Source: Hevea brasiliensis (lineage: Eukaryota > Streptophyta > Magnoliopsida > Malpighiales > Euphorbiaceae). Taken from it: a DNA stretch of 64,000 nt. The DNA is taken from the NCBI RefSeq assembly GCF_030052815.1, contig NC_079499.1, positions 72,679,760 through 72,743,759 of the forward strand, in the 5' to 3' direction. Of the stretch, positions 1 to 64,000 are shown piece by piece (position 1 is the first letter of the stretch; every line of letters begins with the position of its first letter). Below the pieces are notes generated by a model. That model saw nothing but the letters and a program-made list of their open reading frames with translations. It was not told the DNA's origin and ran no database searches. The position numbers were made by a program, and so were the translations under genes.

Positions 1-1323
1 CATATTGCAATCTACCACTGCCAATTATTCTCCCTATTTTCAGTTCCTGAAACACACAATGGCTAGGAAAAAATTCAACTTTGCAATTAAGGGCTTTAGT
101 AATGGAGCTAACAAATAAGAAATTAAGAGATTAATAGGAAAACTAGGCACATGCAAAACTGAAGCAAGATTTATAGTAGCAGTGCATTCAACAGAACCTG
201 TTCCAAAGATATTGGCTAAGGATTCATCCACTATGCGGACTTTTTTTTTGTTGAATATGAGGAATAGGTTGTAAATTTATTTGAAGAGCTTGTCATGTGC
301 TTGTTTGCTCCAAAATCTATAACCCAAGGAGATTTTTCAAGATCAGCATAAAAACATTACCTGATTTAATAAAATTAGAAGAGGCAACTTTGGCAATTTG
401 AGATTCTAGCTGTGATAGCAAACGCCTCAGGGATTGTACTTATTCATCGGAGAGGATTCCAGTGGTGGCAGCAGAAGAATTGTTTTCAGAAAGATCCACT
501 GTCTCAGAAACATTTGCTTGTAGTCTTGCTTGTAGTCTTTCTTCATGGGCGACTATGTAGCTTCCAACAATGTTCTTTAGTATGTCTTGATTTTCCACAA
601 TAATCACAGTGTAAATGATCCTTATCCGATGGACTATGTTACTGTTCTCGGAAGGAAGCAACTACTAACCCTACCTTGCCACTACGTAAAGAGTAGATCA
701 TGACACTTCTCCTGCTTTCCTCCTACTATACATAAGAATAAGTTTGCCTTAGGAAAGGCATGGGATCCTTACTAAGCACTTGGATCAGAATCTAATCAGA
801 ATCTATGTTTAATCCAACAAGAAAGTCATAAATCCGTTCTTTGTCAATTCATTTTTGGAATTTAATAGCATCAGAGTACAAATGGCTTGCAGCCTTGGTA
901 ATAGTCTAGTTCCTCCCACAAACCACTTAATTTAACAAAGTACTGAGCAATGGTCATCTCACCTTGTTTCATGTTATGAACCTTGTTCCGTAGCTCATAG
1001 ATTTGTGCATCATTGCCCATTTGGTAATAAGTTTGAGATACAACATTTCAAATGCCAGCACCATTATCCAGAAGCAAATATCCCCAGTCTATTTGTGGTT
1101 GTATTGAATTAATTATCCAAGACATCACTAGGGAATTCTCTGATTCCCACTAGCTATAAGTAGAAACACTTGCTTCACGTTTGGTTTTGTCTCCAGTGAT
1201 ATATCCCTAGAGCCCTCTAGCCTGAATAAACAGCAAACAAGATCTCGACCGTGCAAGATAATGAGTACCATCAAGCTTTACAAGGCCAATTTGTAACGAG
1301 GGGTTATCACTCATAAGGCTCAT
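1..1323 (-). pseudogene. Copia-1 gag and start of protease, decayed
   Basis: From an ATG at about 1312-1323 the minus strand encodes SDNPSLQIGLVKLDGTHYLA and then FIQARGL, a pattern of plant copia gag (DUF4219/UBN2-like). In-frame TAG codons interrupt GL*GYITGDK and YS*WESEN. A zinc knuckle CDYCGKSRHTKEHCW (C-X2-C-X4-H-X4-C) lies at about 560-605, and the protease start VIDFGANKHMT at about 290-330, where the usual catalytic D-S-G is D-F-G. Next comes the typical pre-integrase stretch ASVLHVPSFPINLL (about 130-175). Gag packages element RNA in the cytoplasm and protease would process the polyprotein. The copy is a pseudogene; integrase and RT would lie left of the window. Confidence 0.85.
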
Positions 1324-1793
1324 CTTTGTTTCAATAAATTCCTTTTTCCATCAGCCATATTAAAGAATTAGGGCAAAAAAAGAGGAAACGAAGCAACAAA
1401 AAAGTCAAAGCAGCAGCAATAGAGAGGGAAAAAGTAAACCCAAAAATCAAAAGTGCAAACCAAGGTGAGAAACCAGCTAGGTAGAAGCGCAAAGACCTAG
1501 GGAGATTGTTGGAGAAGAAATCGGCTTAAAAAAACCTTGAAATCGGCTGAAAAAAAACCCCAGAAACGGCAATACACGACGGAGTGTGGGATCGGTGGGG
1601 GAACTTGTAATGGCATGTTCGGCCACGCACGATGTCCGGCGGCAAAGATTTTCCGACAACAGGCCGATCGAAAGACTCTCTTTCCTCCGGCAAGGGTGGT
1701 GTCGAACAACTCCTTGGTGGTTGGTTCCTATAATCTTACCCTAGCAACCCTAACACTGTTTGCAGGAAACTCACACCAAATATTAATGGCAGA

Positions 1794-1805
1794 ACTCTAA
1801 TACCA
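1794..1805 (-). other. Primer-binding site, initiator-Met tRNA type
   Basis: The minus strand reads TGGTATTAGAGT directly after the LTR end. It matches the usual plant PBS TGGTATCAGAGC with two C-to-T changes. It marks where minus-strand cDNA synthesis would start. Confidence 0.75.
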
Positions 1806-2003
1806 TGTTGAGAAGGAAAAGAGTTTTTAATTTCAATGTGCATTTGCCTTATACACTCTTCCTATTTATATTATACAGTTCTGAATACAAAAGAGGAAGA
1901 TACCTACAAGGAAAGAAAAAATACAATACAATCCCTTTAATTTAGGGATTTACAATCTATAATCCCTTTAATGCAGAAATTTACAATCCAGTAGAATTCC
2001 AAC
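1806..2003 (-). repeat. Copia-1 5' LTR (about 198 bp)
   Basis: On the minus strand the right end reads GTTGGAATTC (typical copia LTR start TGTTGGAATT with its first base changed) and the left end reads CTCAACA, giving the TG...CA-type ends expected of an LTR. It is followed immediately by the primer-binding site. The other LTR is outside the window, so boundaries rest on the termini and the PBS alone. Confidence 0.7.
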
Positions 2004-2714
2004 GTTTATACTATTTTAGATTTTTTTTTTATTTTCAATAAGGATCTTTTTCTATGGAAAGTATGCTTTGCTTTCTGTTTTAGTATTGGTTTATAATTTC
2101 CTATTTTCTTATTACAAATTACAATAGGGGCGTGTGTGCGTGTGTGTGTGTGTGTGTGTGTATTACGTTAATTTTTCTACATTATAGTGATGCCATGAGA
2201 TTTTTTATTTTTTATATGTTTACCCATTTTCATCAATTAATAATAAAATAGATGGTTCAATCAATCTTAAAAAAAAAATTTAACAAATCTTAAAGTAATT
2301 AATAAATGATATAATTAATTAAAAGGCGTTGAAAAGCTTATTTTGTCATTAATATTTGAGTTTACATTATTTATTGGAAGAAATACATTGAATGATACTC
2401 TATGTCTTTCTATTTGTTTTCACAAAATTTTAAGAATGCTTAAAACTATTAAATATTTTTTATTATTTCTTAAGGGATGCCTCTTGACAAGCACTAGGTG
2501 ACCAAGAGAAAATGTGCCTCACCACATGGATAAAATATAATTGTCCTTATAAATATATGGCGCTGAATAACCTTGTTCAATTCCAGTTAGATGCATGCTA
2601 CTATAAAGCTTCTACATTTATTTATTTATGTAATAAATCTTATATCAAGTTCAAAGAGGCCATTTGACCTCCATTTGGAGCTCCCCAATGCTGAAGTAAA
2701 ATAATGGAACTTAC
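2004..2714. other. AT-rich non-coding stretch, probably PSI intron or broken 3' flank
   Basis: Contains the GT microsatellite and A/T-rich sequence. I looked on the minus strand for the next PSI exon (family motif around LYHELHALDRFEQDY) and did not find it. The stretch starts at a consensus donor (GTAAG) after the last visible exon, so it is best read as an intron into which Copia-1 inserted, or as the flank of a broken gene. Confidence 0.6.
2131..2161 (+). repeat. (GT)n microsatellite
   Basis: About 15 GT dinucleotides with one C interruption near the start, in AT-rich spacer. Confidence 0.95.
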
Positions 2715-4272
2715 AGCTGTATGCTGAACTAAGGTCATCAGAAGGTCTATTACAGAATCTGCCTCTTCCTGCAATTGCTTTTGAGGAGTAAGATCTCTGC
2801 TAATTCTGGAAATCAAAATAAGAAATCGGTCAGGAAATATGATAAACTTGTGTCATAAATCCAATGGTGAAACCAGATAAAATGCTAGCCATGTACTTCT
2901 CAAAATAACGGTCCAAGCTATGCCATTGAGTATCTTTACATCGATTTCCAAAACGAACAACTTCTCCAGAGAAAATTTTCAACTCCTCCCTGTAAACATA
3001 ATTTAATAAATTCTCCGTGATACCTTTTGAAGAAAAAGAAACAATATGCAAAACTAATTCAAAGAAGATCCATGAATGGATTCATCATCATAGCCATTTT
3101 ACATATGCATTCACCTCTTGTCAGCTGCAACAATCTTCAAGAGTTCACCCATATCATTTGATATTAGATTTTGCACTCCTTCTGAAGGAAGCACTACTTC
3201 TTTCAAATGTCTTATATTTCTTTTTGAAAGGGAATGCATAAGGCTGGAACCCTTAACAATTGTGTTTGCCACCTCAAAAGCTAATATTGCAAGTTCATTT
3301 CCTTTTGTTGCCACACCAGATGCGAATCCACTGTTGGGGTTTAAATTTGTCATGCTACTCCCAAGTGTGTCCAAGACCTCCACTGCTTTGCCTATTCCAA
3401 GAGAGCCCAAACGTGAACTAACCTCTGAAACCTGCGTAACAAGCATTCTATTAGGAGCTTTAAGTGATATAATTAATCTACACAGTATCGTAGCATTATC
3501 ACAGGTTATGCTTTAGATAACTCATCAAGATGAACAACGATTATTAGTGGTTATGAACAAGTCATTAGGATTTGAAATAAACTTGGTACTTAATCAACTG
3601 GACTCTCATCGAGGATCTTCATCAATCAGGCATGGTATTTTGATGATTTAACAAAGCAAGGACCACATTATTCCCTCTCAGAGGAGAATTATTCAAATTA
3701 ACTTTACAACATTTAAAAATTTTAGAGAGGAAAACAAAAAAAAAAAAGGCATGTTTCTTCGTGACAATATCCTTAGTAACTATTATAGCAAGTAGACATA
3801 TGTAAACATCTATCCCTTCCAGTCCATTACTCTTTCTTTATTGGACTACAACTGCGGCTCCCAAACCCAGAGCCGCCAACTCCAACACCACCAAGCCAAA
3901 ACTGATTGCCAAACGTTTAATCAGAGGAGAATGGGACCGAATTACCTTGGCAACCGCAGACTGCCCAGACCGCAAGGATCTTGACCTGAGAGATGGATAG
4001 CGAGGAATTCCATCATAAAAATCATCCAAGGAAAAGGTTTCCTCTGACTGCTTGGGCTTGCGGTCTTGAGACCGCTTATCCATGCTTTCCCGAGCCAGAA
4101 CCTCCGGTGGCCCATCCAAAATACTGCCCTCCGCATTTTGCTGGTATTCTTGCAATGGCTTGCTCTTGTTCTTGCTGTTGCTACTATAATAATCAACATC
4201 CCCATTCAAATTCCCACCATAACCATAAAGTCTGTTTTTGGCATCCAAATTCTTGGAGCAAAGCCCTCCCAT
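2715..4272 (-). CDS. PSK SIMULATOR (PSI) family protein, 5' four exons, partial
   Basis: Four minus-strand coding exons at 3946-4272, 3115-3431, 2897-2989 and 2715-2805 join through GT donors and AG acceptors into one open frame of 276 codons. The start MGGLCS is an N-myristoylation consensus (Gly2, Ser6) with a possible palmitoylated Cys5, so the product probably sits at the plasma membrane. Residues about 80-95 hold DDFYDGIPRYP, and from about residue 155 the DUF3475 domain begins: LAILAFEVANTIVKG, HLKEVVLPSEGVQNLI, VVRFGNRCKDTQWHSLDRYF. These are hallmarks of plant PSI1/2/3 proteins, growth regulators linked to phytosulfokine signalling. The family usually exceeds 600 residues; the last exon ends with LMTLVQHTA at a clean donor, and the DUF668 part is not in the window. 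Copia-1 lies downstream, so the gene is either longer than the window or truncated. Which PSI paralogue cannot be decided. Confidence 0.88.
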
Positions 4273-4302
4273 GGTTCCCTAACTATCCCTGATTCAGTTC
4301 TG

Positions 4303-4412
4303 GTCAACCCAAAAGCAACTGCGATCTTGCGATTTTTATAACGTATACTTATATATCTACATAAAAGAAATGGTTGAAACTTGAAAGCAAACAAAAATTA
4401 TAGCTTACTTAC
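4303..4412 (-). other. Probable 5' UTR intron of the PSI gene
   Basis: Minus strand has a strong donor CTG|GTAAGTAAGC with GT at 4411-4412, preceded by a pyrimidine-rich leader (about 4413-4450). Candidate acceptors (CAG) lie at about 4292 and 4303, just before the ATG at 4272. The donor is convincing; the exact acceptor is not. Confidence 0.45.
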
Positions 4413-4482
4413 CAGGAAAAGGAAAGATAAGAAAAAAAAGGAGAAGAAGAGGAGAACTGGATGGCGTCGCGCTCAAAACCAT

Positions 4483-4500
4483 GGGAGTATTTATTTATTC
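4483..4500 (-). promoter_or_regulatory. Possible TATA-like element of the PSI gene
   Basis: Minus strand reads TAAATAAATA about 30-50 bases upstream of the CT-rich leader. Position and composition fit a weak plant TATA box; the transcription start is not visible in the sequence. Confidence 0.3.
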
Positions 4501-5314
4501 TAACAATAATCGGAAATGAAAGACACATTTCTCCCTTTTGGGTTTGACCAATAAGGTATTTTTATAGGTGCTCAATTTTGGATTTTTTTATTTAATAAAC
4601 AAAAAGGTGGAGTGGAGTCGACGTCTGCTCTCGAACTACCGTCTTGGACCGAGGAAGTGGTCAATTTTTCATACTTTCCCATTGACTTTTTTTTCGCATC
4701 CTTTTCTTGGTTTTATTTTATAACGTCTAGATGCCTCGTGCTCATTGCTGGAATCGAGTTTTATCCTTTATTACAAAAAAAAAAATTCTTACATAAAATT
4801 TAGCCTGATTTATTATGTTATTGAAAAAATAATAAAAATTAAATTTATAAATATCTTTTTATTATTATATTCTCATTATATAATATTTTTATTGTTCACT
4901 AGCAAAATGAATTAAGGTAAATTTCAATAACTCTTAAGCTTATAAGATTATAATATCATAGCCCTTCAATTTAAAAATGAATAAATTTTTTAACTTCTTT
5001 ACACAGCAATATCTCTCTGATCTCTAATCACCGATTTTCAGTTAAATGTTAACTCAACCAAATTCAATATGGCATTTAGTTAGCATTTTTCTCTTCCCTC
5101 TTATGCCATATATAATAAGACTAACTTTCAACTTTACTAGTTATAACATTATTGTCTTTCAACTTCGTCATTTATCATGCCATTATCTTCTAATTTCGTC
5201 ATTTATAACACCATCATCCCATAACTTTACATTAACATAACACAATCATTAATGTAATACCATTGTAGTTTAAAATCACATTCTTATGATACTAACCAAT
5301 ACAAATATTGAAAG
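4501..5314. other. AT-rich spacer, nothing recognised
   Basis: Open frames here are short and have no recognisable domain. A motif of the form TTTCGTCATTTAT recurs near 5165-5205. I see no gene, RNA gene or element ends. Confidence 0.6.
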
Positions 5315-6088
5315 TGACACTTGCGCAGCGGAAATTTTAAAATTTTTATTTTGCATAGATTGCATGTAAAGCTACTTTAATCAAAATACAAAGGTTACAA
5401 CACTTGTAACCACAAGTCATCAAGCTTATTTTGCAATTTTGGAAGCTAAATGAACATTCACCTAAACTAAGTTTAAGGACTTTACCTGATGGGACACTGA
5501 ATCACTATTCAATCACCTAATTCGGATGGCTAGGTCTCCAAATGTAGACTCTTTAGTCCATCCACACGAACTCAGTAATCAAGACGATCCAACCCTTAAA
5601 CCACTATCCCCTTGAAATGTTCTCTCTTTCGTCGACCGAATGGCACAAAGGGATTTTTAATTCTCTATATTTTACCTTGAGTAATTAAAGAAACAATCTC
5701 TTCAATTTCCAATTCAAAAGTTACAACTTCTAATTTCTCTTGAATTGGCTATGAAAGAAAAGCTTAAAGGCTCTTTAATGGAGGTTGAGAGAAAGTATAG
5801 AAGAAAAATAAATCTCTAAAAGATAACTTTTGCATGTGGGTTTCTAGTAATTTTTATACTTTAGGGATATGGAATTCCCTAAAGTGGGGAGAAATTAGGG
5901 ATTTCAAATCCCTAATATTTAAGGATTTCAAAATCATAAAGTAAGTGAGGGAATATATTCTCCACTTAAGAGAAAAAGTTGCTACATGTTAAACATGTTC
6001 TCTCTTTTGACTCCTACTCACATGTCACATGACATCACATGTCAAGAGACATTAAAATCCACTCATCATTTTCCTTCTCTCAATTACA

Positions 6089-6235
6089 TACCCCATGCAA
6101 CATTTGCCTAGGTTCAGCATGCCCCATGCAACATTTGCCTTGGTGCAATAAGCCCCATGCTATCGCTGCATACCCCATGTAATACTTGCACTAAGCCATA
6201 GCATGCCCCATCTTACATCCTGTGCAACTTTCATC
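6089..6235. repeat. Degenerate minisatellite inside LTR relic
   Basis: The motif CCCCATGCAACATTTGCCT recurs with CCCCATG starting at 6091, 6122, 6153 and 6173 and CCCCA at 6206, giving spacings of 31, 31, 20 and 33 bp. Copies degrade toward the right. Confidence 0.8.
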
Positions 6236-6321
6236 TTGCTTGCCCTTTCTTCCTTTTTATCTAATTCTTTAAATTTAGTTTCAAGTCATGCTAAGGACTA
6301 TTGCAATCATATTGTAAATAC

Positions 6322-6366
6322 TAAATTAATTAATTTAATTAATTAATTAATTAATTAATTAATTAA
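6322..6366. repeat. (TTAA)n simple repeat
   Basis: About eleven nearly perfect AATT/TTAA units. The same kind of run occurs at the equivalent place of the other Copia-2 LTRs (near 19055, 45120, 52520). Confidence 0.95.
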
Positions 6367-6850
6367 ACCATTTAATTTATCAATTAAATTATTCAAGTTT
6401 TGATCACTTAAGTTCTATTGTGTGTGACTTCTTAGGTTCATAACTAATTAGTAATGAGAATAATATTAACTCTTTAATGCCAATGGAACTCTTTCCATGC
6501 CTAGAGTGCAATTCCCTAATATAATATTGGTTCTCATAAATCATGATTGACACCTAGCATAGTGTGCCATAACTATCTAACTAGTGATGAATTAAATTCA
6601 TCCCACTCCTTGAAATCTTGATCATACATACCATACAGTAAAGTCTCTTTGTTACAAAGTCTTGATCCTAGCTATGCCCATGGTACAAGTTAAGCCCTAA
6701 TTGCTTTGATTCATATATCTTCATCTAAATTCTAATTCTTGATTAATAAGACTTTCCATCATAAACTGTTTTCTGACTAAGTTTACTTTGTCCTAGCCAG
6801 AAACTTTATTTATCAAGAACAATTCAGATAGCATAGTACTTTATTTATAC

Positions 6851-7290
6851 TGTTAAAATTACGACTCAGAATCCTAATGGGATGTGGAGATATATCTTTT
6901 TCTAATTTGAGTGAGAGAAATATTCCTTGATAAGATAGAGAAATATTCCTTATATAGAGTAGAACTCCTCTTTTAGTGTTATTCCTAAATAGAATGAGAT
7001 TCCTAATTAGATTAATATTGAGGTGATTAATACTATAAATAAGAAAATAGTGCAAAGGTTAGTTGGTTTTCAGCCCATGGAGTGAGTGGCTTTAGCCATT
7101 GATAACGAGTGGCTTTTGCTAATTTAAGATAATGGCTTTTGCCCATTGGAGAGAGTATCACTTGCCTATTGCAGTCCCATGGAAGGAGAGAGGCTTCGGC
7201 CTAAGATGAAGAAAGCCATAGTCCAAGAGGAAAGGGCTATTGTCCATCATAGTTGAAGACACCCTTTGTCATGTAGTAGTTAAAGTAAAT
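6851..7290 (+). repeat. Possible fragment of another LTR or unclassified repeat
   Basis: Starts TGTTAAAATTACGACTC, which looks like a copia LTR start, and holds a TATA-like ACTATAAATAAG near 7032. Short direct repeats of GTGGCTTTAGCC / GTGGCTTTTGC type occur at 7087-7160. No matching second end was found, so class and right boundary are uncertain. Confidence 0.3.
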
Positions 7291-7559
7291 ATATTAGGTT
7301 ATGTCTAGAAGAGACAGAGAGGATGTAACTTTCACCATTTTCCGATGTCAGAATATTCCTATAAAATTTAAAAATTTCTTAGACTTGGGAGTGGTGGTAG
7401 GACATATGGATAAGGTTGTATGTATGTATGTATATGGATATGTGTGGGTGTATGAGGTGTTGGGAGAGTCCAAGTTCATGTTTGAATTAAGTGAGAAACT
7501 CAAGTTTCCCCTTTATACAAAATGACTTTGCAGAATCAAGAATAGGTTCAGTCACATTG
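7291..7559. other. Unassigned stretch upstream of gypsy C gag relic
   Basis: Includes TATG-rich low complexity (about 7417-7440) and an open frame of 74 codons with no recognisable domain. It may be decayed gag of element C, but no motif supports this. Confidence 0.35.
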
Positions 7560-7592
7560 AGGACCTTACAGGTTCGGAACATCCGAGTGTTA

Positions 7593-7637
7593 CAGAGTGG
7601 ATAGGAGGGACACATGTCAAGGGAGCATCCCAATTTG
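7593..7637 (+). pseudogene. Gypsy C gag zinc-knuckle relic
   Basis: With one frameshift the plus strand encodes CYR...GHMSREHPNLE, the remains of a CCHC knuckle of the CYRCGxxGHxxRDCP kind whose last Cys is now His. The reading continues across the solo LTR insertion at 9103 with MASQQAGSASVAQLAARQTF, a typical linker between gag knuckle and protease. Confidence 0.6.
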
Positions 7638-7642
7638 GAAAG

Positions 7643-9097
7643 TGTTGTCCCTTCTAGCAACCTAAGAGGGGGGGGGGGTGAGTTGGATTCTAATTGAAAA
7701 ATTAAATACTAAAAAAAATTTAGACACAAAGAAAAGTAGATGAAGAATGATGACATAAGAAATTTATAGAGGTTCAGTTATCCCAAACCTACGTCCTTTC
7801 CTCAAGGCTCTCCTTGAGAGTTAACTCCACTAAAATTCTTCTTTGGGCAAAGAATAAACTTCTTATAATTACCACAAGAGCAAACCCTTGCTCTTTTACA
7901 AATCCCTTTACACTCAAGAGCTATTTAAAGCTCTATCACACTCAAAATTACAATAAGTGCTCATAACAACCTTGAATGAACTCTCAGAACAAAGAATTTA
8001 CAACTTAAATATCAAGTTCTCAACATTAACTATGGTAGCTCAAGTTCTCGAGAGAAAGAATGAAGAAAATCTTTAGAACACAATAAATTTCCAAAAAGAT
8101 TATTGTTATAAAACTTGTTTCCAGTCATAAATGGAGCCTATTTATAGTTTTTGCAAGAAAATAACCGTTGGGGGTGCATTAAATACTAAACTAGCAGTTC
8201 AATCACCCAAAACTCTATTTTATCAAGTTGCAGAAACCTAGGTTCAGCTGCCAAAGTTATTTACTTCGGCTGCCGAAGTTTGGAGCGCCTTTGAAAAGTC
8301 ACTTTTGACTGCTGGAGTTCCCACTTTCGGCTGCCGGAGTGCTCTCTGGATAAAATGGCTTTTAATACTCAAAAATCATGATTTAAAGAATGAACTTCGG
8401 CAGCCGAAGTTCCCACTTTTGGCTACCAAAGTGCTCTCTGAACAGAAAGTGTCAAAAGGACACCTAGGCTTCGGAAATGCATAACTTTTTTATCGGAACT
8501 CGGATTTTCGATCCGTTTGAACCATTAAAAAGCTAATTTGATAAACTTTTCAATGAAAACACTTTCAAAAACAAATTTGTATTTCTCAAATGTGAAAATT
8601 TCATTTTACTCCTCCTTATTTAAGAAAAAGTTACAAGTAAAGACACTATGAAATTAAGAGTTTAAAAAACTCATAACTTTTTTATCCAAACTCAGATTTT
8701 TTATCCGTTTGAACATTGGAAAGATAATTCAATGTATTTTTCAATTAAAATACTTTTCAAAGTTAATTTTGTATTTTTAAAAAATTTATTTAATTTTTCC
8801 TTGATAAAGAATTTAGTGAAAACTAAGTTGAACAAGATATTCTTAGTAGCACTTAGACTTGAGCCAACACAATTAATTAAATGAGATTTACAAGATATAA
8901 AATAAATAAAAGTTACATTGTAAAGTGTCATAAATGTTTGCTTCCTTATCTTGCTCTTCCTTAATCTTGATTTGAAGCAATTTGGCAATTTTGAATCTAG
9001 GGCGTATAAACTCAACACAAACACTTTTAAAGTATATTAGTAGCATACTAATTATTTATTATCATCAAAACATGGGTTAAGACACCTAGGTCCAACA
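7643..9097 (+). repeat. Solo LTR (1455 bp) with 5-bp target duplication GAAAG
   Basis: Ends are TGTTG...CAACA, and the same five bases GAAAG flank it at 7638-7642 and 9098-9102. Removing it joins the gag reading of gypsy C. It has no internal coding region, so it is a solo LTR left by recombination between two LTRs. A G-run at 7669-7678 and several near-perfect palindromes (8263-8432) are inside. Superfamily is unresolved; the TGTTG/CAACA ends slightly favour copia. Confidence 0.85.
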
Positions 9098-9303
9098 GAA
9101 AGGATGGCTTCTCAACAAGCAGGGTCAGCTAGTGTGGCTCAATTGGCAGCTAGACAAACTTTTGTGGGCCCCTCTTCAGAAAGGGGATAGGGTGGGATGA
9201 GGCTTTTCTTCCTCCATAATAAGCTCGCGAGGGGAGGGGATCAACATCACCAGCTCGTATCTTTACCATGACACAATAGAAAGCTAACACCTCCAACACT
9301 GTA

Positions 9304-12060
9304 GTGTTAGGTAACCTTTACATAGGAAGATTCAATGTGCATGCTTTGATTGATCTAGGTGCATCACACTCTTTTGTTAAATCTGATACAGTCCCAAGAT
9401 TAGGATTGATAGTTTCAAGTTTAGAATGTATGTTGCTTGTTAGTAGACCAAAGTGTGACCCTTTAGTGGCAGAGATGATATGTTTTGTTTGTCCAGTAAT
9501 GGTTAAGGATAGATGTTTCCAGCTAACCTAATGGTTCTAAAATTGATAAATTTTGATGTCATTCTAGAGATGGATTGGCCTCCAACCAATTATGCTACCT
9601 TGGACTGTAGAAGTAAGGTAATAGAGTTTAGAGGACAGGATAGGTCAGTGGCAGTATTCCAAGGAGATCAAGTAGCACCTATAAAGGGTATAATCTCAGC
9701 CATGCAAGCCTGAAGGATGCTCCGAAAAGGTTATGAAGGATTTCTAGCACATATTAAAGAAGTTGTTGAGAATAAAAGTGGACCAAAATCAGTTCCTATG
9801 GTAAAAGAGTTTCTATATTTTTTTCCAAAAGAGCTACCTGGGTTGCCAATTGAAAGAGAGATAGATTTTGAAATTGATTTGGTGCCTGGCACTAGACCCA
9901 TATTTATTCCTCCTTACAAGATTGCTCTGGCAGAATCAAAGGAGTTAAAAGAACAACTGTAGGATTTAATGGATAAGGGGTTCATCAAATCAAGTGCCTC
10001 TCCTTGGGGTGCATTTGTACTATTTGTGAAGAAGAAAAATGGATCCCTGAGGCTAATCATTGACTACAAATAGTTGAATAAAGTAACTACAAAGAATAAG
10101 TACCCTTTATTCCATATTGATGATTTGTTTGATTAGCTAGCAGGAGCTAGTTGTTTTTCGAAAATAGACTTGAGGTTCGGTTACCACCAGTTAAGGATTA
10201 AGGAGTCAGACATTTCGAAGATTGCCTTTCAGACTAGATACGGGCATTATGAGTTTTTGGTAATGCTTTTGGGTTAACCAATACCCCAGTTACATTTATG
10301 GGTCTCATAAATAGGGTATTCATACCTTATCTGGATCACTTTGTGATCATCTTTATTGATGATATATTAGTGTATTCCAGAGTCTTGAAGAACATGCACA
10401 ACATCTAATAATAGTTCTACAAATTTGAGGGAGCATTAGTTGTATGCCAAATTCTATAAGTGTGAGTTTTGGCTAAAGACTATTTTTTTAGGACATATAG
10501 TGCTAGAGAATGGAATTGAAGTGGATCCCAAGAAGGTTAAAGTAGTAGTAGATTGGTCAAGGCCAACTATAGTGATTAAGATTAAGAGTTTCCTAAGTTT
10601 GGCTAGTTATTATATGAGATTTATATGGAATGATCAGTGTGAAAAGAGCTTCCAAAAGGTTGAGGGGTCTTTGACTACAACACTAGTGGTAACTTTGCAT
10701 TCAGGCAATGAAGATTTTACTATTTTCTGCGATGCCTCCAGAGTGGTTTTGGGATGTGTTCTTATGTAGAATGGCAGAGTAATAACTTATACTTTGAGGC
10801 AATTAAATAAGCATAAAGTTAATTATCCCACTCATGACTTAGAGATGGTGGCCATAGTCTTTGCCCTAAAGATGTGAAGACACTATTTAATAGTCTAAAT
10901 GTGATCTTCACAGACCACAAGAGTCTCCAGTATATCTTCAATTAGAAAGAGCTGAATCTCAGATTGAGAATATGGGTAAAACTGCTCAGTGATTATGATT
11001 GTACCATCCAATACTATCTGAGGAAGGCAAATGTTATTATAGATACCTTCAGCCAGAAATCATTTTGTAGTTTAGCTCATATATTCATAGAAGGGTAGCC
11101 TATCTAGAAGGAGTTACACTAGCTGATTGGAGAGGAGTTGTAGCTGGAGTTATCAGCTAAGCGTACCTAAATAGCTCAAATGAAGGTGACACCAGTGTAC
11201 TTAAGATAAGTGGCAGAGAGGCAGCACGAAGACCCTAAGTTAGTGAAGATAACTAAAGTAGTGTAGAAGGGTGAGAACCCTGAGTTTTGATTTGATGGGG
11301 AAAGAGTGTTAAGATACGGTAGCAAGTTATGTGTACCAGATGATATTGGGCTCAAAAGAGACATTATGAGAGAAGCTCATAATGTTAGGTATAGCATTCA
11401 CCCAGGGCCACCAAAATGTACCAAGATCCAAAAAAGGTGTATTGGTGGCCTTCTATGAAGAAAGAGATTGCACAGTTTGTGTCTGCTTATGAATTCTGTG
11501 AGAGAGTAAAGCTGAAATATCAGAAACTAGCAAGAATGCTTAACCCACTACCCACTATAGAATGGAAAAGGGAAAATATAGCAATGAACTTTGCTTTGGG
11601 GTTAGCAGTAGCCTCCGATAAACATGACTCAATATGGGTTATAGTGGACAGGTCGTCCAAGACTGCTCACTTTATTTCTATAAGAGCTAACTATTCTATG
11701 GATAAGTTAGCTTAGGTGTACATGGCAGAGATAATAAGGTTACATGGAGCTCCAGTGACGATAGTCTCTGACAAAGGATCGCAATTCACATCAAGGTTTT
11801 GGCAATGTCTTCATAATGAGTTAGGCACCAGGTTGGACTTCAACACAGCTTTCCATTCTTAGAAAGATGGACAGTTAGAAAGAACAATACAGACCTTAAA
11901 GGATATGCTAAGAATGTGTGTACTTGACTTTTGAAGATTATAGAAAAAGTACCTTCCTCTAGTTAAGTTCGCATACATCAACTGCTATCACTTTAGCATC
12001 AGAATGGCATCGTATAAAGCTTTATATAGGAGGAAGTGTAGGTCTCCTGTATGTTGGGAG
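9304..12060 (+). pseudogene. Gypsy C pol: protease, RT, RNase H, integrase, decayed
   Basis: Protease core ALIDLGASHSF lies at about 9340-9378 (Asp present), followed by VILEMDW at about 9555. RT motifs follow: [43 protein letters not shown], and the catalytic box [13 protein letters not shown] (about 10340-10378) with both Asp present in its frame. RNase H reads FTIFCDASR at about 10715. Integrase has EAHNVRYSIHPG, then after a frameshift YWWPSMKKEI with VSAYEFC (first zinc Cys now Tyr), then MNFA where the first catalytic Asp is Asn, VSDKGSQF (second Asp kept) and DGQLERTIQ (Glu kept). Most stops are TAG where relatives have Gln. It would make and integrate element cDNA if intact; it is dead. 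Confidence 0.85.
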
Positions 12061-12066
12061 GAAGTG

Positions 12067-14834
12067 TGTAACACTCTTACATTAGGTAGTTCCGTACATT
12101 CTACTGTTCTGGTGACTAATGTCTGTTCAGACAGTTAGAATTTCTAGAACCATACTTAAACTAGAATGATGGGTCATGTTTTCATTTAATAACGATCAAG
12201 TAAGGTTTTAGAAAAATAAAAGAAGTGGTATGTAAATATGTTAAATGAGCTCAAGCTCCAGTGATGGGTACCCTCACTGGGAAGTGACCATAGGTCCAGT
12301 GGTTATTCCAATTCCTATGGAATCTTGTAAGACCCTTAATTAAGACCTAATTGAAGTATTATTATGGAATTAAAAAGGTAAAGAAATGAAAAGAAATAAG
12401 TTCACATAGGAAGATTTAAAGTTAAGGTGAAAAATGGAATTGGAACTTATCGGGTATTATGGAAAAGATGAACTGAAACCCAGTAAGAGAAAATTTTGGT
12501 TAATTAAATTTAAGAGTTCAAAATTGACCAAAAATCAGATAAATTGAGTTAATAAAGTTGGATTAGTTTAATTAATTATGATTAGGATAATTAAATACAA
12601 TTAAGAAAAAGTAAAAAATAAATTATGAAGAAAGACTACATATTTACAAGGTTGCCATTCCTTATAATTACCAAAATGCCATTAATGATTTAATTAGGAT
12701 AAATATCAAGAAAAAGGAAAAAAAAATCACTTCTTCTTCTTTCTTCCTTGTGTCGTCCACCTTGCTCTCACCATTTCTTCCATTTTCATTTCTTCAACCT
12801 TTGATTCACCTTGATTTCTCTACATCCATCACCCCTAATAGCCTAATTTAGCTATAATTTGGTGGGAACACATTATGGGAGCAAGAAATTTCAAGTATTA
12901 AGAGGGATTTCAAGAAATTCAAATTGAGGGAAATTCAAGGAGGGACCAAAAGCTTGATTGAAGTTGACTAGAGTTGATATTGGAAGCTTAATTGATAAGT
13001 ATTTCCTTGATCTTCCTTGAATTGTGATTTAGGGTTCTTGAGCAATTAGGGTTTTCTGCATATGAAGCTTAATTAATGTTATTAGGTGTGTATTATAACT
13101 ATTTGAAGTGTATTTAGTGAGAAACAATGATGAATTAGTGAAGAAGCTAATAGAATTGATGATGTTCCTTGTATGCTGATTCTAGACAGCTTGAGTCTAG
13201 TGAGATTAATTGCTCATAACTTGAGTTATATAGCTCCAAATGATGTGAAACCAATGAGAAATGAAGCCTAAGACAAAATGCTAAAACTTTCATGGAGAAT
13301 CCTTGATCTGAAAATGGCCAGAAGGTACCTCAATTAAGGTTAGAATCTGGAAATGAAAACCTAGAATTTAAAAAACTGACCAAATGAATAGTATGTACTT
13401 AATTAAGCATCACTCACACTACAAAACTCCAAATTGAGTGATTTTTAAACCTGTGTAATCTTGAGACATAGGGAAAAAATTCATATGTGGACCATAATGC
13501 CAAATTATGGTTATAACCTATCCAAATTAGCTAGACAATGTAAGTCCAAAATTCTGCCCTGATTTTGAAACTACTTGGAAACTTGAGAAATTATCACCTG
13601 AGCAATTTTGGTAAAATAACCATAACTGAAGCTACATAAGTGCAAATTAGATTATTCTAAAGCCAAAATAACCACAAGACATAGAACTATAACTTTCATA
13701 TTTTGACCTGGACCCAGATGTTAGGGCAAATTAGTTAAAATGTTAGAGAGTTCAGAACATCAAAACTGGAATTTCCTGTAAGTCAGCAATTTTGCCCTGT
13801 GACCTCTGGGTAGTAAACATAATATAACTTTCTTTGTACATCTCCAATTGAGGTACTACAAAATGATTTAGAAACTTAAGACAAAGGCCTAAAACTTTAT
13901 TTTAGAGACCTAGTACAAATTCTGAGAGTAAGATACTTGAATAATGAGTGTAAATTCTGATGAAAATCTAGAAAACCTGAGAATCGCAGGGTAAGATATC
14001 CAGGAGCAGTGCCTAGTAATTTGATAATAACTAATGATTTAGAACTCCAAATTAAGTGATTCAAAATGGTAATTAAAGCTAAGACATAGAGAAACAACTT
14101 TTATGAAGATTACTTTGCAAATTATGATTAGAACTAGCTTGAAATTGGGTTCAAAGGTCATGTTCTAATGATGCCCTGCAGTTGGGTATAGTTAGAATGT
14201 GTAGCAATCTTAGGAATTTAATTGATTACCTATGAGTGGAAGTTAGAATGAGTATTAAAACTTTGAAATTGTGTATTTTTAGTGGAGAAGAGAACTTTGG
14301 AACAAAGGGAGAATTAAGCCTAAGAAAGAAGTCTAAGTTAAGGTTTGTGCACAACTTGAATTTCTTTTGTATTTTAACTTTGCAAATGAAACAAATGTGA
14401 ATTTACTTTATCTTTGAGAAATGTTTACACTGTTTTGAGAGCATTTTGAGTGTTGAAAATAATATATTATTGTATTAAAAAGGTGGATGTTTGGCTAATA
14501 TTTTTATTGTAGCAAGGGGTGGCCGGATTGAATGCATTTTAGAAGTGTTTTGAGAAATTGATGTGTTGCCAACCATATATATGGATCTGTGATGATTTGA
14601 ACTGTGGTTATTTCATTTAAAATGTGATTATTTGAATGGAATTTATTTTAAATTTGTTTTGAAACCACAGTTGGCATGGCAGACTTTGATTGTGTCCCTC
14701 ATTAGTAACGGCTAGTGATGTGAGATTGATTATGTGAACTTCCCTCTCTGGCTTGCTAGTTGAGGTTATGAACAGATGAGTACTCATATTTTCTAGCTAT
14801 TCCATTTGTCCCCTAGTAGTAATGGCTATTCCGT
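12067..14834 (+). repeat. Gypsy LTR H, 3' end missing
   Basis: Begins TGTAACACTCTTACATTAGG with TTCTACTGTTCTGGTGAC shortly after, the start shared by the gypsy LTRs at 29591, 47996 and 59139. Later it has GGTTTGTGCACAAC (about 14342) and GAGTACTCATATTTT (about 14777), which occur in the same order in those LTRs. It stops at 14834 where Copia-2b sequence begins, before the expected terminal GTGTGACA. About five copies of a roughly 200-bp module occur between 13200 and 14100. No gene in it. Confidence 0.75.
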
Positions 14835-15297
14835 ATGAGGATGTCTGAGGGACAGAATGTTGGGGATCATGTCCACAAGATGATTCGACTGATTGAGCAG
14901 TTGGAACATCTTGACTTTAACATGGATTTCCAACTACAGACGGATTTGATCCTTCAGTCCCTTCCTGAGTCTTTTGGGAATTTTGTGACAAATTTCCATA
15001 TGACTAAACAGGAATGCACCTTAGCTGGTTTACTCAACATGCTGGTTATTGCCCAAAAGAATATGCCAGGCAATAAAGGAAAAAAAGAGGTAGCTTTGGT
15101 TGCATCTTCTTCTACTGGAAAGTCCAACAAGAAGAAGGGCAATAAGAAAAAGAAACCTCAGATTCCTGGTCCTTCCAAGAAAATAGCTAAACAGAAAAGG
15201 AAGACCAAAGCTGACAAAGGCAAAGGAAAGTGTTTCCACTGCCAACAGGAAAGTGTTTCCATTGCCAGTAAGAAAGTGTTTCCACTGGCCAGAGTAT
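14835..15297 (+). pseudogene. Copia-2b gag, C-terminal part
   Basis: Encodes DHVHKMIRLIEQLEHLDF and LILQSLPESFGNFVTNFHM, the UBN2-type gag signature, then a Lys-rich linker (SNKKKGNKKKK) and the first half of a zinc knuckle, KCFHC at about 15227-15243. The knuckle is not completed: a 23-bp segment is present three times (15225-15293) and throws the frame, ending in a stop at 15297-15299. The N-terminal part of gag is missing. Confidence 0.85.
15225..15293 (+). repeat. Three tandem copies of a 23-bp unit in gag
   Basis: Units at 15225-15247, 15248-15270 and 15271-15293 share GAAAGTGTTTCCA and differ at a few bases. Each contains GGAAA-GTG-TTTCC or a one-base variant of this small palindrome. 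Confidence 0.9.
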
Positions 15298-15299
15298 AG

Positions 15300-17983
15300 C
15301 AATCTAAATGAATGCAATGCCATGGTAAAAACCAACTCAAGTTCAAAATATATTTGGCACTTAAGGTTATGTCATGTTACAGAAGATAGGATTGCAAAAT
15401 TGGAGAAAATGGGGATTCTATCCTCATTGGGCTATGAGCCTACTCCAACTTGTGAATCTTGCCTTCAGGGCAAAATGACTAGATCACCCTTTGTTGGACA
15501 AGGGCTAAGAGCTGAAAATATTTTCGAGCTAATACATAGTGATGTATGTGGTCCATTTAAAGAAATGGCTAGAGGGGGTTTTCATTATTTTATTACCTTC
15601 TTGATGATAAATCAAGGTTTGGGTATTTGTATTTGATGAAATACAAACATGAATCTTTTGAAAAGTTCAAAGAATTTAAATCTGAAGTAGAAAATCAAAC
15701 AGGAAAGAATATTAAAGTTCTTCGATCAGATCGTGGAGGTGAATATTTGAGTACTGAATTTGATGAATACTTGAGAGAGCATGGCATTGTTTCTCAGCTG
15801 ACTCCTCCAGGAACGCCACAGCTGAATGGTGTATCTGAAAGGAGAAATCGCACCCTATTGGATATGGTACGTAGTATGATGAGCTATACTGATATGCCAA
15901 TCTTCTTTTGGGGATTTGCATTAGAATCAGCTTTGTATATTCTGAATAGGATTCCATCAAAATTAGTTTCTTCCACACCTTATGAGATATGGCATGGAAG
16001 AAAACCAAGTCTTAAGCATGTTAAGATTTGTCATCCAAACTTATATCAAAAAGCTGAACACTGATAAATTGGAGACCAAATCAGAAAAAGGTCGATTTGT
16101 TGGATATCCAAAAGATAGTTTTAGATATTATTTTTATTTGCCTACTTCACAAAAGGTTGTGATAAGTAGAGATGTCATATTTCTTGAACAACAGTTTGTT
16201 CAAGAAGGAGGCAAAGGAAGGCAAATAGAGTTAGAATTGGAGAATTCTGACCAACAAGCATCGGATGGATATAGATCCATCTAGTCAACCAATACCCGTT
16301 GATGAAACATCTACACTTGTTCCTCGTAGAACAACCAGGTATCTCACCCACGATGAGATATGGTTTTCTTCATGAAGAAGAACAAGAGTTGTCTACTCAT
16401 AAAGAAGTAGATCATGGAGATTATGCTCTTAACTATGAAGTTGATATATCTGATATAGACTCTTCAAAATTGATTGATGCTACGATATCCGAGTTTGATT
16501 CCATGTTTAAGATTCAAGTTTGGGTTCTTGTTGTCCCACAGAAGGTATTGTACCTATAGGGAACAAATGGGTTTTCAAGAAGAAAATTGGTTACGATGGA
16601 AAGGTAGAGACCTATAAGGCAAGGCTAGTAGCGAAGGGTTTCGCCAAAGGCAAGGAATCGACTATGAGGAGACTTTCTGCTTTGTTGCCATGCTTAAATC
16701 AATTAGGATTTTATTAGCAATTTGCATACTATGATTATGAGATTTGGCGGATGGATGTCAAAGCGACTTTTCTCAATGGATACATTGAAGAAAACATTTT
16801 CATGGAACAACCTAGGGATTTGAATCCCAAGATGGTTCCAAGGTATGCAAGCTAAAGCGGTCCATTTATAGGTTAAAACAAGCTTTGAGGAGTTGGAACA
16901 TCCGTTTTGATGAAGCCATTAAATCCTTTGGTTTTATCAAAAATGAGGATGAGCCATGTGTATATAAGAAGGTTAGTGACAGTGCTATCACTTTCCTTGT
17001 CTTATATGTGGATGACATACTATTGATAGGTAATGACACAGGTATGTTGACAACTATAAAGGTATGGTTGTCAAATACATTCTCCATGAAAGACTTAGGG
17101 GAGGCAACCTATATTCTTGGGATTCGCATCTATAGAGATAAAGCGAAAAGAATAATTGGTTTATCCCAAAGTCTATACTTGGAAAAGGTGTTAAAGAGGT
17201 TTAACATGCTTGATTCCAAGAGAGGATTGTTACCAGTGAGACATGGTATCCACCTTTCTAAAGAGATGTCTCCAAAGACACCTGAAGAAAGAGATAAGAT
17301 GGCCAGGATTCCATATGCTTCGGCTATTGGAAGTTTAATGTATGCAATGTTGTGTACTAAATTTGGATATCGCATATGTCGTTAGTTTGACTAGCGGTAT
17401 CAATCCAATCAGGTTTGGAACATCGATAGTATCAAGAATATCCTTAAGTACTTGAGAAGAACTAAGGATTTATTCTTGATTTATGGAGGTGGAGACTTGC
17501 AATTGGATGGTTATCGATTCGATTTCCAATCGATATCGATGATAGAAAGTCTACCTCTGGATATGTGTTCATTTGTAATGGAGGTGCGATCGGTTGGAAG
17601 AGTTCCAAGCGAGCACGCATTGCAGATTCCACTACGAGGTGAGTATATTCTTGCATCGAGATCTTTGCCAAAAAGAATTTGGATAAAGAAGTTCGTGATG
17701 AACTTACAAGAGTTCCTTCCATTGAGTCAGCAGTTCCATTACATCGTGACAATAATGGAGCGATCATACTGAGCTAAGGAACTAAGGTCTCACCAAAATC
17801 CAAACACATAGAAAGGCACTACCATATTATCAGAGATATAGTTGGGCAAGGCAATATAGCCATGCAGAAAAATAACATCAGCTAAAAAATTCAGCTGATC
17901 CATTCACTAAGCTTTTGTCACAAGTTCAGTTAGATCGACATCTTGAGAAGATGGGTCTAAGGTATTGTAATGAATGGCTCTAG
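15300..17983 (+). pseudogene. Copia-2b pol: integrase, RT, RNase H, decayed
   Basis: The GAG-pre-integrase domain reads WHLRLCHVTED...CESCLQGKM (about 15355-15480) with its two His and two Cys intact. Integrase keeps all three acidic residues in separate frames: HSDVCGP (about 15540), RSDRGGEY (about 15730) and NGVSERRNR (about 15825). RT follows with GNKWVFKKK (16560), FLNGYIEE (about 16770) and the catalytic LYVDDILLIGND (about 17005-17040), then IPYASAIGSLMYAM (about 17310). RNase H is broken after FLIYGGGDLQLDGY (about 17475). The C-terminus LRYCNEWL ends with TAG at 17981-17983. At least four frameshifts make it inactive. Protease is absent, deleted between gag and 15300. Confidence 0.88.
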
Positions 17984-17987
17984 TGCT

Positions 17988-17997
17988 AGTGGGAGAT
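17988..17997 (+). other. Polypurine tract of Copia-2b
   Basis: AGTGGGAGAT sits directly before the LTR start TGTTAGTAG, as in most plant copia elements; it would prime plus-strand cDNA. Confidence 0.85.
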
Positions 17998-20101
17998 TGT
18001 TAGTAGTATGCCCTAGAGCATATCATTTAGTATGTATCTTGTATATATTTTATTAATAAAAGGCATTTCACTTTTCCGTTTACATAATATATTTATGTGT
18101 AATAGAAAAGGTCCATTGATATTTTGTTAGAAATATTATTCTTAAGTTGTTAAGAATATGAGTGACAATATTTCTAGCACAAAGTATCATAAATAGGTTC
18201 ACAATCGAGGATACTTCATAATAAGGACATGACTTATCCAGAAAGATTGTATTCATGTTTGTTCCCAAGTTATTTATATGAGATATAAATAAGATGGAAT
18301 GGTGAGTCTCATGCCATATAACAAACATGATAGGCACTTATAAATGATAAGTAGGCCGAACCAGTGACACTTATGACAAGCACATGGAGTTTACTCTTGT
18401 CAATGTTTTGTCATAAATCATATCAGTGCATATAATCTTTAGACCTGAGATAGCACAATTATCTTGTATATAGGTAGTTTGAGTTTGATACTGCTTTCAT
18501 ACTTGTACTGTGTATGGGTATATGGGCATCTGTTGGCTCCTACTAGTTATATATGAAGGTAGGTGTTGATCAAGATGGAATCTGTTCCTCTAAGTAAATA
18601 GAGATAAAATCCTATGTTCATTTAATTGTTCTTGATGTTTCAAGTTCCTGGCCAGGACAGATAGATTTATTCAGAAAAGAGTTTTTGATGAGAAAAATCT
18701 TTTAATCAAGAACTGGAATTAAAAGAGAACATAATATTCATAGCAAATGGAGTTTGACATAAACCATGACTCCAGCTTGAGTTGGGATTTTGTAACAGAG
18801 AGATTCTAGTGCATGGTAACATATGATTATAGGTTCATTTAAGGTAAACCTTATTACTAATTGGGTAGCCATGGCATGCTATGCTAGGTGTTAACCATGG
18901 TCTATGAGGTTCATAAAATGGTTTAGAGAAATCATTTATGGTAAGAAAGAGTTCTGATGATATTAAGTGTTGATATCATGTCTCATTGCCAATTAGTGAT
19001 GAGCCTAGTAAGTCACACACATACACAAGTTATCACCTAATTAAATATGATTTAATTAATTAATTAAAGAGTTTAATTGATTAATTAAATAGATTTGGTT
19101 TGCAATCAAATTGCAAAGTCCCTAGCATGACTTGAAACCAAATCTAGATTATTGGATGTGTAGTATAAATTAAATTTATATTTAAAGTGTTTAAATATGA
19201 ATTTAATTGATGAGAAATTAATTAATAGAGATTAATTAATTAATTTATATTTGATATAAATTAATTAGAAGAAGAAAATAATTATTTTGGGTTAAGAACT
19301 CAAAATTAAGTCACAGGGGCATTTTGGTCATTTTGCAGTGTGACACGTGGCACCATGAGATGATGACACATGGGATTACACATAAGCTTGCCAAATGTTT
19401 TTTAATCATGTAAGATGATTAAAATCAAGATTAAATATAGGTTTGACACTTGGCACAATGTGATTGGGTCACTTAAACCTAGAGCTAATCAAAGGGTGAC
19501 ATGTGGCAAGGGTTTAATGTGTTAACCTAGCTATTTAAGTGTGGTTATGAAAAGAAAAATAACCAGCAGCCTCTCCTCTCATTTGTCACGCCACTTTGAG
19601 CCTCTCCAGCTATTCCTCTTCATCTCTCATCAATTCAAAGAGATTAGCCATCAATCTCTTGAATTAAGAACACTAGAAATTGTTTCTAGTGTCCTGTTTA
19701 CATCTCTAATCTCTTAAAAGGTAGAACTTGAATTTCTAATTAATAGAAAAGGCTTTAGAAGCTGTTCAAGGGCTGCCATAGGTGTTCTTGGTGTGGACAA
19801 GCTAGAGGGACAACATCTGGTGTCCTGAAGACGAATCTCAAAGGCGCAGACACGCTGCAGCACATCAAGAGGTTTTTGTAATCATTCTTGATTTAATCTA
19901 GGGTTCTAAAATTAATCTGATTAATTTTAAAATCTTAAATGGCAAATACAGATCCAAAAACATATTAAAAGAGTTTTAATATGTTGTTTATCATTGAAAT
20001 CAAATAGATAAAAATAAATCTTGCATGATGCATGTGACCCTAGGTGAAAATTTTTGAATTCAATGGTATAAACTTGTGTTTTTCACGCTTCCGTTCCTTC
20101 A
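17998..20101 (+). repeat. Copia-2b 3' LTR (2104 bp)
   Basis: Starts TGTTAGTAGTATGCCCTAG after the PPT and ends in CGTTCCTTCA. Both ends agree with the reversed copy at 44079-46188. A TTAA-rich run lies near 19055 and a pyrimidine-rich stretch near 19560-19640. No gene in it. Confidence 0.88.
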
Positions 20102-20422
20102 TGAAGTTAGGGTTTTGCTCATGTGATGGTGAATGGAAGTCCTAATGGTCAATTAGCGACCATTTGGCTGTGTTTGATGAGGAATTGAAATGAATTATGG
20201 CTTTGAATTTGAGGTTGGGTATGCTACCTAATAGGACCTGTAGGGCTAGATATGAGCCCAGCAAGTTTGGGCAGTTGTAACTTGAGTGCTGTAGGTTCAA
20301 TTGGTGCAAAGCCAATTAGACATGAAACTAGACACATAATGGCACAACTTTGTTGAAGAAACCTTGCCTAGAAAATAAACTTAGAATACCCTAAAAATTG
20401 ACCAAATTCGGGTAACCAACCT
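20102..20422 (+). repeat. Gypsy A 5' LTR, left segment
   Basis: Contains GGTCAATTAGCGACCATTT and GCCAATTAGACATGAAACTA, which match the interior of the solo LTR S near 39920 and 40075. Its first part is missing at the Copia-2b boundary. It continues at 35990 after the element B insertion; the duplicated target is AACCT (20418-20422) and AACTT (35985-35989). Confidence 0.7.
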
Positions 20423-23400
20423 TGTAACACCCATCACCCGTCTACAGTGTAGCCGAGTAAGGCGTGCTACACGGCGTGCCAGATCACCTAGTCTGTGATT
20501 ATCTCATTTTCTGAACTTAATTTGATTTAAGAAGTCTCTTATGTAAAATTCATATCATACTGGTTCTATTTTCATATTTTAATAAAATCAGTGTTTCAAA
20601 ATAGAAATAAAAATTCGGTAAAGTGTCGTCTGTATTTCGGACAAACTGTCCTTCTAAACCTGTTAAAAACAGTTCAATATGATAATCTCAACCATCCAAC
20701 TAATTTTTTAGTCTCATAATTTCATAATTTCAAAATACAATCCATCATATTTTACATTCATCAAAATACTATCCATAGGAGTTTAATATATACAAATTAT
20801 TACAAACTTTAAAGTTTTATGATATCTATACATATTACATAACAAAATGTCAAAATACAACTGATAGCTCATTACACAAGATCCTAAGTCTTACCATGTA
20901 TGCAGTGTAGTGCAGATGACTCTGGACTCCTGTGCAGATCTGATGTCTCACCCGGTCATAGGTCTGCTGGGCTCCCCAGCTGTGTCTCCAATACCTACGC
21001 GTTACAAAAGCAACGCGCTAAACAATTTTGCTTAGTGGTGCCAAATATAAAGAAATGTACACTAAAATAAAGTAAATGAATTGTTTATGAATTTAAGACA
21101 TCGATATTCTTTGCAGTTGCTGTTTATACTTTTATTTGCTAACATTTCAATTTTTGCTAAATTTGGTGGTGCTGTAATCAGAAGACTGGATTTAGCTATT
21201 TGAATTTAATAATGCTTAAATTAACTACCCGTGTAGCCTATACATTAACCAGACTAGATAAACGAATATACTGGCATTGGGTGCCTAGTACCTCGAGCTG
21301 TCACACCATCAGTCACAAAGTGTCTCCCGGTGTGCAAACAGTATGGCTAAAAGCCATATAGTCAATCTGGCGATAAGGTAAGTATAATAACACAACACGT
21401 ATAGTCGTAGGCTATTAAAGTCACAGTGCGGCATAATATGCCGTAAAAACATAGTATGGCATAAAGCCATTTACAGAATAGCTGTCAAAATCCTATTGGC
21501 ATGCCAACCTATCCAAACTAGTTAACTATGCAAATTAGGGCACATTACAAATTAATTGTTTAATTCTTCATTTTTTTGAGTTTATTAGTTATCATGCAAT
21601 TCACAAGTCAATGTAAATGTTGACCTTTTTAGGTACTATGGATAAGCTAATTCTTGCATCAACATGTCACAATTTATAATTCAATATGCTGTCAATATAG
21701 TGCAATTTACCATTTTTACAAGTTGGCATTCATTGCCAAATTACTTCAAGCATCATTGTATGCAAATGTCAAATTCTTAATTTTAGTGTGCTAGATTAGT
21801 CTAGCTTAATGTCCTATTTCTCTTGGTTTTTAGCTTCTGGTCAAAGAAGAAAAATTGTAGCTCTATGTCTTATTGAACTTTTGGCAAAATTTTAGGTCAT
21901 TTTGAGTTGTATAGACCAAGATATAGTCAATTTACTAAAGCTGGACAGATTGCACCTTTAGTGCAAAAATTGGTCAATTTTAGGTCACATTTAGTTCTGG
22001 CAGTTGTGGTACCCGAACTTGTGTAAGCTATTTGACTTAGTTCTAGCAATTTATGAGCTTTGGTGTCTTCATAATAATTGTAGCTCTATGTCTAAGCTAT
22101 CCATGGTAAAAATTTTAGGTCAATTGGACCTGTTTTGAGTGAGTTATGGTCATCCTAATGACTACTGTTCATATGGTAAAAAATCTGGGTTTGCAAGGTT
22201 GCCATTCCGGATTTGATCATTTTTAAGGTCAGTTTCTAGGCAGAATTTTGGCAATATTTCTACATGAAAGTTGGCCTATTTGGTGTCTAGTTCCTCCCCC
22301 TAATTGGCCTCATACCAATTGGGTTCACAGTTTTGCACTTATGACCTAATTTAGGTGTTGCCAACACACACAACCTGCATTTGAACATTACACTTCCAAT
22401 TTTTACAATCCTCCCCCTTCCAATACTTCAATACTCAATCATGGCACTTCTATGTATATTGTACACAATTCTAGCAAGTATTTTGGGCAGAACACTCAAG
22501 TGCTCAATGCACACAATACACCATTAAAGTTCAATATTTACATCCACCCAAATTCAATGTACATCAACACTTATATTACACATACACTTCCATGGCAATT
22601 ATACAAACTGCCCACAATTTAACACCATCATATTTTATTAATAAATTTCATAAACTCACACACAAATTCATGATATTTAAGGCTACCTAATATGGCAGTT
22701 TACTAAAGCATCAAAGTCTCACTTTTAAACCCTTAATTCAAGCACTAACATACACATCCTTAGACATTAACCTGCTACAACTTCCATTTGAATTAATCAA
22801 CCTTAAATCCCATCTATTAGAGGTAAGAAAAACTCAAATACAACAAACCTTCATGGCTGCCGAAAATGAACAAGTTCATATCTCAATATTTCCTTCCTTT
22901 CTCTTCACCAAATTACTCACCTCAACCTAAACACAAGGTTTACTAAAGCAAGGGAGAGGATTTAGACACTTACCTCTTGAGAGCTTTCTTTAAACTTCCC
23001 CAAATCTTGTTTTTCTTATTGCCAATATCTTCGCCAAGGTGAGTAGGCAAGTTTTAATGAAGGATCCAAGTGGAAATGATGGCTTGATGATGGAGAGAGG
23101 AAGCTTCATGCATGGGCCGCCATGGAGGTTTTGGTTGGGATATTCATTTTGGCAAGATGAAGTTTGATGAAGAAGAAGATGACATTGAGTGGAATCTGCT
23201 GTCCCAAGGTCCCATATGTCTCCCTAATTAGGAGTTAGTGGAGCACTAATCTTATTTTTATTGTTTAATTATTCCAAGTTTCCTAATTTGCAAATTTATC
23301 TCAATTCTTTCATTATTTACATAATGTATTTCATTTTAATTTTTCATGACATTTCCAAAGTGTAATATCATTTATTTTTAATGGACATTGAGGTCAAAAG

Positions 23401-23853
23401 GCAACCCTAGGTGTCAAATGACCAAAATGTCTCTCTTCGGGTTGTATTCCTGATTTTTCGATAACACTGATTTTTGTCTGTTTCTCGATTTTTTATTTTT
23501 TTCTTTGTACTAATTTATTAATTTTTCTTTGATAATTCTAGTGTTAATTATATTTCAATAAACCTTAATTATGTCTTAAAATTTAATTTCGAGGGTTTCT
23601 CACGGTCCTGGGGTCCGCAACGGTCTTTCCGGTGCGGTCACCCATTACTGCGATGCCGGCTCGTTTAACTTAGTTTTATTTTCTCTCTTTTATTTTTCTT
23701 TAATTTTTTTAGTATTTTCTTTTTATTTATTTCATCATTGTATGTCTGTTCACTATCACCAAAGTGTAGTTCCAGATATCCTGACTTGCCTAGACTGATA
23801 TTAGGTCACCGGAGCAACAGAACATACATAACATGTACAGTGGGGATATTACA
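20423..23853 (-). repeat. Gypsy B 3' LTR (3431 bp)
   Basis: Plus-strand ends are TGTAACACCCATCACC and GGGGATATTACA, so on the minus strand it runs TGTAATATCCCC...GGGTGTTACA. It is bounded by the PPT on its right and the target duplication on its left. Its sequence pairs with 28682-35984 apart from the F insertion and a roughly 330-bp segment (about 21573-21907) absent from the other copy. Confidence 0.92.
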
Positions 23854-23866
23854 ACTCTTCCCCTCT
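23854..23866 (-). other. Polypurine tract of gypsy B
   Basis: Minus strand reads AGAGGGGAAGAGT directly before the LTR start, preceded by the conserved TTTTGAGGACGAAATTT block. Confidence 0.88.
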
Positions 23867-23886
23867 AAATAAAAATTTCGTCCTCA

Positions 23887-24005
23887 AAATTTACTTGATG
23901 TGAAGAGCTAAGGGAACTATTGCCTCATTGTCTCGTCGCTCTCCCATGTTGCCTCTTCCGTATTGTGGTGCCTCCATAGGATTTTCACCAGTGGAATTGT
24001 CTCTT
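23887..24005 (-). pseudogene. Gypsy B chromodomain tail
   Basis: Minus strand encodes IPLVKILWRHHNTEEATWES, the C-terminal chromodomain-like motif (aromatic W, then ATWE) of plant chromoviruses. This module targets integration to particular chromatin in related elements. Two TAG stops follow near its end; the natural stop TGA is at 23884-23886. Confidence 0.8.
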
Positions 24006-24627
24006 TTCTGAGCTCTTTTACCTCTCATGCCAAGATTTTAATCGGTTCTTCTTCTTATGTCAAGTCAGGTTGTACAATAATTTCTTCTGCTAAGATGACA
24101 TGGGAAGGATCTGATCTGTATCTTCTGAGCATCGAGACATGGAACACATTTTATATCTTGTCCAGCTCAGGTGGTAAGGCTAATCTGTAGGCTACTAGTC
24201 TCACACGTTCAATAACTTCATATGGGCCAATGAACCTAGGGCTTAATTTTCCCTTTTTCTCGAATCTCAACACTTTCTTCCACGGTGATACATTGAGAAA
24301 TACCTTCCCGCCAACTTCATACTCAATGTCCTTTCTTTTTAAGTCAGCATAAGATTTTTGTCGGTCTGAGGCAACTTTCAAATTAGCCTTTATCAGTTTT
24401 ACCTTTTCCTCTATCTATTTTACCAGGTCTGGCCCCACTAGCTTATTTTCACCTAATTCTGTCCAACGTACAGGTGTTCTGCATTTTCTCCCATACAGTG
24501 CTTCATAGGGTGCCATTTTTATGCTAGCTTGATAGCTATTGTTATATGCAAATTCTGCCAGTGGAAGGTATTTGTCCCAACTTCCCTCAAACTCAATAAC
24601 ACAACTCCTCAGCATATCCTCGAGGAC

Positions 24628-24707
24628 CTATCACATATGTTCAGTTATTATTATCATTATCAGTTCAATTTATTATTTATAATAACTCAATGAGTTTCAA
24701 AATTTAC
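24628..24707 (-). other. Intron-like 80-bp insertion in gypsy B integrase
   Basis: On the minus strand the integrase reading ERIIQ is followed by CAG|GTAAAT, 80 AT-rich bases, then TGATAG|GTCCTC, where the reading resumes as VLEDMLRSC. Removing 80 bases restores the frame; reading through gives VNFETH and a TGA. The same place in gypsy D has a 74-bp insertion with the same ends, and gypsy C has none. Confidence 0.75.
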
Positions 24708-27391
24708 CTGGATTATTCTTTCTGACTATCCATCCATCTGAGGATGAAAAGCCGTAATAAAATGGAGTTGTGTGCCCAAGGATTCTTGTAATTTCTTCTA
24801 AAATCTAGATGTAAACCTCAGGTCTCTATAAGATATAATGGAAAGTGAAATTCCATGTAGTCTAACTATCTCACTAATGTATAATTGTGCTAGCTTTTTC
24901 AATGAATAGTCAGTTCTGACTGGCAAAAAATGTGCTGATTTGGTCAACCTATCCGCAATCACCCATACTGCATCATGCTTCTTCTGAGTGAGAGGCAGAC
25001 CACTGACAAAGTCCATAGTGATTCGGTCCCATTTCCATTCAGGTATGTTTATGGGCTATAACAAACCTGATGGAACTTGATGTTCTGCTTTGACTTGCTG
25101 ACATGTCAAGCATCTAGTTACATAGTCAGCTATGTCCTTCTTTATACCCGGCCACTAGTATCGAAGTTTCAGGTCATGGTATATTTTTGTGCTTCTTGGG
25201 TGCATAGTATACATATTGTTATGTGCTTCTTTCAGAATACTAGTTTTCAACTCTTTATCATTTGGTACACACACTCTTTCTTTATAGTATAGGCACCCAT
25301 TTTCTTTCACTTCAAATTCAGTTTCCTTTTCCTCAGTGATTTTGCCCATAACAGCCATTAATTTCTCATCTGTCTTCTACCCATCTTGTATCTGTTGTAA
25401 CAGATTCGGCTTCACTTGCAACTCAGCCAAAATAACTCCGTCATGAGTTAAGGACAGTTGGGCATTCAGAGATCTTAATGCTACAATAAATTTTCTGCTT
25501 AAAGCATCAGCGACTATGTTTGCCTTCCCAGGGTGGTAGTCAATCACACAATCATAATCTTTTAGGAATTCAATCCATCGCCTCAGTCTCAAATTAAGTT
25601 CCTTCTGGGTTGGTAGATACTTCAGACTCTTATGGTCTGTGTATATGTAGCATTTTTCTCTATACATGTAATGCCTCCATATCTTCAATGCGAAGATAAT
25701 TACTGCTAACTCTAAATCATGAGTAGGGTAATTCTTTTCATGTGGCCTTAACTGCCTGGAAGCATATGCAACCACTTTCTCTTTTTGCATGAGTAAACAC
25801 CCTAACCCATTATGTGAGGCATCACTGTAGACTACAAAGTCTTTTCACGACACTGGTTATGTTAATGCTGGTGCCTCTGTCAACATAGCCTTCAGCCTCT
25901 CAAAACTGGCTTGACACTTGTCATTCCAGTCAAATTTCATATTTTTGTGTAGTAATTTGGTCATTGGAGCAGCTATCAGGGAAAATCCCTTTACAAATCT
26001 TCTATAATATCCAGCTAACCCCTAGAAACTTCTGATCTCAGTTTTATTTCTGAGAGGCTTCCATTCCATCACTGCTTCAATCTTCTTGGGATCCACTCTA
26101 ATCCCATCAGCTAATACTACATGTCCAAGGAATGCAATCTCATTCAACCAGAACTTAGACAATTTAGCATACAGTTTCTTCTCTTTTAGAGTTTACAGAA
26201 CAATTCTCAAATGCTCATCATGTTCTTCTTTATCCTTGGAATACACCAGGATGTCATCAATGAAGACCACTACGAACCGATCTAAGTATGGATGGAAGAT
26301 ATGGTTCATAAGGTCCATGAATGCTGCTGGAGCATTTGTTAACCCAAATGGCATCACCAGGAATTCATAATGCCCATACCGGGTTCTAAATAGAGTCTTA
26401 GGCACATCTGCATCCTTAACCCTTAGCTGATGATACCCTGATCTGAGATCAATCTTAGAAAACACACCGGCTTCCTTCAACTGATCAAACAGATCGTCAA
26501 ATCTAGGCAACAGATACTTGTTCTTCACAGTTACTTTGTTTAACTGCTAGTAGTCAACATATAACCTTAGTGTCCCATTTTTCTTCTTTACAAACAATAT
26601 CGGAGCTCCCCACGGTGACACACTGAGGTGTATGAACCCCTTGTCTAGTAATTCTTGCAGCTAGATTTTTAAATCTTTCAATTCAGCAGGTGCCATCCTA
26701 TATAGAGCAATTGAAATTGGAGCTGTACTCGGCATAATCTCAATAGCAAATTCAATTTCCCTTTCTGGTGGCAAACTAGGCAATTCCTCAGGAAATATCT
26801 CAGAGAAATCCCTTACTGTGGGTATGTCAACAAGTCAAATTTACCCTGCCTAGTATCAACCACGTGTGCCAGATAGGCTTCACACCCTTTTCTCATCCAT
26901 CTCCTTGCAACTGTAGCTGAGATGACATTGGACGAGAAATCTGTCCTTTCACCCACAACTGTTATTTCTTCGTTCTCAATAGTTTTTAGAAAGATTCTCT
27001 TCAATTTACAATCTACTATTGCCTGATGATGGGATAGCCAATCCATTCCCAAAATCACATCAAACTCATGGAAAGGCAGTTCGATTAAGTCTGCTGAGAA
27101 CACTTTCCCTTGAATCTTCAATGTATAGCCCTTATATACCTTGTTTACTATCACACTGTGGCCTAACGGATTTGTGACCCGGATGTCTTGGTCACTTTCC
27201 TCTATTGGTATTCCCTTTTCTATGGGCAGCTTGATACAAATATATGAATGAGTAGACCCAGGATCCACTAATGCATGCACAAAAGTATTATAGAGGGGGA
27301 ACGTACCCTTGATGACATCTGGGGCATCTTGTTCCTCCTGTGCCCTTATAGCATCTGCTCTGGCTGGTTTTCTACCTTCTACTCTCCCCAC

Positions 27392-28557
27392 AGACTCTGA
27401 TACAGGTTTCTGTAAAGCACCGGCTGCCTCAGCCTTACTTGGCTTTCTACCCCTTGGAGCTGGAGGGGCAGGCCTATCAGTTGATACCGGAGTAGATGTA
27501 GCAGTTCTGCACGGACAATCTTAGATTAGGTGGTCTGTAGACCCACACTGTAAACAAACACCTATCATCCTCCAACATTTACCCTTATGCCATTTTTGGC
27601 AATGTGGGCAAGCAACAGATACTGTTGGGGCTGGTCCCCTGAACCCTGTCCCTAGAGAGCTAGCCACTGAAGGTGCTGACTGGCCTCTCCTCGGTGCAAA
27701 ATGAGATTTGGGCCTCTGTGACTAACCCTGACTTGGTGCTCTACTGAACTCTGAGTAGGCGAACCTCTGAACTTCTTACTAGGGGCAGAAGATGGACTGG
27801 TTTGACCTTGACCTCTTTTCTGTTGTCTGTCCCTTCTGTTCTGCTTATTCATTCTAACTTTTTCAACCTTCAGTGCGGCTTCCACTAACTTGGCAAACTC
27901 TGTAATCCCCAAGGCTGTAATCATTACTTTAATGTTATCATTGAGTCCTTCCTCAAATCTCTTGCATCTCTCGGCCTCATTAGGGACTATTTCCCCCCCA
28001 TAGTGGCTCAGTCTGCCAAATTCTCTTTCATATTCAGCCACTATCAACTGTCTCTGGCGTAGGGTAATAAACTCCCTTCTTTTCTCTTCCAGGTATACAC
28101 TGCCCACATACTTCTTTCTGAACTCATTGAGAAAGAAATCCCAAGTTATTTGTTCTGGTGACACCTCACTAGTTACTGTATCCCACCATTGGTATGCATC
28201 ATCTTACAGTAGTGATATAGTAGCTTCCAAATTCTATTTTGGAGTACAATGAAGTTGTTTCAAGACTCTTCTAGTTCTGTCCAACCAGTTTTTGGCTGTG
28301 ACAAAATCATCTTCCCTTTTGCCCAGAAAATCCACTGCTCCAAACTTTCTAAGTTTCTCCATATGAGATTTTTGATGTAGAGGTGGTGGTGGTGGCATAA
28401 CTCCTGCTACTTGTCTAAAGAACTCAACCATTTGCTGAAATGTGGTTGGTGCATCTAGTACTAGTGGAGCAGGTTCCCTCCTGTCTCCTGGTTCAGTCAT
28501 AGATGTAGCATGACTTTCCACCTCTTCATCGACCGCTCTCTGCGATATGGAGTCCAT
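27392..28557 (-). pseudogene. Gypsy B gag
   Basis: Starts at ATG 28555-28557 with MDSISQRAVDEEVE, close to the gag start of element A. Retrotransposon gag domain motifs are LRKFGAVDFLGKREDD, AYQWWDTV, ITWDFFLNEFRKKYV and EYEREFGRLSHY, followed by ERCKRFEEGL. The nucleocapsid part (about 27535-27620) has a non-canonical CPHCQKWHKGKC and a CCHC knuckle CLQCGSTDHLI*DC with a nonsense codon. It would form the particle and bind element RNA. A frameshift and two stops lie between the 28234-28557 and 27652-28164 parts. Confidence 0.88.
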
Positions 28558-28664
28558 ATTCTGATCAAAATAACAAATTAAAAGATCTTCATTAGAGTCA
28601 TCTTAACACTTACAATGCAATGCATGATATGCAATCTATCTAGGTCCAAAAATGCCTAAACCGT

Positions 28665-28676
28665 GCTCTGATACCA
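28665..28676 (-). other. Primer-binding site of gypsy B, initiator-Met tRNA
   Basis: Minus strand reads TGGTATCAGAGC, a perfect match to the common plant PBS, five bases after the 5' LTR end. Confidence 0.92.
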
Positions 28677-28681
28677 TTAAA

Positions 28682-29590
28682 TGTAACACCCCTCACCCGT
28701 CTACAGTGTAGCCGAGCAAGGCGTGCTACACGGCGTGCTGGAGCACCTAGTCTGTGATTATCTCATTTTCTAAACTCAATTTGATTTAAGAAGTCTCTTA
28801 TGTAAAATTCATGTCATACTGGTTCTATTTTCATACTTTAACAAAATCAGTGTTTCAAAATAGTAATAAAAATCCGATAAGGTACCGTCTGTATTTCGGA
28901 CAAACTGTCCTTCTAAATCTGTTAAAAATAGTTCAATATGATAATCTCAACCATCCATTTAATTTTTCAGTCTCACAATTTCATAATTTCAAAATACAGT
29001 CCATCATAATTTACATTCATCAAAACACTATCCATAGGAGTTTAATATATACAAATTATTACAAACTTTAAAGTTTTATGATATCTATACATATTACATA
29101 ACAAAATGTTAAAATAAAATTGATAGCTCATTACACAAGATCCTAAGTCCTACCATGTATGCATTGTAGTACAGATGACACTGGACTCCGGTGCAGATTT
29201 GATGTCTCACCCGGTCGTAGGTCTGCCGGGCTCGCCAGCTGTGTCTCCAATACCTACACGTTACAAAAGTAACGCGCTAAACAATTTTGCTTAGTGGTAC
29301 AAAATATAAAGAAATGTACACTAAAATAAAGTAAATAAATTGTTTATGAATTTATGACATCGATGTTCTTTGCAGTTGTTGTTTATACTTTTATTTGCTA
29401 ACATTTCAATTTTTGCTAAATTTGGTGGTGCTGTATGTCAGAAGACTGGATTTAGCTATTTGAATTTAATAATGCTCAAATTAACTGCCCGTGTAGCCTA
29501 TACACTGACCAGACTGGATAAACGGATATACTAGCACTAGGTACCTAGTATCTCGGGCAGTCACACCATTGGTCACAAAGTGTCTCCCGG
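28682..29590 (-). repeat. Gypsy B 5' LTR, left segment
   Basis: Begins TGTAACACCCCTCACCCG on the plus strand and parallels 20423 onward. It is broken at 29590 by gypsy F, and the LTR sequence resumes at 33791. Confidence 0.92.
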
Positions 29591-32500
29591 TGTAACACCT
29601 CTATGTTCGGTAGTGCGTTCTACTGTTCCAATGATCAGTGTTGTCCGGACAGCTAGAATGCCTAGAACTAAACTTCGATATGAGTGAGGAGACATAAAAT
29701 AATGAAATACAAAAAAAGAAAATACAAGAAAAACAAAGGAAAAATAATAGTAAAGAAATGCAACCATGTTAAGCGAGCCGAGACCCTAGCGATGGGTGAC
29801 TGCATCGGGAAGTCACGGCGTGGACCGTTGACTAGCTCTAGACCGCGGGGAACCTTGGAAAATATTTTTAGGACTTAAATAGACCCCTATTGAGGTATAA
29901 ATACCATAAGAAATATTAAATAAAAATTAAATAATTAGTACAAATAAAAGTGAGAAATCGAAAAACGGACAAAACCCGATGTTATCGAAAAATCGAGAAT
30001 GCAACCCTAACAGGAGCATTGTGGTCATTTGACATCCCGAATTGTCTTTTGACCTAAATGTCCATTAAAAATAAATAATATTATACTTGGAAAATATAAT
30101 GAAAAATTAATTTAGGGGTACCTAATATAAATAGTAAAAATGGAGGGTAAATTGACTAATTATCACATTTAAACATAAAATATAATTGATTTTGTGTAAG
30201 TGGACCACTAAGGAATATAATATGTAATTAGTGGGCAGATTACTCCACTCAACATCTTCATCTTCCTCAATTCACTCACCATTGCCGAAAATCCAAAAGC
30301 TTTCAATCCTCCCATCGCCACCCAAATGCATGGCCCTTTACACCCATTTTCAAGCTATATTTTCTTTACTTATCTTCATTAAAAGTGTTCTATACATCAT
30401 GGGCAGTAGATAGGCAGCAAGAAATGAAAGTTTTTGTGGAGTTTTGAAGAATTTCCAAAGTGGTAAGTTTGTATTTTTGATTATTGCTTTGTTAAAGTTT
30501 GTAAGGATATTATGGGTATTTGATTTATGGAGAAATTTTTGAGTTTTGATGTTGAATGGGAATGTGCACTTTTGGCAGCCATGGAAGCACCTTGAAGGCA
30601 GTTTAATTGTGCTTGTAAATGGTGAATTAAATGATTGATTAAATGTATATTGTGTAGGAAATTGTTTGGGTGATGTATACTTAGTATATGTAAATGTAAA
30701 ATGAGATTTGAAGCGTGGAAAGTAATGGAATGTAAGTGTACCATTGTGGTAGTTTGCTAAATTTTGAGGAATGCTGGAATTCATGCTTGGTTTATGGAAT
30801 AATGATGTTAAAATGTGTTGGTTGTTATGACAGTTTGAGTGTATGTATGGTGGTGTGAAGTGGGACATGTAAATGAGCATGAATTGGTGATTGAATTGTT
30901 GTAAATTGAATTGGACAAATTCTGCAGTTGTTGGTGCACATTGAATGTAATTGTAAGCTGCCAAAATGGCCTATAATATGTTGTAAATTATGTTTAGGTT
31001 GTGGTATAACCAGAATTAGTTTGAATGTTAAGTTTGGTGAGTGTTAAAAGTGATGTTTGATATGTATGCAAGAATTGTAATAAGGCAGTTTGAGTTTTAG
31101 GCCTAGAACTTTAATTATGTGGCTCCAATTGGTATGAGACCAATTGGAGGTGAAACTAGGCACAAAATGTGCTAACTTTCATGAAGAAATCTTACTAAAA
31201 TTCTGCTTGCAAGGTAGCTTGAAAAATGACCAAATCCGGATTAAGTGCAAGTAAGGCCAGAAAATTGACCATTTGGGCAGAAGTTAGTGTTTAGGCCATA
31301 ACTCACTCAAAACAGGTCCAATTGACCTGAAAGTTTAACCATGAATAGTTAAGACCCATATCTACAAGTCTTATGAAGACATCAAAGCCCAGAAATGACT
31401 ATAAGTAAGTCAAACAACTTGCACAAGTTCGGGTCTAAAAACTGGCCGAACCTAAAATGACCTAAAATGACCTAAAGTGACCAATTTTGGTGCAATTTGA
31501 CCAGCAATAGTAAAATGACCATAACATGGTCTACATAACTTAGAATGACCTGAAATTTTGCCCCGCGTTCCATAAGACATAGATCTACAAGTTTGTAGTT
31601 TTGACCGAAACCCGAAAACCGAGGGAACTAGGTCGTCCGGCTAGGTCAAACTAGTATCCCGGAATCCAGTAAATTGCAAGAAAACGCAAAATACATAGAA
31701 ATGAATTTGGTAACATGTACCAACCCTAAAATACTATCGAATGTGACATATTAATAACATTAAAACCTAATTTACCTAGAATGCATCGAGGGTCGACATA
31801 TTAGGGTGACTAAGCAAATATTAGAATTCAGTGAATTAATTATAAAGCCTTATTGTTAGAGACAGTTTAATTTAGTGCTGAAACACTTCAAATTGTGTTT
31901 CTCAGTTAGCAAAGGCTCAGGAAAAGGGAAGGAAACACTGAATCAAGACCAGGAGACAGTTATCAGAGGTTTGTGCACAACAACTATTTCTTTTGAATTT
32001 TTCAATTGAAATGAATTATGACTATTTGTACATTATTGTTTTATATTGTGGAAATGTGTTTGAATGAATATTTATTGCTTAAAAAGCATTGTAAATGATT
32101 TGAAATTTGTGAAAAATTATTTGAATGATATTGATGGATACTGATTGATTGAAAAGCATTGGAAATGATTTGAAACCACAGCTATCATGTATATTGATTG
32201 TATTCCTCGCTAGCTTGTCTAGTGGGACGAATTGAATTCCCTCTCTGGTTGAAGTGTTGAGGTGTGTGCCTGTTGAGGACGAATTGGATGAGTACTCATA
32301 TTTTTACTAGCTAGCTATGTTATTCCTCATTAGTCATTGACTTTTGGGACGAATTGAATACCTCATTAGCCATCGGCTTTTGGGACGAATTGAACTTTGG
32401 AACATGATTAAGCTGTGTGTGATTTATTGATATGTATTGTGAGATTGTAAAATGAATTTAAATTCTTATTGACATTCACTGTCTTTTAAATTTAACTATG

Positions 32501-33288
32501 TTTTGATTTCTGAGTTTTATTGTGATATTGTGTTAAATTCCTTCTGACATTCATTGTCTTGAATTTAACTATGATTTTACGTATCCATCATTTATATGAT
32601 TTATGAATTGTGATTTAAAGTTATATTTGGTTAATGTTATGCACCACTGAGACATTGTCTCAGCGATAGCTTTTTATTGCTGTCGCAGGTAGACAGACGG
32701 ACAGGGCAGCAGACTAGGCTGCTAGTACATCCAGCGAGAGATTTTCGGGTATAAGGAGTATACCACATTTTGCATTTTGTACTGTAATGTATGTTCACTG
32801 TATGTACATATTGTTTTTGGTTTTGAGCAGTTGTAAATTAAAATTGTACATTGAAGTTGTAAAGTAAATTATGAGTTATTTTGACTTGTAAAAATTGTAT
32901 TATATTTCTTTTATCTCAGTCTTTGAAAAATCACTGTGGATTTGAATTGAGAAATATGTTGTGTTGAGAAATATGTTGGAGTTGAGATTTGGAAATATAT
33001 TGAAGTGCTTTTTACAGGTTTTCTGAAGAACTATTTTATTCAAAATACAGATGGCACTCTGCCAAAATTTTTATAGAAATTCTAATTAATTCAAATGTGT
33101 TAGTTCTATCACTTCTGTTCAAAAAGGTTTTTAACACCTGTAAATAGTGCTCACCACTGTAAAAGAAGTAAGAAAAGTTTTTAAAATCCCTTGTAGTGTA
33201 TTTAATGGGTTATCAGTAGACGGAGTTGGTAATTCATTAGGTATACTACGGGATCATGTCATGCCTTACAGAGGGGTAGGGTGTGACA
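29591..33288 (+). repeat. Gypsy F 5' LTR (3698 bp)
   Basis: Starts TGTAACACCTCTATGTTCGG and ends GGGTAGGGTGTGACA, followed by the PBS. It is the same family as solo LTR G (47996-51771). It includes CCAATTGG-TATGAGA-CCAATTGG at 31125-31147 and several ~200-bp modules (31100-31560). Long antisense open frames here are low-complexity and not genes. Confidence 0.92.
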
Positions 33289-33296
33289 TGTTTTAG

Positions 33297-33308
33297 TGGT
33301 ATCAGAGC
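33297..33308 (+). other. Primer-binding site of gypsy F, initiator-Met tRNA
   Basis: TGGTATCAGAGC, perfect, nine bases after the LTR end. Confidence 0.92.
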
Positions 33309-33477
33309 TAGTTTTTAAATTCTGTTTTCACATGTTACTTGAATATTCTTTCTTCATAGTACAACTGCTCAATATCATTGTTTGATACATACAGTACATT
33401 ACATTATAAATATGCACTAACGGGAGGAAATCTCCTTGTGTTATTTGTTCAGGAGATCTAAAATCCTTGCATTGACT

Positions 33478-33754
33478 ATGGAAGAGGGTGATCATTCAGT
33501 CGATCAATCTATTGAGGCTGAGGTGCAAGGGGATGCCCCAGGCCTACACAATGTCAGTGGTTCAAGAAGACTACCGCAGCGATCGCAGCTTCTGCTCAGT
33601 TCGCTCAGCAGATGGCTGCAATGTTCCAACAAATGGCTGGTAATGTGCCTACTCAAGTCCCAATACAGACACCAGTGGTACAACCGCAGTCTCCTACTAG
33701 GCAGTATGATAAATTGATTAAGTATGGGGCTACAAAGTTCAAGGGGACAGTAGA
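33478..33754 (+). pseudogene. Gypsy F gag stub
   Basis: Starts MEEGDHSVDQSIEAEVQ, nearly the same as the gag start of gypsy E (59954). The reading shifts frame after about 35 codons; the other frame still contains KYGATKFKG-like sequence near 33720-33745. It then runs directly into the 3' LTR end at about 33755. No zinc knuckle is present. The fragment could not make a working capsid. Confidence 0.85.
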
Positions 33755-33785
33755 GTCATGCCTTACAGTGGGGTAGGGTGTGACA
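33755..33785 (+). repeat. Gypsy F 3' LTR, terminal remnant
   Basis: GTCATGCCTTACAGTGGGG... up to TGACA matches the last bases of the 5' LTR (33258-33288) with one or two differences. Confidence 0.85.
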
Positions 33786-33790
33786 CCCGA

Positions 33791-35984
33791 TGTACAAATA
33801 GTGTGGCTAAAAAGCCATATAGTCAATCTGGCGATAAGGTAAGTATAATAACACAACACGTATAGCCGTAGGCTATTAAAGTCACTGTGCAACATAATAT
33901 GCCGTAAAAGCACAGTATGGTATAAAGCCATTTACCAAACAGTTGTCAGAATCCTATTGGCATGCCAACCTATCTAAACTAGTTAACTAGGCAAACTAGG
34001 GCACATTACAAATTAATTATTTAATTCTTCATTCTGAGTTGTATAGACCAAGATATGGTCAATTTACTGAAGCTGGACAGATTTCACCTTTTGTGCAAAA
34101 TTTGATCAATTTTAGGTCATATTTAGTTCTGGTAGTTTTTGTACCTGAACTTGTGCAAGCTATTTGACTTGGTTCTGGCCATTTTTGGGCTTTGGTGTCT
34201 TCATAAGAATTGTAGCTCTATGTCTAAACTATCAATGGTAAAAATTTCAGGTCAATTAGACCTGTTTTGAGTGAGTTCTGGTCATCCTAATGACTACTGT
34301 TCATATGGTAAAAAATCTGAGTTTGCAAGGTTGCCATTCCGGATTTGGTAATTTTTAAGGTCAATTTCTAGGCAGAATTTTGGCAACATTTCTTCATGAA
34401 AATTGGCCTATTTAGTGTCTAGTTTCACCCCCCTTTGGCCTCATACCAATTGGGTTTACAGTTTTGTACTTATGACCTAATTTAGGTGCTGTCAACACAC
34501 ACAACCTGCATTTGAATATTACACTTCCAATTTTGACAATCCTCCTCCTCCTAATACTTCAATATTCAATCCTGGCACTTCTATGTATATTGTACACAAT
34601 TCTAGCAAGCATTTTGGGCAGAATACTAAAGTGCTCAATGCACAGAATACACTATTAAAGTTCAACATTTACATCCACCCAAATTCAATGTATATGAATA
34701 CTTATATTACACATACACTTCCATGGCAATTATACAAACTGCCCACAATTCAACACCATCATATTTCATTAATAAATTTCATAAACTCACACACAAATTC
34801 ATGATATTTAAGGCTACCTAGCATGGCAGTTTACTAAAGCATCAAAGTCCCACTTTTACACCCTTAATTCAAGCACTAACATACACATCCATAGATATTA
34901 ACCTACTACAACTTCCATTTGAATTAATCAATCTTAAATCCCATCCATTAGAGGTAAGAAAAACTCAAATATAACAAACCTTCATGGCTACCGAAAATGG
35001 ACAAGTACATATCTCAATATTTCCTTCCTTTCTCTTCACCAAATTACTCACCTCAACCTAAACACAAGGTTTACTAAAGCAAGGGAGAGGATTTGGACAC
35101 TTACCTCTTGAGAGCTTTCTTAAACTTCACCAAATCTTGTTTTTCTTGTTGCCAATAACTTACGCAAGGTGAGTAGGCAAGTTTTAATGAAGGATCCAAG
35201 TGGAAATGATGGCTTGATGATGGAGAGAGGAAGCTTCATGCATGGGCGGCCATGGAGGTTTTGGTTGGGATATTCATTTTGGCAAGATGAAGTTTGATGA
35301 AGAAGAAGATGACATTGAGTGGAATCTGCTGTCCCAAGGTCCCATATGTCTCCCTAATTAGGAGTTAGTGGAGCACTAATCTTATTTTTATTGTTTAATT
35401 ATTCCAAGTTTCTTAATTTGCACATTTATCTCAATTCTTTCACTATTTACATAATGTATTTTATTTTAATTTTTCATGACATTTTCAAAGTGTAATATCA
35501 TTTATTTTTAATGGACATTGAGGTCAAAAGGCAACCCTAGGTGTCAAATGACCAAAATGTCCCTTTTCGGATTGTATTCGTGATTTTTCTGTAACACCGA
35601 TTTTTGTCTGCTTCTCGATTTTTCATTTTTTTCTTTGTACTAATTTATTAATTTTTCTTTGATAATTCTAGTGTTAATTATATTTCAATAAACCTTTAAT
35701 TATGTCTCAAAATTTAATTTCGAGGGTTCCTCGCAGTCCTGGTGTCGGCAACGGCCTTCCCGGTGCGGTCACCCATCGCTGCGGTGCCGGCTCGTTTAAC
35801 TTAGTTTCATTTTCTCTCTTTTATTTTTCTTTAATTTTTCTAGTATTTTCTTTTTATTTATTTCATCATCATATGTCTGTTCACTATCACCGAAGTGTAG
35901 TTCCAAATATCCTGACTTGCCTGGACTGATATTAAGTCACCGGAGCAACAAAACATACAGAACACATACAGTGGGGATGTTACA
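33791..35984 (-). repeat. Gypsy B 5' LTR, right segment
   Basis: Resumes TGTACAAATAGTGTGGC, the counterpart of 21339 onward in the other LTR, and ends GGGGATGTTACA. Compared with that copy it lacks about 330 bp at about 34033. No gene; open frames are shadows. Confidence 0.9.
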
Positions 35985-37584
35985 AACTTGCTGGTCCTGG
36001 AAATTGATCAAATGAACAATGTTTGTTCATTTGGCTATAACTCAGTGTAAAAATATCCAAATAACCTAAATTTTATATCAATAGAAAACTTAGACAATTT
36101 AGAACAACTTTCATGTAGAACACAAACTCAAATTTTTAACTTAACCAAATGAAATTGCTAGCCAAAATTTAGCTACCAAATCTGGCAAAGCCCAGACTGT
36201 CCAGAATTCTGGGTACAGGTCAATCCGGCCAGTTATGGTAAATTGACCATAACTTGAGCTATAAAACTCCAAATAGAGTGATTCAAAAAGGGAATTAAAG
36301 AAAACACATAAAGGAACAACTTTCATAAAGAAAGTTTTGTCAAAATTCTACTGTAGTAAGGTCCAATGAAACAGTAAACTTGGACCTCAAATTCTGAAAA
36401 ATTGAAATAAAACCTAGGAGGCTAGGAATTGAGTTTGGCAATCAATGCCAACAAAAATAAAGTAAAAAATATGGCATCTTGGTGAATTTTGGCTCAACAA
36501 ATTTATTATAAATCAAAATGTCAACCTTTGAATGGAAATGGTCAAATGAATAGTAACCACTACATTATGTGATGTAGAAAATCAAACTATAAGAACCATT
36601 GTAGTTATTAATATAGGATGTGGTAGGTAAATTGTGAATGGTGAATTTGAGTGACACTAGGATTTAAGGAAAATTTAGCTAAATTTAAAATCCATGAAAT
36701 ATTCATGGATTACTTGAAATATGAATGATAATTCACCTAAATCATGGGGAATAGATAGTTAGGGCTTATATGCCCATTACAAATAGAATTCATGATACAT
36801 TAGTAATACAATTGGAAATATAAAATTGTAATTAGCGTAAGTGAATTGTCAAATGTATAAATGAGATGAAGTCAACATGAGAAATTATGTTTCATTGTAA
36901 TTAGAATAATAATAATATCCTACCCAATAAGTGGTATATGAGAGGAATTAGGGTGAATTATGGATACTTGTTCTCATCATGAGAAAAAGCGAAATTAAAA
37001 TTAATACATAAATAAGTTTGTATCTCAACTACATTGCTAGGGAAAATTTAATTTTCAGTTTTGGACCTCATAATATATTCATAATACAACTGGGAATATA
37101 AAATGTGAATTATATATATATGGACTGTTAAATGTGAAAATGAGGCGAAATTATCACTAGGACTTATGCCTCTTTTGTAACTAGAAATTAATACCTTACA
37201 TAATTAATAGCATATGAGAAACAAAAAGAATGTTTTGAGTACAATGGTACATGAGAACCATTGTTGTGAATTGTGATCAACACAAATGATATAATAAATG
37301 AATGTATAAATTATGATAAATGCATAATTTATGTAAAATTGTATTCTAAAAATTTATATTTCTATTACGAATAGAATTGAAATGTTATAAATTATAATTG
37401 GAATTTATCATGAAATAATGAAATAATAAAACATAACATATTAACACTTAATGGTACTTATGTGCCCATGTATTGCCTAGACACGTGTGTCAGATTGGAT
37501 AGATTGACATGTCAATAGGGTATTATTTTAGCAGTACTGCATAAGGCTTTATGCCTATTTTCTTTGGTTATTTTACGTTAAGGT
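35985..37584 (+). repeat. Gypsy A 5' LTR right segment and leader
   Basis: Begins with the target-duplication copy AACTT and continues the LTR of A: GAATTGCTAGCC..., CATAACTTGAGCTATAAAACT near 36250, and ATTGCCTAGACACGTGTGTC near 37470, matched in LTR S near 41890. The LTR 3' part, PBS and boundary are deleted; gag begins at 37585. Confidence 0.7.
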
Positions 37585-38460
37585 ATGGACCCAGAATCGC
37601 AGAGGGCAGTAGAGGAAGAAGTAGTAAGTCGTATCCCGACTGGGAGTGATGTTGGAAATCGGGGAGATCCTGCTCCACTAGTGCAAGAGGTGCCTGTACA
37701 ACCCCAACAAGCCTTGTTTGAGCAGATGACTGAATTCTTTCGACAGATGACTGGGGCTATTCCACCACTGCCTCAGCAAAAATTACCTTTGGGAAAAATC
37801 AGGAAGTGTGGAGCTGTAGATTTCAATGGTAGAAAAGAAAATGATTCTTCAGCGGCTGAGTATTGGTTAGAAAGGACTAAAAGAGTCCTGCAGCAGCTCC
37901 ATTGCACACCAGAATAGAGTTTGGAGTGTGCAGTTTCATTGCTACAAGAAGCTGCATATAGGTGGTGGAATGTCGTAACCAAGGTAGTGCCAACAGTCGA
38001 GGTGACTTGGGAATTCTTTTTGATAGAGTTCAGGAAGAAATATATTAGCTGTGTTCATGAAGAGGAACAGAAGAGAAGTGGTGATTAACATAAGAGAAAA
38101 TTTGGATAGTCTAGTAATAAGAGGCTGAAAGAATAGTTAAGTCAGACATCTAATCAAAGTTGGAGACCTAGACCCAGGCCTATACCTAGAAGAGGTCAAC
38201 CAGAGATATTAGTGGTGAGTGAACCAAGACTAGCAAGAAAATGTGGCCATTGTAACAATTGGCATAAAGGTGAATGTAGGGGATTGACTGGAGCCTGTTA
38301 TAGATGTGGGGCCATGGACCATCGTCTGAAAGATTGTCCTAAGAGGAATTTACCACGGACCCATACAGAGGTCGTGGAAGGACCAGGTGCAATAGTAACA
38401 CCACTTGCAAATGTCACCAAAGCCGGAGAGGAGCAAGATGCCCCAAATGTGAATTTAAGG
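37585..38460 (+). pseudogene. Gypsy A gag
   Basis: Starts MDPESQRAVEEEVVSR and holds the gag domain motifs IRKCGAVDFNGRKEND, EYWLERTKRVLQQLHC, AYRWWNVV and VTWEFFLIEFRKKYI; a TAG follows HCTPE at 37915-37917 and a frameshift with stops near 38085. The nucleocapsid part (38212-38460) has a non-canonical CGHCNNWHKGEC and then a canonical CCHC knuckle CYRCGAMDHRLKDC (about 38296-38337). The gag start is close to that of gypsy B. The frame ends at 38461 just where protease would begin, and no pol follows. Confidence 0.88.
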
Positions 38461-38637
38461 TAAAGTATCATTCCTTTATGATATGCCTAAGTGTATAATG
38501 ATAGATTTGAAAAGACTAAATAATACCATATATATAAAAGGTGTAGACAGAGGGAGCAATAGAAAGGTAAAAGAATTATCTCAGATACCTATAATCGATA
38601 AATTTTGAGGACAAAATTTTTGTTAGAGGGGAAGAAT
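38461..38637 (+). other. Short 3' internal remnant of gypsy A with polypurine tract
   Basis: About 175 bases replace all of pol. It ends with TTTTGAGGACAAAATTTT and the PPT TAGAGGGGAAGAAT (38624-38637), directly before a LTR start. Confidence 0.8.
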
Positions 38638-38724
38638 TATAACACCTTCACTTTAGATAGTCCGTACGTTCTACTGTTCTGATGACCAATGTCTGACCGG
38701 ACAGCTAGAATGTCTAGAACTATA
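38638..38724 (+). repeat. Gypsy A 3' LTR, first ~87 bp
   Basis: TATAACACCTTCACTTTAG (TG start mutated to TA), then TCCGTACGTTCTACTGTTC, matches the start of LTR S. It is cut near 38724 by Copia-2c. Confidence 0.75.
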
Positions 38725-38748
38725 TGTATACACTAGAGCATATCATTT
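38725..38748 (+). repeat. Copia-2c LTR, left fragment
   Basis: GTATACACTAGAGCATATCATTT corresponds to bases ~10-32 of the Copia-2 LTR. It continues at 43299 with AGTATGTATCTTG, after solo LTR S. Confidence 0.75.
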
Positions 38749-40830
38749 TGTAACATCCTCCCGGTAGCAACTCCGTACATTCTACTGTTCCGGTGACCGG
38801 TGTCAGTCCGGACAGCTAGAACGTCCGAAAAAATATTTAAATCAAAGTGAGGGACCATAATTAACTCAAATATTAATAAGAAAAATTTAGTAAAAATTTT
38901 AGAAATAAAATACAACCAAGTCGAATGAGCCGGTGCCCAAGCGATGGGTAACCTAGTAGGAAGTTGCGGTTCTCGCAACGAGGAGCCCTAGACCCGGGGG
39001 AAAAATTATAAAATAATTTTTGGGACTCCAGAGAAGGGTCATTGAGGTTCCTATGGCATTAGAATGCCAAGAAAATATTTAGAAAAATTTTTCAATCGGT
39101 ACAGACAAATTTGACCCGTTAAGCCAAACGGAGGGCATTTTGGTCATTTCGCCTTCAGAGGTGATTTTTGGCCAACTTGTCCAGTTGAGTAAATAATTAA
39201 TATGACATAAAATGTGAATAAATATTACTAAAAATTAATGTGAAAATGAGTAGAGAAAAGAAGAAAAGAAAATGAAAGAAAAACCTAAATATGACATCAC
39301 ATGATGTCATTTGGAGGGCTTCCACCAATCACAACCTAATAAGCCAAATTAAAAAGAGAAAAAATGACAAATGAAGACACAAAATTTCTGGTTCTTCTTC
39401 TTCATTTGGACGTGAATCTCTCCCTCTCCCTCCACCATTTTATCAAGCTTTGAACTTGATTTTCTCTTCATCCACTCACTAAAACCCATAAGTCTCTTCA
39501 TCAAAAATTAATCCCACACCTAGACAAAGCTTTTGGCAGCCTAGAAAAGGAAGGAAAGTGAAGTTTTAGCTTGAAGAAATCTGCCCTACAAGAGGTTAAA
39601 GTGAGGTTAGTGCTATCCTTTCACTCCCACTCCTTTAATCCTTGTTAAAGCATCATTTAAAGTTAAGAAATTGTAAGAGTTTGAAGTAAATTATATGTGT
39701 TAGGGCATCTTTAATTTTTGGCAGCCCTAAGGAAGGATGAGGTTGATTGTTTTAATGAATTTAGAATGGATAGAAATGATGTTTAAGGTATGAATATGCA
39801 TGGATGTTGAATTAGTGTGCTAATTGAGGTTTATGGGTAATTTAAATTGGACATTAGGGTTTTGAGAAGTGAAACTTGGATTTAGCTTATGGAATTGTGA
39901 AAGAACATTATAAGGGTCAATTAGTGACCATTTTAGGTATGTTGACCATGAATTGGACTGAAAAATAGTATAGCCAAGTGAATGTGTAGGCTGCCTTGTT
40001 AGTGCAGCAGAGGGACTGAAAATTCAGTCCACTTGCACAGCCATAACTTTGGCTGTGTAGGTCCAATTGATGTTTGGCCAATTGGACATGAAACTAGGCT
40101 TATAATGGCACATTTCTGCTGAAGAAACCAAGCCCAAAAGACCAAAGCAAGAGGACCAAAACTTGGCCCCAATCCGGACACACTGCAACAGCCCCTGCAG
40201 AATTGACCAAATGAAAAACTGTTCATTTGGCCATAACTCACTGTAGATTTGGTCAATTGACCTGAAATTTTTATAGCAACAAGATATGATATAGACAAAC
40301 AACTTTCATGAAGAACATTACCCCAAATTATGCCATTAACCCATTCAAATTATTGGGCAAAGTTAAGTTATGAAACCTGCAACTCTGCAGATTTTCACTT
40401 GAGCAGTAATGTTTGGATGGCTATAACTCTCTCTGGAAAACTCGGATTTAGGCGATTCTTGAACCGATGGAAACCTAAGGCATAGTAGAACATTTAATAT
40501 GAAGAAAGTTAGGCCAAATTATGAACTTAACTTGATCAAATTACTGACCAAAGTTGGACCAAAATCTGCCAAAACCCAAAATTTCAGCAGGAACAGTACC
40601 CATGAACAGTAAACTTATTTTGGCCATAACTTGAGCTAAAAAAATCCAAATGGAGTGATTCAAAAAAAGAAATTCAACTAGACAAAATAAGAAACATTTT
40701 CTATGAAGGAAGTTTTGTCAAATTCCAACAGTAAATCGACCAATGAAACAGTGCAACTTCGGAGCACCAAAACCGAAAATTGGCAATTTTGCCAAAATGA
40801 CCTAAGTTTTGAGAAAGTGACCAAAACTAA

Positions 40831-41136
40831 CAAGTTTTAAATGAAAAATGTAGTATGTTTGAAGTGCCAAAGTCAATGTACATATTTTCTATGCAAAAGT
40901 CAACATTTTAGTTGACTAATGAAGTGAATAGTGACATGAAAACTTGAAATAAGCTTGGAAATGGATTTGGTAATTGATTCCAACAAGTTTTAAATGCAAA
41001 ATGTGGTACATCGGGAGTGTTAAAACCAATGTACCTATTGTCTATGCAAAAGTCAACATTTTTGTTGACCAATGAGGTGAATAGTGACACCAAAACTTGA
41101 AATTCAAAATTTGAAATTAGAAATGCATCTAGGGGA
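40831..41136 (+). repeat. Diverged 153-bp tandem duplication in LTR S
   Basis: CAAGTTTTAAATG begins at 40831 and at 40984, and both units contain CTATGCAAAAGTCAACATTT and GTGAATAGTGACA in the same order. A weaker third copy follows at about 41159-41280. Confidence 0.85.
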
Positions 41137-41961
41137 CTTTAAATTGCAATTGGCAATTAATACTAGTAAATGTAAAACCCAAAATGTGGGATCTTGGTGT
41201 AATTAGAATTAATATATCCCTTAAGTATAAAAAGGTCAATATTTTGGTTGACTAGTATGGTGAATAGTAATCAAAATGATTAGTGAATTAAGATGAAGAC
41301 CTAGAACCAATTCTAAGCTTAAATGCTTAGAATTGTATGACAAATATGGACTATGCATCCTAGTCAAAATTGTTAAAAAGAAATTTAGGCCATAAATTTG
41401 AAATCCATGAAATATTCATGGATTACTTGAAACATGAAAAATAAGTCACCTAATTGATGTGAATAGATAGTTAGGGCATATATGCCCATCATAAATGGAA
41501 TTCATAAAATATTAGTAACTCAACTTGAAATATAAAATTTGTAATTACATAAATAGATTCTTGAATGTATAAATGAGAAAAGAAAAATGTTTTGAATACA
41601 ATGGTACATGTGAACCATTGCTTAGAATTGTGATCAATATGAATAACATAATGAATGAATAAATGAACCATATTAATGTATGAATGAGACATTAGTTCTC
41701 ATTATTGTAGAGAGGAGAAATATTTTGAGTACAATGGTATATGAATACCATTATTGTGAATTGTGATCAATAGGAATGATGTAAGGAATGTATGAATATT
41801 ATGATCAATGTACAAATTATGAAATTTATCGTGAAATAATAAAGACATAAAACACAACATATTAATATTTGATGATATTATATGCCCTTGTATTGCCTAG
41901 ACATGTGTGTCAGATTGGATAGTTTGGCATGCCAATAGGGTATTGTTTTAGCAGTACTGCG

Positions 41962-42066
41962 AAAGGCTTTATGCCTGTATTCATGGCTTTATGCCCATAT
42001 TCATGGCTTTTATGCCCGTATTCATGGCTTTTATGCCCGATTATGTGATATCATGGCTTTTTAGCC
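41962..42066 (+). repeat. 21-bp minisatellite (TTCATGGCTTTTATGCCCGTA)n
   Basis: Four to five units of 18-21 bp. Each carries GGC-TTTTAT-GCC, a small inverted repeat. Confidence 0.9.
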
Positions 42067-43298
42067 ATACTGACTGCATACATGGTTGACGTTCTGCGTC
42101 CCATGGTATGACGGCCAGAGGCACCGCGGTGTCCAGTGCCAACGACCCGTTATCCAGTTTAGTCAGCCTGTCGTAGGTCACTTAGGCAGTGTAATTTATT
42201 GAAATAAATTAAGACTATTAGTAATTAAAAACATTAGAGATCAAATAAATGAGTTAATAAGACTTCAAAAGAATTAGTTACAATTATGAAATGATCCAAA
42301 CCACATAAAAATTGTTAAGTAAAATGATAAGAGAGTTGCAAAAATTGGTATAACTTAACTAAATATTTTAAATGTACCTTCTATTGCCATATGAATATAA
42401 ATTGAGCATTTTTATTAATTTTGTATATCGTACATTATCACTGTGAATTTCAGAATTAAACGCTTCCAAAGCGAAACAAATGAGAACAAAAGATAATTAA
42501 CATTAGACACATTGTATTAAATAAAATTGATTCTTAAGCATTCAAATTATGCTCTGTTCTTTCTTTATTTGTATATATTATTTCTTGTTATATTATTGCA
42601 CCACTAAGCAGAAATGCTTAGCACGATGGAATTGCTTCCTCGCGCAGGTACTGAAGGTAAAAACCAGTGGTATCGATCGAGATTTTTGGAGTCCAGATCT
42701 GCGAAGTGTCAAAGAGTTCAAGATTGTCACCTCCTCAGCAATGCATGTAGATAGGGCTCATTTTATACATGTTATGTATATTGTTCATTCCTAGCACATT
42801 GTAAATTATTTGTATATCTTGTACAAAATAAACTCATGTAATTAACCTATGAATTATGGAAGCTATTGAAAGTAAGTATTTTAGTATGTGAATTGAATTT
42901 GAGTTATAATAAGATTATACTTGTGAATATTGAGATATTGAAAATCTAATGAGATTTCTGAGAAATCTGGATACTGTATTGAGATACATTATGTTTGAAA
43001 ATTTTTGAGACTATTAAGTTTGAGAAATTGAGTATATATTGAAATTGTCTTTGGCAGGTTCAGAAGAACTGTTAGTCCAAATTACAGCCGACACTTTGTC
43101 GGATTATCGTTAAAATTTTTGAAATTTCCAATTTAGTTAGATTTTGATAAAAGTAAAAATAGCCTAAATCTTCAATAAAGTTTTTGAATAAATAAATCAA
43201 GGACTGTAATGAAATCAGATAAAAAAGAGTGCTCCGGCACACTGAGTGGCATAACTTGCTCGGCTACACTGTAGTCGGGTAAGGGGTGTCACACAGTT

Positions 43299-44078
43299 AG
43301 TATGTATCTTGTACATGTTTTATTAATAAAAAAGGCATTTTCACTTTTTCATTTACATAATATATTTATGTGTAATAGAAAAGGTCCATTGATATTTTAT
43401 TAGAAATTCTATTCTTAAGTTGTTAAGAATATAAGTGACAGTATTTCTAGCATAAAGTATCATAAATTGGTTCACAATCGAGGATACTTCACAATAAGGG
43501 CATGACTTATCCAGAAAGATTATAATCATGTTTGTTCCCAAGTTATTTATATGAGATGTAAATAAAATGGAATGGTGAGTCTCATGCCATATAACAAACA
43601 TGATAGGCACTTATGCATGATAAGTAGGCTGAACCAGTGTCATTTATGACAAGCACATGGAGTTTACTCTTGTCAATGCATTGTCACAAATCATATCAGT
43701 GCATATAATCTTAGACCTGAGATAGCATAGTTATCTTGTATATAGGTGGTTTGAGTTTGATATTGCTTTCATACTTGTACTTTGTATGGGTATATGGGCA
43801 TGTGTTGGCTCCTACCAGTTATATATGGAGATAGGTGTTGATCAAGATGGAATCTGTTACCCTAAGTAAATAGGGATAAAATCCTATGTTCATTTAATTA
43901 TTCTCGATGTTTCAAGTTCCTGGCCAGGACAGACAGATTTAATCAGAAAAAGTTTTTTATGAGAAAATCTTTTTAATTAAGAACTGGAATTAAAAGAGAA
44001 CATAATATTCATAGCAAATGGGGTTTGACATAAACCATGACTCCAGCTCGAATTGGGATTTTGTAACAGAGACATTCT
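43299..44078 (+). repeat. Copia-2c LTR, right fragment
   Basis: Runs AGTATGTATCTTGTACATG to GTAACAGAGACATTCT, collinear with 18030-18808 of Copia-2b. It stops exactly where Copia-2d begins (44079), and the expected next bases after ATTCT are missing. Confidence 0.88.
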
Positions 44079-46188
44079 TGAAGGAGCGAAAGCATGAAAA
44101 ACATAAGTTTAGTTCATTGAATTCAAAATTTTTCTTCTAGGGTGTCATGCATCATGCAAGATTCATTATTTATCTATTTGAATTCAATGTTAAACAGCAT
44201 ATTAAAAATCTTTTAATATGTTTTTGGATCTACATTTGCCATTTAAGATTTTAGAATTAACAGATTAATTCATTAGAACCCTAAATTAGATCAAGAACAA
44301 GTGCACTAAACTTTTGATGCACTGCAGTTGAGTTTGACACCTTTGGGATGCGCCTAGGATACCAGATGTTATCCCTCTAGCTTGTCCACATTAAGATCAC
44401 CATTGGCAGCCCCTTGAACAGCTTCTCAAGTCTTTTCAATCAATTACAAATTCAAGTTTTTCCTTTAGAGAGATTACAGATGTATATAGGACACTAGAAA
44501 TGATTTCTAGTATTTTTAATTCAAGAGAATATTGGCAATTCTCTTTGAATTGATGAGAGATTTAGAAGAAGAGAGGAAGAGGTTACCAAGGGTGGTAGCA
44601 AATATGAAAGAAGTGGCAGCTTGTTCTTTTATTTTTTCATCCTTTCTCTTATATAGCTAGGTCATCACTTAAAACCGTTGCCACATGTCATCTTTTGATT
44701 GGCTCTTGGTTTAATTGAACCAATCACATTGAGCCAAGTGTTAAACCTAGATTTAATCTTGACTTTGATCATCTTACATGATTAAAAGACATAGCAAGCT
44801 TATGTGTAGTGCCATGTGTCACCATCTCATGGTGCCACATGTCATCCTGTGAAATGACCAAAATACCCTTGTATCTTAATTTTGAGTTCTTAACCCTAAA
44901 TAATTATTTCTCTTCTTCTAATCAATTTATATTAAATATAAATAAATTAATTAATCTCTATTAATTAATTTCTGATAATTAAATTCATATTTAAACACTT
45001 TAAATATAAATTTAACTTATACTATACATCCAATAACCTAGATTTGGTTTCAAGCCATGCTAGGAACTTTGTAATCTAATTGCAAACCAAACCTATTTAA
45101 TTAATCAATTAAGCTCTTTAATTAATTAATTAAATCACATTTAACTTGGTGATTACTTGTGTATGTGTGTGACTCACTAAGCTTATCACTAATTAGCAAT
45201 GAGATATGATATCAACTCTTAATATCATTAGAACTCTTTCTTACCATAAATGATTTCTCTAAATCATTTTATGCAGCTCATGGACTATGGTTAATACCTA
45301 GCATAGCATGCCATAGCCACCCAATTAGTAATAAGGTTTACCTTAAATGAACCTATAATCATATATTACTATGCACTAGAATCTCTCTGTTACAAAATCC
45401 CAATTCGAGCTGGAGTCATGTTTTATATCAAACGCCATTTGCTATGAATATTATGTTCTCTTTTAATTCCAGTTCTTGATAAAAAGATTTTTCTCATTAG
45501 AAACTATTCTCTGATTAAATCTATCTGTCCTAGCCAGAAACTTGAAACATCAAGAATAATTAAATGAACATAGGATTTTATCCCTATTTACTTAGGGTAA
45601 CACATTCCATCTTGATCAACATCTACCTTCATATATAACTAGTAGGAGCTAACACATGCCCATATACCCATACACAGTACAAGTATAAAAGCAGTATCAA
45701 ACTCAAGCCACCTATATACAAGATAACTGTGCTATCTTAGGTCTAAAGATTATATGAACTCATATGATTTATGACAATGCATTGACAAGAGTAAACTCCA
45801 TGTGCTTGTTATAAATGTCACTGATTCGGCCTACTTATCATGCATAAGTGCCTATCATGTTTCTTATATGGCATGAGACTCACCATTCCATCTTATTTAT
45901 ATCTCATATAAATCCATTGAGAACAAACGTGAATATAATCTTTCTGGATAATTCATGTCCTTATTGTGAAGTATCCTCAATTGTGAACCAATTTATGGTA
46001 CTTTGTGCTAGAAATACTATCACTCATATTCTTAACAAATTAAGAATAGAATTTCTAGCAAAATATCAATGGACATTTTCTATTACACATAATTATATTA
46101 TGTAAATGGAAAAGTGAAAATGCATTTTATTAATCAAATATGTACAAGATACATATAAAATGATATGCTCTAGGGCATACTACTAACA
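44079..46188 (-). repeat. Copia-2d 3' LTR (2110 bp)
   Basis: Plus strand runs TGAAGGAGCGAAAGC to GCATACTACTAACA, so the minus strand reads TGTTAGTAGTATGCCC...CTCCTTCA. Length and ends agree with the Copia-2b LTR. Confidence 0.9.
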
Positions 46189-46201
46189 ATCTCTCACCAG
46201 C
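46189..46201 (-). other. Polypurine tract of Copia-2d
   Basis: Minus strand GCTGGTGAGAGAT directly before TGTTAG; one base differs from the GGGAGAT form of Copia-2b. Confidence 0.75.
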
Positions 46202-46202
46202 A

Positions 46203-47406
46203 CTAGAGCCATTCATTACAATACCTTAGACCCATCTTCTTTAGATGTCAGTCTAACTGTGCTTGTGACAAAGGCTTAGTGAATGGATCAGCTGAATTTT
46301 CAGCTGATGCTATTTTTTGCATGGCGATGAATTATTTCTCTAATAATGTGGTTGCGCCTTTCTATGTGTTTGGAATTCTGGTGAGACCGGGGTTCCATAT
46401 ATCCAAACAGCTTCTTTTGCAACATCTGATGCAGAATACACTCGGCCTCTGTAGTGGAATCTGCAGTCGTACTCTGTTTGAAACTCTTCCAACTGACTGC
46501 ACCTCTATTACAAATGGATGCATATCCAGATGTAGACTTTCTATCATCGATATCTGATTGGAAATCATAATCAGTATAACCATCCAATTGCAAGTCACCT
46601 CCTTCATATATTAAGAATAAATCCTTAGTTCTTCTAAAGTACTTAAGGATATTCTTGACAGCTATCCAGTGTTCCAAACCTGAATTGGATTGAAACCTGC
46701 TAGTCAAACTAATAGCATGTGCAATATCCGGCCTAGTACACATCATTGCATACATCAAACTTCCAATAGACGAAGCATATGGAATCTTGACCATTTTATC
46801 TCTTTCTTCAGGTGTCTTCGGAGACATCTCTTTAGAAAGGTGGATATCATGTCTCACTGGTAACAATCCTCTCTTAGAATCAAGCATGTTAAACCTCTTT
46901 AACACCTTTTCGAAGTATAGACTTTGGAATAAACCAATTATTCTTTTCGCTCTATCTCTATAGATGGGAATCCCAAGAATATAGGTTGCCTCCCTTAAGT
47001 CTTTTATGGAGAATGTATTTGACAACCATACCTTCACAGTTGTCAACATACCTGTGTTATTACCTATCAACTGAATATTATCCACATATAAGACAAGGAA
47101 AGTGATAGCACTATCACTAACCTTCTTATATACTCATTTTTGATAAAACTAAATGACTTAATGGCTTCATCAAAATGAATGTTCCAACTCCTTGAAGCTT
47201 GTTTTAACCCATAAATGGATTACTTTAGCTTGCGCACTTTGGAACCATCTTGGGATTCGAAACCCTTAGGTTGTTCCATGAAAATGTTTTCTTCAATGTA
47301 TCCATTGAGAAAAGCTATTTTAACATACATCTGTTAAATCTCAAAATCATAGTATGCAGCTATTGCTAATAGAATCCTAATTGATTTAAGCATGGCAACA
47401 GGCGAG
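46203..47406 (-). pseudogene. Copia-2d pol: RT C-terminal half and RNase H
   Basis: A long minus-strand frame (46300-47085) carries GMLTTVKVWLSNTFS, ATYILGIPIYRDRAKRIIGL, IPYASSIGSLMYAMMCTRPD, FLIYEGGDLQLDGYTDYDF, DDRKSTSGY and TTEAECI, the RT end and RNase H of copia. The catalytic YVDD box is now YVDN (about 47075-47090). Upstream RT (about 47100-47400) includes YCFDEAIK-like and FLNGYIEE-like stretches in other frames. The natural stop TAG is at 46203-46205. The upstream part is lost at the gypsy D insertion. Confidence 0.88.
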
Positions 47407-47710
47407 TGTGACACCCCTTACCTGTCTACAGTGTAGTCGAGCAAGTTATGCCACTTAGTGTGCCGGAGCACCAATTTATGTTTATATTTACAATTTATCC
47501 CTTTTTAATTCACTTATTTATAATTTTTGATAAATCTAAATTTTTTCGCAAATTTCATAGAAAATCTGGTAGAGTTCCGGCTGTAAATTGGGAAAACAGT
47601 TCTTTTGAACCTGTTTAAAAACACTTTCAATATAATTTTCAAATCCAAACTCCATTATACACATTTCAAGTCAATCTCAAAATCTCAATCACAAATCACA
47701 ATTTTTATTA
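47407..47710 (-). repeat. Gypsy D 3' LTR, left segment
   Basis: TGTGACACCCCTTACCTGTC and GCAAGTTATGCCACT are the reverse of the LTR S terminus (43240-43293). It breaks near 47710 at Copia-2e. Confidence 0.85.
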
Positions 47711-47995
47711 ATATGTATCTTATACATATTTTTATTAATAAAAGCCATTTTCACTTTTTCGTTTACATAATATATTTATGTGTAATAGAAAAGGTCCATT
47801 AATATTTTGTTAGAAATATTATTCTTAAGTTGTTAAGAATATGAGTGACAATATTTTTAGCACAAAGTATCATAAATAGGTTCACAATCGAGGATACTTC
47901 ATAATAAGGACATGACTTATCCAGAAAGATTGTATTCATGTTTGTTCCCAAGTTATTTATATGATATATAAATAAGATGAAATGGTGAGTCTCAT
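47711..47995 (+). repeat. Copia-2e LTR, left segment
   Basis: ATATGTATCTTATACATAT onward matches 18034 of Copia-2b; the first ~35 bases of the LTR are missing. It is interrupted at 47996 by solo LTR G and continues at 51777. Confidence 0.85.
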
Positions 47996-50900
47996 TGTAA
48001 CACCCCTATGTTTGGTAGTGCGTACTACTGTTCCGGTGACCAGTGTTGTCCGGACAACTAGAATGCCTAGAACTACACTTTGAGATGAGTGAGGAGACAT
48101 AAAATAATGAAATACAAGAAAAGAAAATACAAGAAAAACAAAGGAAAAATAATAGTAAAGAAATGCAACCAAGTTAAGCGAGCCGAGAACCCTAGCGATG
48201 GGTGACCGCACCGGGAAGTCACAGCGTGGACCGTTGACTAGCCCTGGACCGCGAGGAACCCTGGAAAATATTTTTAGGACTCAAATAAATATTTATTGAA
48301 GTATAAATATCATTAGAAATATCAAAGAAAAATTAAATAATTAGTACAAAGAAAAGTGAGAAATCGAAAAACAGACAAAACCCGGTGTTACAAAAAAATC
48401 GGGAATACAACCCGAACAGGGGCATTGTGGTCATTTGACATCCCGAGTTGTCTTTTGACCTAAATGTCCATTAAAAATAAATAATATTACACTTGAAAAA
48501 TATAATGAAAAATTAATTTAGGGGTACCTAATATAAATAGTAAAAATAGAGGGTAAATTGACTAATTAACACATTTAAACATATAATATAGTTTATAATT
48601 GGTGATTGGAGTACTAAGGATTATAATAACCATTAAATGGGTAGATTTCTCCACTAACTAACTCATTTTCTTCAAGCTTCCAATAATGGCCGATTGTCAC
48701 TCCCAATTCTCCATGGAAAATTTTCCATGCAAAGCTTAATTCTCTCCCATTTTCAACATAAAACCATAAATTCTCTTCATTAAACTTGGTCCACACCTCT
48801 TGGGCAGATTATAGGGAATAAAAAGGAAGAAATTTGGTGAAGATTTAACAAGCCCCAACAATAGGTAAGTGTTTAAATTATGTTTTTTCTTAAGTAAAGT
48901 TTATGGGAAGCTTGAGATAAAATGATTGATGAAGAAATTTTGAGTTTTTGGTGAGTTATGATGGTGTGTACTTTTGGCAGCCATGGAAACACCTTAAAGG
49001 CAGTTTATTTGTGCTTGTAAATGGTGAATTAAATGATTGATTAAACGTATATTGTGTAGGAAATTGTTTGGGTGATGTATACTTAGTATATGTAAATGTA
49101 AAATGAAATTTAAAGCTTGGAAAGTAATGGAATGTAAGTGTACCATTGTGGCAGTTTGATAACTCTTGAAGAATGCTGGAATCCACGCTTGGTTTATGGA
49201 ATAATGATGTTAAAATGTGTTGGTTGTTATGCCAGTTTGAGTGTGTGTAAGGTGGTGTGAAGTGGGACATGTAAATGAGCATAAAAAGGTGATTGAATTG
49301 TTGTAAATTGGATTGAAAAATTCTGCACTTGTTGGTGTATGTTGAATGTAATTGTAAGCTGCCAAAATGACCTATAATGTGTTGTAAATTATGTTTAGAT
49401 TGTGGTACAACCAGAATTGGTTTGAATGTTAAGTTTGGTGAGTGTTAAAAGTGATGCTTGATGTGTATGCAAGAAATACAATAAGGCAGTTTGAGTTTTA
49501 GGCCTATAACTTTAAGTGTATGGCTCCAATTGGTATGAAACCAATTGGAGGTGAAACTAGGCACAAAATGTGTCAACTTTCATGAAGGAAGCTTGCTAAA
49601 ATTCTGCTTCCAAGGTAGCTTGAAAAATAACCAAATCCGGATTAAGTGCAAATAAGGCCTGAAAATTGACCATTTGGGCAGTAGTTAGTGTTTAGGCCAT
49701 AACTCACTCAAAACAGGTCCAATTGACCTGAAATTTTAACCATGAATAGTTAAGACCCATATCTACAAGTCTTATGAAGACACCAAAGCCCATAAATGAC
49801 CATAAGCAAGTCAAACAGCTTGCACAAGTTCGGGTCCAAAAACTGGCCGAACCTAAAATGACCTAAAGTGACCTAAAATGACCAATTTTGGTGCAATTTG
49901 ATCAGAAATAGTAAAATGACCATAACATGGTCTACATAACTCAGAATGACCTGAAATTATGGCCGGCGTTCCATAAGACATAGATCTACAATTTTGTAGT
50001 TTTGACCGAAACCCGAAAACCGAGGAAACTAGGTCGTCCGGCTAGGTCAAACTAGTATCCCAGAACCCAACAAATTGCAAGAAAATGCAGTATACACGGA
50101 AATGAACTTGGTAACATGTACCAACCCTAAAAGACTATCGAATAGGTCAAACTAGTATCCTGTAACCCAACAAATTGCAAGAAAATACAGTATATACGGA
50201 AATGAACTTGGTAACATGTACCAACTCTAAAAGACTATCGAATGTGACATATTGGTAACCTTAAAACCTAATTTACCTAGAACGCATCGAGGGTCGATAT
50301 ATTAGGTTGATTAAGCAAATAATAGCATTCAGTGAATTATTTATCAAACATTATCGTTAGAGACAGTTTAATTTAGTACTGAAACACTTCAAATTGTGTT
50401 TCTCAGTTAGCAAAGACTCAGGAAAAGGGAAGGAAACACTGAGTCAAGACCAGGAGACAGTTATCAGAGGTTTGTGCATAACATCTATTTCTTTTGAATT
50501 TTTCAATTGAAATGAATTATGACCATTTGTATTTTATTGTTTTAAATTGTGGAAATGTGTTTGAATGGATATTTATCGCTTGAAAAGCACTGTAAATGGT
50601 TTGAAATTGTGAGAAATTGTTTGAATGATATTGATGGATACTTATTGATTGAAAAGCATTGGAAATGGTTTGAAACTACAGCTATCATGTATATTGATTG
50701 TATTCCTCGCTAGCTTGTCTAGTGGGACGAATTGAATTCCCTCTCTGGCTGAAGTGTTGAGGTGTGTGCCTGTTGAGGACGAATTGGATAAGTACTCATA
50801 TTTTTGCTAGCTAGCTATGTTATTCCTCATTAGTCATTGACTTTTGGGACGAATTGAATACCTCATCAGCCATCGGCTTTTGGGACGAATTGAACTTTGG

Positions 50901-51771
50901 AACATGATTAAGCTGTGTGTGATTTATTGATATGTATTGTGAGATTGTGAAATGAATTTAAACTCTCATTGACATTCACTGTATTTTGAAGTTAACTATG
51001 TTTTGATTTCTGAGATTTATTGTGATATTGTGTTAAATTCCTTCTGACATTCATTGTCTTGAATTTAACTATGATTTTACGTATCCATCATTTATATGAT
51101 TTATGAATTGTGATTTAAAGTTGTATTTGGTTAATGTTGTGCACCATTGAGACATTGTCTCAGCGATAGCTTTTTATTGCTGTCGCAGGTAGATAGACAG
51201 ACAGGGCAGCAGACTAGGCTGCTAGTACATCCAGCGAGAGATTTTCGGGTATAACGAGTATACCACATTTTGCATTTTGTACTGTAATGTATGTTCACTG
51301 TATGTACATATTGTTTTTGGTTTTGAGTAGTTATAAATTAAAATTATACATTGAAGTTGTAAAGTAAATTATGAGTTATTTTGACTTGTAAAAATTGTAT
51401 TATATTTCTTTTATCTCAGTCTTTGAAAAATCACTGTGGATTTGAGTTGAGAAATATGTTGGAGTTGAGATTTGGAAATATATTGAAGTGCTTTTTACAG
51501 GTTTTCTGAAGAACTATTTTATCCAAAATACAGATGGCACTCTGCCAAAATTTTTACAGAAATTCCAATTAATTCAAATGTGTTAGTTCTATCATTTCAG
51601 TTCAAAAAGGTTTTTAACACCTGTAAATAGTGCTCACCACTGTAAAAGAAGTAAGAAAAGTTTTTAAAATCCCTTGTAGTGTATTTAATGGGTTATCAGT
51701 AGATGGAGTTGGTAATTCATTAGGTATACTACGGGATCATGTCATGCCTTGCAGAGGGGTAGGGTGTGACA
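47996..51771 (+). repeat. Gypsy G: solo LTR of 3776 bp with perfect TSD CTCAT
   Basis: TGTAACACCCCTATGTTTGG...GGGTAGGGTGTGACA flanked by CTCAT at 47991-47995 and 51772-51776. No internal region. It is the same family as gypsy F and E LTRs. It holds a 100-bp tandem duplication at 50044-50243 and the CCAATTGG pair at about 49525-49548. Confidence 0.93.
50044..50243 (+). repeat. 100-bp tandem duplication in solo LTR G
   Basis: AGGTCAAACTAGTATCC begins at 50044 and again at 50144. The related LTR F has a single copy at about 31643. The halves differ at a few bases. Confidence 0.92.
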
Positions 51772-51776
51772 CTCAT

Positions 51777-53593
51777 GCCATATAACAAACATGATAGGCA
51801 CTTATAAAATGATAAGCAGGCCGAACCAGTGACACTTATGACAAGCACATGGAGTTTACTCTTGTCAATATTTTGTCATAAATCATATCAGTGCATATAA
51901 TCTTTAGACCTGAGATAGCACAGTTATCTTGTATATAGGTAGTTTGAGTTTGATACTGCTTTCATACTTGTACTATGTATAGGTATATGGGCATGTGTTG
52001 GCTCCTACTAGTTATATATGGGGGTAGGTGTTGATCAAGATGGAATCTGTTCCTCCAAGTAAATAGAGATAAAATCCTATGTTCATTTAATTGTTCTTTA
52101 TATTTCAAGTTCCTGGCCAGGATAGATAGATTTATTCAGAAAAGAGTTTCTGATGAGAAAATCTTTTTAATCAAGAACTGGAATTAAAAGAGAACATAAT
52201 ATTCATAGGAAATGGAGTTTGACATAAACCATGACTCTAGCTTGAGTTGGGATTTTGTAACAGAGAGAGATTCTAGTGCATGGTAACATATGATTATAGG
52301 TTCATTTAAGGTAAACCTTATTTCTAATTGGGTAGCCATGGCATGCTATGCTAGGTGTTAACCATGGTCTATGAGGTTCATAAAATAATTTAGAGAAATC
52401 ATTTATGGTAAGAAAGAGTTCTGATGATATTAAGAGTTGATATCATGTCTCATTGCCAATTAGTGATGAGCCTAGTAAGTCACACACATACACAAGTTAT
52501 CACCTATTTAAATATGATTTAATTAATTAATTAAAGAGTTTAATTGATTAATTAAATAGATTTGGTTTGCAATTAAATTGCAAAGTCCCTAGCATGACTT
52601 GAAACCAAATCTAGATTATTGGATGTGTAGTATAAATTAAATTTATATTTAAAGTGTTTAAATATGAATTTAATTAATGAAAAATTAATTAATAGAGATT
52701 AATTAATTAATTTATATTTGATATAAATTAATTAGAAGAAGAAAAATAATTATTTTGGGTTAAGAACTCAAAATTAAGATACAGGGGCATTTTGGTCATT
52801 TCACAGTATGACATGTGGCACCATGAGATGGTGACACGTGGGATTACACATAAGCTTACCAAATGTTTTTTTTAATCATGTAAGATGATTAAAATCAAGA
52901 TTAAATATAGGTTTGACACTTGGCATAATGTGATTGGGTCACTTAAACCTAGAGCTAATCAAAGGGTGACATGTGGCAAGGGTTTAATGTGTTAACCTAG
53001 CTATTTAAGTGTTGTTATGAAAAGAAAAAGCAACCAGCAGCCACTCCTCTCCTTTGTCACGCCACTTTGAGGCTTTTCATCTATTCTTCTTCATCTCTCA
53101 TCAATTCTTCTTCATCTCTCATCAATTCAAAGAGATTAGCCATCAATCTCTTGAATTAAGAACACTAGAAATTGTTTCTAGTGTCCTGTTTACATCTCTA
53201 ATCTCTTAAAAGGCAGAACTTGAATTTCTAATTAATAGAAAAGGCTTTAGAAGCTGTTCAAGGGCTGCCATAGGTGTTCTTGGTGTGGACAAGCTAGAGG
53301 GACAACACCTGGTGTCCTGAAGACGAATCTCAAAGGCGTAGATACGCTGCAGTGCATCAAGAGGTTAGTGTAATCGTTCTTGATTTAATCTAGGGTTCTA
53401 AAATTAATCTGATTAATTTTAAAATCTTAAATGGCAAATACAGATCCAAAAACATATTGAAAAAGTTTTAATATGTTGTTTATCATTGAAATCAAATAGA
53501 TAAAAATAAATCTTGCATGATGCATGTGACCCTAGGTGAAAATTTTTGAATTCAATGGTATAAACTTGTGTTTTTCACGCTTCCGTCCCTTTA
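51777..53593 (+). repeat. Copia-2e LTR, right segment
   Basis: Continues GCCATATAACAAACATGATAGG to TTCACGCTTCCGTCCCTTTA. Together with 47711-47995 it is one LTR lacking a few bases at its start; no coding part adjoins it, so it is a solo or truncated LTR. A 21-bp tandem duplication (53083-53124) is absent from Copia-2b. Confidence 0.88.
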
Positions 53594-56414
53594 GAAGCAT
53601 ATTCATAAATATTTCTCAATATTTCATTTATCAACATACATTATGCAGAAAATTTCAATAATATAAAATTTCATATATTTATATTAATACATAATTACAA
53701 GAGTTTATAGTTACAATCCAAACTAATACAAAATGCCAAAATACAAAATGCTCGCAAACTCCTATGTCCTACCATATACACTGTAGGTGTAAGGTGACTC
53801 GGAACTCCGGATGCAAATCTGAAGGCTCACTCAGTCTGATGTCTGCTGGGGTCACCAGCTAGGTCTCCAGTACCTGCGCGTGGCAAAAGCTACGCGCTAA
53901 GCAATTCTGCTTAGTGATGACAATATAAAATAAAATAAAATAAAATGAATATGCAGAATGTGTGTTTACATTTTGGTAGATTTAACTTCTGATATTATTT
54001 GCATTATTATTCAATTAAAATTTGGTAAGGTTTATTATCATTGCCCGAGTAACCCATACTAATTGACTGGACTGGATAAACGGGTAAACAGGCACTGGGT
54101 ACTAAGTACCACGGATCATCACACCATCGGTCACATTGTGTCTCCCGGTATGAAACAGAACAGCTAATAAACTGTAATAATTGTCGGGGTTAAAACCTAA
54201 GTGTAATAATTCAAATAACATAGCCAAAGGCTATTATGTCACAAAAATGGCATGGGAAGCCATGAAACACAGAATGGCATGAAGCCATATGCAGTACTGC
54301 TAACAGAACCCTATTGGCATGCCAAGCTATCCAAACCAATCTTGTTAGATTTACTAGGGAATTTTACACTCTTAAGTTTCACAATTTTTGAAATTTAAGT
54401 TTTAGTGTTACTATTACGTTCATTGGTCAACAAAAATGTTGAGTTTTGCATAGGCAATAGGTACATTGGTTCCAATATCATCAACATACCACATTTTGCA
54501 TTCAAAATTTATTGGTATTGGTTGTTAATACCATTTCTAAGCTTAATGTTAGTTGGGCAGAATTTTCAGTTTTTATACTTTGTATTTACTGTTCCATTGG
54601 TCAATTTTGCTGTGGGAATTTGGCAAACTGATCAACATGAAAGTTGTTCCTTATTTTGTCTAGTTGCATTTCTTTTTTTTGAATCACTCCATTTGGAGTT
54701 TTGTAGCTCAAGTTATGGTCCAAAAACCATAACTGGCCGGATTGAAATTTTGTCAAGAATTTCTGGACTGACCACTTCTACAATGTAATGAACAGTGACT
54801 ACAACTCACTTGTTGAATATGTTCTGGTCATAATTTGGGTTAGGTTTCTTCATGAAAGTTGTTGGTCTATATCTCAGCTTATTACTGGTAAAATTTCAGG
54901 TCATTTGGACCTTTCTACACTGATTTATGGCCAAATGACCAAACACTGTTCATTTGGTCATTTTGCCCAGGCAGACTGCAGGTCACCCAGATTAGGGCAA
55001 GCTTTTGATCCACTTGGTTTGGTTTTATGGGCATGGTTTCTTCACCAAAGTTGTGCCATTATGTGTAGTTTTTCATGTCCAATTGGCCTTGCACTAATTG
55101 AACCTCTACAATTCAAGTTATGGCTGCCCAAACCTGCTGGATTCATGTCTAATTCTGCAGGTCACCATGGGCAGCCACACCAAACCCAAACTCCACTACT
55201 CAACACACTTCATTTTTTAATTAAAAAGAACTAAATGGTAACTAATTGACCATTATAACCTATTTTCATCATCACATGGTCAAAGTCCCTTTTCTCCACC
55301 CTAAACCCTAACTCAAACATTACCACACATGCATTTTCACTTCATTTCATCAATCCACTTAGTAGATACATATTGTGGGCAGCCATAACAACCTTTTAAC
55401 TTCATTAAACTCAACACAATCAAACCCTAACCATGGCTGCCAAAAATAAGGGATGGCATACAAGTGGTATTTAGCAATTTTCCTTTGAAATTCTTACTCA
55501 TACATAGTCCTTAAACATGTATTCAAAGTGAAAATTAAGGTTAGGTCACTAACCTCTAAGGAGTGAGCTTTCCAACTTGATAAAGTTCTTCCTCTCCTTT
55601 TCTTTTTGCTCCCAAAAGGCTCTCCAAGATGCAAGAACAACTTTTTATGTTGCTAGGTTAGGGTTTAGTTGGGTAAAAGTGGGGGAAATTAAGCTTTCAA
55701 AAGCTTACTAATGGTTGACAATGGTGGGAGGGTGATGGCATGAAGAAGAAGGAGAGAGGAGGTTTTGATTTTCTTTTGTTTTCCAGCCCATTTGGTCTCT
55801 TTTAAATAAAGTTATGCCATGTGTCAACTTTGGATCGGGTAGGAGAACTTTAATGACATCATTATGATGTCATAAGTCTATTTTCCTTCATTTTCTCTTC
55901 ATTTCTTGTCTATTTAATTGAAATTTAATTTTTAACAATATTTATTCATATTTTATGTTATATAAATTATTTATTTAACTGGACAAGTTGGCCAAAAATC
56001 ATCTCTGAAGATGAAATGACCAAAATGCCCTCCGTATGGCTTAACGGGCCAAAATTGTCTATACCGATTGAAAAATTTTTCTAAGCATTTCCTTGGCATT
56101 TTAATGCCATAAGAACCTCAATAACCCTTCTCTGGAGTCCCAATAATTATTTTATAATTTTTTCCCTGGGTCTAGGGCTCCTAGTTGCGAGAACCGTAAC
56201 TTCTCACTAGGTTACCCATCGCTAGGGCACCGGCTCATTTAACTTGGTTGTATTTTATTTCTAAAATTTTTCCTAAATTTTTCTTATTAATATTTGAGTT
56301 AATTATGGTTCCTCACTTTAGTTAAAATATTTTTCTGAACATTCTAGCTGTCCGGACCGACACTAGTCACCGGAACAGTAGACTGTACGTACTAGCTAAA
56401 GTGAGGATGTTACA
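53594..56414 (-). repeat. Gypsy D 3' LTR, right segment
   Basis: Reverse of the LTR S family: AGCAATTCTGCTTAGTG near 53899 mirrors GCACCACTAAGCAGAAATGC near 42600, and the end GTGAGGATGTTACA mirrors the LTR start. Plus-strand open frames (54405-55234) are antisense to LTR modules and not genes. Confidence 0.88.
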
Positions 56415-56443
56415 ACTCTTCCCCTCTAAGAAAAATTTCGTCC
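56415..56443 (-). other. Polypurine tract and GAGGACGAAATTT block of gypsy D
   Basis: Minus strand reads GAGGACGAAATTTTTC then TTAGAGGGGAAGAGT immediately before the LTR. Confidence 0.85.
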
Positions 56444-56449
56444 TCAAAA

Positions 56450-56575
56450 TTTTCCTGATGCAAACAGTTGAGGGAACTATTGCCTCATCATCTCTTCACT
56501 TTTCCAAGTTGCCTCTTCAGTGTTGTGGTGCCTCCAAAGCACTTTCACCAATGGAATTTATTTATTTCTCAGTTC
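56450..56575 (-). pseudogene. Gypsy D chromodomain tail
   Basis: Minus strand IPLVKVLWRHHNTEEATWKS followed by QLFASGKF and TGA at 56444-56446, with TAA and TAG codons inside. Same module as in gypsy B, in the same position relative to the PPT. Confidence 0.8.
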
Positions 56576-57162
56576 CTTCACTTCTCGAGCTAGGATCTGT
56601 ATAGGTTCTTCTGTGTATGTCAAGTCCAGTTGGATCTCAATCTCTTCCATGGAAATGACATGTGAAGGATCTGAGCGATATCTTCTCAGCATAGAAACAT
56701 GGAATACATTATGAATTTTATCCAGTTCTGGTGGTAAAGCTAGCCGATAGGCCACTGGTCTCACACGTTCAATGACTTCATATGGGCCAATGAACCTAGG
56801 GCTTAACTTACTCTTTCTTCCAAATCTCAGTACTTTCTTCCACGGTGAGACTTTGAGAAACACCTTATCGCTAACTGCATACTCTATCTCTTTTCTCTTC
56901 AAGTCGGCATAAGATTTCTGTCTATCTGAGGCAATCTTCAGATTAGTTTTGATTATCTTCACTTTTTCCTCAGTCTGTTTCACCAGGTCTAGTCAATCCA
57001 ACACACTGGGGTTCTACATTTCCTCCCATACAGTGCTTCATACGGGGCCATTTGGATGCTAGCTTGATAGCTGTTGTTGTATGCGAATTCTGCCAGTGGG
57101 AGGTATCTATCCCAACTCTCCTCAAACTCAATGACACAACTCCTTAGCATATCCTCCAGGAT

Positions 57163-57236
57163 CTATCACATAATTCACATTGTTACTATCATTTCAATTT
57201 ATTAATTGCGAAAATTCAATTAGTTCTTAGGTTTAC
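57163..57236 (-). other. Intron-like 74-bp insertion in gypsy D integrase
   Basis: Minus strand: reading ERVIR ends CGG|GTAAAC; 74 AT-rich bases; TGATAG|ATCCTG resumes as ILEDMLRSC. Position and ends match the 80-bp insertion of gypsy B (24628-24707). Both end in ATGTGATAG, and both give six codons and TGA if read through. Confidence 0.75.
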
Positions 57237-59138
57237 CCGAATTACTCGTTCTAACTGTTTATCCGTCTGAGGATGAAAAGCCGTGCTAAAGCGGAGTTGT
57301 GTGCCCAAGGCTTCTTGCAACTTTTTCTAGAATCTCGATGTAAACCTTGGGTCTCAATCAGATATGATGGAAAGTGGGATTCCATGTAGTCTAACTATCT
57401 CATTGATATACAATTCTGCTAGCTTCTCCAGTGAGTAGTCAGTCCTAACTGGCAGAAAATGTGCTGACTTCGTCAATCTATCTACTATCACCCGCACTGC
57501 ATCATGCTTCTTTTGGATGAGAGGTAGACCACTAACAAAATCTATAGTGACCCGGTCCCATTTCCATTCAGGTATGCTTATAGGCTGTAGCAATCTTGAT
57601 GGAACTTGATGTTCTGCTTTAACTTGCTGACATGTTAAACACTTAGTCACATAGTCAGCTATATCCCTCTTCATACCAGGCCACCAATAATGAGGCTTCA
57701 AATCATTATACATTTTCGTGCTTCCCAGGTGAAAAGCATAAACACTAGTGTGTGCTTCTTTCAGAATTCTCGTCTTCAGTTCCCCATCATCTGGTACGCA
57801 CACTCTTCCTCTGTAGTACAGACACCCATCTGCTTTCACCTCATATCCAGTTTCCTTTCCCTCTGGAATTTTACCTACAATGGCCATTAATTTTTCATCT
57901 GCCCTCTGCCCATGTTGTATCTGCTATAGCAGAGTTGGCCTCACTTGCAACTCAGCGAAAATAGCTCCATCTTGAGCTAAGGATAGATAGGCATTTAGTG
58001 ATTTTAAAGCTGTGATGGACTTCCTGCTCAAAGCATCAGCAACTACATTTGCCTTCCTAGGATGATAATCTATCACACAATCATAGTCCTTTAGGAACTC
58101 AATCCATCGCCTCTGTCTAAGATTGAGCTCCTTCTGGGTTGGCAAATATTTTAGACTTTTGTGGTCTGTATATATGTAGCTTTTTTCACCATATAAATAA
58201 TGCCTCCATATCTTCAGTGCGAAGATGATTGCTGCTAACTCCAAGTCATGAGTAGGGTAGTTCTGTTCATGTGGCCTTAATTGCCTGGAAGCATAAGCGA
58301 CCACTTTCCCCTCTTGCATTAATACACACCCTAGCCCATTATGTGAGGTATCACTTTAGACCACAAAATCTTTTCCCGACACTGGCTGTGTTAACACTGG
58401 TGCTTCTATCAATATAGCCTTTAGCCTCTCAAAACTGGCTTGGCACTTGTCGTTCCAGCCAAATTTCACATTCTTGTGCAATAACTTGGTCATTGGAGCA
58501 GCTATAAGAGAAAACCGCTTCACAAATCTTCTGTAATACCCAGCTAGCTCCAAGAAACTTCTGACCTCAATTGTATTTCTAGGAGGCTTCCATTCCATCG
58601 CTGCTTCTATCTTTTTGGGATCCACTCTAATCCCCTCAGCTGATACTATGTATGCAAGAAAGGAGATTTCACTCATCCAAAAGTCACACTTGGATAGCTT
58701 AGCATACAGCTTCTTTTCTCGCAGGGTTTGCAGAACAATCCTCAAATGTTCATCATGTTCTTCCCTGGTCTTGGAATATACCAGAATATCATCAATAAAT
58801 ACCACTACAAACCGATCTAAGTATGGATGGAAGATACGGCTCATAAGGTCCATAAATACTGCTGGTGCATTTATTAACCCAAACGGCATCACTAGAAATT
58901 CATAATGCCCATACCGGGTTCTGAATGCAGTTTTTGACACATCTGTATCCTTTACCCTCAACTGATGATACCCTAATCTGAGATCAATTTTTGAAAATAC
59001 ACCGGCTCCCTTCAACTGATCAAACAGATCGTCAATTATGGGCAATGGATATTTATTCTTCATAGTTACTTTGTTCAACTGCCGATAATCAATACACAAT
59101 CTCAAGGTTCCATCCTTTTTCTTCACAAATAGCACCGG

Positions 59139-59764
59139 TGTAACACCCCTAAGTTCGGTAGTGCGTTCTGCTGTTCCAGTGACCAGTGCTGTCCGGACAG
59201 CTAGGATGCCTATAACCACACCTCAATGAGAGTGAGGAGACATAAAATAATGAAATACAAGAAAAGAAAGTACAAGAAAAACAAAGGAAAAATGATAGCA
59301 AAGAAATGTGATCAAGTTAAACGAGCCGGGAAACCTAGCGATGGGTGACCGCACCGGGAAGTCACGGCGTGAACCGTTGACTAGCCCTGGACTGCGGGGA
59401 ACCCTGGAAAACATTTTTAGGACTTAAATAGAACCTTGTTGAAGAATAAATCTCATTAGAAAGATCAAAGAAAAATTAAATAATTAGTACAGGTTTTTCT
59501 GAAGAACTGTTTTATCCAAAATACAGATGGCACTCTGCCAAAATTTTTACAGAAATTCCAAATAAATCAAATGAGTTAATTGTTTCACTTCAGTTCACAA
59601 AAGTTTTTAACACCTGTAAATAGTGCTCACCACTGTAAAAGAAGTAAGAAAAGTTTTAAAAATCCCTTGTAGTGTACTTAATGGGTTATCAGTAGACGAA
59701 GTTGGTAATTCATTAGGTATACTACGGGATCATGTTATGCCTTACAGAGGGGTAGGGTGTGACA
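59139..59764 (+). repeat. Gypsy E 5' LTR, internally deleted (626 bp)
   Basis: Starts TGTAACACCCCTAAGTTCGG and ends GGGTAGGGTGTGACA. At about 59490 the sequence jumps from the early LTR (AAATAATTAGTACA) to the late LTR (ACAGGTTTTTCTGAAG), skipping about 3.1 kb present in solo LTR G. Confidence 0.9.
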
Positions 59765-59772
59765 TGTTTTAG

Positions 59773-59784
59773 TGGTATCAGAGC
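59773..59784 (+). other. Primer-binding site of gypsy E, initiator-Met tRNA
   Basis: TGGTATCAGAGC, perfect, eight bases after the LTR end. Confidence 0.92.
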
Positions 59785-59953
59785 CTGATTTTTAAATTCT
59801 GTTTTCACATGTTATTTGAATATTCCTTCTTCACAGTACAACTGCTCAATATCATTGTTTGATACATACAGTACATTACATAATAAATATGCACTAACGG
59901 GAGGAAATCTCCTTGTATTATTGTATAGGAGGTCTAGAATCCTCGCATTGACT

Positions 59954-61135
59954 ATGGAAGAGGGTGATCATTTAGTCGATCAATCTATAGAGGCTGAGGT
60001 GCAAAGGGATGCCCCAGCCGTACATAATGTTAGTGGTTCAAAGAAGACCAGCTTCTACAGCATCAGCTTTCTGCTGGCCAAAGCAGATGGTCGCAATGTC
60101 CCAACAAATGGTCGGTAATGTGCCTACTCAAGTCCCAATACAGACACCGTGGTACAACCACGCCTCTCTGCAAGGCGATGATAAATTGATGAAATATGGG
60201 GCTACAGAGTTCAAGGGATGTAGATCCTCTAGAAGTGAACAGTGGTTAGAGAGGATGGATAGAGTATTCAAGAAACGCATTCTGCAGGAGCTCGATTTGA
60301 ATACTCAAGATCTTTGCTATAGGGGATGCTTATGACTGTGGAAAACCATTCCCCACAGTAGAACTCGCAGATAACATGGAATGACTTTCTCAGGGAATTT
60401 AGACAGAAATATGTCCCTGATGCTTATGTGGACCAGAAGCTGCAAGAGTTCCTAAGTCTGAAATAGGGGAACAGATCAGTGGTTGAGTATGAAAGAGAAT
60501 TTTTCCGCCTGAGCCATTATGCAGTAAGTCTACTTTGTACCAGCAGGGAGAGATGCAAGAGGTTTGAAACCGGCTTGAAGCCCAGTATCAGATTACAAGT
60601 GGTCGGCTTCAAACACACTAACTTCTCTGAACTTATTTCTCAAGCTCTAGAGTTAGAAAGAATTGAGTCCGAAGTTGCTCCTGAGAAAAAGAAATCAGAG
60701 AAGACAGAAAAAGAGGGAAATTCAGTAGAACAGAGTTCTAGTGGTCTTACTGGAAAGAGGAAAAACTTTGGGGGATACAACAGAGATAGTAAGAAGTCCA
60801 TTAGAGATAGATCTTCTGGACAGAAACCACCCCGATCCGATCAACAAACTCAACAGAAACCCAGAAATGCGTTGTCAGATCGACTTTGTGAAAGTTGTGG
60901 TAAACCACATAGTGGGGTATGTTATAGAGCCGTAGGAGCATGTTTTAACTGTGGAGAGACTGGCCATTTTGCTAGGGATTGTGTAAATCCAGGTCGTTTT
61001 GGATCATTTACTACACCAAAGGGATCAACCCAAGTTTCTACCCCAAATAGTTCACCATCAGTTAGTAGAGGCAGAGGTAGAGGTAGGGGTAGTACACCTA
61101 GAAGTCGAGTGATCGTGAATCACCTGAGCAGGTGA
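59954..61135 (+). pseudogene. Gypsy E gag
   Basis: Starts MEEGDHLVDQSIEAEVQ at 59954; the reading moves to another frame (60009-60335) with KYGATEFKG and EQWLERMDRVFKK, then to 60479-61135 with EYEREFFRLSHYA, ERCKRFETGLKPSIRL and a basic linker. The nucleocapsid has CESCGKPHSGVC and a canonical CCHC knuckle CFNCGETGHFARDC, then a Gly/Arg-rich RGRGRGRG stretch that may bind RNA. The C-terminal 218 codons are intact while the N-terminal third has two frameshifts. Gag would form the particle. Confidence 0.88.
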
Positions 61136-61325
61136 TGCTCCAGCTGGAGTATACGCTATACGGCAGAGAGAAGAGGCTTAGACTTTTGATATTATTACTG
61201 GTACTTTCTCAATTAGTGACTAAGATATATATATATGTATTGTTTGCCTTGGAACCTGCATACTTTTATGCTAGTGTTAGAACTACATGTTCTGTTATTA
61301 TTCCTTTACAAGGGAATAAATTTTG
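61136..61325 (+). pseudogene. Gypsy E protease N-terminal relic
   Basis: With a frame change after gag the plus strand reads VYAIRQREEA*TFDIITGTFSI, the usual lead-in to gypsy protease, and then VLFALEPAYFYASV where relatives have a VLFDPGSTHSYI-like active site; the catalytic Asp is not there. Coding resemblance ends at about 61325. Confidence 0.6.
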
Positions 61326-62248
61326 ATGCATTAGTGATTAGTCCTTAAGATAAGGATTGTGATAATAAGTGAAATTAGTTTTGAAAGAGTTTATCGGCGA
61401 AAAGTATTTCCTGACACACCATAAGTTATAAAGCTAATTGGCGAGCCTATTTAATGTAAAGCAAGAGGACGTAAAGGTAAGATGCAGTAATGGAATTGCT
61501 CTAGATGAGGGCAAGGAGGTTACTGTTAGAAATTGCTAATGGATATTGTAATCAAAATAAGATTCGAATATCAGTGAATTCGAAATGGATAAAAGATAGG
61601 AAAGTTTGATCTATTGGGATGTATCGTAGTAACTATGCAATGTTCTTGATGTTTATACCGTAAGTCGCAGACATTAGACTAACTTGAGATTATTGTGTAG
61701 AGCTACGTACTATCCGATAGTACACCTAAATGAGAATAGTTGCCAACGGCATCTGTTTTGGTATAGTTATGCCATGACAGAATTTAATTGTTAGAAATAA
61801 GTTTGAAAATCCTACTTAGAGATCTAAAACTCAAGAGTTAGAATATCGAAAGGTTATAGTTCAGTACAAAAGGAAGTAAGTTATAGAATATTGACAGATA
61901 AAAAGAGTTATGGAAGTAGAGATTTGAACAGTTGATTCATATATAACAAAGAAATATTACGAATGTGAGGAAGATCAGGACTAGAATGGTCGAGGACCAA
62001 TGACTGATGAATGATTCTAACATGACCTCAAGGGTCATTCAAGAAGGAACGTGAACCGAAATATTAGACAACACAATAGTAAGAGGAGATTAGTATTATA
62101 CAAACAAATTAAACGTGGTATTAGATTGTTAAAAGTCTTATACAAATTTGAGGAAAAGAAGATTATACGATCATATAGACAGGAGAAAATAAACGTATGA
62201 CTATTGTAAGATAGCTATTGGGTAAAATTTCGTGGACGAAATTTATTT
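61326..62248 (+). other. Non-coding internal region in place of pol (gypsy E)
   Basis: About 920 AT-rich bases with stops in all frames and no RT, RNase H or integrase motif that I can find. It ends with TTTCGTGGACGAAATTTA, the usual block before the PPT. Confidence 0.75.
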
Positions 62249-62262
62249 AAGGGGGGGAGAAT
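62249..62262 (+). other. Polypurine tract of gypsy E
   Basis: AAGGGGGGGAGAAT directly before the 3' LTR start TGTAACACC. Confidence 0.88.
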
Positions 62263-64000
62263 TGTAACACCCCAAAGTTTGGTAGTGCTCATTGCTCCAG
62301 TTGACCAGTCTGTCCTGGACAAATTAGGATGCCTATAACCACACCTCAATGAGAGTGAGGAGACATAAAATAATGAAATACAAGAAAATAAAGTACAAGA
62401 AAAACAAAGGAAAAATGATAGCAAAGAAATGTGATCAAGTTAAACGAGCCGGGAAACCTAGCGATGGTGATCATGACGGGAAGTCACGGCGTGGACCGTT
62501 GACTAGCCCTCGGATCATGGAACCCCGGAAAACATTTTAGGACTTAAATAGAACCTTGTTGAAGAATAAATCTCATTAGAAAGATCAAAGAAAAATTAAA
62601 TAATTAGTACAAAGAAAAGTGAGAAATCGAAAAGCATAAAACCCAGATACCGAAAAATCGGAACGAATCTAACAGGGGCATTATGGTCATTTGACACCCC
62701 GAATTGTCTTTTGACCTAAATGTCCATTAAAAATAAATAATATTACACTTAGAAAATAAAATGAAAAATTAGTTTAATGGTACTTAAAGTAAATAGTTAA
62801 AATCATGGGTTAATGTGGGATTAAGTGAACAATTAGATTATAAAATGATTAAATTTTTGAGTGGACCACTAATGCATAAATTAAATACATAATAGGGCAG
62901 CTGTAACTCCACTAAACCAGCAGAAATATTCATCTTCTCCAAAGCATTCAAACTTGCCGAATTGAAGGAAAGGAGAAGAACTCCATGGGCATTTGCATGC
63001 AAGCTTGATCCATCCTCCATTTTCAACTCCAATCTCTTAGGTTCCTTCATGAAACTTTGTCTACACATCACAAGGAAGATATTGACACCAAATTTGAGAA
63101 GTTTGGTGAAGGTTTAGCAAGTTACAATTAAAGGTAAGTTTACATTTTTGAGAATTCCTTTGTTAAACTTTATGTTCATGTTATGGGTGTTAGTTTTGTG
63201 AAGGAAATTTTAAAGTTTAAATAGTTATTGAGATAGCCATTTTTGGACAGCCATGGGGTCACGCATTTAATGATTTATTATGCATATAATTGATGAGAAA
63301 TAATGTTGATCATGGTGATTTAATATCCTAGTGAATTATTTCACATATATATGGTGATTTATGCACTTGGATGGGAATTGGTAAATTGTAGGGCACTTTG
63401 ATGTTGAAGGACAATTTTCGGCAGCTTGGGAAAACTTGAGTAAATGTATGTATTCATGGAAGTGTAGGCAGAATATTGACCTAGAAGGATTGATGGATAT
63501 GTATGGAGATTGATATTGTAAAGTGTATGTAAGATTTGTAATGGTTAGGTGTGAATGTAATGGTACTTAGAACTTGTAAATGTGAATTATATTTGGTGTG
63601 TTGAGGGTAATTGTAATCTGCCCAAAGTAATGTTAGTGTAAAGTAGAATATGCTTTTGGTAATGTACCAAAACAGATTGGTAGAGAAGTAAACAAATTGC
63701 AAGGTAAATGTGTGTAATTGATGTGTGTTAAGCAAAGTAACCAAGGGCAGTGTACATTTTAGCCAATAAGTTTAAATGTGTAACCTCAATTGGTATGAGA
63801 CCAATTGGAGGTGGAACTAGGCACAAAATGTGCCAACTTTCATTGAGAGAACATACCAAAATTCTGCTTGCAAGGTGATGTGAAAAATGACCAATTCGGA
63901 TTAGGTACACTTGAGACCTAAAAACTGACCATTTGGGCAGCAGTGAGTGTTTAGGCCATAACTCACTCAAAACAGGTCCAATTGACCTGAAATTTTGACC
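62263..64000 (+). repeat. Gypsy E 3' LTR, start (continues past window)
   Basis: TGTAACACCCCAAAGTTTGG, then the GACATAAAATAATGAAATACAAG block shared with the 5' LTR and with LTRs F and G. Unlike the 5' LTR it is not deleted after GTACAAAGAAAAGTG (62607). It contains the CCAATTGG module near 63787-63808. No gene. Confidence 0.88.

What the first reader, a model, noticed from the sequence alone, without database searches (positions are those of the whole stretch)
24628..24707. Short GT-AG intron splits gypsy B integrase between catalytic core and chromodomain tail
The reading ERIIQ | VLEDML is contiguous in related integrases but here is separated by 80 AT-rich bases with CAG|GTAAAT and GATAG ends. 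Everything for catalysis lies upstream (zinc region, three acidic residues), while the GPY/F module and chromodomain lie downstream. Inference: splicing would decide whether the integrase carries its chromatin-targeting tail, and unspliced genomic RNA would keep the intron through retrotransposition. This is the strongest candidate for an unusual system here. Introns have been reported in some plant LTR elements, so I do not claim it is new.
Basis: partly seen in the sequence, partly recalled or inferred. Interest (0 to 1): 0.75.

Follow-up and report, generated by a model that had tools for sequence, protein, structure and literature searches.

The report
Intron inside a plant retrotransposon integrase
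A jumping gene in this plant genome carries what looks like a short intron in the middle of its DNA-inserting enzyme, and a second, diverged copy nearby carries the same intron at the same spot, which suggests that the element kept the intron through many rounds of copying.

Summary
The 80-bp AT-rich GT...AG insert (24628-24707, minus strand) lies between ERIIQ and VLEDML of a decayed chromodomain-type Ty3/gypsy element. A second copy in the window (56.2-59.1 kb, about 80% identical) carries a homologous 74-bp insert at the same codon boundary, with GTAAA and TATGTGATAG ends identical. The two closest upstream relatives in the database end at the same point (SERVIQ|VNN); 189 of the 190 fetched proteins that span the site are ungapped there. 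Between the two window copies pN/pS is 0.22 upstream and 0.13 downstream, so protein-level selection acted on both sides although every frame of the insert has stops. Simplest reading: an intron removed for translation and kept in the RNA that is copied. Splicing itself is not shown. One claim fails: the insert lies inside the helix that carries the catalytic Glu, with about 55 residues of the core after it, so retention would truncate the core, not merely drop the chromodomain. Spliced plant LTR elements are known (Ogre, CRR, BARE1, EVADE); I found none reported with an intron in the integrase. New variant of a known kind.

The parts
24628..24707 (-). Intron-like insert of copy B: 80 bp, CAG|GTAAAT...GATAG|GTC, phase 0, closed in all frames
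24708..25400 (-). Copy B, integrase side upstream of the insert (zinc-binding part and core up to SERIIQ); 5 stops, all TAG
23893..24627 (-). Copy B, side downstream of the insert: VLEDML..., rest of core, SH3_Tf2-1 (GPY/F-like) module at 24151-24414, chromodomain-like end by alignment to P0227; 6 stops
57163..57236 (-). Homologous intron-like insert of copy C: 74 bp, CGG|GTAAAC...GATAG|ATC
57237..57929 (-). Copy C, integrase side upstream of the insert; 3 stops
56453..57162 (-). Copy C, side downstream of the insert; carries a 25-bp deletion relative to copy B
20423..23853 (-). 3' LTR of element B
28682..35984 (-). 5' LTR of element B, split by other sequence at about 29594-33779; flanking 5-mers of the element AACCT and AACTT
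28665..28676 (-). Primer binding site TGGTATCAGAGC, 5 nt from the 5' LTR
   Evidence: its match to initiator-Met tRNA is recalled
25377..28602 (-). Upstream part of element B in broken pieces: Gag (Retrotrans_gag), aspartic protease (RVP_2), RT (RVT_1), RNase H

Best explanation
The insert is a short spliceosomal-type intron carried by one lineage of plant chromodomain-type Ty3/gypsy elements. Shown by sequence: the same position, the same ends and homologous sequence in two copies that differ by a synonymous distance of about 0.8-1.3, with protein-level constraint on both sides; close relatives whose reading frame breaks at the same point. Inferred: some transcripts are spliced and give complete integrase, while unspliced transcripts are the ones copied, which keeps the intron in the lineage. 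If unspliced RNA is translated it gives an integrase cut inside the helix of the catalytic Glu. Whether retention is used to lower the amount of integrase or is merely tolerated is open. The confidence given is for the intron reading as a whole; the dosage use is rated in the section on the most novel reading.
For: Copy C has a homologous insert at the same boundary: 54 of 74 compared bases identical, 6 gap columns, GTAAA and TATGTGATAG identical. Differences between B and C by codon position 35/27/70 upstream (p=7e-6) and 30/17/94 downstream (p=1e-16). pN/pS 0.22 (bootstrap 0.16-0.31; 224 of 231 codons) upstream, 0.13 (0.09-0.18; 229 of 245) downstream, 0.07 (0.02-0.16; 55 of 55) for the core remainder; the LTR pair of element B, as a control in an arbitrary phase, gives 43/41/33. 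P0001 and P0002, the two best hits upstream, end SERVIQ|VNN. B, C, P0001, P0002, P0021 and P0073 form one group of 26 sequences with support 0.998. The insert is 80% and 75.7% AT, 80 and 74 nt long.
Against: No RNA evidence. Both copies are dead, with 11 stops in the two B pieces and 5 in the C pieces counted, and they share two stop positions (RF*KK and RQ*FP), which could mean a dead common ancestor. Copy C's upstream edge is CGG, not CAG. Branch-point-like motifs are weak and not at the same place. Apart from its ends the insert is not clearly slower than fourfold sites (20 of 74 against 48 of 125, p=0.12; transversions p=0.21). P0001 and P0002 are only two sequences, possibly of one species, and their DNA could not be read. 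Breaks near the site also arise otherwise: 16 of the 94 pattern-less proteins end one codon before it, and P0178 and P0086 end close after it.
Confidence: 0.8

Rival explanations
1. A non-spliced insertion that disabled the integrase of a non-autonomous lineage, which spreads with integrase supplied by other elements.
For: Both window copies are broken and no spliced RNA has been seen. BARE2 is a known element that parasitises its partner's Gag (PMC3735527, passages seen).
Against: pN/pS of 0.13 downstream and 0.07 for the core remainder is not expected if the part after the insert were unused. The insert also has GT-AG edges and intron-like composition and length.
Confidence: 0.1
2. The insert entered one copy that was already dead, and B and C descend from it by DNA duplication or gene conversion.
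For: Two stop positions are shared by B and C.
Against: B and C differ by about 20% with a strong third-position excess, which a dead sequence would not show. P0001 and P0002 are open up to the site without the shared stop at RF*KK. P0166 and P0187, outside the group, also end at SRF, so that codon seems prone to decay. In copy C it reads TTC|TAG, compatible with loss of a CTG site; in copy B it reads TTT|TAG, which does not show it.
Confidence: 0.06
3. The downstream part is translated separately from the ATG five codons after the insert, giving a split integrase without splicing.
For: P0227, P0228 and P0234 begin at that Met, and TGATAG stops stand directly before the downstream side in B and C.
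Against: The Met is part of the LEDML motif of contiguous relatives, and 24 of 120 downstream hits start there, so it is not specific. The core would be cut inside a helix.
Confidence: 0.02

Closest known systems
Ogre (Ty3/gypsy, Tat lineage)
   [quoted passage not shown] here the insert lies inside the integrase. Ogre belongs to a lineage without chromodomains.
BARE1 and EVADE (Ty1/copia)
   Same: Alternative splicing of a short intron; BARE1 uses separate RNA pools for translation and copying (PMC3735527, PMC12786077, passages seen).
   Different: There splicing creates a stop and gives a Gag-only message; here splicing would remove stops and complete the integrase.
CRR (centromeric gypsy element of rice)
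   Same: A spliced plant gypsy element (PMC3735527, passage seen). That it belongs to the chromodomain elements is recalled.
   Different: CRR splicing removes rt and makes two reading frames.
Tekay/Del clade of plant chromodomain elements
   Same: Long LTRs (here 3.4 kb; sugar beet Bongo elements 2561-3000 bp, one truncated to 1049, PMC3605345, passages seen) and a chromodomain after the integrase.
   Different: No intron in the integrase is mentioned in the passages seen of PMC3605345 and PMC6317226. The clade was not tested with named references.

Membership tests
Spliceosomal GT-AG intron | GT at the start and AG at the end, at a precise boundary between coding parts | tested here: met
   Both copies, same codon boundary
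Spliceosomal GT-AG intron | AT/U-rich composition and a length usual for plants | tested here: met
   80% and 75.7% AT, 35% and 32.4% T, 80 and 74 nt; the usual length range is recalled
Spliceosomal GT-AG intron | branch-point sequence | tested here: inconclusive
   CTGAT at -36 in B; CTAAT at -61 and TTAAT at -43 in C
Spliceosomal GT-AG intron | removal from RNA | not testable with these tools
   No RNA reads available
Plant chromodomain Ty3/gypsy element | Gag, protease, RT, RNase H, integrase in gypsy order | tested here: met
   Pfam matches in order on the minus strand; the rve core is matched only weakly, below its cut-off, in relatives
Plant chromodomain Ty3/gypsy element | chromodomain at the integrase C-terminus | tested here: inconclusive
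   Chromo passes its cut-off in relatives P0227 (26.1) and P0284 (25.9), not in P0228 (21.5; cut-off 25.1); the broken window copies were not scanned there
Tekay/Del clade | position in a tree with named clade references | not tested
   No named references were used
Ogre-type intron | intron between the protease and RT reading frames | tested here: not met
   This insert is inside the integrase
BARE1/EVADE-type splicing | splicing near the end of gag that gives a Gag-only message | tested here: not met
   This insert is far downstream of gag; a further intron near gag was not sought

The most novel reading that the evidence does not exclude
An integrase dosage switch: intron retention ends translation inside the catalytic helix, so unspliced RNA yields Gag, protease, RT and RNase H with a dead integrase, while splicing yields complete chromodomain integrase. 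The host spliceosome would set the ratio of RT to integrase and separate translated RNA from copied RNA, in a lineage that has kept the intron for a long time.
Probability: 0.35. Interest if true: 0.68.

Novelty: new variant of a known kind. Interest (0 to 1): 0.52.

Why it matters
An intron in a retroelement is lost whenever a spliced RNA is copied. A lineage that keeps one inside its integrase must separate translated from copied RNA, or gain from partial splicing. Ogre and BARE1 tune Gag against Pol; this would tune integrase against the rest of Pol. Two diverged copies in one window make the question testable with ordinary RNA reads and a genome-wide survey of the family.

Tried and rejected
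The genome search on the window's own genome was asked 14 times with the same request; each time the machine was busy or could not be reached, so the family could not be surveyed in its genome. Viral contigs were scanned three times: no relatives found.

Considered and rejected: a private late insertion into one dead copy (copy C has it); an insert that is constrained along its length (not significant against fourfold sites); a start at MLRSC as proof of the insert (24 of 120 start there). The first dN/dS script failed in its exon-2 bootstrap; one search replaces it. The exon-2 tree used a wrong frame for the copy C piece; one search replaces that tree. The predicted model is weak overall (mean pLDDT 51.5, pTM 0.43; 224 of 404 residues under 50). 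I use only the core, residues 55-204, where ten-residue blocks are 46-85; the block holding the site (151-160) is 56.

Sampling: the 345 proteins are the best 120 listed by each of three searches (105 new ones in the second), out of 7,891, 7,967 and 7,975 that passed. By the pattern count on the first 225, 117 were contiguous, 4 ended within 5 residues after the site (P0001, P0002, P0086, P0178), 10 were other and 94 did not match the pattern. The trees used chosen subsets: 24 proteins plus two window pieces and 23 plus two.

Literature: searches found no report, among the listings and the passages I opened, of an intron in the integrase of an LTR element. One search searched six exact phrases and gave three papers; PMC2533021 (passage seen) is about an Ogre family, and the other two were judged by title. 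I saw listings only for most papers; passages of PMC6317226, PMC12786077, PMC3605345, PMC2864245, PMC2832683, PMC12477816, PMC2533021, PMC3735527 and PMC5718144. The held library lacks most subscription papers, and PMC2596294 on Ogre splicing is not held.

The count of genome-search runs was corrected from 15 to 14.

Full report
Setting. The insert lies in a decayed LTR retrotransposon on the minus strand (element B). Its LTRs are 20423-23853 and 28682-35984, the second split by other sequence at about 29594-33779. The ends are TG...CA, the flanking 5-mers are AACCT and AACTT, and TGGTATCAGAGC lies 5 nt inside the 5' LTR. Pfam recognises Gag, aspartic protease, RT and RNase H in separate open pieces, and the SH3_Tf2-1 module downstream of the insert; two of the seven pieces scanned, one of them in the integrase, had no match. 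Over 1,956 compared sites the LTRs are 94.0% identical.

The observation. At 24628-24707 the minus strand reads ...AATCCAG|GTAAATTTTG...ATGTGATAG|GTCCTCGAG.... The insert is in phase 0, is not a multiple of three, has stops in all frames, and is the most AT-rich 80-nt stretch of 23893-28600.

It is shared. The window holds a second copy (C, 56230-59129), 79.7% identical over 2,945 aligned columns. It has 74 bp at the same boundary; 54 of 74 compared bases agree with B's insert, with 6 gap columns, and GTAAA and TATGTGATAG at the ends are identical. A different gypsy lineage in the window has no insert there.

Selection on both sides. Between B and C, differences fall at codon positions 1/2/3 as 35/27/70 upstream and 30/17/94 downstream. 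pN/pS is 0.22 (0.16-0.31) upstream, 0.13 (0.09-0.18) downstream and 0.07 (0.02-0.16) for the 55 codons right after the insert; the LTR pair, in an arbitrary phase, gives 43/41/33. As both copies carry the insert, this constraint most simply acted while it was there: the protein on both sides was in use although no frame runs through the insert. This is the main argument for splicing. It is an inference, not an observation of spliced RNA.

Relatives. Of 345 proteins fetched, 190 span the site and 189 do so without a gap. The two best upstream hits, P0001 and P0002 (82% and 86% identical to the copy C query), from different collections, are open through the integrase and end SERVIQ|VNN. VNN is what GTNAAYAAY before a stop would give, compatible with the GTAAAY of the window copies, but their DNA could not be read. 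The close downstream relatives P0227, P0228 and P0234 (87%, 86% and 77%) begin at MLRSC, as expected if stops precede, although 24 of 120 downstream hits start there. P0021, P0073, P0271 and P0284 fall in the same groups but do not reach the site. In trees, B, C, P0001, P0002, P0021 and P0073 group with support 0.998; downstream, B, the C piece, P0227, P0228, P0234, P0271 and P0284 group with 0.939. P0284 is named as a Hevea brasiliensis protein and pairs with copy C at 0.842, so the host may be Hevea or a relative; this was not tested otherwise.

Where it cuts the enzyme. In the contiguous relative P0240 the site is after Q159. The catalytic Glu is E155; that it is the third acidic residue is recalled, and it aligns with the E of SERTIQ in Ty3 (7q5b) and of GKVER in PFV integrase (3l2q). 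The PFV alignment runs on to residue 214 of P0240 and the Ty3 alignment to 333. The predicted model puts residues 153-171 in one helix, followed by helices 176-189 and 199-204 (a weak model, with the site in a block of pLDDT 56). Retention would therefore cut the catalytic helix and remove about 55 residues of the core together with the SH3 module and chromodomain.

Mechanism. Most likely transcripts are partly spliced: spliced RNA makes complete integrase, unspliced RNA is copied. Whether retention is a dosage device or merely tolerated cannot be told from sequence.

Against. Both copies are dead and share two stop positions. I attribute these to recurrent decay at CTG/CAG sites, since P0166 and P0187, outside the group, also end at SRF; but at RF*KK only copy C still shows a C before the stop. 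Copy C's upstream edge is CGG. Branch-point motifs are weak. The insert's rate is not clearly below neutral. Breaks near the site also occur for other reasons: 16 of the 94 pattern-less proteins end one codon before it, as a CAG-to-TAG change would give.

Known cases. [quoted passage not shown] passages seen). I found no report of an intron in the integrase; the held library lacks most subscription papers.

Noticed in passing
window 23893-25400 and 56453-57929, minus strand: Stops are mostly TAG (8 of 11 in the B pieces, 3 of 5 in the C pieces counted), several where relatives have Gln or Trp: the mark of C-to-T decay at CAG/CTG sites, probably methylated.
   Followed up: partly
window 24620-24715: In copy B the insert is flanked by AGGT on both sides, which fits a proto-splice site or a 4-bp duplication made at the original insertion.
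   Followed up: no
window 11401-12120, plus strand: A third, decayed gypsy integrase of another lineage (48-49% identical to relatives), contiguous at the site.
   Followed up: partly
window 29591 and 59139: Two elements starting TGTAACACC are both inserted directly after CCGG, one in the LTR of element B and one in the RT region of copy C; possibly a target preference.
   Followed up: no
window 50043-50243: A 100-bp unit repeated twice in tandem (94% matches).
   Followed up: no
window 44075-46399 and 17775-20105: A 2.3-kb inverted repeat, 88% identical.
   Followed up: no
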